Assembly: GCA_002049455.2 (NCBI GenBank) | Contig: KV918777.1 | Location: 424,547 to 488,546, forward strand | DNA: 64,000 nt | Reading direction: 5' to 3' | Source of the DNA: Porphyra umbilicalis | Taxonomy: Eukaryota > Rhodophyta > Bangiophyceae > Bangiales > Bangiaceae | Shown: positions 1-64,000 of the stretch, piece by piece | How the letters are laid out: each line of letters starts with the position of its first letter | Position numbering within the stretch: the stretch's first letter is position 1 | Program-made: the position numbers and the translations under genes | The notes under the pieces: model-generated | What the model saw: the letters and a program-made list of their open reading frames with translations, nothing else | Databases searched by the model: none | What the model was told of the DNA's origin: nothing

Positions 1-44
1 CGGCCAGACGACGAACCAACGTGGTGGTGCTTAGAACCGCTACA
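1..44 (+). repeat. 3' end of the 5' LTR of E1
   Basis: It matches 8081-8124 at 42 of 44 positions (differences at 13 and 16) and ends CGCTACA. Similarity to the downstream copy stops sharply after TACA, which fixes the LTR end. A few bases later, at about 50, comes TGGTGGAGCAG, where a tRNA primer-binding site should begin. I could not match it to a particular tRNA. Confidence 0.8.
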
Positions 45-175
45 ATTTTTGGTGGAGCAGCAGAAGATTCCGGCCGTTGTCACGCCCGTACCGGGTAGCC
101 GGTTCCTCGATCGTCTGTTGGTTTGTGAGTTCAAGGCGACGTGGATCTCCGCGTCGGTCTGTCGTGGATTACCGC

Positions 176-1864
176 ATGGCCACTATGGTGGCGTCGCCGT
201 CCGACATCCCCAAGTCGAACGCGATCGCTAGCGGTATGCCGGCGGGTACATCCGCTGTGACCCCAGCGGTCGCTGCAACAGGGGGATCCGCGGCCGGATC
301 AGGGATTCCCTTCACTCCGCCTCGGCCATTGGCGGACCTCGTGAGCGAAACGGTTCGTCGGGTCCCGCCGGGGGCCGGTGACTTCCTCCCTCGACGTCAC
401 GACGAACGGACGGGATTGGTGGATCAAGATCGTGATCCGGCGACGCCTTTAGCGATGGCCGATCTGGACACGGCGCTGTCAACGTTCCGAGAGTCGTTAT
501 TTGCCGACGTTTTTCGGGTCATCGCGGCGAGCCCCGCGGGCTCTGCTCAAGATGCCCCCCGCCGAGATTCTCCAGTGGACACGCGGAAGAGCCGCAGCAA
601 AGGGAAGTCACGGTGGCACCGTAGTCCCTCGTCGTCATCGTCGTCTTCATCTTCCTCTCCGTCGCCGGCGAAAACCGACAACGACGACGACCAAATGGGG
701 CGCAAGGTGGGGTCCGGCAAGTTGGCGGTCCTCGAGTGCCCGGACGATCGCTTCGCGGGCGTCTTGGACTACCGATCGTACCGCCTACGGAACCGTCACT
801 CGACCTACGGGGCGTCGCAGGCCCGCAAGATGGGACGGACGGCCAAGAATATGAAGTTCTCCTTCGGGGGGACCCCGATGTTCAACGGGAAGGAACCCCT
901 CAAGGTCTTCTCGTGGCTCCGAAAGTTCGTCAAGGCCTGCGATGACAACGACGTGTCCGAGGGGATGGGTTTGTACCTAATTCCCAACTTCCTGGCGGGC
1001 GACGCTGAGACGCGGTTCACTCGGAACCTACCGGGGTCGGATATCGCGGGCGGACGGGGCTCGCTTGGATCCTTTCCCGCGGCGGTCAATTGGCTGTTGT
1101 CGACCTACGCGGAGCCGCACGCTTTGGGGCTGGCGCAGGACAAGTTTAGCCGGGCTGCGCTCGTGGACAACGAGGGGGTGGATGCCTTCGCGGCACGTCT
1201 ACGGAGCCTCGCTGAGCTTTGCGGCAACATCCACTCCGAGGGGACGATGAAACAGCAGCTGATCCAAGGCCTACCGGAGTATCTACGGACGGACGCCTTC
1301 GTGTACAACTCGGCGCAACGAAGCTACCAGCAGTTATCGACGTATGTGGCGGGGAAGTATCGGGCCGCCAAGGACGTCATGGCGTTGGCCAGCCGGGGGG
1401 CACCCGGGGGATCATCGCGAAAGGGACAGACGTCGACGGGGCCCCGAGGCCTCTCGGTCAACCAACTCCACTCCTCGTGTGAGGAGGATGACACGGCGAC
1501 GTACGACACGGTCGCGGTGCTGCCGTCGGGTACCCCGGGGTTCCGCACGGATGGAGGAGCGCCCTATGTTCGGCGGGAGGCCCCGACGGGTCCCCCGCTG
1601 TGCTACATGTGTTGGACGCGTGGCCACCGAGTCCCTGATTGCAAGATTCTGACGGACAAACAGCGGGACCTCGTGAAGGCCGCGCGGAGCACCTTCCTTC
1701 GACAGAGGCACGCGGGGGCGGGCGCCCCCTCGGATCGCACCTCCGTCGTGGCCCTGGTGTGGGACGACCTGTTGGGCGGTGCGGAGTCAACGAGGACGGA
1801 AGGGGGGGACGCCCCGCCCGTGGCAACCCCGGCCAAGGGGCGCCGCGGGGCGGGAAACGCCTAG
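176..1864 (+). CDS. gag: Gag polyprotein of E1 with CCHC zinc knuckle
   Basis: This is the structural protein of the retrotransposon particle, which packages element RNA in the cytoplasm. The frame is open from about 77, but the first ATG is at 176 and gives about 562 residues; I chose that start. The N-terminal third is Ser/Arg/Pro-rich with a long serine tract (about 620-660 nt). The middle, from about 840 to 1400, resembles the retrotransposon gag fold in being rich in Leu, Phe and Trp with FxGTPMFNGKEP near its start. A single zinc knuckle CYMCWTRGHRVPDC lies at residues 476-489 (1601-1642) and would bind RNA. The last 225 bases overlap pol, which lies in the -1 frame. Confidence 0.88.
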   Translation: MATMVASPSDIPKSNAIASGMPAGTSAVTPAVAATGGSAAGSGIPFTPPRPLADLVSETVRRVPPGAGDFLPRRHDERTGLVDQDRDPATPLAMADLDTALSTFRESLFADVFRVIAASPAGSAQDAPRRDSPVDTRKSRSKGKSRWHRSPSSSSSSSSSSPSPAKTDNDDDQMGRKVGSGKLAVLECPDDRFAGVLDYRSYRLRNRHSTYGASQARKMGRTAKNMKFSFGGTPMFNGKEPLKVFSWLRKFVKACDDNDVSEGMGLYLIPNFLAGDAETRFTRNLPGSDIAGGRGSLGSFPAAVNWLLSTYAEPHALGLAQDKFSRAALVDNEGVDAFAARLRSLAELCGNIHSEGTMKQQLIQGLPEYLRTDAFVYNSAQRSYQQLSTYVAGKYRAAKDVMALASRGAPGGSSRKGQTSTGPRGLSVNQLHSSCEEDDTATYDTVAVLPSGTPGFRTDGGAPYVRREAPTGPPLCYMCWTRGHRVPDCKILTDKQRDLVKAARSTFLRQRHAGAGAPSDRTSVVALVWDDLLGGAESTRTEGGDAPPVATPAKGRRGAGNA

Positions 1865-4800
1865 GGGGGGTGGCATCGCCATCCCTCTCCATCTCCCCTG
1901 TCCGCCCCAACTCCCCGGTCGCCCCCCGCCACGTCACGCTTGCCTCCCCGGGGGTAACCGCGACGTGGCCTGTCCCGGCCCGCTGCCCCAGCCGTCGTGG
2001 GCGATACCGCCCGCGGTTCAAGGGGACGGTGTTGCTACTACGGAAAGAAATTTTTGAGATCAGCGCGTCGTACCAGTTGGCGCCGTGGCAGACCCCCATC
2101 CCCACGAGGGCGGTGGTCGACACTGGCGCCGGGCCAAGTGTGATCCGCGCGGGTATGTTGCCCGAAGGGTGGACCGAGTATGCATCGCGGGCGCCGCCCC
2201 GGACCCAAGTGAGTGACGCCTCAGGGCAGCTGCTCAAGGTGAACGCGGAGGTGTCGCTGACGATCTACGTCGGGGGTGCCGCTATGGAGTTTGAGTTCCT
2301 CGTGGTCAAGGCACTGTCGGTACCGCTTATCCTTGGGTGGGACTTCCAGCGCAACTACGTGGACACCATCTCCCCCAAGACGCAGACGATCAAGTGGGAC
2401 GACGGCACGTCCACGGTGGCGACGCGGAGCTGGACGGGGAACACGCGGCCCACGCCCCCTCTCCGAGGAAACAAGCCGAAGGCCCAAGCTGGGGCTATCA
2501 GGCTTCGGCAAGGGGTAACCGTGGGCCCGCGGTGCATCCAGGCGGTCCAAGTGTGCTGCAACGTCAAGGGGGTCCACCTGGTACGGGAACGCCCCGTCAA
2601 AATGAGCCGACGGAACGTACTGTTGCGCAACGCGGTCGCGGAGTTCTCCCCCAACACCCCGCGGTCCCTCTACCTGACGAACATCAGGGACGTGCCGGTG
2701 CACCTAACGAAGGGGTACGTCATCGGAACCGCGACGGCCTACAATGGACCGCTGCACTTCGTCGAGGAGGAGGAGGAACCGGGGGCGATCCTAGCGATGG
2801 GGGCGAACCCCTGTGACAAGCCCGACGAGGAGGTCAAGACGGGGCAGCAAGCCGAAGAGAGGATCGACGAGGGACAACCTCCACCTCATCCGCCGGACAA
2901 GATGTATCCCAAGCCGGAGGTCCACTGGGAGGGCGTCCCCGACACGCTTCGTGTTGACGTGGACGACCTCCTCGAGGAATACAAGGCGCTATGGGCGGGA
3001 CAACTCGGCAAGGTCGACGTCACCCCGCACCGGATCGAGGTGACCCCCGGGGCACGGCCACGGCGGGCCCAACCCTATCGGGCGAGCCACGCTTCGAGGG
3101 ACATCATCGCCAAGGAGGTGCAACGCCAGCGGGACCTCGGGGTTATCGAGCGCTCAAGTGCCGAGTGGGCCTTCCCTGTGCTTCTGGTTCCGAAACCCGA
3201 CGGGACAGTGCGGTTCTGTGTGGATTACCGCCGACTTAACGAGGTCACGGTGCGGGATGTGTACCCGTTGCCACGAATGGACGATTGTATTGACTTCCTC
3301 GGGGACGCCAAGGTGTTTCCGACGCTCGACTGCAACTCGGGGTATTGGCAGATCCCCGTGGCGGACGAGGACCGGGGCAAGACAACCTTCGTTTGCCACG
3401 AGGGGGCCTACCGCTACATCCGCCTTCCCTTCGGGCTGTGCAATGCCCCGGCGACCTTCCAACGGGCCATCGACATGATCCTCGGCGGACTCAAGTGGAA
3501 GAGCTGCCTCGTGTACCTCGACGACATCATCGTCTTCTCGCAGTCGGCGGGGGAACACGTGGAACCCCTCCGAGAGGTCTTCACGGCGCTGCGCGGCGCG
3601 GGTGTCTCCCTGAAGGCCAAGAAGTGCCACTTGTTCCAAGAGGAGGTGGAGTATTTGGGCCATATCGTGGGCCGGGGGGAGCTGAAGGTACAAGACAAGA
3701 ACATCCGCGGACTGAAGGAGGCGTCTCCCCCGCGGTGCAAGCAGGACCTACGTAGCTTCCTCGGGATGTGTTACGTGTATCGGAGGTTCGTCAAGGACTA
3801 CGCCCAAGTGGCACGGCCGTTGGCCGCCATGACAAGTTCCAAGAGGCCCGACCGGTGGGGGACGCTGTCCGACGAGGCCCTGGGGGCATTCGAGGAGCTC
3901 AAGAGGCGACTCACGGAGGCCCCCATCCTCGCCCTGCCGAGGCGACAAGGGACCTACACGGTTGACACGGACGCAAGTGCGGGGGAGGTCGGCGCGGTCC
4001 TTTTACAAGAACAACCCGACCAATCCACGCGGCCCGTTGGCTATTGGAGCCGCTCCCTCAACGCGGCGGAGAGAAACTACAGTACGACGGAGCGGGAGTG
4101 CCTCGCGGTTGTGTGGGCGTCCCTCCTTCTCCGCCCCTACGTCGAGGGGACCCGCTTCACGGTGCGCACGGACCACGCGGCGCTCAAGTGGATGCCGCAT
4201 ATGGACGCGGCTCACGGGAGGCTGGCGCGGTGGCGGTTGCGACTGGCGGAGTTCGACTACGTGGTACAGACGCGCCCCGGGGCGTCACACCACGCGGCGG
4301 ACACGATGTCACGCATCTCAACACCCGCGGCAGAGGGGGCGATACCCGACGCGGTACCTTGTCTGGCGTTGCCCAACTTGTCGGCCGCGTGGCAGTTACC
4401 GCCGGAGACCAAGGGGGGACTCCTAGGCCCCCTGAAGCTCTCCGAGCTCCTCGAGGGGCAGGCGGAGGACGGACGGTGCAAGCAGGTCCGCGCGGCGATG
4501 GACAGCAACGACAAGTCGCGGTTCCGCGAGGACTCGAACGGCCTGTTGGTACGCACGGCGCCGTTGGACGGGGCCACGCAAGGCTACGTGCCGACCCACC
4601 TGCGCTACGGGGTGATGATGCGGGAGCACTACCCTCCGCAAGCCGGGCACCCGGGGGCGAACAAGATGTACACGTCGATGCGACGGTGGTTTTATTGGGA
4701 ATCAATGGTGGTGGACGTCTACGCCTTCGTGGCCAACTGCACGCAATGCGCGAGGAACCGCGTCGGCAAGCGACGCAAGACCAACTACCTCAAGACCTTT

Positions 4801-5940
4801 CCCCCGACGGAACCGCTGACGGATCTGTGTATGGACCTGCTTGGCCCCCTTCCCCGGACGGCGGCGGGGAACGAACATCTGTTGGTCATCGTGGACCGCT
4901 TCTCCAAGATGACGCGGGCCATCCCCCTTCAGCGGATCGACGCGGAAACCATCGCGGCAGCCTTCTTGGATCACTGGGTGGCGGCGTACGGACCCCCGGC
5001 GACGGTATTCTCGGACAATGGCCCCCAGTTCCGCTCCACGTTCTTCCAAGGGGTTTGCTCGCTCCTCGGGATCTCCAACCGGTACTCCACGACGTACCAC
5101 CCGCAGACGAACGGCCAAGTGGAACGTTACAACCGGACCATCGTGGGCCAGTTGCGGAAATACGTCGAGGACCACCAAGACCGATGGGACGAGTTGGTGT
5201 CGATGCTGACGTTGGCCTACAACAGCCGGCCGCAGCAGAGCACCGGGGCGGCGCCCCTCGAGTTCGTCACCCCCGAGCGTGTACGGAGTCTCTCCGTGGA
5301 ACGCCTCGTCGGCTCCCCGACACCCGAGGAGACGGACAGCAGCCCACGAGCCGTCCGCGAGGGCATCCGAGCGCGGCTGCGAAGCCTGATCCACAAGGTG
5401 CGGAAGTCCCTCACGCTGGCGCAGCGGCGGTACAAGAGGAACTACGACGCCCGCGTACGACCAGTCAACAAGGACGTCCACGCGGGGGACTGGGTGTTCG
5501 GCGATGGCCACACGCGGACCAAGTACAACCTCGGGACCCGCGCGGCCGGGCCGTACAAGGTGTTGTCCCGCGGGGAGGGCACGTTCTCGCTGGACATCGG
5601 CGGGTACCCTGAGACGGTAAGCAGCGACCACGTGACGGCGGCGTCGGGCCCGCCGGGGGATCCGCAGACGCTCCTGCGGAACCTCGGGGTACCCCAAGAC
5701 ATTGTGGTCCCCGAGGGGCATCAACACACGGGCAAGGAGTTCGTCTGGGAGGCCTTCGTGGGCCACAAAGTCGCGGACGACGGCACGCTACGCCTGTGGA
5801 CCCGCTGGTGGGGGTACCACCCCGAGGAGGACACCCTCGAGTTGGCCAGTCGATTCGACAAACATAAGGTGCACCAGTATATGCGGCGTGTGGGCCTACG
5901 AGTCGAAGAAGCCGGGTCAGTCATCGACTTCCTCGCCTAA
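1639..5940 (+). CDS. pol: Pol polyprotein of E1 (PR-RT-RH-IN-chromodomain)
   Basis: This enzyme polyprotein copies and integrates the element. Domains in order are: aspartic protease with DTGAG (from 2119); reverse transcriptase with YLDD (3514-3525); RNase H with DTDAS (about 3964); integrase with an HHCC zinc finger (about 4627-4750) and catalytic acids in MDLLGP (4834), SDNGPQF (5014) and QVERYNR (5122); then a C-terminal chromodomain, VWEAFVGHK through HKVHQYMRR (about 5740-5890). The frame has no own ATG near its start and overlaps gag in the -1 frame, so it is probably made by -1 frameshifting between 1639 and 1864. A G7 run at 1802-1808 is the only obvious slippery tract, but its phase (A GGG GGG) is imperfect. 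All catalytic motifs are present. Confidence 0.95.
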   Translation: MQDSDGQTAGPREGRAEHLPSTEARGGGRPLGSHLRRGPGVGRPVGRCGVNEDGRGGRPARGNPGQGAPRGGKRLGGVASPSLSISPVRPNSPVAPRHVTLASPGVTATWPVPARCPSRRGRYRPRFKGTVLLLRKEIFEISASYQLAPWQTPIPTRAVVDTGAGPSVIRAGMLPEGWTEYASRAPPRTQVSDASGQLLKVNAEVSLTIYVGGAAMEFEFLVVKALSVPLILGWDFQRNYVDTISPKTQTIKWDDGTSTVATRSWTGNTRPTPPLRGNKPKAQAGAIRLRQGVTVGPRCIQAVQVCCNVKGVHLVRERPVKMSRRNVLLRNAVAEFSPNTPRSLYLTNIRDVPVHLTKGYVIGTATAYNGPLHFVEEEEEPGAILAMGANPCDKPDEEVKTGQQAEERIDEGQPPPHPPDKMYPKPEVHWEGVPDTLRVDVDDLLEEYKALWAGQLGKVDVTPHRIEVTPGARPRRAQPYRASHASRDIIAKEVQRQRDLGVIERSSAEWAFPVLLVPKPDGTVRFCVDYRRLNEVTVRDVYPLPRMDDCIDFLGDAKVFPTLDCNSGYWQIPVADEDRGKTTFVCHEGAYRYIRLPFGLCNAPATFQRAIDMILGGLKWKSCLVYLDDIIVFSQSAGEHVEPLREVFTALRGAGVSLKAKKCHLFQEEVEYLGHIVGRGELKVQDKNIRGLKEASPPRCKQDLRSFLGMCYVYRRFVKDYAQVARPLAAMTSSKRPDRWGTLSDEALGAFEELKRRLTEAPILALPRRQGTYTVDTDASAGEVGAVLLQEQPDQSTRPVGYWSRSLNAAERNYSTTERECLAVVWASLLLRPYVEGTRFTVRTDHAALKWMPHMDAAHGRLARWRLRLAEFDYVVQTRPGASHHAADTMSRISTPAAEGAIPDAVPCLALPNLSAAWQLPPETKGGLLGPLKLSELLEGQAEDGRCKQVRAAMDSNDKSRFREDSNGLLVRTAPLDGATQGYVPTHLRYGVMMREHYPPQAGHPGANKMYTSMRRWFYWESMVVDVYAFVANCTQCARNRVGKRRKTNYLKTFPPTEPLTDLCMDLLGPLPRTAAGNEHLLVIVDRFSKMTRAIPLQRIDAETIAAAFLDHWVAAYGPPATVFSDNGPQFRSTFFQGVCSLLGISNRYSTTYHPQTNGQVERYNRTIVGQLRKYVEDHQDRWDELVSMLTLAYNSRPQQSTGAAPLEFVTPERVRSLSVERLVGSPTPEETDSSPRAVREGIRARLRSLIHKVRKSLTLAQRRYKRNYDARVRPVNKDVHAGDWVFGDGHTRTKYNLGTRAAGPYKVLSRGEGTFSLDIGGYPETVSSDHVTAASGPPGDPQTLLRNLGVPQDIVVPEGHQHTGKEFVWEAFVGHKVADDGTLRLWTRWWGYHPEEDTLELASRFDKHKVHQYMRRVGLRVEEAGSVIDFLA

Positions 5941-6045
5941 GTCGATTTCCATGTGGGACACGTGGGTTTTCAAGTTCCGAATCGTCGCGGATTTTCGTTT
6001 ACCACACGTGTCCCGGTCGGAGCCACGTGGCCGTGGTGGTGACCA

Positions 6046-7440
6046 TCACTGTCGCGCGGCGGGATCGTGGCCCTCCCCGTGGCCGTGCCGTCGGGCCAAA
6101 TTGATCGGGCATCGTGGACGTGTCCTGAGGGGCGGATTGGGCCGGCTGGCCCGTGCGGATCTGTCAGAAGGCGGATTGGAAGGTGGGATCGGGATTCGGT
6201 TCGGGGTACAAGGGGCGCTCTCGTGAGGGGTATGCAAATGACCTACGCGGGGTTTACTGGTCGCTGACGTGCCGTCCGGCACCGTCGACGCAACGACACC
6301 TTCTACACTCTGAGCTACTACAACCCCGTGGGGTGGTCCCCTCTCTCCCGTCGTGTTTCATCCTCCCTTGTTCAGCGGTACCTCGAGGCGGGCCCACTCG
6401 ATACAAGGGATGGCCCACGGGGTATGCCTCCCCGCGTAGTGGTCGTCCGTCGTGTCCACGGGGACCCACAGGAGTTCCGCCATGCTGCCGTATGGGACCT
6501 CCACCCCGTAGCACCACGCGGGAGTCGACAGGGTCAAGCGCGAGCGCGTCGCGGTGGCACAACTTAGGTACTCCGCTCGATGACGGGCGACGAGGTGGCC
6601 TGTGAGCCCGCCCCGGTGGTGGCTGCGGGCGGTCGTCGACTGGACCTTCGTGGTGTCTTCCTTGTCGGACGCCCAGATGAACGGGGGACACGTCAAGATG
6701 TAGGCGAAGGTCGGCACCCACGGCGAGTCCCCGGGGGCGTCGTCCATGAAGCCGACGTGAAAACGTCGGTACCCCACCTCGCGGCTACGCCGCACCACGG
6801 TGATCGACGAGGCTCGGTCGTCGAGGGACGGTACGAGGGCGTGCGACCTGGCCGCGTTGTGCTTGGCGAACGGGTTGGCGGGGCGCACCGAGTCGATGCC
6901 CCGGAACGTCGCGCGGGCCAGCGTGTCCGCTTCGCCCATGCGGGCCTCCTCGCCTCCCACGCCGGCGCCCACGTCTACGGGTCGGACAACACGGGTAGGG
7001 GGCCCACGGCGGTGGAGGACGCCATCTCCTCTTCTTGTCGGCCATCGCGGAGGACGACGCCGACGCGGACACCTTGTTGTCGGGGGGGGGGGGGGCCGCC
7101 GGGTCCTCGTCCGACGAGGGTGGTGGGGGCAACCGCGCGGTGGTGGAGGGGGGGGGGGGGACCCCCCGAGGGCCCACAGAAGCAAGAAGCAAGAATCGAC
7201 GGGCACCACGGGGGGGGGTGGACGGCACGTCGTGGGGTGGGAGGAGGAACGAGTCGGCGAACACCGCGTCGCAACCAGCGCGGATGGGTTACGTCGCGGG
7301 GTGGTGGGGAGGAGCCGCGGAGTTGCACGTGGTGGGGGGGTGAGACCGGGGTGTGCGTGTGGGCCACGGGGAGGGGTGGGGACAACGTGCGTCACGGGGG
7401 GTGTGGGGGCCGCGAGACACCGGTGCGGGCCGCGCGCCAC
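6046..7440 (-). pseudogene. Antisense accessory ORF of E1, one in-frame stop
   Basis: An ORF of unknown function runs opposite to pol between pol and the 3' LTR. The - strand frame is open from 7440 to 6046 apart from one TGA at 6358-6360, in a context that fits a CGA-to-TGA change. The true start is uncertain; the first part (7440 to about 6960) is Pro/Arg-rich and crosses long G runs that may hide frameshifts. A core with PAWCYGVEVPYG (about 6470-6510) followed by a Trp/Leu-rich stretch resembles the Trp/EVP core of the E2 and E3 antisense ORFs. Its stop lies 105 bp from the pol stop, a spacing shared with E2 and E3. Homology to E2/E3 is by eye and moderate. Confidence 0.55.
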
Positions 7441-8080
7441 GCCACGCCGGTGTGGCGTGGGGCCGATCCAGTCCGCGGACCGACCTCGACAACCCCTCTG
7501 GGGCGAGGATCGGGGGGGGGGGGGGTGGCGGTTGTGGCCGGCACCCGGCCAGGGGGCCGGGCCGGAACCCCCTCCTCAGGGGTCGTCGCGGGACGGGCAG
7601 GGACGCCACGTCACGTGACGAGGGGGCTGTGTGGCGGTCGGGGTTCCCAGTTGGAAGGGGCGTGGCCCCTCAGCTGTGGACAGCACACCCCCGGGGGCCG
7701 TCCCAAATATCCCGATCCGGGCCAGCAAGGGAATGACCTGTCCAGATCTCGGGGAGATTGGATTCGGTCGGGGGCGGGGCTTTTCCCCAGTGGTTTTCCC
7801 AGCCCCCCTACTACTTGTTTGAACTTGTCACTTTGGAGGGATTCACCGGTTTGGCGCATTTGGGGTGGCTACTTTGGCCACCGGCGTTCGGGTTTGGGAG
7901 GGGTTTATTGAGAGTGGGGACGCTGTCCCCGTCGCCGTTTGATAAAACCAACTGTGCTTTGGACTACGATTCCCCCCTGGGCTTTGCCGTGATCCTCTCC
8001 TCCCGTTGGGGGAAGGCTGGGCTGTGGGTCGATTTCCGGGGCAGTTCATTCGACGGACCGGGCTGATCAAGAGGTCACTT
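7441..8080 (+). other. 3' end of E1: G-rich stretch and most of the 3' LTR
   Basis: No ORF here looks coding. It holds several polyguanine tracts (for example 7510-7526), then mixed sequence leading into the matched LTR end at 8081. The LTR start could not be placed, because only 44 bases of the partner LTR are in the window. TGTG at 7629, preceded by GACGAGGGGGC, is one candidate start with a purine tract before it. Confidence 0.4.
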
Positions 8081-8124
8081 CGGCCAGACGACAAATCAAC
8101 GTGGTGGTGCTTAGAACCGCTACA
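8081..8124 (+). repeat. 3' end of the 3' LTR of E1
   Basis: This partner of positions 1-44 ends in TACA at 8124. The next five bases, CTGGT, should be the right target duplication; the left copy is outside the window. From 8125 the sequence is the body of remnant E2. Confidence 0.8.
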
Positions 8125-9819
8125 CTGGTCCAGTGGACGCCCCCCCACGCCCCCAGTCATTTCGGGGAGTGTCGCCTGCGGACGCAATACGCCGCGAGCC
8201 CGCTGCCCAAGCAAGGCCCGGCTTGGCAACGCTGGCTGAAGCGCCACCCCGTGAAGTGCAAACTGCCTGCCGAGGTGGTGACGGACCTCCCTGTCCTACT
8301 AGAGGCGGGGGACGCGCAGTGGGTGGAGCGCGCCGCTGCGCGCCTTTCCAATGTCATGAACGGGGCCACCGCCGACAACGTGCCGCCGGTCGTGGCGTGG
8401 GAGTGGGCGTTCTCCTCCCCCCCGTCCTTGTGGGAGGGGGATCCTCACTTCCACCACCAGGACGCCCGCACCGAGCGTCGGGTGCGGGAGGCGTCGGGGA
8501 TCCTGGTGCGGGCCTCTCAAGTGGAGAGTACCCATGTCCACGCCTCGGCGCGGCCGGCTTACTATGTCCCGACGCCGTACTGGTGGTCGGCGATGGAGGT
8601 ACCCTTCGGGTTTCCCGCCCGGATGCCGCGCATCGTGACCTACTTTGGCACCGCGCTCCGCCGGGGGGAGTCTACCCCGGCTGCGGCCATCCTCGCAACC
8701 CAGTGGGTGCTGGAGGTCGCGGGGGTGTGGTATGCCTCCGCCCGTACCAAGGGATACCTCTGGCATCTGCCCGCCGGCGTGGTGGGTCGCCTTGTAGGGC
8801 TCCGCCTTGCTGACGTGGCGGAGGGGGCAGGCCCGGACTCGCATGCGTACCTCAGCGAGTTGCTGGACCTGCACCAGTCGTTGGACTAGGAGGCTGCCGG
8901 GCCCTACCTCGCCCGCCGAGTTGTCGGGGAGGAAGGCGAGGCGCCTCGGCCGTTTGTCCACTGCAACAAACGCCTGGTGGGCGGGCGTATAGGCCTCCGT
9001 GAGGGCCTGGGTGACCCCGCCTACCCCTACGCTGTGGGGGTATCGGCGACGTCGCCCCCGCCCGAGTCGGGTTGAGGTGCCCCGGGGGTAAGTTATCCCC
9101 ACCAGCGTCAGCGCACTTGGGGTACTGCCGAGCGCCCCCCTGCTCGTGGGGGCGCTGTGCGGCGGACAACCCGGGCGGGGGCGTCCCCCATGGGGCGGTC
9201 GGGCCGCCCGACGTTTGCCCCGCCGGGGTTCCCGTATTACCAGGCCCTGGGGGCGGGGCAAAGCTTCAGCTGGGGGTACGTCACCCCCCGGTGCGCGCAC
9301 GCCCTGGCGTCCACCTATCCAAGTGCGGCGGAGGCGCTTAGGGCGGCCCATGGGGAGGCGATAGTGGCCTCCCTGGTGGGCACCCTGGCGTGGGTTACCC
9401 GGGGGGCAGGGGCCGTACTGCGGGAATCCCCGTCCCCCCTTACCGCCTCGGCCGAGCAGTTCCTGGTTGACAACACCCCAGAGGCCATCGGGTACCAGAT
9501 GGCCTCCCGCTTGGAGGGGCACGGCCAGCGGGTGGCCCCTGGGCCCGTAGTGCCTGCGGCGGCCGGGGGCTCCAGTCGAGCCCCGTACGCCGGGGAGCCT
9601 GCTGGCGCAGCCGCACCCTTCCGTGGAAGCGGCTACCCCTCATCCGCTGGGCGGTACTCCGCCGCGGAGGCGCCGCCGAGTAGGGCGCCGCGCTCGTCGT
9701 GAGGGCCGGGCCCCGCGGACCGGGGGTCGGCCCAGGAGTACCCGGTGGACCCCCCGGGTTACGACCACTACGGTGGGTACGCCCGAGACGACAGCCCGCA
9801 CTCGCCGGGTAGGGAGTAG
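8125..9819 (+). pseudogene. Antisense accessory ORF of E2, three in-frame stops
   Basis: This is the best-preserved view of the antisense protein family. One frame runs from the E1 junction to TAG 9817-9819, broken only by TAG 8887-8889, TGA 9073-9075 and TGA 9700-9702, with no frameshift. The core (about 8560-8800) reads PTPYWWSAMEVPFG, then ARMP, then ATQWVLEVAGVWYASA, and LWHLP. Further on, GLGDPAYPY (about 9004-9030) matches GLGDATLPYG in E3. A second helical block (about 9295-9510) and a Gly/Tyr/Ser/Asp tail ending SPHSPGRE follow, again as in E3. Each stop can come from a C-to-T change in CAG or CGA. Its start is lost to the E1 insertion. No known domain recognised. Confidence 0.7.
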
Positions 9820-9958
9820 TGAACCGTGTCCCGGTAGGGTACGGGGACATCGAGTTATGGGTAGCCGCGCCCCCTACCATGATTGTCCCTAGTTGAGTTG
9901 GATCTTTTTGTCGGGGGTGTGTGTGAGGGGTACCCTGTACCGGGGTTTTTTAGTTGCA

Positions 9959-10642
9959 TTACACCCTTCTTCTCGCCGTGAGCCGGTGTCGCGCACAGTG
10001 CTGGCGGACCTTCTCAGCCGGGAGGTCCTCCACGTAGTGCCAGGAGTCCTCCCGAGGTCCATAACCGAACCATCTTACCTTGAGCATGAGTCGCTCCTGG
10101 TCGTCGTACCCCTGTCCGACAAAGTGGTCCAAGACAGTCTCAATCGGTTTACTCGCCGATGAGCGTAGGGAGGGGACCCGCCACGCGGCCAGTGCCCGTT
10201 CCCACGCCGGTTCATCCTCTGGTGGTTCTGGGGCCCGGGTGGCATGGTTCCCATTGACGGTACAGATACCATAGTCACTTTCGATGGTAAGCCGACGCCC
10301 GTCGGTCTTCAAGATCTGGTAGGGTCCCAGTGTCTTGAAGACGAGTTTACCTCCCTGGTTCTCGAGGGACTTCACGAATACCCAGTATTCAACTTGGAGG
10401 GCTTCGCGGCGAACCTGCACGCGCTTGTCGAAGGCTCGTTTGTACCGGGCCTTTGCCATTTCCATTGTATCGCATACTAGGGGGATCAGGGAGTCGAGGC
10501 GCTGGAGGAAATTCTCCTTGGCTCGCCCGGGGGCTACTATCTCCCCTGGGTCGGTGCCCGCTGTAAGTCGTTCGATTGCCACGGGAGTAAGCCGTCGGGG
10601 ACTTACGAACGCGAAGGGGACTTGCCCGGTGCTACTATGCAC
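9959..10642 (-). pseudogene. C-terminal fragment of E2 pol (integrase end plus chromodomain)
   Basis: This fragment contains the last part of a chromoviral integrase. YNSQVHSSTG just upstream and the frame from 10642 match the end of the integrase core. A GPYQILKTDGRR segment, as in E1 (GPYKVL), follows. A chromodomain, VLDHFVGQGYDDQERLMLKVRWFGYG to HYVEDLP (split here as two motifs), lies at about 10000-10140. The frame meets TAA just beyond 10670, so everything upstream is missing. Its stop faces the antisense ORF stop across 139 bp. Confidence 0.85.
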
Positions 10643-10704
10643 TTGCGAATTGTAAGCCGTTACTACTAGGCTTAATTATCGGGACCACGTATCTACGTGG
10701 TCAC

Positions 10705-12026
10705 TTACGTATGGTGCGTGTCCCAAAAATGAGACATGCGCGTTTTCTGAAGGACTGACACATCACTGCACGGGGGCAGGCGGCGTGGGGTACGAGAAAT
10801 TTCTCGACTGGCCTCCATGCGAAGAGCCTCTCCCGACGCGTGCTTGGCTGACAACTCCTCAGCACCCGCCTGTGGGCCCTGTACAGGGGGGGGAAAAAAG
10901 TTTACGATCGGATTGGGCGCTCTGAAACGAGACCAAGCCGGGTGATTGAGACCTGATTGAGAAAAAGTCGCCTGGAGGCCTCGTTTATTGCGATTGACTT
11001 TATATTTTTTCGAGTGACCGCGGGCGTTCACCAAGGCGGTCTCCCGGTCAGGCGTCGACCGCCACAAAGCAGAGAGATACGAGTCCGGCAGACGGGCCCA
11101 CTCCTCACACAGGGCATCAAACAAACCTTCCAGGGTCGTTGGGGGCTGCGGGCCTCGAGCATGGACTACAGGTTCTTAATGGCGTTCATGTCGGGGCTCT
11201 GCGGCGCCCAGTCGAGGCGCTGCACGCCATGCAGCGCCATGTCCTTGCCCAAATTAAGGGCGCGGTGAGGTCCGCAGATGTCCTCCAGCAGCATAAGGTT
11301 GCCGGTGCCGCCGTGCGTGTCCTCAATGAACGGCAACAGGTGCTCGTGGATTATGTCCATATAATGGACCTGATTGAGGCGGCCGTTCACGCGCACGATG
11401 GGCGTCCTCCCTCGCGCTGAGAACGCGTCCCAGACCGACAAGCTCAGCCGCCGCGACTTAAAGGATGGTCGCAAGCATGCGGGCAGGTAGCGCTCGTGAG
11501 AGCGTCGCCACACCCGCGCCTCCCCGCGCTCCGGCCGCACGGTTAAGGTGCTCTCGTCGGAGAAGGCCACATCCTCCCATCGGCTGAGGGGCCAGGAGAC
11601 CTTATCCCGAGCCCATCTGAGGCGCTGGGACACGTGGTGGCTTCTCAGGTACGGCTTGGATACTGCCACGTAGTTGAGCAGGAAGGCCCGGTGAAAGTAG
11701 CGATGTACCGTCAGACTGCAAATCTTGTTGGTCATAAACCGGTTCACCTCGGCCGTCAGCTGATCCAGGGACCATGTACGGTGCCGGTACACCAAAAGTT
11801 GAAGGTGGCGGCCCTCCCGAGCCGACAAAAAGCGGGGGCGGCCGGCACGACGGCGGCGCGCCGCTGTCCCCTCCCGCCGCACCCGCGCCGCAATGGTCGC
11901 CACCATGCTCAGGGGCAGCTCCATGCGGGAAGCAATGAAGCGGTTGGTCATACCTGCCTCCACGAGCACCCACACGGCCTCCCTGGCCGCAGGGGGCACC
12001 TCCTTGGAGCCCTCGGAGCGCCCCAT
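10705..12026 (-). pseudogene. Tc1/mariner transposase, catalytic residue lost
   Basis: This was the cut-and-paste transposase. The ATG at 12026 begins MGRSEGSKEV; helix-turn-helix DNA-binding domains follow (about residues 10-110), then the DDE core. The first acid is in AFSDEST, the second in LLEDICGPH. The third, normally the E of PDLNPIENLW, is K in PDMNAIKNL. Spacing between second and third is the 34 residues typical of Tc1. The next codon, expected Trp, is TAG (11166-11168), and the C-terminal part (FDALCEEWARLPDSYL) continues in another frame from about 11125 downward. All three defects argue that it is dead. Confidence 0.85.
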
Positions 12027-12635
12027 TGAGGAGATGGGGACGAAGACGAGTGAATAACCCCCCCCCCCCCCCCCCCCCTCGAATGGTCTGAAAAGGCGAT
12101 GTTCTGCTCCGCGATCGATCGCATCTGGCCCAAATCGGGTGCGATCGTAAACTTTTGTGCCCCCCCTGTACCCTGCTTTATATCGGAGCGCAACTCGATC
12201 GCTCCAGTGCGGGGCCCACCGCACTTGATGGCACTTGAAGTGATGATCCACAGCTGATCTGCGATCGAGTAATCCGTTGTCTCAAGTCTATCAGGTTTTG
12301 CCTGCCTACCCCCCAGGAACACCTCGTGAAGAACGAGGCATAAGTCTTGGAACGTCCTTCTGCGCCTCAATGCACCATTTATGATTCAAATCCACGATCG
12401 AGCGTCATGAGCGCCTCCGGTCGTTGTCGTTTCGGAACAGATTGTCCAATCATCTGTAAATTATCATGTGGGCGACAAAGTGCTCCACTTTGCTTTACAA
12501 GCGCACAATGACTGTACTAAAGTCTATCCCATTCTATTACAGTGTGTATTCGACTATGCGACGCGGGGCCACTTTATAGTAGCCTACTTCGAAATCACTC
12601 TTAGATCATCATTTGGGGTGTGTCACTGCAGGGTT
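10711..12635 (-). mobile_element. Tc1/mariner element, inactive
   Basis: Ends are approximate. The left end near 10711 (GTGCGTGTCCCAAAAATGAG) and the reverse complement of 12605-12635 (GTGACACACCCCAAATGATG) resemble each other as degenerate terminal inverted repeats, with TA nearby on both sides. Between them is a broken transposase on the - strand. A C run lies at about 12059-12078, upstream of its start. A 9-bp-arm hairpin (GACCACGTA/TACGTGGTC, 10683-10702) sits just outside the left end. Confidence 0.5.
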
Positions 12636-14581
12636 AGGCGCAATACCACTGTACTTGCGCCCGATTGCGGTCTCGCTACTTGTACCGACTCAGAGCCGAT
12701 GCGCAGCAAGCAAAAGGTGCCAAGGCCTACGGAGACGGTGTTTGCCAACAGCGCCATCAAGAACGCGACAGAAAAATGAAGGCTCTTCAGCTTCGCTAGT
12801 CTTCGTCCTCTCCTGTGAGAAACATTTCATCCTCCTGAGCGATGGTGCTCACGTCATCCTCGACGACAAAGCACCTCTCCACCGCACGGCCTCTATCTTC
12901 CTTCAACACCCCCAGAAGGTCTACAACCAAACCAGTGTTTTTCAAGAGAGAGACCACCTCTGACACGTCCGCATGGACGCTGTCAGCTACAGGTAGAACC
13001 TCATGCAGCTGTGTGTGCACTACAGCGTCGATCTTGTTTGTCGCGACTGAGAGACCCCGCCAACACGACTGGGGAAGTTGATGATCGGTGGGGGGGAAAG
13101 GGCCGCGGTCAAGCAGGTGGTAATTTGATGGTGGGGGGATGGTGTGCGGTGCGGTGGCGACGGAAGCTGTCTCAATGCATGACAACGGGGGCACATGCTT
13201 TATGCCTGAGTCAGCAGTCCCATGGAATGACGTCGCTGCAGTCTGTTTAATTGCAGTAAGGACCGGCTCGTTTATATGACCGGGTCGTATAAACGAGCGC
13301 CCTATTATCGAATACACACTGTACATAGACCCCTGGGAATTCCAGGCACGTGCGTGCAATACCCTGGCCTTCAGGGCGGTGGCGCGCTTGGCGACGCATC
13401 GACACCGGGCACGCCGGACGACTCCATAGCCACGAGCGCGCACGGGGACACATACAGCCACGTTTCCGTGGCGGGGGAAACGTGGGGCGGGGAAAAGGGT
13501 GCCGCCGCCGGCACCGCAGCGGCGGCGGCTCGCCGGCGTCGCGCGACGCCGACGGGAGGGGCCTTCACTCCGCTTCGCAGCGCATCTGTAACCGCGCCGG
13601 TAGAAGGCAGGCCGACGAGCCGACGCAACAGAGGCCGGCGCGCAGGCACGATCACCCGCGGGTCATCGCGGTCGCGTTCAACCCCCGTAGTCGCTGCGCG
13701 CGGTCGCCGCGCCCAACGCGGGGCGGTGGGTGAGGTGGTAGGGGGGCAGGCACCGTCCGGGCCCTGTGACCCTTGTGGCAGGACAGGTCTTCTCAGTCAC
13801 GCAACTCTACTCGCTTTTAGCGTCATCGCGACCCTTCCAACGTCGACACGCCCTCAGATCCCCGAGAGCACACCCAACAGCGTCTTCCCCGAGTCCGAAT
13901 GTGTATACGTGTCAGAAACGTGTCTCCCAAATGCTCCACGTGGCTCCATTTTGGCTCTTGGGGTTGGGGACGGCTCCACAGCAACGTCGGGCACCCCAAA
14001 TCGAAGAGAGAAAACGCGAATCTAGTTGATCGGAATCATATAAGTACACACAGATTCAGCGGGCAGAAATTAGGGGGTGAGGCCCTTGTCCCCCATTCTC
14101 TGCACGATTTGGGGAGTCGGAGCGCTACTCCCCATCTTGTTCAGCTCTCTCATTGGCTGGCGCTGCTTTGACCGCCGTTCGAAAAGCTTGTGTCGTGGCA
14201 TCCGGCTTTTTAGAAAACTGCAGTGACAAACCATGCACTTTGTGTCGCGGGAGAGCGTTCGAGCGCTCACCGTTTGCAACGGCATCACGACTGCTACGGA
14301 CCGTCGCATCGAGCACGTGACCACAGGCGACCGTGCCTCCACCCCGGGATGCGACCGTTTCGGGGGTCCAGCGGGGGGCATTGAAACGGTCTGCCGGGGG
14401 GGTGGGCGAAAGGAAATCTGCTCTGTCCGTGCGGTGTGTTCACTGTGGGGTGCTGGGGAGATCCGAGTGCAGATGGCACCGTCAGGGCGGCGCCGTCGTC
14501 GTCGACGGCCGGCCGCCGCCACCGTCGTGGCGACCGTCTTCTTCGCGCGATGGACGACCCTTTGATTTGTTCGCAGACGCG
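12636..14581. other. Spacer with dispersed repeat R1, no supported gene
   Basis: The stretch from 12636 to 13330 holds only an unassigned - strand frame (12796-13461) whose predicted end is acidic (TGEDED); I cannot support it as a gene. A hairpin with 11-bp arms (GCTCGTTTATA, 13266-13298) precedes R1. From 13881 to 14581 I see nothing but the probable 5' flank of the next transposase. Confidence 0.4.
13332..13880 (+). repeat. Dispersed repeat R1, single-arm copy
   Basis: The segment starting near GGAATTCCAGGCACGTGCGT and running to CACGCCCTCAGATCC is closely similar to each arm of the large palindrome at 23279-24730. It is the only one of the three copies not paired with an inverted partner. 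No coding frame is conserved between copies. Confidence 0.75.
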
Positions 14582-15607
14582 ATGCAGGAGGATACGGAGG
14601 ACCTACAAATTGCTTCGGCAGTTGTGGCACACCTACACGCGTTGCGTCATTGGCGGAAGCGTGCCCGTGGGTCTCGGGTGCACCGGCGGCCGCGTTATGT
14701 TGGATCTATGCCGGGCCGCCGGCCAAATAAGCGGCGTAACTTCCGCTCAGGTTTGCGTGCTATTTTGAGAGATCATTTGGGTCTCAATGGGGAGCCGCCC
14801 GTCTACAACGAGGGTGACTTTGAGCGTCGGTTCCGCGTGCCGCGCAGCGTGTTTCTTCGTATAAACAATGCCGTGAAGGACCGACTTTTTTTTGCGCAGC
14901 GCATCAATGCGACTGGCCGGTTCCAGGCTCACCCCTTGCAAAAGGTGGTTGCGGCTTTTCGAGTCATTGCGTATGGGGAGGCGCCGGACAGGACTGATGA
15001 ATATATGCGACTGTCCGCTTCAACTATTGCTATGTCGGTGCGAGAGTTGATGCGCTTTATTGTGGATGAGTTTGGACCCTCATATGTGCGTCCCCCCACC
15101 CCTGAAGAACTGCAGCGCATTCTGACGCGCAATGCTGAGCGCGGGATGCCCGGTTGCATGGGCTCCCTTGACTGCAGCCACTGGTAGTGGCGCAACTGCC
15201 CTAAGGCGTTCGCTGGCATGTACCAGAATCGTCACGGAAAGCGTTCCGTGGTGATGGAGACCGTTTGTGATGAGGACCTCTGGATTTGGCATTTATTTGT
15301 GGGGTGTCTTGGATCTCACAACGACCTCAACGTTATGCATGTTTCCCCCCTCTATTTATCCGTTACGAACGGAGAATGGCCGCCCCGTACATTTTCTTAC
15401 ACTGCTAACGGCACGACCCGCACGCTCCTGTATTATCTTGTGGATGGTATTTATCCTCGGTTTGCGTTTTTCGTCTCTCCGTTTCCTGACCCCACGACAG
15501 GAGTAGAGGTTACATTTAACCGACTTCAAGAAGCCCTGCGGAAAGATGTCCAACGACTGTATGCCGTGCTTATGGCACGGCTCAATTTGGTTATTCTCGT
15601 GTGCTGA
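14582..15607 (+). pseudogene. PIF/Harbinger transposase (plant-type family), inactive
   Basis: It belongs to the plant-transposon (HARBI1-like) DDE family. The frame is open further upstream, but ATG 14582 (MQEDTEDL) fits the family. FERRFRVPRSVFLRIN is the usual N-terminal signature. GCMGSLDCSHW carries the first catalytic Asp and CLGSHNDLNV the second. The codon after HW is TAG (15185-15187) where Gln or Trp is expected; the same frame then continues with KAFAGMYQNRHGKRS. The third catalytic acid, normally RKDVER, is Gln here (RKDVQR). The C-terminus fades after 15607. A stop plus a catalytic change make it inactive. Confidence 0.85.
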
Positions 15608-16493
15608 GTTGTGCTTTTGGGCTGCAGCTCACGATCGAACGCCGAAATGGCCATGATCGACTCGTGGGGGCAGGCACGACTCTCGAGTCGTGCTCCAAGC
15701 CCATCCCGCGCGAAAACTTGGATAGCATTGCTTGGACTGCGAGCCCAAATGTATGGACCAACAGGAAGAAATTACACCTGAGATTTTAGCTGACTCATGA
15801 CCGGTGTGCTGTCGCGACGCGATGGACTCATCCACGCATCCAGCACCAGTCATCGTCGCGTGGCACTCCCTCCGGCCTGCCTGTGTCTCGACGCGCTTGC
15901 TCGGAGAGGCAGCCAACCAGCGAGCACGCCGTGTGGCCTGTCAGGCTCCAATGGTGCCTGCGACGCGTGGGGGGAGCGTGACACTGGATTTTGGAGGCCA
16001 CCTCAGTGGTGTGTCGGACGGGACGCGGACTGCAACCGCTCAGGATTTGTGTGGGAGGACATGCGGAGCATCCCCACAGTCGCACATTGTTGCTTCGTTG
16101 CCCCCATCCCACCCCCCCCCGCACCACACCACCTGCAATCGCGTTGTTCCACAATGCTGGACAGGGCCCCACAACACCGCTTGGCAGGATGGGGCGGGCC
16201 ACCGCTGCATGCGGTGTGGGGGGTGGCCATGGCGCCATATAATCCCACACCGCTCTCCATGCAGCGTCGGTCGGGTTCCGCCCCATCACCGCCCGCGCAC
16301 CGACCCGTGCAATTCGCGTCCCCGCAATGTCTGCCCGCGGCACCGCGTCACGCCGCAGCGCCCGCCGGTCTAGCTCTCTCACCAGCCGACGACCGAGCAC
16401 GCCGGCAGCGACCGTCCCCCCCTCCCCCCCCCCCCCCCCCGCTCGCGGTTGTTCTCCCCCCCGCTCGCGAGTGCGACACGCTCTGTCCGGGCT
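15608..16493. other. No recognisable gene
   Basis: Frames here are Pro/His-rich and not convincing. A C run lies at about 16421-16440. It probably contains the left part of the next Harbinger element, but I could not find its terminal inverted repeat. Confidence 0.4.
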
Positions 16494-17099
16494 ATGTCTC
16501 CCGGCCCACAACCTCGGCCAGACCTCCCCTCTGGGGCGAGCCGCCCCCGTAGCCCCCTGCCCTCTCTCCATCGGTCTCCGTCTGGACGCTCGCGCATCTC
16601 TCCAAGCCCTACCCGTGGTCTTGTACGCCCAACACTGCCGATTAGGTCGTCCTTCTCTTCTTCACATCCATCCTCTGACCGTGGGCGCGGCGCGCATGCC
16701 CGCAAGCGGCGCAAGGCTGCTGCGCCGTCGCGTGGTGGGGGGAAGCTCTACTGGGGAAAAGATGACTCGACAGAGCTCCTGAAGCTTATGGTGCAGTCAA
16801 AAGACAAGCGGGACTACTGCCTCAAGGGGAGCAAGTGGCAGACCCTCAGCCACATCACCAGGGACTTTGCGGCCCACCTGTCCGCGCGCTTTCTTACCAA
16901 GACGTACACGGACAAGCAGGTCAAGTCAAAGATCCGCAACCTGGAGGACCGCTGGAGGGGCGTGCACGCTGAGGTCGAGAGCTTGAGGAACAACGAAGAC
17001 CCGAGTCTGATAGTAGAGAAGAAAGGTTCGCCTCGCTGTGGACGTGTGTCCTTTGCTTTGGTTACAATACCCGCCTCACTTAGTTGTGTTGGCATCTAA
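16494..17099 (+). CDS. Myb/SANT-like DNA-binding protein of a PIF/Harbinger element
   Basis: About 201 residues from ATG 16494; the frame is open slightly upstream but without ATG. The first half is Pro/Ser/Arg-rich. From about residue 85 there is a trihelix-like domain (KLYWGKDDSTELLKLM, then KGSKWQTLSHITRDF, then KQVKSKIRNLEDRWRG), the kind of Myb/SANT-like fold PIF/Harbinger elements use as their second protein to bring transposase to DNA. The stop TAA (17097-17099) is followed in the same frame by the ORF at 17277, so the two may be one gene joined by splicing or readthrough. A pyrimidine-rich TTTCAG at 17152-17157 is a possible acceptor. Confidence 0.7.
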   Translation: MSPGPQPRPDLPSGASRPRSPLPSLHRSPSGRSRISPSPTRGLVRPTLPIRSSFSSSHPSSDRGRGAHARKRRKAAAPSRGGGKLYWGKDDSTELLKLMVQSKDKRDYCLKGSKWQTLSHITRDFAAHLSARFLTKTYTDKQVKSKIRNLEDRWRGVHAEVESLRNNEDPSLIVEKKGSPRCGRVSFALVTIPASLSCVGI

Positions 17100-17276
17100 T
17101 GGGCAACTGTTGGACGACGCGCGATTTCTGACACGTTTCCCAACTTCCTGCTTTCAGTTTGGTTCTTCCACGACGAACTCTTATGGCTGCCCATATGCTT
17201 GTTTTCGACAGGCCAGTTTGTTTCGTACGACGTCGGATTCTCTCTCTGGTTCCCCAAACAAGCTGTCGAAAAGAAC

Positions 17277-18230
17277 ATGCAGATGGAACGCGGGCTACAG
17301 GGTGTACCAGCCGGCGGTGCCAGTCATGATGACCCAACGCCGCCGGCTGCTGCCCAGTCCCCCGCTCCATCCGCCTCCGAGAACGATGGCTCGTCTGAGC
17401 GACCGCCACCTCGTCCGCGGCGGTCGATGGCCGACGTGTTCGAAGTGTCGGATGGCGATAGCCCCAGTCGTCGACGTGCGCGACCAGAAAGCTGCCCTCC
17501 GTCTCCCTCTCCCACTCGTTTGGCATCAACGGCTGCACGAAGTGGCCATTCCGCGAGCATGGGGGATTTGTGTACAGCATCTCGGGCTGCTTCCAGGGAC
17601 GAGCAAGCAAATTGGCCGCACGACGCGCGCCCACGCTCGCCTGGTCGATCCCCCCCGCTGTCTCTCCCGCACACGGCTGAGCAGCTCGTGGCGCCGGTCG
17701 GCGTCCTCAAGCAGAAGAAGCCCTGCTCGAGTAAGGCGGTGGCAATCTTCGACGGCCTGCACATGCTTACGATGCAGTGTGCGGCCGCGTCCGAGCAGCG
17801 CGAGAGCGCGCGCATGGTGTCGGCAATCGCGGCGAATGAGCACATGGACAAAGAGATTGTCCTAGCCAACAAGAAGATCAAGTTGGAGCAGCGCAAGCTG
17901 GAGCAGGAAGAGAAAGCCCGGGCTGTATCTCGCTCTATGCGCCGTGACATGCACATGCTCTCCATGGTGATAGCTTTGCACAAGGCCGGGCTACGCATGG
18001 ACGATTTTTTGGCGCAACGTGCCGCCCTGGCTCGGAGCGACGCGACGACAACGACCGATGCGGATCAGTCGGCGACCGCGCCCGCAACCGCCGGGACCGC
18101 CGCCGTCATTGACGGCATGAGCGAGCCACTGAGCCTTGCGGGCGCCGCCCACGCACCGCCCCAAAGTCTGCCGAGCGGTGGGCCGTCGGCCGACGCGGGC
18201 GGCCACGGTGACACGCCTGAGAAGCAGTAA
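17277..18230 (+). CDS. Coiled-coil ORF next to the Myb-like protein
   Basis: 317 residues from ATG 17277 (MQMERGLQG). The frame is the same as that of the Myb-like ORF and stays open from just after its TAA. The N-terminal half is Ser/Pro/Arg-rich. A charged helical segment (about residues 165-240) contains NKKIKLEQRKLEQEEKARA and should form a coiled coil, common in the C-terminal half of Harbinger Myb-like proteins. It is followed by an Ala/Thr-rich tail. I recognise no catalytic domain. It is most likely the second part of the Myb-like protein. Confidence 0.55.
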   Translation: MQMERGLQGVPAGGASHDDPTPPAAAQSPAPSASENDGSSERPPPRPRRSMADVFEVSDGDSPSRRRARPESCPPSPSPTRLASTAARSGHSASMGDLCTASRAASRDEQANWPHDARPRSPGRSPPLSLPHTAEQLVAPVGVLKQKKPCSSKAVAIFDGLHMLTMQCAAASEQRESARMVSAIAANEHMDKEIVLANKKIKLEQRKLEQEEKARAVSRSMRRDMHMLSMVIALHKAGLRMDDFLAQRAALARSDATTTTDADQSATAPATAGTAAVIDGMSEPLSLAGAAHAPPQSLPSGGPSADAGGHGDTPEKQ

Positions 18231-18438
18231 TTGTGTCAAGTCAAATTCATTGCTGTGCTTGCTCTGATCAATATAGTGGCTAGCCACGTGTCTTGGTCAG
18301 TGTTCTTGTCTCATTTACCTCGTCGCATCGTTTTTTACCTTCCAGTTGGCTCCACTCTGTACTCAGTTGTGCGTCTTGGCCGCCTCTCCCGCGGCAACTA
18401 GTTTTCCCTCCAAGCAGCGGGCCCGTCCGCTTCTTTAC

Positions 18439-19722
18439 TCAGGCATGCGTCTGCCACAACAAATCTACCACTTGGTCGCGCAAGTGGAGGGCCTGGTGAT
18501 ACGCGGCCGTCACATCCAAGTCGGGATGTACGTCGCCAGACCCCCCTCCCAACCTGTCCGCAAGCTCCCCCAACTCCTCACCAACGTCGATCAGAAAGTT
18601 GTGCAGCAACACACATGCTTCCACAATAGAGGGAACAAGTTCCATCTCAGCAGACACAAACCGCAGCACCCGCCACCGCCCCTTCAAAAGGCCAAACGCA
18701 CACTCGACAATCGCTCGCGTCCAGGTCAAGCAGATGTTATAGAAGCGACGCTTCGGGGTAGTGATCTCATCCAATGGAAATGGCTTGAGCAACCAGTACT
18801 CCAAGGCAAAGCCGCCATCAGCCAGCACAACACGACCGGGGTGCAGAACATGACGGCCAGGTGTAGATTGGCGATCGTACCACTCAGACTCCTTAAGCGC
18901 CCTACTATCCCCCAAAGACCCCCGCAAACCAGTTCGTACCCACAGAAACCGCTTCCGAGCGTCCACCATCCCCAACAGCAGCACCCCGTAGAAGCACTTT
19001 TTGGTGTTAAAGGCCAGCCGCCACGCAGCTGTCGGCGTGCGAATGGGGATCAGGGTGCCGTCCAGAACAGCCACCACCCCGGCAATGCGGCTTCCGAGCT
19101 GCTCCACAAAGTCGGCGGCGTTGGATTCTTGCTCACTGCAAGACATTGGGAAACGCACGGGCGGCAGGCCTTTGGCAATCGCCGAGAGCACTTCGCGGAG
19201 GATGGCCGAGAAGGTCGATTCGGCAACGTCCGCCACGTCACATGCGACAAACTGCGAGCCCCCATGAGCCAGCCAGAAAAGGGTGAGCAGCAGCCGAACA
19301 CGTGGCGCCACTGTCGGCGGGCGCCCGACCCGACCATCGCCCGGGCGCCGGAGGTAGGGGCGGACATGCCCATAAAGATGCTCAAAGGTGGCCAAAGACA
19401 TGCGGATGTGGCGCTTAAACCCCTCCACCGTTCGAACCAGGCGTTCCGCCCACGACTGCCCGTTGTCGCGAGTGAAAGCATCCGATGCGGCAGCTCTTTT
19501 GGATGTGAGTAGCTGCCCGCACATCGCCAGCAGCTCGTCTAGCTCCGGGTCGTCGTCCGAGTCGTCGCTGGACGTCGAGGAGCGAGAGGAGGAGGAGCTG
19601 TGGGCGCTCTGCTCGACGCTGTCAGTCAAACAGCCGCTCAGGCTGCTGTCTGTGACGTCGGTCAAGCTGACGGAGGTGCTGAAATCGTGAGGGCCGACAA
19701 CCATCTCGTTCGACTCGTCCAT
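18439..19722 (-). CDS. PIF/Harbinger transposase, apparently intact
   Basis: 427 residues from a genuine ATG at 19722 to the stop at 18439, with no interruption. A Ser/Asp-rich N-terminus is followed by a helical region with FKRHIRMSLATFEHLYGHV. The DDE_4-type nuclease core comes next: first Asp in VVAVLDGTLIPI, second in VVLADGGFALEYWL, and Glu in TRAIVECAFGLLKGRWRVLR. All three acids are present. It converges on the Myb-like and coiled-coil ORFs, 208 bp apart at their stops, which is the two-gene arrangement of autonomous PIF/Harbinger elements. Of the DNA transposases in the window, this one and the KDZ-type enzyme are intact. Confidence 0.88.
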   Translation of the reverse strand: MDESNEMVVGPHDFSTSVSLTDVTDSSLSGCLTDSVEQSAHSSSSSRSSTSSDDSDDDPELDELLAMCGQLLTSKRAAASDAFTRDNGQSWAERLVRTVEGFKRHIRMSLATFEHLYGHVRPYLRRPGDGRVGRPPTVAPRVRLLLTLFWLAHGGSQFVACDVADVAESTFSAILREVLSAIAKGLPPVRFPMSCSEQESNAADFVEQLGSRIAGVVAVLDGTLIPIRTPTAAWRLAFNTKKCFYGVLLLGMVDARKRFLWVRTGLRGSLGDSRALKESEWYDRQSTPGRHVLHPGRVVLADGGFALEYWLLKPFPLDEITTPKRRFYNICLTWTRAIVECAFGLLKGRWRVLRFVSAEMELVPSIVEACVLLHNFLIDVGEELGELADRLGGGSGDVHPDLDVTAAYHQALHLRDQVVDLLWQTHA

Positions 19723-21124
19723 GCTCGGGCAGTGGGGAGGCAGATTGGGGTGGGGGGATCCGGAGTGGTGGAGGCCGTGAGAACGGCGGGGGCAGAGCTG
19801 CTCAAGCTGCCGTGGTGCCTGGAGGACACCGTCCCCGGGTGAGCGCCACAGTCTTTTGGGTCTTGCTGTCCCGCAGGTGCTCCGCCTGACAGTCGAGATG
19901 TCGAGATCATTGAATCTTGCACTAATTTAATGGCGTTCCATTCCTGGACTTTCCGACATAAATGGCGACCAATCCGATCGTGCGGAGGCCCCGCATCGTG
20001 TGTTGAGCGCATACTTCGCGGCTCTCGACAGTTGCGTTGCGCGCGTGTGTGCGTCCCTCATCCACGGGCCAAAATCGCATCCCAGCTCGCAACGCGACTC
20101 GTTGCGTTGTGACATACCAGCATTACCGAATTAGTCCCAGGTAAAAAAAAAACAGTGGCGTTGCGCTTTCGTCGGCATCAGCACTGGTTGCGGGCGCGTA
20201 GGACTGCTTGGGTGTGCTCGGCCCGTGGGAGTGGCGTCTGTTGCGGGGGCGCCTACTCTGTGTGTCAGGAACATATGCGAATACACCTCTGTGGCTACAC
20301 GGCCCTACCGAGGGGCGCGCACAAGCATGCTCACGGGCGACGTGGCTTAGGGCTTGGCCAAACGCTTTATGTCCCCAAACACCTGTCGGTTGCTCGACTA
20401 CAGTGCGTTCTCGTTATAAGAGAATCGTTTACAAAAGAATATGGGTCGCGAGTCTTCCATTCCAGTTCGTGTGGGCCACTTTTTCTTCATATTGAGCCGA
20501 ATCAGCTGTCTCTTATAACGAGAACGCACTGTATACGGGCCGCCGCCGATTTCCAGACAGCTCCCAGCAGCACCGATGCCGCTCCAGGTAGGCCCCCCGT
20601 CGTGCACACGTGGAGAATTCCCCACTTCCCCGACCGATGACGCGCACAGGCGCTTCTGCCTGCCAGTGTGGTTGCGTACAAGAGGCGCGTCACTCGGGCG
20701 CCGTCACAGCGTCCGGCTCTGTCGATAAGGCGGTGCCCACTTGCGCGAGCGCATGAGCAGGCACTCGCGCCAATGGCCAGCATGGTGGGGGCCCAGCGGG
20801 TGCCCCCGCGAGCGACCTCACACCGCCCCATGGACGAGGACGTTGTCCACTCCGCCACCCACGTCTGGCATGTGTGGGGTGGATCCGTCGAGGCTGCCTG
20901 TCACTTGCACCTCGTCAGCAGAGGGGGCGTGCACGATCGACGGAGGACCGTCGGTGGAGCACGGCGTTCGCCGCCAGCGCAGGCGCGGCGGTCACCCCGC
21001 GTCCCGTCTTGGCGCCGCCCGCCCAGCCGCACGGCTCGCTCGTGGGGGACGGGCCACCTGCCGACACCGCGCTCACGCGCCCCCGTGCGCGGCGCCACAC
21101 CACCGCCACTCCTAACCGTACCCC
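19723..21124. other. Intergenic, one MITE
   Basis: Apart from the 131-bp MITE at 20401-20531 there is no supported gene. The part from 20870 to 21124 is GC-rich and may contain the true 3' end of the RBR gene beyond a C run at about 21211-21229. Confidence 0.4.
20401..20531. mobile_element. 131-bp Tc1/mariner-type MITE, copy 1
   Basis: The terminal inverted repeats are CAGTGCGTTCTCGTTATAAG and its complement, and TA flanks both ends (20399-20400 and 20532-20533), the Tc1/mariner target. A second copy of identical length lies inverted at 23146-23276. It has no coding capacity and needs a transposase from elsewhere. Confidence 0.9.
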
Positions 21125-22463
21125 TCACCCCCCCCCCGCCGCCACTGGCGGTGCCGCCGCCGCCCCCATCGGCGGCGCCGCCGCGCGTCTCGGCGGCGCA
21201 GCTCTCGCCCCCCCCCCCCCCCCCCCCCGGCGCCGACGGCGCCCCCCAATCCCTTCCGTCAAAAGCAGCCCCCCCGCCACCATCACTGCAATCCACGCCG
21301 TCGACGACCTCCCCGTCACCCACAGCATGAGCCCGTAGACGACGCCGAGCGGCAGCATGGCCACGGCGAAAGTGGCCACCACACAGACGCACGTCAGCAG
21401 CGCCGGCGGCGGCCGGCCACGTGGCGCCGGCGCCGGCGGCGTGCCGACGGTCACCCGCACCGCCGCACCGTCGGCCGCCGCCCGCACCGCGTCGGGGGGC
21501 GCGCCAAAGACGCCCGCCGCGGCGGCGGGCGCCCACAGGGGCGCCCACGCAAAAGCATCACCACACGCCGTGCAAACGACTACGTCGCAGCCGCCCGCGC
21601 GCTCCACGGGCGCCGCGCAGTGGGTGCACAGGCCGACGCGGCCGAGCGCCCACGCGGCTGTGGCGGTGGCGGCGGCAGTCGGCGTGCCGTCGTCGGGCGA
21701 CGGGCACGTGTGGGCGCCGCCGGGGGGGGCGCCGCCCCCACACCACGCGCACGTGGCGGCGCCGCAGCGGGGGCACTCGATGGCGCGCCGGTCGCAGGTG
21801 TCGGCGGCGGCGGCGGCGGCGGCGCCGCCGCCGCCGCCGCCGCCCCCTCCCCCCCCCGCGGCTGTTGCGGCAGCGGCTCGAAGCACGCGTCAGCGGCACA
21901 CACGAGGGGCTCCCCCCCCCCCCCCCCCCCCGCGCTTGGGAGCGCCCCCGCAGGGACCGCGCGCGGGCGGCGAGGAGCTCCCCCAACACCCCCGCGGCCA
22001 CGCCCTCGGCAACGGCCGACCCGCAGCCGGGGGACGGACAAGTGGGCCACCCGCCGGGCGAGCCCGCCCAAAAGCGGCGGAGGCAGGCGCCACAATAAGC
22101 GTGGCCGCACGACCGCCCGGTGCGCACCGCCGCGGGGGCGTCCATGCAAATGCCACACTCGGCGGGGGCGGGGGGGGGGGGGGGGCAGGGGTGGCCGAGG
22201 GGGTGGGGAAGAGCGGGTCTGTCGCCCCCGCCACCGGGGTGAGGGGAGGGGGCGGCCCGCTGCCGCGGCCGCCGCCGCTTCCGCCAGAGATGGAGGTCCT
22301 GGCCTCGGCGACAAATAGCGGGGGGGAGGGCCGCGCCACTCGCGCGTGCGCGAGGAGGGGGTGGGGCGACGCCATGGTGGACGTCGGGCGGCACGCGCGA
22401 GCACCGATGAGGGCGGGCGGGGCGACGGCGGGGTGGGGGGGGAGGGCGACCCCCAAGAGGCAC
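21125..22463 (-). CDS. RBR-type E3 ubiquitin ligase with C-terminal membrane segments, frame broken at C runs
   Basis: RING-between-RING ligases take ubiquitin from an E2 onto their own cysteine and pass it to a target. RING1 is CGICMDAP, then GHAYCGACLRRFW, then CPSPGCG (about 22030-22170). The IBR is VCAADAC plus ECPRCGAATCAWC and HTC. RING2 is CTHCAAPVERAGGCDVVVC, whose GGC cysteine is the expected acceptor. Two hydrophobic segments follow (about 21335-21420 and 21262-21310), suggesting an RNF19/RNF144-like membrane-anchored enzyme. The reading frame changes at C runs 21912-21931 and 21843-21857, each time as if one base were missing. Start and end are approximate. Confidence 0.75.
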
Positions 22464-23145
22464 AGCCGACGGTCAGGGTACAGCCAGGTCCACCACAAAG
22501 GACCGGAGACACGGCCAGTAGCGCAGCGGCGTGGGGAGGGGGCGGCGCGGCACCTCTACCGCCGCCCGCGCAGATAAAGAGGCGACGTGACCCCCACGGT
22601 CAGACGGCGGGCGTGGCGGGCACGCGAGGTGGGGCGCGGCGGCGGGGGCGGCGGCGGCGCGGCGCGCGGCGGGGGCCACGAGGACGCCCGGCGGCGGGCG
22701 CCCGTGCGGGGTGCCGCGTCATGGCGACCACCCGTAGGCGGGACGACGGGAGGGGCTGGGGTCCCCAGCCCCCCCCACCGTCCCGCCCACGGGTGGTCCC
22801 AGTGGGGGCCCATCCCGCGCGCGCGCAACCACTGCGAGGCGGGGCGCGGCACGGTCCAGCAGGGATCATCACAATGATTGTGTGGCCTCTGCCACTTGAG
22901 GGAGGTCCGTTGAAGCCCCGCGGGGTGCGCGCGACCAATCATTCTGTCGTGACGTGGCTCTTGCTTCCTGCACCGCTGTATGCTCGTATGCGAGGAACTC
23001 GCTGCCTGATTGGCCCATAAGGGGGATGTTCCACTTGGATGAGTCGGATCAGACAGGTCCAGATTTTGAGGTGGCCGCCGAGATCCAGCAATGGGCGGTG
23101 CTTGCGCCTCGCACACAAGGTCCAAGGCCACACGCCAGTACAGTA
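22464..23145. other. Upstream region of the RBR gene, no gene seen
   Basis: GC-rich with no convincing frame. It presumably holds the RBR promoter and 5' UTR. It ends at the second MITE. Confidence 0.35.
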
Positions 23146-23276
23146 CAGTGCGTTCTCGTTATAAGAGACAGCTGATTCGGCTCAATATGAAGAAAAAGTG
23201 GCCCACACGGACTGGAATGGAAGACTCGCGACCCATATTCTTTTGTAAACGATTCTCTTAGAACGAGAACGCACTG
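23146..23276. mobile_element. 131-bp Tc1/mariner-type MITE, copy 2 (inverted)
   Basis: Same length and termini as 20401-20531 but in the opposite orientation, with TA at 23144-23145 and 23277-23278. Internal sequence is nearly identical. Its right end lies next to the left arm of the large palindrome. Confidence 0.9.
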
Positions 23277-23278
23277 TA

Positions 23279-24730
23279 CTAATCCCAGGCACGTGCGTGC
23301 CATACCCTGGCCTTCATGGCGGTGGCGCGCTCGGCGACGCATCGACACCGGACACGCCGGCCAGCTCCATAGCCGCGAGCGCGCACGGGGGCGCGTACAG
23401 CCACGTTGCAGTGGCGGGAGGCGCGTGAGGCAGAGAGAGGGGTGCCGCCGCCGCCATCGCAGCGGCGGCGGCCCGCCGGCGTCGCGCGACACCCACGGGA
23501 GGGGCCGTCACTCCGCCGCGCAGCACATTTGCGCACGGCGGACGGGGCGGTCGGCACGGCGCACAGGCGGGCGGGTGGGACCGACCGCGCGCGACGGGGC
23601 GCCTCTAACCACGCCGCTCGATGGCGTCAGAAACCGCCGACGAGCCGCCGCAACAGAAGCCGGCGCGGAGGCACGATCGCCCGCGGGTCATCGTGGATGC
23701 GTCGAACCCCGGATGTCGCTGCGCGCGGTTTCTGGGTGCAACTCGGGGCGATGGAGGGGGGCAGGGGGGCAGTGGCCGTCCGGGCCCTGTGACCTCGGTT
23801 GCAGGACAGTCCTTCTCAGCCATGTAACTCTATTCGCTTTTAGCGTCATCGCGACCTTTTCCACACTGACACGCCCTCAGATCCCTGAGGACACGAATGC
23901 AGACTGCCACCTCTGAAACGGAGATCAAGTCCCATTCTCTAAGTATATGTGTGCATCACTACACTTTGAGAGCACCCTGTCCTAAAGGCCAGGGAACTTT
24001 GAGAGCACCCTGTCCTAAAGGCCAGGGAACAGGGTGCTCTCAAAGTGCAGTGATGCACACATATACTTAGATCAAGGGACTTGATCTCCGTTTCAGAGGT
24101 GGCAGTCTGCATTCGTGTCCTCAGGGATCTGAGGGCGTGTCAGCGTTGGAAGGGTCGCGATGACGCTAAAATGCGAATAGAGTTACGTGGCTGAGAAGGA
24201 CTCTCCTGCCACAAGGGCCACAGGGCCCGGACGGCGTCTGCCCCTCTGCCCCCCCCCACCGCCCCGAGTTGCGCACGGCAACCGCGCGCAGCGACTTCCG
24301 AGGTTCGACACGCCCACGATAACCCGCGGGTGATCGTGCCTGCGCGCCGTCTTCTGTTGCGGCGGCGCGTCGGCGGTTGCTGACGCCACCTAGCGGCGCG
24401 GTTGGATGCGCCCCATCGCGCGGCGATCAGTCCCACCCGCCTGCCCGTGCGCCGTGTCGGCCTCCCTGCCCGCCGTGCGCAGGTGCGCTGCGCGGCGGAG
24501 TGACGCCCCTTCTGTGGGCGTCGCGCGACGCCGGCGGACCGCCGCCGCTGCTGAAGCGGCGGCGGCATCCCTTTCCCCGCCCCACATTCTCCCCGCCACG
24601 GCAGCGTGGCTGTACGTGCCCCCGTGCGCGCTCGCGGCTATGGAGCCGACCGGCATGCCCGGTGTCGATGCGTCGCCGAGCGCGCCACCGCCCTGAAGGC
24701 CAGGGTATTGCACACACGTGCCTGGAATCC
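23279..24730. repeat. 1.45-kb palindrome (arms R2 and R3)
   Basis: The left arm 23279-23980 and right arm 24031-24730 are inverted copies of each other and of R1 at 13332. The outer ends read about CCAGGCACGTG on both sides. The 50-bp centre (23981-24030) holds two direct copies of CCTAAAGGCCAGGGAAC, and a third lies just outside the right arm (24729-24745). The arms differ at scattered positions. No frame is conserved, so a foldback-type element is likelier than a gene. Confidence 0.85.
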
Positions 24731-24766
24731 TAAAGGCCAGGGAACATACATACAGGGGGTTTCATA

Positions 24767-25214
24767 TTGCTGACCTCCAAAAAATGGCAGTTGCAGAGTG
24801 GTTGCAATCATTCAACAGTGTACGTGGACCAATGGAAAGGCTACAAATCATGCGAGTTCCTTACACAGTCTTCTCATGCAGCTCTGCGCACTGACACGCA
24901 CATCAGGATCTCAAGAAATCTGAAGAAGTTTGTTGATCTCGTGAGAAATCACAGGTCTGGCCCAGAACCCTCTCCATGCCTTCTTCAGGCCAAAGCAAGC
25001 GTCCCAAAAATCTCAGGAAATCTCATTGTGGGTTGCAATGGCTCTGCGTGACTGCTGCAAGACACGCTGATTGGCTTGCAAGATTAATTGCGTTAACTCT
25101 CAGCCAATGGTACGGTCGTGGCTTGTCGAACAGCCAATCCGACTTCGTTTCTATGCTGGGCCGTCGGCTCTGCCTCCCTTCTCTCTGCAACTGCCATTTT
25201 TTGGAGGTTAGCAA
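24767..25214. mobile_element. 448-bp inverted-repeat element (MITE-like)
   Basis: Bases 24767-24798 (starting TTGCTGACCTCCAAAAAATG) and 25183-25214 are inverted copies at 31 of 32 positions. No target duplication is obvious and there is no gene inside. Superfamily not assigned. Confidence 0.7.
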
Positions 25215-25861
25215 TCAAAGCGAGTCGCTCAGGCCCGTTCGCAGACTCCGACGTCGCTTCGCATAACGCCGGTACAGTCTTTCTCCATTCCTGTAGCTTC
25301 CTTTATTTACTATGCACCCCTGCATAGTAACGAGACATCATTGCACTGACAGGAAGGCCGATTCTGCCATCTTCTGCACGAAAAAACAGGGCTACTTGAG
25401 GGTTTGTCAGGCGACGAAAAGGGTGGATAGCATGGTGGTGCAGCCGTGGCATTGAGCAGTCGAGCTCCGCAGGCAAAGACCGACTGAGACGGTGTCAGCG
25501 AGTCCAGGATTCGCTTGTTCCAGTTGCTGCTGCTGGCATGATTTCAATGATTTCGAGATATTTATGACGATCATCATAGCGTGATAAGTTTCGGCTCACA
25601 TCCCCGGTGTATCGCCGGTCATGATGAAATTGCCTGTACATTCGGGCATCAACGCCCGCGGGGTTCAACAAAAATGTTTGATCGAATGTGGTTTGTTTGA
25701 AGGTAAGGTCGGCTGGCGCCGGCAACCCCCACCGGCAGGAACCGCGTGCTGAATCTCTGGCAGCTTCGGTCGGCACCGCCACGGGCTTCGGCTTGAGGTT
25801 GAAGTCTCCCCCGTTTACAGCGAGGGGTCTCCAAGAGTGCGCCTATTGTCTATTCTACCGA

Positions 25862-26122
25862 GTGCATCATTTGATGCCCTGGGAATCATTTGATGCACTT
25901 TTTTGGCACCATTTTTTTCGTGCTTCCCGGCCTCGCACGCTCCTTTTGACAACAGAAACGGGCTCAGAGATGTCTTGTTATTCTTGGGGGAACTCAGAGC
26001 CATTGTGCTACGGGTACAAACGGGGGGTGCTCCAGACGCCAGAAAAAGGGGGGTTGAACCGTCGTTGCCTGGCCCTGTGAGAGGGTGCATCATTTGATGC
26101 ACCACCGGATATCATTTGATGC
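25862..26122. repeat. Paired ATCATTTGATGC motifs
   Basis: ATCATTTGATGC occurs at 25866-25877, 25885-25896, 26089-26100 and 26111-26122. The first of each pair is the palindrome GCATCATTTGATGC preceded by GT. The two pairs lie 223 bp apart in direct orientation and could be the ends of a small element or paired binding sites. Confidence 0.6.
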
Positions 26123-27226
26123 CGCTTTGCGGTAGCATAGACACTAGCTAGCGTCGTCGAGGACTCGTGGAAAGCTGCGTGCTGCAGGGATTCCGGGCGT
26201 ACAGCACTGTTCTTACAGTGGTCCCGTCTCTATGTTTTAAATGGTAGAGAACAGTCAGTCCATCCAACCGTATTAATATGCTTCCTCGCTAACGTGGCTC
26301 GCGTGACGCTGTGTGAGACGCAATCGACGATGGGCGGCAACGGAGTCCGGGGCGTGGGCTCTAAGATATGCACAGCGCGTTGATGAAATCTCGTGTCAGG
26401 TTCCAAGGTATCTGCAACAAGGCCGAACCGTATTGCTGCTCGACCCCTTTGCGTTCAGAGAGAGATCGAAAATGAGTACATAACTCCTCTTTGCCCAATC
26501 TTTAAGGAGAAGTTCACATCCTTCGAGACATATGTTGCGAGACTCGCCGCAATGATCCCTCGGAGGTCTCGGGGAAGAAGTGGAGCAAGACCCTGACGGA
26601 GGAAAGGATGTGACACCGGCCAGCATTGAGGATACATGCCAAAGATGCATTGAAAGACACGGTCGCTTTATTGTTGCTCGGCGCGGGCACGGGTGGCAGA
26701 GCAGACACGAAATCGATAAGAAAGCCACGGTGTGCTACAGAGTCACGCAGACATGTAGCTAACTGCACACAGCCGCAAACTCTGACAGAGCTACAGGCCA
26801 CCGGACAACAGCAAGCTCACCATGTCAGCGACTCGCGGACACCACGCATGCATGTGCGTATGACACAAGTTACTCGACTTCGATGTCAGCAACACCCATT
26901 GGTTTGCAAAGAAACAGAAGCCAAGAAAGAGGAAGCCATCGCACATATGCATGGTAAGGATACATGGGGGACGGGCGAGCGAACACGAAAAAGAAGTACG
27001 TGGTCAGTTCATCCAACCCATCCACCACCCACCCACCGCGCGCGTCACACTATCCACACTGCGCCAGTGTGGATCCCCACCCAATCGCCACCACCACTAG
27101 TCCAGCGACTGCAAACGTCGTCCGGCCCGTCGTAGAGTGACTCCCCCCCGCCCCCGTGCGAGCTGGAGAGAATGCGTGGGATGGAGGGGATGCAGATAAG
27201 AATACGACAGGAACGAGGGCGGTCGG

Positions 27227-27366
27227 CAGGAGGGTGGGCGGGGCGATCGAACAGAGGGTGGCCGGGGCTTCCGGCCAGGAGGGTGGGTGGGGCGGTCGAC
27301 CAGAGGGTGGGCGGGGCGGTCCGCCAGGAGGGTGGGCCGAGCGGTCGGCCAGGAGAGCGAGCGGGG
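27227..27366 (+). repeat. Minisatellite, alternating 25- and 24-bp units
   Basis: Units begin CAGGAGGGTGGGCGGGGCGG or CAGAGGGTGG at 27227, 27252, 27276, 27301, 27325 and 27350. Spacing alternates 25 and 24, so the true period is 49 bp. Confidence 0.8.
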
Positions 27367-29544
27367 ATGTTGGCAGCACTTGTGCACTTGGGCGGCAGCC
27401 AGGAGCGGGGCTGGGGGCAGCATGGCAGTCACCTGCACACATGCCGAGGGCGCGCATTGGCGCCGCCCAGCACTTCGAATTATTACTAATCGCCCCGCTA
27501 TCCCCAAGCACAAGGCTTGACGTTTTCCAGCCCGCTGGTTGGCTGCCCGGTTGACCGGGGGCGCATCCTGGGTCCCCATTGGTAGCAGACTATCATGCCA
27601 ACAGGTACTGAACAAAGTCTGGCTGACACAAGCTACGACGGTGAGGCGTCCGAGCAGAGGTCTCCATGTGCCCGCAAGAATGCATACTGTGTACGCCAAG
27701 TCTGCCTTGAACTGGGTGTGAAGGGTGCCGTTTGATCGCGCAAGGAGGACCTGCCCCATGACCCTGCCAGAGCTCTGCACGGCAATGCCAGCAGCCGTCC
27801 CACTCTAGCGACACCGTTTGCGCCCCCATCCTCCCCGACCCCCTCGGCATGTATGTGCAGCCCCCCTCGCCCCCCCCCCCCTGCCAGCAGGAGAAAGGAG
27901 TGGGAGAGGACAGGAAAGGAGGCAAGCACAAGTGTCCGTGGTTGGGCGGTGCCCGCAGCTATTGGGAGTAGACGAGTACGCACATGGGTAGGGGTGACCA
28001 GGTGGGTGGGGTAAGAAGGTCTCTGGGGGTGTCAGAAAGCCTTCTCAGACAGAGCCTTTTAGAGATCGACACAGCGACATTTGCGAGGATGGTGTCACGA
28101 GGTTTGCTGCATGGAAAAACATTTCTCTCACGACCTCTCACGGTTCGCATATATTTTAAGTTCTCCGTGACCCAATTTGACAACGTGCTGTGTGAGGTGA
28201 GAGGCGAGGATGGGTCAGCGTGTATCGGGTATCCGGTACACTCGCTGGCCAGAGGCTGCACTGATCTGCGTTCCTTTGCCATCACAGTTCGCCATGAGGC
28301 CAGGGCCTCTCCTCACCAAGGCCCGTTCCGTGACATGGATCCGGGTTTGTGTTGCCCGTTTGTTACGCCACAAACCCGGCGTCACACCGGTCAGAGCATT
28401 CCGGGACATCAGGCAGAATATGGGTATGTGATGTCAATGAATGTAAGTACACAAGATAATTCAATATCTGCACTCCAATCTCAATCGTCCGCGGCTTTCT
28501 GTCCACCCGCTGGCGCACGTGTGTAGCAACATTGCTGATCGGCACGGGTGCTGCGGCGCGCACCGTGTGGCGACACGCACCACCGCGGGTGGAGAGAGTG
28601 ACTAGAGGGGCGTGCCCACACCGCGGCACCCTCTGCGTAAGCTCACACAGCTGCATCTCCGGTTGGCGTCTGACGCGGGATGGCCCCCGTCACCGGTCCC
28701 CTCACAGCGCAAAAAGGTAAAGAACGTACAGGCTGTGGCGGGAAGCGGTGTGGCCGCGTACGAATACGAAAAAGCCGACTGTGTGAGCTGCTGCGTGCGG
28801 TGGGAGGAGGTGTGACCCGCGCAACTGCAGCGCAGCGGCTGCGGCCTCGGCCGACGTGCGGTGAGATCACTCGACACCATTCGCTCGCCAATGCATCGGA
28901 AAACTCTTGCGTCACTCCGTCCGTGATCGATTCTAATTCTCCAGGCAGGCCATTCAGCCTGCCTCGTCACATGGCTCCGGCCGAGTGGCGCAAGCCAGGC
29001 ATGCCTGGGATCGGCATGGGCAAGTTTAGCACGTGGCAGAATTCAGCCAACCAGCGTTCGACAACGCTTGTCACAAACACCGTCACAAACACGGACCAAT
29101 GTCACGGAACGGGCCTAAAATAGACGCGTCGCCAGACCAGTCCGAGACGGCCCGGCAGGCGCGACGCTACGATTGCCGTGTTGGCAAGCATCCAGTGACG
29201 TTGCAAGGCCGTGTTGGGCTCTGCACGAGAGGGAACAGGCAACAGAAACGGCGGCAACCGGCGAAGGAAGCAAAAGCGGAGGCAGCGGCCGCGGGGACTG
29301 CCGATGAAGGGTGCGACCGAGACCACGATGTCGAGCGGAACGGCCTGAACAGCGTACGCGTAGCACACGGCCGAGGGGCCAAGACGCAAACAACAACAAC
29401 AGGTCATCGCGGCCGCATCTGAGCACGACCTCAAAACACCATATCCATAGAACGCCCGATACTAGACGTCCCGCAACGCAGGCGCCTGCCACACACGTCT
29501 CCGTCAGACGCGACCAACGCGCCAACCCCCCGTGGCACCGCCGC

Positions 29545-29988
29545 TCACTTCCGCCGGTACAGGTACAGGTAGCCAAACTCCCTTGGCGGCTTTTCACTGA
29601 GCGCCACCTTCTCGTCGTTGAAGATGATCCACTTGCCCGCCTTGCGGACGTGCGCCACGTAGTGGCCCGACGCCGTGGAGGCGCCCATGTGGCTCGCAAA
29701 GCCAACCAGCTCGTACCGCCCCGCCCCGTCCGTGACCGTGTCGCCCTGCGCCAGGTCCGCCAAGCTGCCGCCTTGCCCGCGGCGGCCGCCCGCGCCGCCG
29801 CCACCACCGCCGTTGCTGGCGGCTTCCACCCCAGCGACCGCCGCGGCCAGGTCGTCCGCGTGGCTAAACAGCCAATCCGCCGCCCGCTCCAGCGAGCCAC
29901 TCGTGGCGGTCAGGGCGGCACGTGCCTGCACCGCCGTGAAGCCCATGCCGGAGAGCATCTCGACGGATGCCGGGTCGACCGCGGACGC

Positions 29989-30020
<32 letters not shown>

Positions 30021-30568
30021 CCGCCGCCGCTGCCGCCTCGGGCAGAGGGTCGTTAAAGTCCGCGTCGCCCATGTGAGACATGACCCAATTCACCGCCTCC
30101 TCCCCGCCAGCGTTTGCGGTGGCCACCGCCGCCCGCCGCGCCCCATTCTCCGAAAAGCCCATCGACACGACCGTGGCCACAATCGCGTCGTCAGGCACCA
30201 CGGCCGCAGGCGCAGCGGCGGCGGCGGCGCCGCCCGCCCCGTCTGCGGGCGCGTCCTCCTCCTCGGGGAGCTCCGTCTCCCCCGGCTGCAGCCCCGTGCC
30301 GTGAAGGTAGGAGAGGTCCAAGTCCAGCGGCACGTCAATGGCCACGTCGAGCTTCTTGGGCGTCCAATCGTCGGCGAGCGTGTACTTGTTGAGGTGCAAA
30401 AAGAGATAGTCGGGGAAGGAGCGCAGGCGCAGTCGCCGCACGGCCTCGCCCTTCTCTTTGGTCACTGGCGACGTCCAGTCGGCGATGCGCTCCTCCGCGG
30501 CCAGTGCCGCAACGCACGCTTCAAACGGTACGCGCAGCTGTACGCGGGCTTCCTCGTCAACCCCCCCT

Positions 30569-30599
<31 letters not shown>

Positions 30600-32424
30600 T
30601 GGGCTTCGAGCGCTTGGCGTGGCGCTCCTCATACGCCTCCACGTCCTGGCGGTTGGTCGCGGACTCGACGGGCACGGGCAAGCTCAGCACATTCTCCGAC
30701 CGCCCGGTGTAGCGCACCGCCCCCGACGACGCGCACGCGAGGCGGTCTTCAAGGTTGAAGCGGAAGAGGGAAGGGGTCGGCAAGAAGCCCGCCGCCGAGT
30801 TGGACTCGGCCGCGTCCGACCCGACGCGCGAGCCGCCACCCGACAGGCGGGCGGCGCCGCTGCGTTCCGCCCGCGCCATCAACTCGAGGAGGTGTTGGAG
30901 GAACTCGGACGCGTCCTGCTGGCGGCCCGTGGAGAATTCGGGGTGGCCCTTGCCGACGAGCGCCTTGAACGCCCACGGGCGCACGGCCGAGCGCTGCGGC
31001 GGCGCCGGCACCGCGTCCGGGTCGGCGGGCTTGCCCGTCAGCGTCGGCAGCCGCGGGTCGGCGTACGCGTCGGTCAGCAGCGCGGAGGCGACCTTGGCAA
31101 ACGCCGTAATAAAGTCGCCCGCCGCGTCGGCCGGGGCGGACCGAAAAATGGTGCTCGCCGCCCCGTCCGCCACGTACCGGTCGTCCATCTCGGGGATGGC
31201 AACCAGCAGCTGCAGGACCGAGTTCATGTAGCAGCTGTTGCCGAGGTTGTCCAACCCCACCGCGCCGGGGCCCGACAGCGGCGACAGGGTGCTGCCCGAC
31301 TCGGCAATCACGTCCCACTCGTGGCGGAGGTTGAGGTCGACTTGGAGCTCGGTCATGGACGCGGCCGTCTTGACCGCCGACTGCATGTGGATGCCCCAGT
31401 GGGCGAGGTGCTCCGCGAGCTTCGCGTCCGTCACCATATCGTCTTCGTCGGGCGCGTACGAGTAGACGTCTGCGCCGTGGGGGGTGATGGTGCCGAGCTT
31501 GACGACGAGCGGGTACTTGGAGCCGGTCTCCTCAAAGTGCTTGAGCGCCGCCCCCGTGCCCCCCGAGCCGTCCCAGTTGCGGCGGCCCGACCCAATGACG
31601 CCCGTCGACAAGTTGAGCCACAAATTGTCCTTGCGGCCCGAGTCGAAACACACCCACGTGGACGGGTCGGGGGAGATGATCTTGCCGCCCGTGGGCACCT
31701 GCTCCAACGCCGCCGCGTACTTGCTCTCCTTGCGGTCCTCCTCCTCCCACGCCGCCGCGGAGACGGCGGCGGTGCGGGAGGCGCGCGGGGCGGCGAGCAC
31801 CGCCTCGACGGCCGCGGTCACCAGCGGGTGGAGCATGTCGTGCGGGAAGGGCACCACCCCCAGCGTCGTCACGTTGGCGCCCGCCCCACCGGGCGGCCCA
31901 AAGACGACCACCGAGTGGCTCTTTTGGGTGTCGTACTCGGGCGGTGCGTCAATGGCAAAGCCGCCGGCCACGCCGAGGGCCATTTTAGTGACCTTGTCGT
32001 CAGCGGCCCCACCGGCGGCGGCGGCAGCGGCCGCCGCGTCGGCGGCGGGCACCGCGCCCTCCGCCCCCGTCTGCATCACCGAGTCCCCATCCCCGTCGGC
32101 GTCGCCGCCCGCCGCCGCCGCCACCGCCACCGGCGGCGTGCGCGGCACCCGCACCCACTGCTGGTGCAGGTACACGGCCGCGCCCGGGCCGACGCGGGCC
32201 ACGTCCAGCCCGATACTGGCGGCGCCGTAGGAGCGCCACGATGCCAGGGAGGTGTACAAGCCGGCGGCCGACTCGGGGGTGTCAAACGACAGCGCGCACT
32301 CATCCGCCACGACCGTGTCGTCGCCCGTCGGCACGCGGACCGCAGCGGGGGACGCGGCCGCCCTGTTGATCGCCGCCGCGGCAACGTCGACGGGCAGGGC
32401 CATCAGCGAAGACGGGGGCCCCAT
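29545..32424 (-). CDS. USP5: USP5/isopeptidase T-type ubiquitin C-terminal hydrolase
   Basis: This cysteine protease disassembles unanchored polyubiquitin, keeping free ubiquitin available to the proteasome pathway. About 959 residues in one uninterrupted exon; I chose ATG 32424, in strong context (CCGCCATGG), over the longer open frame. A ZnF-UBP domain begins near WVCFDSGRKDNLWLNL. The catalytic Cys box is GLDNLGNSCYMNSVLQLL, followed by the RQQDASEFLQHLLEL box. Two UBA domains (VSMGFSENGARRA, LSGMGFTAVQARAA) sit within the catalytic fold as in USP5. The His box is ASTASGHYVAHVRKAGKW. The Gly tracts use mixed codons rather than pure C runs, and this gene is intact. It is divergent from the THOC5-like gene. 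Confidence 0.95.
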
Positions 32425-33218
32425 GGCGGGGGGGTGGCGCGCGCGAGGGGGGGGGGGGACGTATCTCAGGACGGGGGGAGGAGGGTGAAACCACGGACAA
32501 GAGGGGGACGCCACGAGTCCCGACGCACGAGAAAGGGGGGTGCGGATCGACGGCGACGCGACGAGAAAGACGGGGCGAGCGGTCAGCGACGCGTCCGGCA
32601 GAGACACAACGTGCCGGCCGGGCGGCTCTGGGCACCGCGCGGTCGTCGGTGCGGGGACCCGAGACCTGCAGCCCAGGCGCGTCACCCCGACGACTGCGTC
32701 GCTCGGCGGGGCGCGCGCCTCTGCCGACAGCAGCGCGGGCAACGGCGTCTGGATCGGTCTGAACAGCTAGTCTCAGACCGGTCTTGTGACTGCGCCACCA
32801 CGCTGGACAGACACGTGCTTGGGCAACCCATTATTGGGCTCTTCCCCGAGTTTGGCCATCTGGGCGAAAGCCAAGCAGGGGCCCTAATCCTCATCCCATT
32901 GGCCGATCAGTTGTATCCGGCCGAATGGATGGTTGGGAGCCTGTTGACCACGCCTTGATCATGGCCTTGGCTCGGTCCGCATCGGCCAAAATTGGGATGA
33001 CAGTAACACATTTGCCCCAGAGAAGTGTGCTCCTGCTGCCCGCTTCGTCTGACTTCGTCCCGTCGGGCGACCGCCCTGACCCGAGCGGTCACAAACAGCT
33101 CCACAGACGCGACCCTGTGGCGGCGCGCGCCGTTCCCCTTCCGCTGCCCCCCCCACCGCCTTTCCCCCCCCCCCCCCCTTCCCCTCAACGCCCCCTCCAT
33201 CCCCTCCCCCCCCCAACC
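32425..33218. promoter_or_regulatory. Shared upstream region of USP5-like and THOC5-like genes
   Basis: This 794-bp interval separates two divergent start codons, so it should hold both promoters. No TATA box or other element is clear. A MITE-like repeat lies at about 32836-33004. A C run precedes the THOC5 start. Confidence 0.45.
32836..33004. mobile_element. MITE-like inverted repeat
   Basis: The left end CTCTTCCCCGAGTTTGGCC and the reverse complement of the right end, CTGTCATCCCAATTTTGGCC, match as degenerate termini. A related half copy lies at about 38399-38490 (CTGTCTTCCCAACTTTGGCC, then CCGGCTGAATGGATGG). Confidence 0.5.
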
Positions 33219-33366
33219 ATGGCACCCACCACAGCCCCCCCCACGGCGGCGGCCATCGCCCCCACCGTCTACCGCGCCTGCGACGACCTCGCCGCCGGCT
33301 GCGATCAGCTGCGGTCGGCGGTCGACGCGCTCGCGACCGCCGCCGCCGGCACCTCTACCGGCGGCG

Positions 33367-33399
<33 letters not shown>

Positions 33400-33961
33400 A
33401 CGTTGCCGCCGCCGCCACCGACGCCCTCGTCCGCGTCAAGGCGGCCAACTTGGCCGCCACCGCCGCCGCGCACGGCGCGTCGGTCGCCGCCGCCACCGCC
33501 GCCGCGCGCGCCGCCGCCGCCGCCGCCACCGCCGTGGCGCTGTCGCGGGAGCGGTCGGCCGTCGCCGCCCGCATTGCCGCCGTTGTGGCGGGCATGGCGC
33601 CGCTGCCGCCGTCGGCGGCGGCGGTGGACGACGACGGCAACGGCGGCGGCGGCGGCGGCAGCGGCGGCGGCGGTGACGACCGCGCCGCCGTGCATGACGC
33701 GCGGCTGGCGGCGCTCGACGCGGAGCTCCGCCGCCGCCGGCAGCTGCTCGCGGCCGCCGACGGGGTGGCGGCGGCCAAGGCCGCGTCGGCCGCCCGCCGG
33801 GTAGCGTCCCAAGCGTTTTTGGCCAAACTCCCGGGCCACGCCCGCGCCGTCGCGGCGGCCGTCGCGCCCATCCGCGCCTTTTACCCGGCGCCGGCGGCGG
33901 GCGCCGCCGACGCGGGCGCCGCAACCGCCGCGGCGCCCGCCGCCGCCGACGCTGGCACAGA

Positions 33962-33998
<37 letters not shown>

Positions 33999-35580
33999 CC
34001 CCCCACCACCGACGCGTCTGCCGACGGCGGTGGGTGTCCGCCACTCCCCCCCCGGGGGCGGACCCCCCCCCCACGCCCGAGGCGCTGCTGACGCTCCCCC
34101 CCCCGCTGTACGTGCTCGCGCGCCACGCGGCGGCGGCGGGTGTGGCCGTGGCGGTCATTGACGCGGGCGCCCACCCGTACGGGCTGTCCGTCGCCGTGCA
34201 CCCGGCGGCGGTGCGGCTGCGGGTGGCGCCGCGGACGGATCCGCGGCGGCCGGCGGATGATTTTGCGGCCGCCGCCGACGGGGCGGGGGGGGGGGGGGGG
34301 GCGGGGACGGCGGCGGCGCGGCGGCGGCCGAGACGGCCGACGTGCCCATGGCCGTGGATGGCAACGGCGGTGCTGCCGGTGCCGCCGGTGCCGCCGGTGC
34401 CGACACTGCGGCGGCGCCACCTCTGCCGGCGGCGGCGGCGGCGGCGGCGGCGGCCATTCCGCCCGTGGAAGTGACGGTTGTGTACCTCCCCGGTTGCGCC
34501 TCGGTCGGCGTGCGGGGCGCCATGGACGGCCGCCCCCTGTGCCTCGACGACCTCTTCCCAGGCGACGATGGGGCGTGGGTGGTGCGCCTGTCAGACCCCC
34601 CCCCCGGGCCCCCACCAGCGGGCGGCGGCGGGGGCGGCGGGGGCGGCACGGGCGCTGCCCCCCCCCCCCCCCCCCCGCTCATCACTCCGAGCAGCGGCGG
34701 GCGGTGGTCCCCCCCCCCGACCCTCGGACCCCCCCCCCCCCCCCCGCCCCCCCCCGCGTCTACCGCTGGGCGCACGCCCTGGCGGGCTTGCCGTACCTCC
34801 CCCCCGCCACCCCCCCCGCCGCCGCCGCCGCCGACGGCGACGCGGCCGCCGCGTGGGTCGCCGCCGCCTCTGCGGCGCCGCCGGCGACGCGCCTCGCGGC
34901 GGTCGTCGGGCGCCTCGCCGCGCGCGGCGGCGTCGCGCGCGTCCTCGACGCGACCATTGCCGCCGCCGTCGGTGGCAGCGTGCGGTGGCTCACGGGCTGG
35001 CGGGTGACGCGTGGCGTGGGGGGGGCGCCCCCGCCCCCGCGCCCGCCGCCGCCGCCGCCGCGGGCCGCCGCGGGCCGCGGTGGCGCCGCCTCGTCGGCCG
35101 CGTCGGCTGCCGCCGCCGCCGCGTCGGCGGCCGCGTCGCCCCTCCCGTGGCCCGCGTCGTGCCGCCTCACCGGCACGGTCGTGTCTGCGTGTGGCCGCGT
35201 GGCGGTCGGCGTTGGGGTGGTCATCCCCCCCGCCTACCCAACCTCGCCACCCGTGTGGGTGCTCACCGCCGCGGGCGGCAGCGGCGGGGGCGGCGGCGGC
35301 GTCGGCGGCGGCGGCGACGACGCGGCGTTGGCGGCGGCGGCGGCGGCGGTTGATGGCGCCGTCGGCGCGGCGGGCGCCCCGTGGGACGCGGTGTTTGGGA
35401 CGCAGCTGCGGGCGCTGCGGGGGGCGGTGGAGGCGGCGGCGGCAGCGGCCGAGGCGGCGGCGGACGTGGGGGGGGGGGGGTCGGCGCGCGCCTGGGGCTC
35501 CTCGCGCCGGGGGGGGGGGGGTAGGGGCGGGGGGGGGGGGGGGGGGGGGGCGCGGCGGGGGGGGGGGGGGGTTGGTAGGC
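33219..35580 (+). CDS. THOC5: THO complex subunit 5-like protein, frame broken at C/G runs
   Basis: THOC5 is a subunit of the nuclear THO complex, which couples transcription to mRNA export. ATG 33219 (CCAACCATGG) starts a helical Ala-rich N-terminal half. Family signatures follow: LPPPLYVLARH (about 34098-34130), LFPGDDG (about 34552), VYRWAHALAGLPYLPP (about 34757-34805) and a C-terminal CRLTGTVV...IPPAYPTSPPVWVL (about 35160-35265). These lie in successive frames, changing at the C/G runs near 34047-34073, 34281-34300 and 34730-34754, each as if one base were missing. The end is uncertain because of G runs after 35470. Identification rests on the order of short motifs. Confidence 0.68.
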
Positions 35581-35824
35581 GCATACCGGTGGGGTTTGGA
35601 TTGTGTTTGGTTGTTGGGTGCGAGGGGTGTCTGCTGTGGGGCGGTGCGCCTGGCGCGCGGCGCCTCGTCGCAGGTTGCGGCGCGGCGCTCACGTGCGGAT
35701 GTGCGCTTCCACCAGATGGTCATTGCCCCTGTCCACCGTGCGAGCAACGCCAACCAGTCCCTCTCGGTTGCGCCGCGCCTCCCCCCCCACTTCACATCCC
35801 CCGCCCCATGACAGTCCCTCCCCC

Positions 35825-38069
35825 TCACTCCCCCAGCAGGTGGTGCAACACGACGCCCGCCGCCACACTCACATTCAACGAGTCGACGTCGTACACCCCC
35901 CCCCCCCCCCTCTCGCGGCGCCCCCCAATGCGCACGAGCACGTCGCACGCGCCCTGCACCAGCGGCCGCAGGCCGTGCCCCTCACTCCCCATCACCACCA
36001 CCGTCGGGACGTCGCGCGGGAGCGCCGCCGCCGCCACCGCGCCCGGCGTCAGGGCGGTGCCGACGACGCGCCAGCCGCCCGCGCGCGCCGCGCCGAGCAG
36101 CCGCGGCATCGACGCGACGCTGTGGAGGGGGAGCGCCTCCATCGCGCCCGCCGACGCTTTCGACACCGTCGCCGTCAGCGCCGAGCTGTTGCGCCCACAC
36201 GCGACCACGCCGGTGGCGCCGAGGAAGTAGGCGGAGCGGAGGAGGGCGCCCATGTTTTGGGGGTCCGTGACTTCGTCGAGCGCGAGCCACACGGGGGGGG
36301 GGATGTCCGCGTCCGCGTCGCCGTCTGCGTCAGCGTCGGCGTCGGCGTCGGACAGCGTGGCAGCGTCGACGGCAGCGTCGGCGGCGGCGGGGGCGTCGGC
36401 CGCCCGCTCCTCAGCACTGCCCGCCGGCGTCACGGCCAGCGAGGCGGCAGAGGGGGCGTCGGCCGCCACCGATGCGGCGGCGGCGGCGATCGCCGCGTCG
36501 GCAGCCACCAATTCATCGGCGCTCACCGCATTGGCATACCCCCCGCCGCCCACTCCCGCAGCCCCCCCCCATCAGCCGCCGGCGCGGCGGCGGCCGCCGC
36601 CGCCGGCCCGTCGGTCACCGGCGCCGTCACCCCCCCCCCCCCCGGGCGGGGTGCCCCACCCCGTCCTCCTCCCCCCCCCCCCAGGCAGCGGCGGCGGCGC
36701 CCACCGCCCGACCAGTGGCGGCAGGGCCTTGACGTGGATCCACTCGAGCGGCGCCGCTTGCAACACAAACCCCTGGTGCGGCCGGGAGCCACACAGCACA
36801 TTCAAGTCGCCCTTGGCAACCGCCCGGACGGGCACCTGCCGCACGCGCGCGAGGCGGCGGATCTCCCGCCCGGCTTCCGCGCCGTCGGCTTTGCGGGCGA
36901 CGCCCGCACCAGTGCCGCCGCCGCCAGTGCCGCCGCCGCCGCCGCCGCCGGTGCCGCCCCCGCCGCCGCCCTCCTCCCCGCGCACGTAGAGCACTTCAAA
37001 GCGCGGGCGGCGGCCGGCGCGGAGCGCCGCCAACACGGGCGCCACCCCATAGAGGAGGTCGTCGCCCGACGCGAGCGTCGCTTGCAGCTCGGTCGGCTCG
37101 GACACGAGCTCGTCGGCCGCCGGGCGGCCGCGGGCAGAGGCCCAGCCGCCACGGCCGCCGCCGCCGCCGCCGCCGCGCCCGCCGCCGCCGCGGGGCGCCC
37201 ACTCGTCGGCGTACCCACCGAGCGCCGCCGCGTCCGCCTCGTAGCCGCCGCCGCCGCCCCGCCGCTCCCGCCCATCCCGCGGGGCCCCCGCCCACGCCCG
37301 GCCGCCGCCGCGCCCCCCCCCCCGCGCACCGCGCGCCCCCCCCCCCCCCCCTGGCGCTCCCGCCAATCCCGCGGCGGGTCCTCCCAGCGGCGGGCGTCTC
37401 CCCCCCCCTCCCCCAGCGGCCCCCGCGCCGCCGGCGCGGCGATGCCATCAAAAAACGGGGGCGGCGGCACGCGCGCACCTGCACCGCCGCCGCCGCCGCG
37501 CCGCGCGCCCGCCGACCGCCGCTCGCGGCCGTCGCGGGGGGGTCCTCCCACCCACCGCCGCCACGCGCCGCCGAGTCTTCAAACGCGGGGGGGGCGACCG
37601 AGGGGGGGGGGGGGGCGCCGCCCCCGCCCGTCCCGGGGGGGGACCCCCACCCGCCGCCGCCGCCGCCGCCACCGTCGGGCCGCGCGCTGCGATAGCCGCC
37701 GCCGCCGCCGCCACCGTCGGGCCGCACGCTGCGATAGCCGCCGCCGCCACCGCCGCCGTCGGGCCGCGCGCTGCGGTAGCCGCCGCCGCCGCCGCCGCCA
37801 CCGCCGCGGGCGCCGCCGCGGCCGCGGCCGCCGTCGCGCGACCGATCGTCGGCCCAGGGGGCGTCCCCCTCTGGCGCGCGCGCGGCGGCGGCAGAGGCGG
37901 GGGAGCGGCGGGCGGCGGCCGCCGCCGCCGCCGCCGTCGCGGGCGCGGCAACGAAGCGCCCGCGGAGCGCCGTGGACGCGGAGGAGAGGAGGTGGCGGCC
38001 GCCGCCGCCGCCGCTGCCGGCCGCCAGCGGCGGCAGCGTCACAAACGCCATGAGGAGGGCGCGGGCCAT
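35825..38069 (-). CDS. MRM1: MRM1/TrmH-type rRNA 2'-O-methyltransferase, frame broken at C runs
   Basis: SpoU-family enzymes methylate ribose in rRNA; MRM1 does so in organellar large-subunit rRNA. ATG 38069 (MARALLMAFVTLPPL) begins a likely organelle-targeting peptide. A Gly-rich RNA-binding-like region with three 14-residue repeats, YRSARPDGGGGGGG (about 37660-37780), follows. Then comes the substrate-binding domain (LYGVAPVLAAL, LCGSRPHQGFVLQAAPLE) and the SpoU domain: LDEVTDPQNMGALLRSA, VVVMGSEGHGLRPLV and VDSLNVSVAAGVVL. Frames change at C runs 37545-37551 and 37336-37351 and across three runs at 36670-36682, 36630-36643 and 36562-36570. The stop is at 35825. Confidence 0.82.
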
Positions 38070-38721
38070 GCCGCGGGGCGTCGGTGGCAGACTGGGGGGC
38101 GGGGGGGGTCGGGTCACCACGGGGAACAAAAAGGGCGGGGAAGGGAAAGGGGGGGGGGTGGGGGGGGAGGAAATCGTCCCAGTAGCGTCGAGTAGGCCGA
38201 GGCGGCGCTGCCCGCCGCTTGGGAGTGTGGCGCCGCGGGGGCGGTGGCGGCTGCTGCGGGTGGCAACCCAGCGGGGCGCGGAGGGTTGCACCAAACGGCG
38301 GCCGCCGTGCACGAGAAGCGGCGCCAGCGGCGCGACGGGGGCCGCGGCGCCACGACGGCGTGTGATCCGCGATGCAAAAACAGTCCAATCCATATTGCTG
38401 TCTTCCCAACTTTGGCCGATGTGATCGAAGTCAAGACAGGGTCTGGGTCAACCGCCCATTGGCGGATCCCTTTTATCCGGCTGAATGGATGGCTGAGACA
38501 CAGTTTCGCAAGCCCATGTTTCATGCACATAGCGTTATTCAGCATTTGAATTCGACCGAGAGAGAAGGATGGGGGCCACTTCACTATCCGGCGAATTATT
38601 TTACAATTCGAAATATGGGCTCTGGGCACCTCACTGGAGCCTGCAAATGGAGAAAAGCTTTCGCACACTTGCACAGTAACTCTCTGCCAGTGAGTGGGCC
38701 AGCAACTTTTCCTCTCATGCT
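38070..38721. other. Spacer between MRM1 and the hAT/KDZ insertion site
   Basis: It contains a half copy of the MITE-like repeat of 32836 (about 38399-38490). No gene seen. Confidence 0.4.
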
Positions 38722-38729
38722 CTTCCTAC
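38722..38729 (+). repeat. Left 8-bp target duplication of the hAT-type MITE
   Basis: CTTCCTAC here matches 52717-52724. It is followed by TAGG, the first four bases of the MITE, before the KDZ element interrupts. Confidence 0.8.
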
Positions 38730-38733
38730 TAGG
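38725..38733 (+). repeat. Left 9-bp target duplication of the KDZ element
   Basis: CCTACTAGG matches 52330-52338 exactly. The family is usually described with an 8-bp duplication, so one of the nine bases may match by chance. Confidence 0.8.
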
Positions 38734-38850
38734 AGCTCAAATAAACATGCCCAAACCCCGACGCTGTTTCCAAGGCGGAGAGGCACCCCGACACTTCGGC
38801 CGCACCCCACTCAGAGGGTCATTGCAGAGCCTGTCGGGGTCACGCGACAC
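38734..38850 (+). repeat. Left terminal inverted repeat of the KDZ element
   Basis: It aligns with the reverse complement of 52205-52329 over about 100 bases, with roughly three quarters of positions equal by eye. CCCCGAC motifs occur at 38756 and about 38787 and GTCGGGG at about 38833; the same motif recurs at three sites in the right end, so it may be the transposase-binding site. Confidence 0.75.
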
Positions 38851-39491
38851 CCCTTGAGCACGACAGGTGGGGGGGCGCGCGCGCACGTGCCGGCCCCCCC
38901 TCGAGAGGTGGTCCACTTCTTGTTCCGATGGGGGGCTATCTCCGTACAGGGGTTGGACAGGCGTACCTGTACATCGGAGGAAAGCGCGGGCGATCTCCGT
39001 TTTTCGCGCGGCCTGCGCTTCGCATCCGGGGTTGGCTACGGGCGCCCGGCGTCCCGGGTGCGTTGCGCTTCTTGCCGCCTTTTTCGCTACGGGCACTCGC
39101 TCCTGCATAGGCCAGCTCGGATGGGGCTCTGGGCGTCGCCATCGCGCCCTCGGAGCGCACATGTGGCGGGGCGGCGAGCGCGGTGGGGGGGGGCACCGGC
39201 GCTCCGTCGCCGGCTCTTTTCCGCGGATACGGCGATGGGCGTGCGGCAGTCGCGGGCGCCGTCGCGACACGACCTCTACGGTACCTACGCCTTTGCTACG
39301 TGGGTTTTGGTGGGGGGGCAGCGGGGCGGGGGCACCGGGGCGGGGGGGCGGGCGCACGCAGGCGGGGGGTGGTCGTACGCGGGTGGTGCGGCACGCCCAC
39401 GCGGCCGGGGCGCTGGGCGTACGCCGGTTCGGGGGGGGGAGCGTGGTGTTGGGGGGTCTCGACCAAGCAGTTGCACGTGTCGCTGTGGTAG

Positions 39492-42400
39492 ATGGCCTGG
39501 TCACAGGTGGATGGGGATGCGACCGGCCGGCCGCCCTGTGGACGGGAGGCGTCTGTGTTCGGGTCCCAGAACCCTGACAGCCTACCGTCATGGTCCCTGT
39601 TACCGCTTTCGCAGCCTGCTGCCTCACCTTCTGGACGGTATGGCTGGGTAACGGGTCTGGGAGGCGGGGCGGATGAGCCTCTGGCGAGTACCAACGACAA
39701 GGGGGCGACGATGGGGGCGACGGTAGGAGCTGGGCCTTGGCTCTCTCCTCCACTCTCACTTCCCCCTATTTCCCCCCCGCTATTGACTGCCCTGCCGCGC
39801 GCCGAGGCGGTGGAGGACGTGTGTGCACCCACGACTGGGATTTATCCCGCGACGTCCGGGGGGCTGATCTCGGGCTCTCCCATGCCTACCCTTCCCCCCA
39901 TCTCCTCGCTGCTGGGATCTTCAATGTCGCAGCCGATGCCGCCTCCACCGCCGCCGCCACCGCCGCCACCCCCGATAGCTCCGCTGCCACCACCGCCACT
40001 ACCGCCTCCGCCGCCACTGGCGCAACTATTGTCCCTGCCGCAGCCGCGACGTCCGTCGTCGCCATCTCCACGGCCGCGTTCACCACCACCAACACCACCC
40101 CCACCACCACTCCGACCCCCATCCGCACCCCCACCGCCTAGGCCGCTTTCGCGGTTTCCACCGCCACCGCGGCCGCCGCCGCCGCCTCCATCGGCCCCTT
40201 CGGCTGTCACACGTGCCCCCGTGTCCGATACCGCTCGCCCACCCCCCGGGTCTTCTACCCCCCTGCCCGCCGCCCGATCTGCGCCTGCGCCTCCCGATGC
40301 TGTGCCGAAGGCGTCGCGACGTCGATCGTTAGCAGCGTCGGCCGCAACGGCAGTGCCGTCCTCAGCGGCCCCCGCCTTTGTGCTCAAGACAAAGGCGGCG
40401 GCGCCGAGCAAGGGCACGACCACGCCCTCGACGTCACCTCTTTTTGCTTCCACGGAGAAGACGAGCAGTGGGGAGCCTTCCCAAGCCGGCCCATCCGCGA
40501 CGCCCTCCCAGACGCCGTCGTCGACGGCCCCGGTGCGGCCGGCGCTGGGGCGGCGGAACACGTTTGACGCCATGTCTCTGTCCATCCTACAGATGATGTG
40601 CTGCGCCGCAAGGCAGTTGCTGAGCTTGGTCGCCGCGACTCCCAAGTGGACCAACGTTTGGCTTGTGCTGGAGGCGGGTGACGGGTCGGCTACGTCGCCG
40701 TTCTATGGCCACATCATCAACTGCGGGAAGGACGCAGACGCAGTGGCGTCATCCGAGAGCGGCGAGCTGTGCGCCGACTGGTGGGCGTTCCGCGGTGGAA
40801 AGCAAGGGCGGCGGCCAGCGGCGAAGGCGGCTAGCGCAACCGTCGGTGCAAGCGGCAACAAGCCCAGCGCAGGACATGCCGGCGGCGGTGGCGGCAACAC
40901 AAAGGACGGCGAAGACAACAAGACGGACGGGCAAAGCGGGAACGGTGCCGGAAGAGACGGCCAAGACGTCAAAAGTGGCGGGGACGACGGCGGGGATGCG
41001 GCATCGTCAGGCGCCACGTCGTACCCGGAGCAGAAGATGCTGTCACGGTCGGCAGTCAAGGGCATCGTCGAGCGCCACGCCGGCAGCAAGACGCTCAGCA
41101 AGGACGACCTCGCGGCGGTGCTAGTCTCCGGCGGCCTGGACGACTTCAAGGAGATCACCTACGGGGACATTGAGGATATCTTCCTGCGTGCTGCCGTCGT
41201 GCTACGGGCGCGGTGTGACACCAAGAACGCGTTCTCCTGGGCACGCTTCTGCCCCGTCCCTCTGCTCGCCAATGGGTGGTCGACACCCTCGTTGCCACAC
41301 ACCGTTCACGGGTCGGACTTTGTGCCGCCCAACCACCGGTCGTCCAAGGGTCAGGGCATCGACAAGAAGAGGTTGATGGTGTGCGTGGCTATCCACCTGT
41401 CACCCTTCTCTGCCAAGATCTTTGAGGAGCACTTCTCCGCCTGCCGCGCGAGCGGCAAGAAGAAGCGCAAGCGCTGCAACGACCCGTTCGCGGGCGCCGA
41501 GACGGCCAACGGCAAGCCCCAAAAGAAGGGAAAGAGCGGGGGCATCACGGGAAAGCTGACCAGGGCAGAGCAACTGTCGGCCGCCGCCAAGGCGCGGTTA
41601 AACAAGATGGAGGCCCAGCATGCCGCTCGCATCGCCAAGACCAAGGCCGACGCCGTGAAGGCCGCCACCATCTCTCTAGCGGCTCGGGCCAAGGCGGCTT
41701 CTGAAGCTGCAGGTAAAGCGGCAGCCAACCCGAGTGCACCGGCCAAGAGGAGGATGGACCCGCCAGCGGCGTGTGGTGACAACAGTGGTGGACGCAAGCG
41801 CAGCACGATGGGCCCGGCGGCATTAGATGCGCTGTGCGTCCTGGAGCGCGTGAGTGGGCAGGTGCGCATGCACGAGGCGTGGATGCGCCAGCCGACCTCC
41901 CTCTTGCCCCCGTCCACGACTGTTACTGTCGTCTCCTTGTGCGGTGCCGCCCTCTCCGCCGCCGCTCGTGCGAGCGTGTCTGTTCGAGTCGTCCTCCCGC
42001 GCCCGCTTCTGAAGATCGCCTTTGCGCAGCTGGCCGCCGCCATTCGAGCTGCTCCCCCGCGGTTGTCGGACACGACTAACGCGACGGAGCTGGCCGTGCG
42101 GCTTACCCTGGGCAACTACGAGCCTGTATTCGCCTTCCAGACGACGCTCGACCAGATGAGCTCGGTCTTAGCTTTCAACGACACCATCGAGTTGTCTCCC
42201 GGCTTTTTGTCATGGGTGGGCCAGCTGGGGGTATGCAACGACGTGCTGCCGCCGCAGCTCAATTTCTTCTCGGGCGAGGCGACGCAGATCCGGACGATGG
42301 CCGGTGCTGTGCGCGACGACGTGGCGGGCCGGCTCCTCGGCGACTGCGTGTGGGCCATGCCCCCGGTTGGCCGACGGTCGGATGCCACCCCGTCGACGCA

Positions 42401-43082
42401 CGGTGCGTTTGGCGGGTACTGCGTCAACGTGCACGACGTGTGCGATGCGGGGCGGCGGGCGTTTGCGACCAACGCGCTGCTGGACGGGGGCTTGGCGGAA
42501 CTGCACTTCCGGTGCGCCAATGCGTCAATGCCCATCGCCGTCTTGTCATGCTCCCAGTCGGCTTCCTTCACGACCATTGCTGGGGATGAGGTAAGTCTTC
42601 GGCGCGCTGTCCTGTCTATCATGGACGTGCTGAGTACCTGGGATGCATCTGTGGACCGGTTTGTGATGCTGTTCAACATTGGGAACTATCATTGGATATC
42701 GGCTTCTATCTCTTTCTCGTCTCGCTCCGTGGTCCTTTATGATTCTGGGAGAAGTAACTCCAGCGCCAAGGCATTCATCCTTTCCAGGCTGCTCCTGTTC
42801 GCGCGACAGGCGGAGCTCCGGCGGCGGGCGGTTGTCCTCAACGCGGTGGTAGAGGACATCAAGTGGCGGACGGACGAGGAGATCAACCGGCCGACGCAGC
42901 AAGACGGCTACAACTGCGGGCTGTTTGCGTTCTCGTTCCTCTGGTGCTCCGTGCACGGGGTGGACTTCGCGTCTCTGCCGGTCGTCGGCGACCATCTGCG
43001 GCTCTCTCTTCTGCATTTTGTGTTGCAGAGCGGGCGTTCGCGCCAAGCGCAGCTGGCGCTGAGGAAGCACGCGGTAGGATGA
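39492..43082 (+). CDS. Ulp1/SENP-like cysteine protease ORF of the KDZ element
   Basis: 1196 residues from ATG 39492. The first 350 or so are Pro/Ser/Thr-rich and probably disordered. A middle region (about 40560-41450) has no recognised domain, then a Lys/Ala-rich coil. The C-terminal 200 residues have the C48 (SUMO-protease) layout: His in NIGNYHWISASI (42691-42693), Asp in VVLYDSGRS (42741-42743), Gln and Cys in TQQDGYNCGLFAF (Cys 42914-42916). All catalytic residues are present. Ulp1-like proteases ride in several large DNA transposons; their role there is not settled. Confidence 0.82.
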   Translation: MAWSQVDGDATGRPPCGREASVFGSQNPDSLPSWSLLPLSQPAASPSGRYGWVTGLGGGADEPLASTNDKGATMGATVGAGPWLSPPLSLPPISPPLLTALPRAEAVEDVCAPTTGIYPATSGGLISGSPMPTLPPISSLLGSSMSQPMPPPPPPPPPPPPIAPLPPPPLPPPPPLAQLLSLPQPRRPSSPSPRPRSPPPTPPPPPLRPPSAPPPPRPLSRFPPPPRPPPPPPSAPSAVTRAPVSDTARPPPGSSTPLPAARSAPAPPDAVPKASRRRSLAASAATAVPSSAAPAFVLKTKAAAPSKGTTTPSTSPLFASTEKTSSGEPSQAGPSATPSQTPSSTAPVRPALGRRNTFDAMSLSILQMMCCAARQLLSLVAATPKWTNVWLVLEAGDGSATSPFYGHIINCGKDADAVASSESGELCADWWAFRGGKQGRRPAAKAASATVGASGNKPSAGHAGGGGGNTKDGEDNKTDGQSGNGAGRDGQDVKSGGDDGGDAASSGATSYPEQKMLSRSAVKGIVERHAGSKTLSKDDLAAVLVSGGLDDFKEITYGDIEDIFLRAAVVLRARCDTKNAFSWARFCPVPLLANGWSTPSLPHTVHGSDFVPPNHRSSKGQGIDKKRLMVCVAIHLSPFSAKIFEEHFSACRASGKKKRKRCNDPFAGAETANGKPQKKGKSGGITGKLTRAEQLSAAAKARLNKMEAQHAARIAKTKADAVKAATISLAARAKAASEAAGKAAANPSAPAKRRMDPPAACGDNSGGRKRSTMGPAALDALCVLERVSGQVRMHEAWMRQPTSLLPPSTTVTVVSLCGAALSAAARASVSVRVVLPRPLLKIAFAQLAAAIRAAPPRLSDTTNATELAVRLTLGNYEPVFAFQTTLDQMSSVLAFNDTIELSPGFLSWVGQLGVCNDVLPPQLNFFSGEATQIRTMAGAVRDDVAGRLLGDCVWAMPPVGRRSDATPSTHGAFGGYCVNVHDVCDAGRRAFATNALLDGGLAELHFRCANASMPIAVLSCSQSASFTTIAGDEVSLRRAVLSIMDVLSTWDASVDRFVMLFNIGNYHWISASISFSSRSVVLYDSGRSNSSAKAFILSRLLLFARQAELRRRAVVLNAVVEDIKWRTDEEINRPTQQDGYNCGLFAFSFLWCSVHGVDFASLPVVGDHLRLSLLHFVLQSGRSRQAQLALRKHAVG

Positions 43083-46000
43083 TGGTCGTAGCGAGGATGC
43101 ATTCGTGTTTTTCTTGGCGAGATTTTGTCGTCATGCACAGTTCAATACATGGCTCAGAACACTCTTGCTCTCGACGAAATGTAGCCATCGTAGGCCCTAC
43201 CACGCCTCGCCACCACACCGAGCGCCATCACCCCGCTGCTGCTCCACCACCCGATCACACACGGCTACTACCCGACCTCCTTTCCCCGGCGCCGACACGC
43301 CGCCACCGCCCCACTGCCTCACAAGCACGCCCCGGGTGCCGCCCGACCACCCCACCACAGCATCGCCGCCCCTCTGGCGAGGCACATACCCACCAGCGCA
43401 TCGCCCTCCCGCCCCAGTTGCGCTCCATCCCCGAGCATCCGCACCTCTGGCAGACGGCACAAACACGGACCGATCACACCCCCAATCGAAAGGGGTGCGT
43501 CCAAAGTACCAGGATTGCCTTCTCAACTTCCACTGCTTGCCACCTCCATCGGACACCACAATACAAAGCAAATCGAAAGCGCTCAAAAAGCGACCGCGTG
43601 CGGCGCACGGGATGTCAAGGGGGGGGGGACGGCGGCCACCACCGCTTGCGCGCCGCCGCCTGCACACACAACGCACCGTCGGTGGGGGGGGGGGGGAACC
43701 GCGCGCACAACAACAAAAAATATGAAGAGAGGGGGCGTACCGCGGGGCGCGAGGGGAAGGCGGCACAACAACAAAAAAATTGAAGAAAGGCGGCGTACCG
43801 CGGGGCGCGGGGGGACGGTGCGGCCGCCGCCGGCGCGAGCCAAGGCCGGTCGGCTGCCGCGTGACGCAAACGGGGCGCGGGAGGGGGGGGTGCCGACCCG
43901 CGGACGCACGCGGTATGCGCGCGGCGGCGCCGCTCCCGCCGTGGCCGCGCCGTGCGCCGTGGTCAGTGTCTGTGGCGGTGGTGGTAGACGCAGCGGCGGT
44001 CCACGCCGCTTGGGCTGCCGCCGCTTCCCACGGCAAGTAACCTCCCCGCGGCGGCCAGCCGGAGACGGGGCGGCCATTCCTCGTGCTCCCCCCCGCCTCC
44101 CCCGTCATGTCGACCACTAGCAGCACGACGGAAGAACTCTTGGCACCAAACACCCCATCTCACACACGCAAGACACATGAACTGCACATAGAAAAGAAGT
44201 GGGAGACGTACTGGTTGATAGAACTCAAAGGCCTTCAGCCAAGGGAGCATCAGGTGTTTTTAGGCGCGAACCAGGCTGCTCCGTGAGAACCGTAGGCGCT
44301 CGATGTTTGGCTGCCTCTGAACGAGGCGCCTAGTGCATCGTGCAAGCCCATGAAGAGGCGCTCGTTGTTCGAAGCAGCCCCCGTGAGGGGCGCTAAGAAC
44401 ATCGTGCAAGCCCCAAGCGGGCGCTCGACCCCCTAGCTCCATGTAGCGAGGGCAGGGAGGCGTGCTGCCCGTCGGGCCCGGCGCAGCACACGCAGCGCTG
44501 CCCATAGTCGTGGCGCGCGGTACGTGGTGCCGCCGAGTATGTCCACGCCGACGGCGCCAGTGTTTGTCGTCAGCGCTCGTCGATGGATCTTCCCCTTCTC
44601 CCTCCGTGCTAGTATTCTCCCCGCGTCCCTCTCTGTCCTCTCGGAGGCGCTCGACCCCCACTCCGCACTTGCGGACCTCCCCAAACGTCTTCCCGGCACC
44701 GCCAACCGCCAGTGTGCCCTTGCGTGCCATGCCACCGCCCGCGCTCTTGCACACATCGCGACCGTCGCGGCGTCTGGACCGCGTCAGCACGCACCGCCAC
44801 GCTCTGTGCGCAGCGCTGGCGCCTCCCCGGCATCGCTGGGGAGCGGTCGCACCCTTCTGCTCATGTTGGCACCTGCCCGAGTTATTCACACGCGGTGGGT
44901 GAGGAGCGGTCGCTTCCACCCCGCCGGTTCCAATCGGCCCTGCGATCGGACGCGCAATCTCAATTATTAAATGTTGGTCGGACCCGAACGACCCTTGAGG
45001 AGAAATAATGAAGGATCTGCGTTGGTGTGGGGCCGAATTGGTTTACGGGTGGGGCCAGAGCGAAAGGGTGCGAATTCGAAACGCAAGAGTTGCGGGGATG
45101 TAAAGGGGTGCTACATGACCACAGCCCTCTCTTGCCCTCTCCCGCGCCTGAAAAGCCTGACTAAACATCTGCGAACCTGAGCTTGCCCGCTCACGCGGCA
45201 ATTTCTGGGCCCCCAAGAAGAGTGTTCGATCACATGCTCTCGAATATCCTCTGAAACGTAGTTGAAATCATTTTCCCTTCCAAAAGCATAAACCGTTTCC
45301 GCCGACATCACTTACCCCCTCTGATCCCGGCGTCCAGCGTGGTTGTCAACCTCAGGAGAAGCAGATTTTCATGAGCAATAATGCATACATACTGAATGGG
45401 AAGGTTCGGAACAGATGTGCTGAACTTCTACAGAGAGTTTTCACCTTGAAATGTTTTCTGACCTCTGCTTCCTTGGCCCTCGCGCCACATCGCCACGTCC
45501 ACGGGAAAGGGTTTTCATTCGAGTCACTGTGCACCCAGTGGAGAAGTGGTCTTCGACCCCATGTGTCCACCCCACAGATATTGTGAGCAGGCAATTTATT
45601 GAGAAGAGTGTCGATCGGTAGTCGACTCGACGTTGGTGACCGGGTTCGCGCGGGACCTCTTGAAACGCTTTCTGCGGGGGGGGGGGCGGTCGCATTGCTC
45701 TCTGGGGGGGGGGCCGATGCAACGGCCTCTGGGGGGTCTAGGAGGACGGTTTTGATCGCCCTCTGCACATCATGAGAGATGGATTCTTCCACCCCGTTTG
45801 CGGCGGGTCTGGTCAGCTGCCTCGCGGTGCCGGCGTCCTGTCTGCCCGTTACCAGTCCGGCGGCGGCGTTGCGACCGTGTCGCTCCGCATTGGAGCGCAT
45901 GGCATGAGCGACTTCAGTTTGGGGAGCGGCCTTAGACCCTCGTGCGGTTTCCCGACCAGTTCCTATGGCCACAATACGCAGTGGCAATGGAAACCGTTGT

Positions 46001-47235
46001 CATCTGTACCCTTTCGGGTCTAGTCCCCATGTGGTTCTCTCTAGAAACCCCCCAGGTGGTCCGCGTGCCGCGCCCTGCGCCTCGCCCCATTGCTCCCGGC
46101 GCGTGGACGCCGCCATCCCATCGTACACGGCGCCGTACTGGCAGCACACCCGCTCCCGCACGCCTGCTGGCCGCCGCAGCTTCCGCACCTACCGGTCCCT
46201 CCCCATCCAGCACCCCACCCAAATGGGCGTCTGGCGCACCAGCAGCAGTGCGGGGAGGGGTTTGAAGGGGAAAAAAGTTACCGGCTGCCGCGGACGCGGC
46301 TGCTTCTGCCGTACGGGCGGCGGTGGTCTGGCAGTTGTATGGCGACTACATTCGTGTGGCACTGTCGGGGCGGCGCCGCCGTCGCCAGTGTAGCTACACC
46401 TGCTGCCGCTCGTCCTCGCTGGCGCATTGGAGCTCCGCTTACCCGGTTCTCTGCGCGGCATGGGCTGGCTGGTGCTGCGGCCGACCACACGAGACCCCAG
46501 CGGCGGTGGCGACACCGGTGCTGGCACCGCCCTGGACAAGCATGCCACCGCTAGGACCGCTCTGGGCGGCGGCGCCCCGAAACGCAACAATGCTTGTCGG
46601 CTCCCACGCATTCCCCTATGAACCCCCGCCACAACGCCGGTGTATTCTGATGTCGCCCTGATGGCAAACTCGACAGCCGCCCCCATGTCCTTCTCGGCCA
46701 CCGCCCCAGCAGTTAGTATGCTCGCCTCAGCTGAGCGCAGCGCCCCCAAAAAGTACCCCACCTCACGTCCACCGCGTGTACCATCACCCTCATTTGCATC
46801 GCGATGCGGAACCCCCCGCCGAGAGCGTACCCCCCAGGGTCCTACCCGCCCATTTGGACGCTAGCACCCACGGGTGCACTATTGGCAGCTACGCGATTCT
46901 GGCGGCGCGTTTCCCGGGAGGCTGCTTAATGGTACCATTGGAGCAGCTTACCGCCTCGGTGACAGCGACAGGTGCTGGGGTGGGGGGATAGGAGCCTACC
47001 GGGTGAGTGGTACCCGACTTGGGGTTTGCACTTACTGAGCGAGGATACGGTACGGGGGGGGGGCACCTACAGGATGCGTAGGCACTGGGGGAGTGGGGGG
47101 CAGCTGAGGAGGTAATATGCTGGTGCGCACTGCGTGTCTGCCCCAACATTGAATGCAACTTCGGCGGCCCTCGTGAGTACCGACAAAGCTACTGTATAGC
47201 CACATAATCATGAGAAAGAAAAAGTATCGTATCTA
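43083..47235. other. Interior of the KDZ element between its two genes
   Basis: 4.2 kb with no convincing gene. It contains a tandem duplication of about 60 bp around an A-rich ACAACAACAAAAAA core (43697-43815) and short repeats of CATCGTGCAAGCCC near 44337 and 44400. A - strand frame at 46189-46761 (starting MGYFLGALRSAEAS) is open for 190 codons, but I cannot support it. Confidence 0.4.
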
Positions 47236-50200
47236 TCATACTCTATCGGCTTGGGACACGTCCACGTGCGTGCGTCTATACCACTCCGGCCACTTGCACG
47301 ACTCACCCAAAGTCTTGTTGTCCCGGTGCATTGCCACGGCATTAGCCAACACCTGCTGGTACACGGTGAAGGTGATGAACTGGTCTTGCTTCATCTGGCG
47401 GAGGTGATGCTGCTGCCGGCGGGAGAGAGCGTTGCGCTCCTCACACGAGGAGGTGTTGACGCCGTCGAGCGACACGAATGAGTCGGGGCTCATGGCGGCC
47501 GAGCAGTCGGTGTGGTTCTCCCGCCAGTGAAGCCTGTCACACCTGAGGGCGACAAGCCGCGCCAGGTACGGCAGCCTCACCAACGCCGACTTGAGCGTTG
47601 CGCAGGCAAAGTCGTAGACGGTCGTCAACGGCATCTTCACAAACCGCTGCGCGACGAATTCGAGCGGCATGCGCTGGCTCTCTGACCCTGTCAACACCAT
47701 CACGCCGATGCATTTGGGGTGCGCACAGCTGCAAAAGACGCCGACGGTGCCGCCGGTGTGGGAGTTCTCCTTTCCCATCTCGTGCCGGCACGAAGGCAGG
47801 TCCGTGTTGGCCGTCGCCGCGCCCGAAAACCCCGGCATTGGGCGCAGCACGCGGAGGCCCGGCGCCCATACGCCGGTCCGCAGGTAGTCATCCCACTGGT
47901 CCGTGTACTCGCTGTACACGGACCGATAGGCGGCCACGGACGCGGGCGGCAACAGCCACGCGTCGGTGTACTCCTTGTGGGAGAACGTGTGCAGCGGGTG
48001 AGCCGCGGCCATGTTGTTTCTCAGGGAGTCAAGCGCCTGACCGTCTAGAACAGCCGCGCTGTCCGTGTCTCCAACCCACTTGTTGTACTCAGCTACCCGC
48101 CCCTTGAGGGCCGACAGCACATCCGCCAGCAGGACGCGCAAGTTGGGGTCAACGGCCAGGCCCGGGCCCAAACAAGCGACGGCGCCACGAAGAAGGCGCT
48201 GCTCGGCGACGAGGGGCAGTCCCAGAACGGAGGCCAGGGCAGGCACAGAGAAGCGCTCGGACCGCAACACGGCCACCACCTCATCGATCGCAACCCAGCA
48301 CCCCTGCGGTGCCCAAACAAAGACGGGGTCGACCACGACCGCGCGCACAAACTCCATTACCTTGAGCGCGGACGCAGCCGTGCTGGGGATGTGGGGCAAG
48401 AGCGGAAGGCTCAAGCTGAGCAGCCGCGCTGCGCCCATGGCCCCTCCCGTTGTCGCGAGCGCCGGCTCCTCCAGGGCCTCCGCGTAGGCAAGGAGCGGCG
48501 CATCGCGCTCCCAGACCTCCTCAGCGGGCTTCGGGATGGGCCGCGGCAGGTCAAAGCCGTCGTCGTCCTCACTGGAACAGACGTCGGAGCCGCTAGAAAA
48601 CTCAGATAATGAGGAAGAGGTGCTCCCCGACGCGCGGTCAACCGCATGGAGCGCGCGCTTCCGGCCGCGCTTCTCGTCGCCTGCTTGCAGCGTGGCGTCG
48701 CGCGACGAAGAGCCGTCGCCACCGCCGGCGACCACCGACGCGGGGGGGGGGATTGCAGGATGCGGCGGCAACTCGACGGCAAGAGCATGCACCCGTCGCA
48801 TGAGGGCGACCGGCACACGGCGCCGGAGCTCAGCGGCTGCTGCCTCAATCGTGAGGGCGATCGACCTTGCCGCAGTCCTCACGTCAAAAACCCCACGGAG
48901 AAAAGCCACGAGCTGCGGCGAGGCGCCCCCGTCGACCATGGGGTCCCAGCCCCTCTCCCCCGACCTACCGTCCATGTGCGGCTTGTCGCCAGCAAACGAC
49001 TTGTCCACACCGTCGACAACTACGTTGCCCAGCAGCAGCGCCAATGCCATCACATGGCCGCGCATGGCGGTGACGGTAGTGATGGCCTTGGACGACTTAG
49101 TCGCCACGACCTCCTTTTTGACGGACAGCACTAGGCCGATAGCCTTCGACACGGCCTCGTCGGTGATCATGCAGGGTACCAGCGACGCGCGCGAGACGGC
49201 GTGGACCTTGATGTCCGTTCTGTTGAACGATATCTTGTACTTTACGCGGTAGCCCAGCTGTAGGCCGTCAAACGACACGATCGCGTAGCTGCCGTCAGCA
49301 CGCCTGCACGTAGCGCACGAGACGGTGTCGTACGGGAGGCCTTTGATGACCAGCGCCAGGTAGAGCAACACAGCGCTGCGCAAAATCTTCACGGTCCGCA
49401 TGCGCTTGGAAGCGAGCGGGTACTTGCTGCCGGTGTGCAGCTCCGTGAACGCCTCGCGCAAGTACGAAGCCGAGTGCACGGAGCTGCCGTTGCGAGCGAG
49501 GTTGACGGCCACCTCAAACAAGAACGCCTCCGAGTAAACGGTGTAGCAGGAGTGGAAGATGACCCCACGCGACTTGCCGTCGGGTAAGACGCGAAAGAGA
49601 CATTGGTGGCAGCGCCACGTCTCCACCGTGGCTGGCACGACGCCGTCCTCAAACTCGACCGAACCCTTCTTGTACTCGATGGGCGTGGTCGCCTCCCGGC
49701 CGACGAGGCAATACGGGCACAGCGCGCCGGCCGCGTACCGCACAAGGCGCGACGGGTCGCGAAGCGCGCGCATTAGGTCCGCGCGCTCCTTCTGGGCGAC
49801 CAGAGGAGGCACGAGATGGCGGGGGGCGGCCGACCGAGGAGACCACTTGAAGCGGTTGACCGGCAAAAGGGGCTCGGTGGCGCCCGGCAAGTGCGGCGGC
49901 AGCTCGACGGCACCGGTCGCCACTTGGTCGCCGGCCGCGCCGGCGGCGCTCAAACCCGCCTCGGCCAGCAAGCGCTCCTCATCGTCAACCTCCTTGTCCA
50001 CGTCAGATTCGGTGCTGTCTTCCAGCCCCTCCAAATTCGCCTTGGCAGCCGCCACGGCGGCGCCGGCGTGGCCGCAGGTGCCGTCGCCCGTCCGGCAGGA
50101 CAAGCAAACCCAAGAGCCACCACGCGTGCAGCGCACGGCAGAGAAGGGCCAACTGCTGTTCCCATTTCGCACGACGCACGTCTTCTCGCCGTACAGCACA

Positions 50201-51144
50201 CCCCGCCCGGCCTCGAGGCGTCCGGTCTTGAGCGGCGCCTGGAGCACCAGGAAGAGGTCGTCCATACGCACCCCCATCGCCCTCCGCACCTTCTCAAGCG
50301 CGTCCACCATCGGGGCGTGCATGGAGCAGCCGCCCTCACCAAGGCACCGCTCCTCCGCGCTGCAGGCAGTCACGACGTTGTGCCCCACCAACGACGCTGT
50401 GACAACGAGGAGCTCGTGTTGTCCCTTGCCGTTGCGCGCGCCGAGGCCTCCAAATCTCAAGACGACCCCTATGGCGCCACTCGGCGCCAGGTCCCACGCG
50501 CGACCGCGCAACGCCTTGTACGTGATGCCCTTTAGTTCTCGGCGCAGCTGCCGTAGACCCGCCAACGACTGAAACGTCCGCGCGCTGGAGTCAAAGTGCT
50601 CCTTGAGGCTGTGCCGGGCTGCCGTCGCGAACATGACGACGAGCACGTCGACCAACGACTTGCGCAGCTTCAAACCCGAGCCCTCCACCCGTCCGGGCCC
50701 CTCGTTCTGCCATCCGCTGCCGTTGTTCTTGACGCCCGCCACGTTGAAGCCGCGCCTCGGGATGGCCATGTTGGCGTTGCCCGACAGGACGGCGTCGGCG
50801 GTGGAGTAGTCAACCGTGCCGCCGTCGAATTGGTGCGTCGTTGTTGTGGCGGGGCGCAACGCCCATGAGGATGCCGCCCGCGGTTGTAGGCCTCCAAGAT
50901 CCCGGAAAATCGAGGACGCCGACGAGTACTCCATCCAAACTCCAGTTTCGACCTCGACGGCATGTGTGCCACTGCCATGCTCCGCAGTGGACGGGTGGTG
51001 CGGCGAGGCACCGCCAGCGGCAGCCACAACACCAGCGGCGGAAAACGAAGCCGCAACAAAAACCGCCAGCCACAGGGACCGAACCGCGCACCAGCTTGTG
51101 GCCACTGCACTTGCAGCGCTGATGGTCGAAATGTAACTCACCAT
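47236..51144 (-). CDS. KDZ (Kyakuja-Dileera-Zisupton) transposase
   Basis: 1302 residues from ATG 51144, uninterrupted. A SWIM-like zinc finger, WVCLSCRTGDGTCGH, lies near residue 345. A Cys-pair cluster (LCPYCLVG ... WRCHQCLFRV) precedes the nuclease core. Candidate catalytic acids are Asp in VSFDGLQLGYR (about residue 625), Asp in VYDFACATLKS (about 1176) and Glu in NTSSCEERN (about 1236). Between the last two lies DRLHWRENHTDCSAAM, the His/Cys signature of KDZ enzymes. An acidic Ser/Asp insert (about 48560-48620) separates the first acid from the rest. A MULE is the main alternative, since it also has SWIM and 9-bp duplications, but the YD-x-AC/HW-x-NH-x2-C pattern fits KDZ better. Confidence 0.78.
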   Translation of the reverse strand: MVSYISTISAASAVATSWCAVRSLWLAVFVAASFSAAGVVAAAGGASPHHPSTAEHGSGTHAVEVETGVWMEYSSASSIFRDLGGLQPRAASSWALRPATTTTHQFDGGTVDYSTADAVLSGNANMAIPRRGFNVAGVKNNGSGWQNEGPGRVEGSGLKLRKSLVDVLVVMFATAARHSLKEHFDSSARTFQSLAGLRQLRRELKGITYKALRGRAWDLAPSGAIGVVLRFGGLGARNGKGQHELLVVTASLVGHNVVTACSAEERCLGEGGCSMHAPMVDALEKVRRAMGVRMDDLFLVLQAPLKTGRLEAGRGVLYGEKTCVVRNGNSSWPFSAVRCTRGGSWVCLSCRTGDGTCGHAGAAVAAAKANLEGLEDSTESDVDKEVDDEERLLAEAGLSAAGAAGDQVATGAVELPPHLPGATEPLLPVNRFKWSPRSAAPRHLVPPLVAQKERADLMRALRDPSRLVRYAAGALCPYCLVGREATTPIEYKKGSVEFEDGVVPATVETWRCHQCLFRVLPDGKSRGVIFHSCYTVYSEAFLFEVAVNLARNGSSVHSASYLREAFTELHTGSKYPLASKRMRTVKILRSAVLLYLALVIKGLPYDTVSCATCRRADGSYAIVSFDGLQLGYRVKYKISFNRTDIKVHAVSRASLVPCMITDEAVSKAIGLVLSVKKEVVATKSSKAITTVTAMRGHVMALALLLGNVVVDGVDKSFAGDKPHMDGRSGERGWDPMVDGGASPQLVAFLRGVFDVRTAARSIALTIEAAAAELRRRVPVALMRRVHALAVELPPHPAIPPPASVVAGGGDGSSSRDATLQAGDEKRGRKRALHAVDRASGSTSSSLSEFSSGSDVCSSEDDDGFDLPRPIPKPAEEVWERDAPLLAYAEALEEPALATTGGAMGAARLLSLSLPLLPHIPSTAASALKVMEFVRAVVVDPVFVWAPQGCWVAIDEVVAVLRSERFSVPALASVLGLPLVAEQRLLRGAVACLGPGLAVDPNLRVLLADVLSALKGRVAEYNKWVGDTDSAAVLDGQALDSLRNNMAAAHPLHTFSHKEYTDAWLLPPASVAAYRSVYSEYTDQWDDYLRTGVWAPGLRVLRPMPGFSGAATANTDLPSCRHEMGKENSHTGGTVGVFCSCAHPKCIGVMVLTGSESQRMPLEFVAQRFVKMPLTTVYDFACATLKSALVRLPYLARLVALRCDRLHWRENHTDCSAAMSPDSFVSLDGVNTSSCEERNALSRRQQHHLRQMKQDQFITFTVYQQVLANAVAMHRDNKTLGESCKWPEWYRRTHVDVSQADRV

Positions 51145-52204
51145 AGCAGGTGCCTACGGGGGGGCGGCGCCCCCACGAAAACCAGCGGCAACGAGAACCC
51201 TGGCCGCCGCGGTGATGGCGAGGGGCACCACCAGCAGTTGGATCCGTTGCGTCGGGGGGCGGCCGCCTGCCCCAGCAGCACCGCCGACGCCACGCCAAAA
51301 ACGGGAGAAGGAGCGGACGCCGCAACACCGAGCTCGGTGACGCCGGCGGTGGCGACGGCGCCGCCGCGGCGGCGAGGGGAGGGACGCCCCGAGCAAGCAG
51401 AGCGGTGGCGTCGGAGGCGGACGCCTGCCCCAGCAGCACCGCCGACGCCACGCCAAAAACGGGGGAGGGAGCGGACGCTGGAACACCGAGCACGGTCACG
51501 CCGGCGGCGGCGACGGCGCCGCCGCGACGGCGACGGCGCCGCCGCGGCGGCGAGGGGAGGGACGCCCCGAGCAAGCAGAGCGGTGGCGTCGGAGGCGGAC
51601 GCCTGCCCCAGCAGCACCGCCGACGCCACGCCAAAAACGGGGGAGGGAGCGGACGCTGGAACACCGAGCACGGTCACGCCGGCGGCGGCGACGGCGCCGC
51701 CGCGACGGCGACGGCGCCGCCGCGGCGGCGAGGGGAGGGACGCCCCGAGCAAGCTGAGCGGTGGCGTCGGGGGGTTGCCGCCTGCCCCAGCAGCACCGCC
51801 GACGTTACGCCAAAAAGGAGGGGGGGAGCGGGCGCGGCAACGCCGCGCGCGGTGCAGCCGGGGACGGCGACGGCGCCGCCGTGGCGGCGCGGGGAATGGG
51901 CGAGAGCCGGGCGCACGACCGCGGCAGGGTGGAGCACGGTGGCAGCGCGACGAGGTGGTGCCGGGTCGGATCGGGGCACCCCCCACAGCAGTGGCGTAAT
52001 GCGCGACTGGCGGGCGCGCGTGTGGAGCGGCCGCGAGCGGCCAGATCGAGGTGCAATGTTCTCAATCGGTGGCAGGCGCCGGAACATTCAATATATTCAA
52101 TTAGGCAGGGCCTGAGATGAGGCAACCTGGGGAGGTCAAATGATTGGCTGGCAACGATGCACGTGCCAGACGCGAGACCGGGCCTCACGGCCCTTCGGGA
52201 GCGC
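51145..52204. other. Right subterminal region of the KDZ element
   Basis: Upstream of the transposase; made mainly of the 178-bp tandem repeat plus GC-rich flanks, probably containing the transposase promoter. Confidence 0.5.
51265..51880. repeat. Tandem repeat of about 178 bp, three units plus a partial
   Basis: Units begin GCCTGCCCCAGCAGCACCGC at 51265, 51423, 51601 and 51780 (periods 158, 178, 179). The first unit lacks about 20 bp. It lies within the first 740 bp upstream of the KDZ transposase start. Confidence 0.85.
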
Positions 52205-52329
52205 CAAAGTGTCGAGGTTGCCCGACCCCGACAGGCTTCTGGAACGGTCATCTGAGGGGGGTGCCCAATCTGTCGGGGTGCCCCCAGGCCGTGGAAACAG
52301 CGTCGGGGTTTGGAGTGTTTCTCCGTGTA
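52205..52329 (-). repeat. Right terminal inverted repeat of the KDZ element
   Basis: Partner of 38734-38850. CCCCGAC at about 52225 and GTCGGGG at about 52272 and 52302 mirror the motif set of the left end. Confidence 0.75.
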
Positions 52330-52338
52330 CCTACTAGG
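52330..52338 (+). repeat. Right 9-bp target duplication of the KDZ element
   Basis: CCTACTAGG, identical to 38725-38733. Its last four bases are also the first four of the hAT-type MITE. Confidence 0.8.
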
Positions 52339-52716
52339 GTTGCTCAGAACGCCCGGGGCGTCGTTAAGGGCGTCGTTAAGGGCGTCACCAGGGCGTTACT
52401 TGGGCTTCGTGCGCCCCTAACGCCCCAACTCAAAAGGGCGTCAGCAAGGCGTCGCGAAGAGAAAGTTTTCAGGGGGGTCTACATGATTCAGGAGGTGGCA
52501 GCAGTGCAGCTTGGATGGGGACAGGCACCCAGTCTTGACACAAAAATGACATAGGAGAGTACAATATGGATGCCACTTAACCTATACGGTGAATATTAGG
52601 GGCGCTACTTGGGGCGTCGTGAGGGCGTTCTGGCTGCCTAATGGGGCGTCAGTAAGGCGTCGTATCCGTCGCGCGCCCCTGACGCCCCCAATGTAGGGGC
52701 GTCGTCTGCAACCCTA
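52335..52716. mobile_element. 382-bp hAT-type MITE, split from its left flank by the KDZ element
   Basis: Termini are TAGGGTTGC and its complement GCAACCCTA. The 8-bp target duplication CTTCCTAC is at 52717-52724 on the right and 38722-38729 on the far side of the KDZ element. TAGGG-type termini with 8-bp duplications are characteristic of hAT elements. Internally it carries GGGCGTC repeats in both orientations and no gene. Confidence 0.85.
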
Positions 52717-52724
52717 CTTCCTAC

Positions 52725-53670
52725 CGGCCGATCACGTTCCAATTTTTGGCGACTGGTACTAAGCTCGGTTGTGGAGAACATGGATCAGTAGCGCTCTTAT
52801 TTGTGAGCCTCTCTTACGGAGTTGGTCACTGTTGTCTTCTTTTTTTTTCATACCGACTCTCATCGGCTGATGCGTTAGGAGTCGAGTTGGAAACGTCTGT
52901 CTTTCTTAGATGAGGATGCGGGGGTTACATTCCTAATGTCGCAAAGGTATAATACTTCATTTGCCGAAGTCGTTGCAAAATACGCGGAATAGAATGCACA
53001 GGATCAGGCTGGATGAGGTGGATGAAAGTCCACATGACAGTATGACGTCAGACCTGGCGTGTTGCCAATGGCATCTCGCGGACGTTCTCATCTCAGACGC
53101 GCGATGCGTAGCTGTCCCGTCGCTCTGTGTTTCTGTACCGTCAGGGCGTGGCCACTAAGGTTGGCATTTACCGGACATTGCGATGAATGCTCTTTTCCAA
53201 TCGGAATACTGATTTATCGATTTTGTACCGATATCTCGGTAGTCACACGTTTCATAATTTTTCCGATTTTGTGGCATATGTGGTTAGAGCCCCACTCGCG
53301 TCCGCACCCTCATCCACACAGTGCAACGACCACCGCGGTATCCAACGGCCCCACACTGGCCAGGGGGAGCCCCCGGCGACTCGTTCCGCCCCGCCCCTCG
53401 ACGGGCCCTCTGTGGGGTACCCGTGAGGGCCGTCTCCAGCCCGAGGACTCCCCCGACGCCCGGTGAGCCCCTCCCACCAGGGCGCATAAGACGGTCCTCT
53501 TTGTGTGGGGACCTGACGATCCGGGTGTCCCGTGGGCACCCTCTTTGTCACGAGGTGGGATAGCTCCCAGAGCGCGTGTCCGGGGTTCTTCCCCTCTCTC
53601 CGCCGACCTCGTGCCCCGCCCGTGGTTGGGGCTTATCGAACTTCCTCGGGGCCCCGTCTCGCGGGGTCTG
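52725..53670. other. Spacer and probable 3' LTR region of E3
   Basis: The first 550 bases are more AT-rich and hold no gene. From about 53280 GC rises, and the stretch up to 53670 is where the 3' LTR of E3 should lie; its ends were not resolved. Confidence 0.4.
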
Positions 53671-55674
53671 ATGGCGTCGGCCGATCCAGCCCACGGTACG
53701 GCCGCCATGGCGGTCGACAGTCGCGGCGGCGCTTCCGGTGACGTCCTTTGGGAGGAGGAGGAGATTTACGGCGCCCTGGCCTCCCTCCTGCCGGCTTCTT
53801 GGCTGACTTCCGCCGTCGTTGACGACTCGTTTCGCCGGTTCCCCTGGGACCTCGGGGGGTCCCTGGTGGAATAGCGGTATGCGGCCCTTGAGGGCCGCCG
53901 CATGGTCAGTCTATGGACGACCATCCGGGCCAATTACGGCCCGTTGTACGCCGTCCCCGAGGGGACGGCAACGGACTTCCCCTTTCTCCGCCGCCAGGAG
54001 GACTGGCGGGCGTTTCGGGTGCTCCGCCATTTGGCGGAGCGGGACCTCCCTCCGGAGGCGGGCGACAAGCCCTACTTCTCTCGGGACTATTACCCTGGCA
54101 CTCCCCCCAAGATGGGGGAGGAGGACCGCGGGTACTTCGTAACCGGCGCCCTGGGGGAGTGGACAGTCCGCACCACCCTGGGCGTCCTGGTGCTCCATGA
54201 GCAGCGGGACGTACGAGAAGTGCCGGTGTCCCGGCGGAAGGCCCTGTACCCGATCGCCCCCCTTTGGTGGGCGTCAGTAGAGGTACCGCGCGGCATGGCC
54301 GCGAGGATGCCTCAGATGGTGGCGCTGCGTGGCAGCAAGCTGATGGGAGAGGTACTCGGGGGACCCTACCACATCATGTGGGCGACTCTTTGGGCCGTCG
54401 AGGTGGCCGACGTCTTCGTCGGCAGCGTCCGCCACCACGGCCACTTGTGGCGTCTGCCGCTGGCCCTATGGACCGCTCTGGTTGAGCTCACGGCCGAGCG
54501 ATTGTGCTCGGCCGACTCGTCGGTTCGGCCCCTCTTGGAGGCCTGGTTAGAGCTCCTTCGCCTCGTGAAAGAGTTGGGGAAGGAGTCTTTGCTCCTTTAC
54601 GATGAGAGCCCCCGAGGGGTCTTCCGGTGTGCCAAGGTGCTTGACGACGACGGGGTCTTGGTCTTCATGAAGGGCCTCGGTGACGCCACCCTCCCTTATG
54701 GGAGACATGTCACTCATGAGCTGCGTCTTCGTCCCTTGGATTGGGACCTGGCCTCGGCCGGGCCGAACTGTTATGGTCCGGCGGCCCTTTCGGCTCCCCC
54801 GGCGTCACTGCAGCCGTCTCCTCCCGCGAGCTCCGCGGGCGCGTCTCATTCGGCTCCGCCCCTTTGGGGGGCGGTCTCTCGTCCCTATACCCCCCGTGGG
54901 GGTGGGCGTTCTGGTCGGTCGCCTCGGGCGCACCCCGGAGGTGGTTCGGTCCCCCTTATTGGGGGACGTTCGGGTCCGCCGTTGGCGTCTCTTCCCCTAT
55001 TCTCTTGGGACGGGGCCGCCCAACTGGGGACCCCTCGGCCTGTGAGGCGCGCAGTGTGTGCGGGCTTGGCCCGCTCCCTAGAAGAGCTCCCCCCGATCCT
55101 CACCAACGGGGTGGATCACCCCCTGATGATGGCCGTAAGCCGCACCTTGGTGCGGCTTCGCGACGAGATGGCCGCTATTGTGTCATGCCCTATGGGTGAC
55201 CGCGAAGCGGACGTGCTGTACTCTCTGAGTAAGGACGACTCGATCTGTCGCCTTTTGGCAGAGGAGTACGGCGCTGCCGTGGCGCAGACCAACACCGTTT
55301 TGGCGGGGTGGTCCATCCGCAACTTGGCGTTGCCCCCGGCCGCGGCCGGAGGTGGTATCTCGCCGGCGACGCACCAGCGTCCGCCGTCTCCATCCCCAAC
55401 CCACTACGGGGTGGGGTCAGGCTCTTCTGCTCCGCCCCATTCTGGGGCGGGCTCTGGTTCTGTTGCCCCGTCCCATTATGGGGCGGGCCCGGGATCGGCA
55501 GCCCCGTCCCACTATGGGGCGGGCTGTGGTTCCCCTATTCCGGTCCCGTATGGAACGGCGACTGGTCCCTCGGCGACACCTCCGACCTTCTCGGGGCCGG
55601 GGTATTACTCGCACGATGAGGATCCCGGTCAGGGCTATGACCCTGACTTTGGCTCTCGCTCCGGGGGTTGGTGA
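53671..55674 (+). pseudogene. Antisense accessory ORF of E3, one in-frame stop
   Basis: ATG 53671 (MASADPAHG) opens a frame to TGA 55674, interrupted only by TAG 53872-53874; from ATG 53902 alone 590 residues are open. The core (about 54256-54470) reads PLWWASVEVPRG, ARMP, WATLWAVEVADVFVGSVR and LWRLPLALW, matching E2. Next comes GLGDATLPYG (about 54670-54700), then a helical block with AVCAGLARSLEE (about 55050) and SRTLVRLRDEM. The tail has three 12-residue repeats of the form APSHYGAGPGS (about 55420-55530) and ends Gly/Tyr/Asp-rich. Its stop lies 129 bp from the oppositely oriented pol stop. Function unknown. Confidence 0.72.
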
Positions 55675-55803
55675 CTTGTCACCGGGGGTGCTTGGCACCC
55701 CTTTCGCTCGGTCATTATTGTGTTTCCCTTCGCCGCCTTCTTTAAGGGGTGGTGCAGCACGGTGAAAAAGAGTGCAAGAGGGCCCCGTAGGGAATACAGG
55801 GGC

Positions 55804-56262
55804 TTAGCCCCTCTTCTTTGTGACCCTCGTCTCCATGCCGGCTCGGGCAACTTGTCGGTCTTGTACCCTTGTCTTGACTTGATCAGAAAAGTATACCCCT
55901 TCCCGCGTCAAGGCGGGGAGTTTAATTTTCTTATTGAGACAGTATTTCCGGAGGGCTTCCCTCGGAAGAGAAGAGGCAAATTGCCACGTGGCTTCCTTTT
56001 CTGGAAACCCAAACCATTTTACAAAGAGCTTCACTTGCCCGTCATCATTCCAGCCATGTTTGATAAAAATTTCAAACACGTACTCTGGACCATCCTTAAG
56101 TTGGGTCCCCTCCATGAAGAGGGCTTGTGCCCTAAGGGCACGGGTCCACTTGGCATCCCGCGCCGGGGGCGTGGGAGCTCCAGTGACATGTTCACTGCTT
56201 ACCGTCCTGATGCCCCTGGGGCTCTCTATCAGGAATCGGTATCCATCGGTTTGTAGTACCAT
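55804..56262 (-). pseudogene. C-terminal fragment of E3 pol with chromodomain
   Basis: 152 codons. VLQTDGYRFLIESPRG matches the GPYKVL region just before the E1 chromodomain, SSEHVTGAP matches SSDHVTAAS, and the chromodomain reads YVFEIFIKHGWNDDGQVKLF with KWFGFPEKEATWQFASSLP. The upstream pol is absent. Confidence 0.82.
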
Positions 56263-56275
56263 CTAAGGCCCTCGG

Positions 56276-56924
56276 TGTAGTACCACAATCTATGGGGTTA
56301 CCTCAGAAGGAGGGAAGTAACGGCCGTCTTAGCCGCTCGCGCGACACCCGCTATGGGACTCGAGGTCCGGGCAGTCGGGCCGATCGAAACGCCAAGACAT
56401 CAAGACACGGTTTACTTGCCGGCGACGACGGTGCCTCCCACCGTCGTCGCCCTTCGTCCTAAAAGGGCGGAAACCGTCGCCCGGGCCCAATTTCCCCAAA
56501 TGGGAATTGACCCGGGCCGTCACCAGCCAATGCAGATAAATCCCTAAATGCATGTCAAGTTCCCCGAGGCGATCATTACAGACGAGGGGGAGAAACCGTC
56601 CCGCGCGCAACGCGCTGCACCCGCCGCGTGGCGCCCGGTCGGCCGTCGCCTGCCGCGCCCTCTCGGGCGCGCCAGCGCCCTCTCGGGCGCGCCAATCCGG
56701 CCTCCCGCGGGGCCCGCATGCCGGGCGCGACGGATCGGGTACGCTCCCTCAGGTGGCCCGAGCCGGGCAGCGGGGCCGCCCCCTCGCCCCGCCATCCCGC
56801 GTCGCCGACCCGTCGGCCACCACAGCCGCTGGCGTCGCCACCTCCCGTCGGGGACCGCGTCCCCCGTCGTCGCCGACGTCCCCGCGGTGGCCCCCTGGCG
56901 CATAGGGGGCCCCGTAGTACTACA
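56276..56924 (-). repeat. Candidate 3' LTR of E4 (649 bp)
   Basis: It begins TGTAGTA and ends TACTACA, a perfect 7-bp inverted terminus of the TG...CA type. On the inner side, read on the - strand, the purine tract GAAGGGGA directly precedes the LTR, as a polypurine tract should. CTCGG (56271-56275) would be the target duplication. The partner LTR is beyond the window, so this is a structural call. Confidence 0.6.
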
Positions 56925-56939
56925 TCCCCTTCGGCTGAG

Positions 56940-57731
56940 ATGGAGCCGTCCCCGGCGACGCCCCCCGCCAGCCCCGTCGGGGCTCCGTCCCCCGCGCCCC
57001 TGGCGTGCCCGCCCACGGCGGCCGCCGCTCCGGGGCCGGCGCCGGCGGGCGTCGCGCCGCCCGCGTCAGGACCGCCCGGGCTCCGCCCAACCGTCCCCGT
57101 CCGTCCGTCGGTGCCGCCGGGTATGCGGCTCCCGTACGACCCGAACGGCCGGGAGTGGCGGAAGCCTCCCCGCCCAGCGGGCGCCGCCGCCGCGACCAGC
57201 GCCGGGGCCGAGTCCGCGGCTTGCCCGGCTGCCTCCCCCAGCGGGGGTCCCGCGGTCGTGCCGGAGGAGCGCCCGCCGTTGTTGGGGCAGTCGGCCCCCG
57301 CGCTCCCGCCACGCCCGGCGCCGCCCGCCGTCCGAGCGTGGCTCGCCCCGCTGGGGCTGGCCGTGGCTTCGGCCGACTGGCCGCTCGTCAGCGACGTCTT
57401 CCTCCCGGCTCATCCCCACGACACAGGCGAGGCAGCCGCCGTGTGGCGGGCCTTCAAGGAGTTCGCCAAGGCGGCGGGTTACGGTACCCGGCCGGCGGCC
57501 GAGCGCGACTTCGCTTCCTTCGTCCGCTCCGTCGGGGACAGCGCGGCGTGGCTGCGCTGCATGTTGCGGTGCAACCCGGGGCGGGTGCTCTTGGTCCCGC
57601 ATCCCGCGGCCGAGCTCCCGTTCTTCGCCAGCGAAGAGGAGTACGCCTACCTCGAGGACTGGCACGCACGCCTTCGCCACCGCCCTGCGGTCCCGTTCGG
57701 TCACTCCTTGGCGCTTGCCAACTTCGGTGGC
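56940..57731 (+). pseudogene. E4 accessory-type ORF, 5' part, interrupted by copia
   Basis: ATG 56940 lies 15 bp inside the candidate E4 LTR. The 264 codons up to 57731 are Pro/Ala-rich at first, then globular (about 57325-57720; RAWLAPLGLAVASADWPL, EDWHARLRH). The frame meets the copia terminus TGTTGA and stops there. If the copia element and one target copy are left out, the frame continues without a break at 62695. Its position next to the LTR and its orientation suggest the same role as the E1-E3 antisense ORFs, but sequence similarity is weak. Confidence 0.6.
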
Positions 57732-58149
57732 TGTTGAAACGCAGTGGGGATGGGGGTTGGGGGACCACGGTGAAGTGATTGAGTGGCTTGAGATTGTGTG
57801 TGTGTGTGCGAACGTGCTTTGTTGGTTGTCCTAAGGTTCGCCCGCCTCTCCCAACCGAGAGCACCTCTCAAATAGTCCCCACCGGCCCAAGTGCTCCCCC
57901 CTCTCGCGCCCACACCGACGCCCACGCCCTCGCACCAAATCGAATCACTCTCCAAATCAAAAGCCACTAGAGCAAAGCGAAGATCAAATCCAAAACATGC
58001 CAAAAGTAACGCCCCAAGATCACCCAACACGAATGTGTGCAACTTGACCACGTCTTGCAAATGTACCATGTGGGGTACCATAAGGGTCACCGACCATCAT
58101 CCATCCGCGAACCGCCAGTGGAGTCGGCGACGAGCATCACAGTCCAACA
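57732..58149 (-). repeat. 3' LTR of the copia element
   Basis: 418 bp, differing from the other LTR at about six sites, five of them within the first 80 bp (for example TGGGGGTTGG versus TAGGGGTCGG). Confidence 0.93.
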
Positions 58150-58162
58150 CTCCTCCTTGCTT
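58150..58162 (-). promoter_or_regulatory. Polypurine tract of the copia element
   Basis: On the - strand AAGCAAGGAGGAG ends exactly where the LTR begins. It would prime plus-strand DNA synthesis. Confidence 0.75.
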
Positions 58163-58184
58163 GTTGCCGCGGTGGTTCTTGTAT

Positions 58185-61100
58185 TCAGCAAAGCCCCATG
58201 GCCTCGACATGCTTGTCGTGCTTGGTCTTGCCGAGCTCCTTCGTCATCGGGTCCGCCACCATGTCGTCAGTTGCACAATGCTCCAGTGTCACCTTGTCCG
58301 TCGTGATGGCCTCGCGCACGAAGTGGTATCGAATGTCGATGTGCTTGGTGCGCTTGTGCTCGACGGGGTTCTTGGAGAAGTCAATGCACCCGCTGTTGTC
58401 GACCTTGATGTTGATCGGCCCGCCCGAGATCGCTGTTCGCAGCCCTTGAGATGCCACGCTTTGCACGAGCTTGTTGAGCCAGACAGCTTCCTTGCTGGCC
58501 TCACATAGAGCCATGTACTCAGCTTCCATCGTCGACAGCGCCACCGTCTTCTGCAACTTAGAACCCCAGCTGACGGCTGCTCCGCCAAAGATGAAGGTGA
58601 AGCCCGTCGTAAAACGTCGCGTCTCATGGTCACCCGCCCAGTCGGCATCACTGTAGCCTTGTAGAACACAGGAAGCGCTCTTGTCGAAGACCAGCCCCTT
58701 GTCCATCGAACCCTTGACGTACTGTAGAACGCGCTTGATCGCCGCCCAATGCTCCTTTCCGTAGCACGAGACAAACCGACTCAGCTTCCCGATGGCGAAG
58801 GCGAGGTCAGGACGCGTCCCGACCATCAGGTACATTAGACTGCCGACGGCTTCGCGGTAGGGCAGCGCGTCGTCGCTCTCGTTGGCCTTGACCAGCTGCA
58901 GGCCCACCTCCAGCGGCGTTCCGATCGGGTTGCACTCCGCCATCCCGAACTTCTCCAGCACTTGCGCCGCGTCCTTGCCCTGCGACAGCTTGAGGGTGCC
59001 CAACGCCTTTTCACGTCTTATCTCTAGCCCGAGGACGACCTTCGCCTCGCCCAGGTCCTTCACCTCAAAACGCTTGTGCAGAGCGTCCTTAATCTTGTAG
59101 ATCGCCGCCAGGCTTGATGCCACCAAAAGAAGATCGTCGACGTACACCAGGACGATGATGATTTCGCCGTCATCCATAAGGAGGTAGAGGCATGCATCCG
59201 GGTCAATGTTGTCGAACCCCTGCGACTTGAGGAAGTCGTCGAGCTTGGCGTACCACATCTTGGGGGCTTGCTTCAGCCCATGCAGCGCTTGAAGGAGACG
59301 ACACACATTGTCAGGATACGTCGGATCGACATAGCCGTCTGGCTGCTCCATGTAGACCTCCTCGTCAAGGTCGCCGTTGAGGAATGCCGTCTTGACGTCC
59401 ATCTGATGTAGCTCCCACCCGTTCGCCGCCGTCATCGCCAGGATGCATCGAATGGTGGTGAACTTGGCCACCGGCGCGAACGTTTCGTTGAAGTCGAGCC
59501 CCTTGATCTGCCGGTTCCCCATGAAGCACAGGCGCGCCTTGTGCCGCGTCGTGTTGTTCCCGTTCTTGTCAACCTCGTTCTTGACCTTGTAAACCCACTT
59601 GCCTTTCAGCACGCGTCGACTGGCCGGGCGATCCTTCAAGCGCCAAGTCTTGTTCTTGCGGATGGCTTCCATCTCCTCGTCCATGGCAATCTTCCACTTA
59701 GCCGATTCGTGCCCATGAACGGCTTGCACGTACGTCGTGGGCGCCTCGTGAGCAACCAGGCTCACCGGTCGCCAGTACTCGACAGGTGGTCGCCGCGCTC
59801 TGCCGCTCCGACGCAGTGTGTCTTGAGAGCCGCCACTGTCTTGATTGTCGTCCGCGGACTTGTCAGATCCATCGTCTTGCTTGTCGTCCTTGTCGTCATT
59901 GTCAGCATCTACGTCTTCCCCGTCGTTTGCAGAACGCAAGCCCGTCTCGACTTCGACAACTTCGTCTTCGGGAAGCTCCTCCACAACTTCTGCGACCTCG
60001 CTTACGTTCGTCTCGGCGAACACAACGCTTCGTGCCTTGACGACCTTGCAGTCGTCGAGGATGACCTTGTACGCCTTGCTGCCGTCGGGATAGCCTAAGA
60101 AGACGCCTTTCGCCGCCTTGTCGCCAAACTTGCCGTCAATGTGACTCTTGTGCAGCACGACCCATCATGTCGACCCAAACACCCGCATGTGGCTTACGTT
60201 GGGCTTATTCCCGGTCCACAGCTCAAAAGGCGTCTTGCCGACGGGAAGAGCCCGGCTGGTGACGCGGTTCTTGATGTAGACCGCCGTCTTAATGGCATCC
60301 GCCCTAAGATCCTGATCGACGTCCTTGTGTCGCATCATGGTGCGAGCCATCTCCACGAGAACTCGGTTGAGCCGCTCAGCAACTCCGTTCTGCTGCGGCG
60401 TGTCGGGCACCGTGGTCTGGTGCGTCGTGCCGTTCTCATCGTAAAGAGCCTTGAATGCGTTCGACACGTACTCGCCGCCATTGTCGGATCGCAGGATCTT
60501 GATATTGGTTCCCGTGTGCAGCTGGGCCTTAGTCAGCCACTTCTTGTACTCAGAGAGCAGATCGCTCTTCTTCTGCAGGAAGACCACGTCGGTCCAACGG
60601 GAGAAGTCGTCGGTGAAGGTGCCGAAGTAGAGCGCACCGCCACGCGACGGCTCCGACATTGGCCCGCCCAGGTCCGAGTGAACGAGCTGCAGGCGCTTGG
60701 TCACTCGACCTCCTCCTGCACTAGGCATAGGCGTCATAGCCGCCTTCCCATACACGCACGGCTCGCAGACGTCCTTTACCGCCATGGAAGAGCACTTGAG
60801 TCCATTGATGGCCTTGTTCTTGATCATCCGCTTAACGCCAGCCACGTTGACGTGCCCAAGGCGCTCATGCCAGAGCTGAAGAGAGGCCACCGCAGCAATA
60901 TCCGGCAGTGGGGCCATGTCCAGGTGGTAGAGCCCGTTCTTACGAGTGCCGCACGCAGCAGTCTTCTCGTTCATCTTGATGATCGGCTTACCGCCCTTGA
61001 ATGACACTTCCGCCCCACGCTCCTCCATCATGCCGACCGACATGAGGTTGAAGCCCATTGTAGGAACATGGAGTACCTTCTCCAACTTGATCTTGCGTGT

Positions 61101-62110
61101 CTTGCCGTGAACGATGACATTGAGCACGACGGTTCCGACGCCCGCCGTGGCTACGGACCCCTTGTCACCCATCGTGACGCTCCGTCTTGTGGTCGTATGG
61201 TAGTCGTCAAAGCACCCGCGCATCCAGCACATATGTGCAGACGCCGCAGAGTCCACAAGCCACGACTTGGAGATGTCATCGGTGTCAGCTGCATTGCCCA
61301 CCAGACAGATGGCGTCGTCGCTGTCGCTACCATCGTCAGCCGCAATCGCGGCCACCTTGTCCTGTCTCTGCTTCTTGGCCTTGAGCTCTGGGCAATCGCG
61401 AGAGATGTGCCCAAACGTATGGCAGTAGTAGCACTCGATCTTGGAGAGGTCACCACGGCGGCCTTCACCTCGATAGTTGGCGCCGACGAGTGCCATGTCG
61501 CCAATGCGCTTCGTCGCCGGTGACTTGTCCGCCTGCCGCCGCTCCTCCTGAAGCAAGCGGCTCTTGACAAAGTCAAGGCTCAGCTCGTCCTCGCCCTTGG
61601 CGTCGAGAGCCACCAGCAGGTTCTCGCACTTTGACGTCAGCCCGTTGAGGACGCTCATGGCAGCGTCCATCTCCGTCACCTCGCCGCCCATGGCCTTGAG
61701 GTTCTCGCCGGGTTGCGCACGAGGTTGATGTAGCCCAGCATGCCCTCGCCGACGGTCATTTCGACGGTGTAGAACTCGCGTCGCGCCTTCATCTTGTTCA
61801 TCAAACTCTTGCGCTGGAAGACACCTTGCAGCGTCGACCACATTTCCGCCGTCGTCTTGCAGCCCGACACGTGCTAAAGCTGCTCAGACCCAAGGGTGAG
61901 CCCGATGATGGCGCTCGCCTTCGTGTCTCGACGCTTCCACACCGCCAACTCGCGGGTCTTCGCGTCCGTCGGCTTGCCCTCTTCGTCAAGCATATCGTCC
62001 AGGTCGCGCAGCGCGAGGACCATCTTAATGCGCTGACGCCACTCGTGGAAGTTCGTCTCCGTCAGCTTGTCGATCTTGATGCCACCCATGCCGGCAGCGC
62101 CTCCGTCCAT
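58185..62110 (-). pseudogene. Gag-Pol polyprotein of the copia element, two stops and a frameshift
   Basis: ATG 62110 begins MDGGAAGMGGIKIDKLTETN, the copia gag start. TAG at 61874-61876 and a one-base-type frame change near 61715 break gag; the frame then runs to TGA 60165-60167 and resumes to 58185. Domains: zinc knuckle CYYCHTFGHISRDC; protease WLVDSAASAHM (family usually DSGA, here DSAA); GAG-pre-integrase WHERLGHVN; integrase acids in VHSDLGGP, RSDNGGEYV and QQNGVAERLNR; reverse transcriptase QMDVKTAFLNGDLDEEVYM and YVDDLLLV; RNase H SDADWAGD and STMEAEYMAL. Apart from the stops and frameshift, and the protease substitution, the motifs are conserved. Confidence 0.93.
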
Positions 62111-62253
62111 GATGTCGTCTTGTCGTATCGCCCGACCTTGCCGAGCCGTTCGCCTTGACCGTCACGTCCTTGAACCACCTTGACCTCGTCCTCTTCGCAC
62201 TTGCCGCGACCGCGACGACACCAGCTGGCACACCTTGCTCTTGTCACAGCCCC

Positions 62254-62271
62254 GGCTCTGGGCCCATAACC
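62254..62271 (-). promoter_or_regulatory. Primer-binding site matching the initiator-tRNA anticodon arm
   Basis: Immediately inside the 5' LTR the - strand reads GGTTATGGGCCCAGAGCC. Its first 14 bases are complementary to the anticodon stem-loop of eukaryotic initiator methionine tRNA (CTGGGCCCATAACC). Drosophila copia and yeast Ty5 prime from such a cleaved half tRNA. Confidence 0.75.
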
Positions 62272-62689
62272 TGTTGAAACGCAGTGGGGATAGGGGTCGG
62301 GGGACCACGGTGAAGTGGTTGAGTGGCTTGAGCTTGTGTGTTTGTGTGCGAACGTGCTTTGTTGGTTGTCCTAAGGTTCGCCCGCCTCTCCCAACCGAGA
62401 GCACCTCTCAAATAGTCCCCACCGGCCCAAGTGCTCCCCCCTCTCGCGCCCACACCGACGCCCACGCCCTCGCACCAAATCGAATCACTCTCCAAATCAA
62501 AAGCCACTAGAGCAAAGCGAAGATCAAATCCAAAACATGCCAAAAGTAACGCCCCAAGATCACCCAACACGAATGTGTGCAACTTGACCACGTCTTGCAA
62601 ATGTACCATGCGGGGTACCATAAGGGTCACCGACCATCATCCATCCGCGAACCGCCAGTGGAGTCGGCGACGAGCATCACAGTCCAACA
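62272..62689 (-). repeat. 5' LTR of the copia element
   Basis: 418 bp; same termini as the other LTR. It should contain the element's promoter. Confidence 0.93.
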
Positions 62690-62694
62690 GGGGC

Positions 62695-64000
62695 GTGGGC
62701 CCCCTGATCGCTTTGGCGTCAATGGGCCCCGCGACCGCCCCGGCGGACTTGGCGTTGGAGGCCGCGCGCCGCGCGCGCAGCGAGCTCGTAAGCGCCCGAC
62801 GGGCGGGGCACGGGGCCATCTTCCTGTCCGTCCATTCCGGCATTGCCTTGACGCCGGCGCGTGCTCCCTTGCCGCCGGCAATGGCCACGCGGTGTGCGAC
62901 GCCGCGGCTGCTGACGTACGAGTACCCGCCCTTTGTGCACCAGCAGCAGTCGCTGCTCCAGGCGTTACCCTGCCACCCCATCCAGGGCACGGCCTACGTC
63001 ATGCTGACGGCCGCCATCGTGTCGGGGTTGCTGCGCGCGTACCGCAAGACGCACCGCGTCTTCGAGCCGTCGCCGTGCTACTGCGACTTGACGCGGAAGT
63101 TCAAGGTCGACGACCTCGCGCCGGGCGACAGCTGTGCCGCCGACGCCTTGGAGGAGTACGACGCCATCGTGAGGGCGGTGCCCTGGGCGGCCGTCCATGA
63201 CCTACTGCCCTACCACCACGATACCACCCGTAAAGCCCCCAGCACCCTGCTGCCCCACCAAGTGGGGACCGTGGTGAACGGCCGGCGCCACTACGTCCGC
63301 GTCGTGAACGTCTTGAGGTCGCCGCAGGCCCCGTTGGGGGTTATGCTCGCGGAGCCGCGGCTTGCGGACGTCGCCCCGCGGGCGTTGCCCGTGACGACGG
63401 AGCCATGGGCGATACCGGCCGGCTTCACCTCGCCCGACCCGGACGCCGCCCCGCCGTCGACGGAGGAGGCGGCCGCGTCGGCCGCGTACCGTGCGCGGAA
63501 GCGGCGCCACGCCGACATGGCGCGCGGCGGCCCGGCTCTACCCGTGCCCCACTGCCCCGGGCCCCAAGACCCCGAGGGGGATGAGGAGGAGGCCAGCTCC
63601 GGCTACCCCGCAGGTCCCGACGCCTACTCCCGCGGCTTCTCCGCGTCGACCCTTGCCGGCAGCGCCGAGTGGGGCCCGCGCGCGGCGGTCCGCGAAGACA
63701 GAGCCGGCACGGCACACGGCGAGCGCTGGGACGCGACGTGGCGCGGCGACCACGCCGACACTGCCGGTGACCGGCCCGGGCGCGGGTGGGCGTCCGAGTC
63801 GGGCGGAGGCGCCGCTGCCCCCCGTCGCGATCGCGACGAACGCTGGGAGGGCGGCCCCGGCCGCCGTGCCGACGTGCGAGACGACCGCGTGTGGTCGGCG
63901 GCCGGTCCGAGTGATGGCCGCGGCTATATGGCCGCCGGCCGTGACGAGCCCGCATGGCCCTCCGACGGCGGCCAGGGCCACGATGGCGGCGCTAGCGGCG
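62695..64000 (+). pseudogene. E4 accessory-type ORF, 3' part, runs off the window
   Basis: 435 codons are open in one frame from the copia junction to the window end, in frame with 56940-57731. The globular part contains TPRLLTYEYPPF (about 62902), then a helical stretch LTAAIVSGLLRAYRKTHRVF, FKVDDLAPGDSC and NGRRHYVRVVNVLRSPQAPL. A Gly/Arg/Asp/Trp-rich tail (from about 63590) recalls the low-complexity tails of the E2 and E3 ORFs. No known domain recognised. Confidence 0.6.

Follow-up and report, generated by a model that had tools for sequence, protein, structure and literature searches.

Antisense genes lying between pol and the 3' LTR have so far been reported mainly from plant elements. 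The grass elements Grande and RIRE2 are described as carrying such a gene in most copies, and the Grande gene (gene23) is said to encode a nuclear protein and to have its own promoter (PMC7264820). The same account includes an antisense ORF with an SMC domain, in the same place and on the same strand, in PvRetro13, and an antisense ORF after pol in the fungal element Boty (Botrytis, Sclerotinia), an occurrence of the arrangement outside plants. The antisense ORFs of the plant Retand elements are described as containing the TRP28 domain (PF04195), and a regulatory nucleic-acid-binding role has been proposed for them (PMC11963269).

The window analyzed here, a stretch of 64,000 nucleotides from Porphyra umbilicalis, whose genome carries phycobilisome linker genes as befits a red alga, contains parts of three gypsy elements (E1, E2, and E3), each with an antisense frame downstream of pol. 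As a whole explanation, we lean toward an accessory gene antisense to gag-pol, situated between pol and the 3' LTR of red-algal gypsy elements; that it is a real, selected gene of the element is very nearly certain. Its product is a new protein family in a niche that is already known, since such antisense genes occur in the plant Grande and Retand elements and in the fungal Boty elements. Place and strand agree with those described for Grande and RIRE2, and Grande and Boty are likened to the red-algal elements by description; gene23 is nuclear with its own promoter as reported, features that are putative for the red-algal gene. Retand is described as a non-chromovirus, in contrast to the red-algal group, whose integrase ends are chromodomain-like, although below the Pfam cut-off.

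Three damaged copies in the window

The features of the three copies are as follows.

1..44 (+): end of the E1 5' LTR, matching 8081-8124; the remainder extends leftward out of the window as far as about -363
35..1864 (+): E1 gag frame, a 609-aa open frame that precedes pol and overlaps it, identified as gag from its position
1639..5940 (+): E1 pol frame, with protease, RT, RNase H, integrase, and a chromodomain-like C-terminus
6046..6357 (-): part of the E1 antisense frame beyond its stop; 105 nt separate its end from the pol stop (6046 vs 5940)
6358..6966 (-): shortened E1 antisense gene of ~200 codons, which lacks its C-terminal half and changes frame at the upper end
7716..8124 (+): E1 3' LTR (aligned part), 97.8% to the 5' LTR over 409 bp
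8125..9819 (+): E2 antisense gene, a single frame interrupted by three stops ahead of the terminal stop
9959..10675 (-): C-terminal part of E2 pol, its end chromodomain-like
53671..55674 (+): E3 antisense gene, interrupted by a single in-frame stop at 53872-53874
55804..56262 (-): E3 pol C-terminus with chromodomain-like end

The original prediction gave 105, 139, and 129 nt as the distances between antisense and pol stops in E1, E2, and E3, and this position, strand, and spacing are confirmed. It also pictured one intact long ORF per copy, and here it fails, as all three copies are damaged. In E1, translation would have to read through a stop at 6358-6360 to get to the one that is 105 nt from pol. 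Homology to the family covers about 200 codons only (~6361-6966, on the basis of alignments), the E1-long query matches here with its residues 20-218 only, and the remainder of the 405-aa E1 ORF is another frame of GC-rich DNA. In E2, in-frame stops are found at 8887-8889, 9073-9075, and 9700-9702, and the terminal stop (9817-9819) is 139 nt from the pol end at 9959. The E2 gene has no start because E1 is inserted in E2; a related locus, L019, aligns ungapped to 8125-10386 at 94.2%. Length is uninformative for the E2 ORF, since the longest open frame there, at 446 aa, lies on the minus strand and is unrelated. The E3 stop (55672-55674) is 129 nt from the pol end at 55804, and the E3 LTR is missing because homology to its family ends at ~53335.

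The gag frame of E1 matches no Pfam family above cut-off; in its pol frame, RT, RNase H, and integrase match above cut-off and protease just below. The 5' and 3' LTRs of E1 (compared using L010) align over 409 bp (7716-8124) at 97.8%. The integrases of the gypsy elements concerned end in a chromodomain-like region: Chromo is the only Pfam match at the three pol ends, with scores of 13.1 (E1), 16.7, and 23.7 bits, all below the cut-off of 25.1. The lineage is likely, but not proven, to be chromoviral, because these matches fall below the cut-off in all three elements; gypsy elements that have a chromodomain and are not chromoviruses are described in PMC12477816.

Placement and spread of the gene

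In the genome from which the window comes, 262 merged loci of the antisense gene emerge among the matches listed. For 203 of these, the closest listed pol end lies downstream in antisense orientation; no locus shows any other arrangement (sense, 0), and the remaining 59 lack a listed pol within 3.5 kb. The prospect that matches would lie mostly outside retroelements is thus not borne out. Conversely, 203 of the 256 merged pol ends among the matches listed, and so most copies, are paired with an antisense gene. Some of the 53 listed pol ends without a listed antisense gene have long open pol frames (C340, C9:52665, and C124:43280 at 1341 aa). The gene may not be universal, given these 53 pol ends and the 59 loci without a listed pol. 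In a placement control, a pol in whatever arrangement came within range of 34.7 loci on average, a figure that overstates chance because contigs were taken too short.

The E3 type gives the most detailed picture. An antisense pol end is found beside the gene in 19 of 20 loci, 17 of them detected with the E1 pol query and two (L040 and L044) by partial matches with the E3 pol end; L027 has none. Fourteen LTR pairs (768-771 bp, spaced 8.9-9.8 kb) enclose the antisense gene, which lies next to the 3' LTR, and family homology stops sharply at the LTR edge. The antisense gene of E1 in the window likewise lies between pol and its 3' LTR. Antisense-gene and pol distances correlate across 15 copies (r 0.71; as high in 1 of 2000 permutations), and the gene has spread together with the element. 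Location between pol and the 3' LTR, opposite strand, and presence in most copies together place the gene in the aORF-3R class. The positionally conserved accessory gene originally proposed is therefore supported by placement, by selection in the E2 and E3 types, and by profile comparison.

Selection on the protein and its relatives

The antisense protein is under purifying selection in the E2 and E3 types. Values of Ka/Ks near 1 across copies, which the original prediction had set against itself, are not seen in either type: median dN/dS is 0.33 in the E3 type (171 pairs, 19 copies) and 0.25 in the E2 core (8 copies), other frames being higher in both. The window's E3 copy gives 0.22-0.39 against 18 others, and single E3-type pairs reach 1.06. 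For the E3 type, dN/dS in the other five frames is 0.45-1.65, with median stop counts of 7-21. On the opposite strand, the mirror frame is also below 1 (0.45 in E3, 0.39 in E2), values that codon-position mirroring would give, yet it contains stops. Half of the E3-type copies (10 of 20) are intact over 667-679 aa. The pooled dN/dS of 10 intact copies is 0.30, and for comparison, the pol C-terminus gives 0.45 (16 copies) and RT-RNaseH 0.38 (10 copies). When both are measured in the same 10 copies, constraint is slightly weaker on the antisense gene than on RT-RNaseH (pooled 0.42 vs 0.38, medians 0.36 vs 0.26). Selection is thus comparable with that on pol, in a family of such age that its E2 and E3 types have diverged to 31-36% identity.

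Despite this divergence, the motifs PxWWxxxEVPxG, ARMP, ATxWxxEVAxV, LWxLP, and GLGDxxxPY remain collinear between E2 and E3, in the order first reported. Profile comparison, in which the similarity might have vanished, retains it for E3-E2 (98.9%) and E2-E1 (95.2%), the direct E3-E1 comparison being weak (36.7%), and indicates that the E1, E2, and E3 sub-families share ancestry. No relatives of the antisense protein turned up in Pfam, PHROGs, or PDB sequences. Fourteen antisense proteins match no Pfam family at E<=1, neither PF04195 nor, in contrast to PvRetro13, an SMC domain; PF04195 is also without a match in the genome search, where control genomes were silent too. Searches of IMG/VR and of bacterial and archaeal genomes confirmed no relative and carry little weight, since these collections are not eukaryotic. 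The literature searched, in which subscription journals are thinly covered, yielded no report of this family among the records listed. The red-algal family, which matches nothing in the libraries searched, apparently belongs to a chromodomain-bearing lineage.

Possible roles and the shortened E1 group

The antisense gene would have a transcript of its own, convergent with that of pol; the promoter would lie either within the ~370-nt leader next to the 3' LTR or within that LTR. Scanned by a bacterial-type method, ill-suited to a eukaryote, the leader gave no promoter-like sites; on the minus strand it gave two terminator-like sites, where 0.3 were expected. In the E3 type, the transcript may end at an AATAAA about 123 nt past the stop. 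This signal is present at +122 to +140 in 19 of 20 E3-type loci, copies that share recent ancestry; it is absent from the window's own E3 and from the E2 and E1 spacers. The protein product is probably soluble, with ~270 residues forming a conserved core between flanks of low complexity that are in part basic. A hydrophobic N-terminus is absent, there is only one borderline hydrophobic stretch, and a structure predicted from the three window proteins is unusable (pLDDT 34.8). The protein may act in the nucleus on the nucleic acid or chromatin of the element, for expression or integration. Such a nuclear regulatory role is the likeliest one and is advanced tentatively; the same has been proposed for the Grande and Retand antisense proteins.

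A captured host gene, or a protein that suppresses host silencing from outside the nucleus, is unlikely, although it would agree with the absence of relatives in the libraries searched, and an element producing convergent RNA might well benefit from silencing suppression. Among the 262 loci, none is shown to be a free-standing host gene, a count from an intron-blind search that includes 59 loci without a listed pol, so that a host copy could be missed. It is less probable still that the region serves as a source of antisense RNA or dsRNA regulating the element, with coding secondary. A separate transcript would be complementary to the element RNA, and such regulation has been raised for plant elements (PMC7264820); however, RNA does not need amino-acid purifying selection in one frame, which leaves room for a second role. 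An envelope-like, membrane, or movement protein is decidedly improbable: the place after pol is where env lies in retroviruses, and one copy (L042) has a borderline hydrophobic stretch (Kyte-Doolittle 1.65 over 19 residues), but the gene is on the opposite strand, its product lacks a hydrophobic N-terminus and any Pfam match, and the highest hydrophobicity in E2 (1.41) and E1-long (1.38) falls inside the conserved core. That the frame arose by chance from GC-rich DNA and codon mirroring, and that no protein is selected, has a negligible chance overall and is refuted for the E2 and E3 types by their dN/dS, and for E3 also by its intact copies and a length (599 aa) reached by 0 of 500 Markov shuffles, even though all three window copies are broken, an ORF as long as that of E1 is nothing unusual (31 of 500 first-order Markov shuffles give one), and eight short E1 copies have a dN/dS of 0.70 (other frames 0.60-1.36); collinear E2 and E3 motifs also speak against it, and even the shortened E1 frame is stop-free over 195-199 codons in 8 of 8 copies.

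The accessory gene is not kept whole in every sub-family. The window's E1 copy belongs to the shortened group, which is under weaker constraint, a dN/dS of 0.70 not separating weak selection from none. In many copies of this third sub-group the C-terminal half of the gene is gone, and yet these elements multiplied; the whole gene is therefore not always needed in cis. The antisense product could conceivably be a trans-acting factor, the short E1 elements keeping pol and parasitizing the protein of full-length E1 relatives in the same genome, although we consider this doubtful. Loss of half the gene with continued multiplication provides a natural comparison for action in cis and in trans.

Placement of the antisense gene in the elements

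The three gypsy elements of the window (E1, E2 and E3) each have a gene downstream of pol on the opposite strand, and all three copies of this antisense gene (3/3) are damaged.

1-44, 5' LTR end of E1, a gypsy element
35-1864, E1 gag frame
1639-5940, E1 pol
7716-8124, E1 3' LTR
9817-9819, end of the E2 antisense gene
9959, minus strand, E2 pol end
53671-55674, E3 antisense gene
55804-56262, E3 pol end

The E1 LTRs share 97.8% identity across 409 bp. E1 is nested in the E2 antisense gene, its site of insertion: a full-length relative from the same genome (L019) aligns gap-free (94.2%) to 8125-10386, starting at the first base past the E1 LTR. To the left of the E1 5' LTR, at about -3081 to -364, lies a second E1 pol end and antisense region (L010; 99.5% over 2.7 kb), which forms with E1 a tandem pair whose LTR is shared or abutting.

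Genome searches with the E3, E1 and E2 proteins returned 85, 126 and at least 151 matches, respectively, and searches with the three pol ends gave at least 151, 152 and 150. Pairing of the two sets used 78 of the 85 rows from the E3 query (7 E2-type rows were excluded), 126 of 126 from E1, and 118 from E2 after exclusion of E3-type and E1-type rows; rows from a search with a full-length E1 relative and one further row were also taken in, and pol rows found by more than one query were entered once. Among the matches listed, merging gave 262 antisense-gene loci. The nearest listed pol end is antisense and downstream in 203 of these, 59 have no listed pol end within 3.5 kb, and no other arrangement of pol occurs within that distance in any of the 262 listed. 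Of the 256 merged pol ends among the matches listed, 203 are paired with an antisense gene and 53 are not. Unpaired entries may reflect copies that are not listed, truncation, or elements that lack the gene. Three E2-like pol ends (C340:61278, C9:52665 and C124:43280) have open frames of 1341 aa and no listed antisense gene nearby; they possibly belong to a lineage in which the gene was lost or replaced.

For the E3 type, 20 loci were retrieved, one of them cut short where its contig ends. A pol end lies beside the gene on the opposite strand in 19 of the 20, two of these being partial only. Family homology in most loci stops sharply at the outer LTR end, about 1.4 kb upstream of the site that corresponds to the first ATG of window E3 (53902). 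Searching the genome for the LTR found 40 matches with 94-100% identity to the query, including pairs on 14 contigs, each LTR 768-771 bp long and the two 8.9-9.8 kb apart; on these contigs the listed E3-type genes sit between the paired LTRs and adjoin the 3' LTR. At the E3-type locus L039, the full-gene ATG is about 370 nt from the LTR, which is adjoined by a purine-rich tract on the pol strand. The motif AATAAA follows the antisense-gene stop by 122-140 nt in 19/20 E3-type loci and was not found after the stop at window E3, E2 or E1. Within the E3 type, antisense-gene and pol distances agree. The antisense gene belongs to the element and is old.

Selection on the antisense gene

The protein is kept by selection in two types, E3 and E2. 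All dN/dS values are pairwise Nei-Gojobori estimates among non-independent copies. In 19 E3-type copies (171 pairs) the median is 0.33 (interquartile range 0.27-0.44, maximum 1.06), and other frames range from 0.45 to 1.65 and contain a median of 7-21 stops. Pooled values are 0.27-0.31 in the first 300 columns and 0.35-0.54 in the next 300. Ten of the 20 copies are intact, with a pooled value of 0.30, compared with 0.44 for nine broken copies. For pol, the C-terminus gives 0.45 (16 copies) and RT-RNaseH 0.38 (10 copies); for the 10 copies used for RT-RNaseH, the antisense gene has a value of 0.42, so it is about as constrained as pol, not more so. The E2 core (8 copies) has a pooled dN/dS of 0.31 and a median of 0.25; pairs among E2, L018 and L019 range from 0.68 to 1.08, and the E2-type frame of L018 contains two stops.

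E1-type genes occur as long copies and as short copies without the C-terminal half. With a full-length E1 relative (422 aa) as query, 36 of 101 listed rows were taken as long copies; in 33 of these, pol lies antisense to the gene, usually at a distance of about 0.8 kb. By our count, 38 further rows, including window E1, end at residues 216-224 (59-70% identity). Eight short copies have a dN/dS of 0.70, versus 0.60-1.36 in other frames, and dS of 0.40-0.49 to the locus L045; their remnant frame is stop-free across 195-199 codons in 8/8. Constraint on the short group is weaker, and its absence is not proven. In four copies beside long genes (C380, C173, C22:352450 and C43:143589), identity to E1 is 93-94% for the pol C-terminus and 56-64% for the antisense part. 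Either an exchange of the 3' segment among elements or faster change of that segment could account for this.

The protein and its possible role

Across 14 aligned members, 11 columns are invariant, within a core of about 270 residues. E2-type members share 31-36% identity with the E3-type reference, and E1-type members share 18-25%. Profile comparison gave 98.9% for E3-E2 (E 2.5e-17), 95.2% for E2-E1 (E 2.8e-8) and 36.7% for E3-E1 (E 3.6e-4). Intact E3-type proteins of 667-679 aa have a basic stretch at residues 391-470 (pI 11.9) and a Tyr-Gly-rich tail encoded by a 36-bp tandem repeat. The E2 type has a basic N-terminus of about 220 residues (pI 11.2), rich in Ala, Ser, Pro, Thr and Gly. Neither a zinc-knuckle pattern nor a hydrophobic N-terminus was found in the antisense proteins, which had no match in Pfam or PHROGs at E<=1 and a top match among PDB sequences of only E 0.16. 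An AlphaFold model built on the three window proteins was unusable.

Lying on the opposite strand, the gene needs a separate transcript. Our best guess is that its product would be a nuclear, nucleic-acid-binding regulator of the element, given the basic, low-complexity flanks of the protein and the analogy with the plant elements Grande and Retand (PMC7264820, PMC11963269). PMC11963269 reports antisense coding regions at this place in all of its Retand elements and TRP28 in 97% of clusters. The word 'antisense' is absent from the available parts of PMC3605345 and of PMC6317226, a plant-element survey that treats algal chromoviruses. The niche between pol and the 3' LTR is already known, and what looks new within the literature searched is the protein family, together with the red-algal elements that carry it.

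Other features of the window and genome

11166-12281, minus strand, Tc3-like transposase frame adjoining the truncated E2 pol
18442-19722, minus strand, DDE_Tnp_4 transposase frame
39492-43082, plus strand, 1196-aa frame encoding a peptidase domain of the Ulp1 type (PF02902), possibly, as a guess, an accessory gene of a DNA transposon
47236-51153, minus strand, 1305-aa frame with no Pfam match at E<=1
51188-51880, 178-bp tandem repeats, about 4 units
57731-62570, Copia element with terminal 300-bp direct repeats (98%); gag, integrase and RT domains of copia type are encoded on the minus strand

Twelve places in the genome match PF00427, a phycobilisome linker family: four on contig C665, where three lie within one 893-aa frame, and eight on other contigs. 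We take this distribution to fit a red alga that has a plastid contig as well as linker genes in the nucleus.
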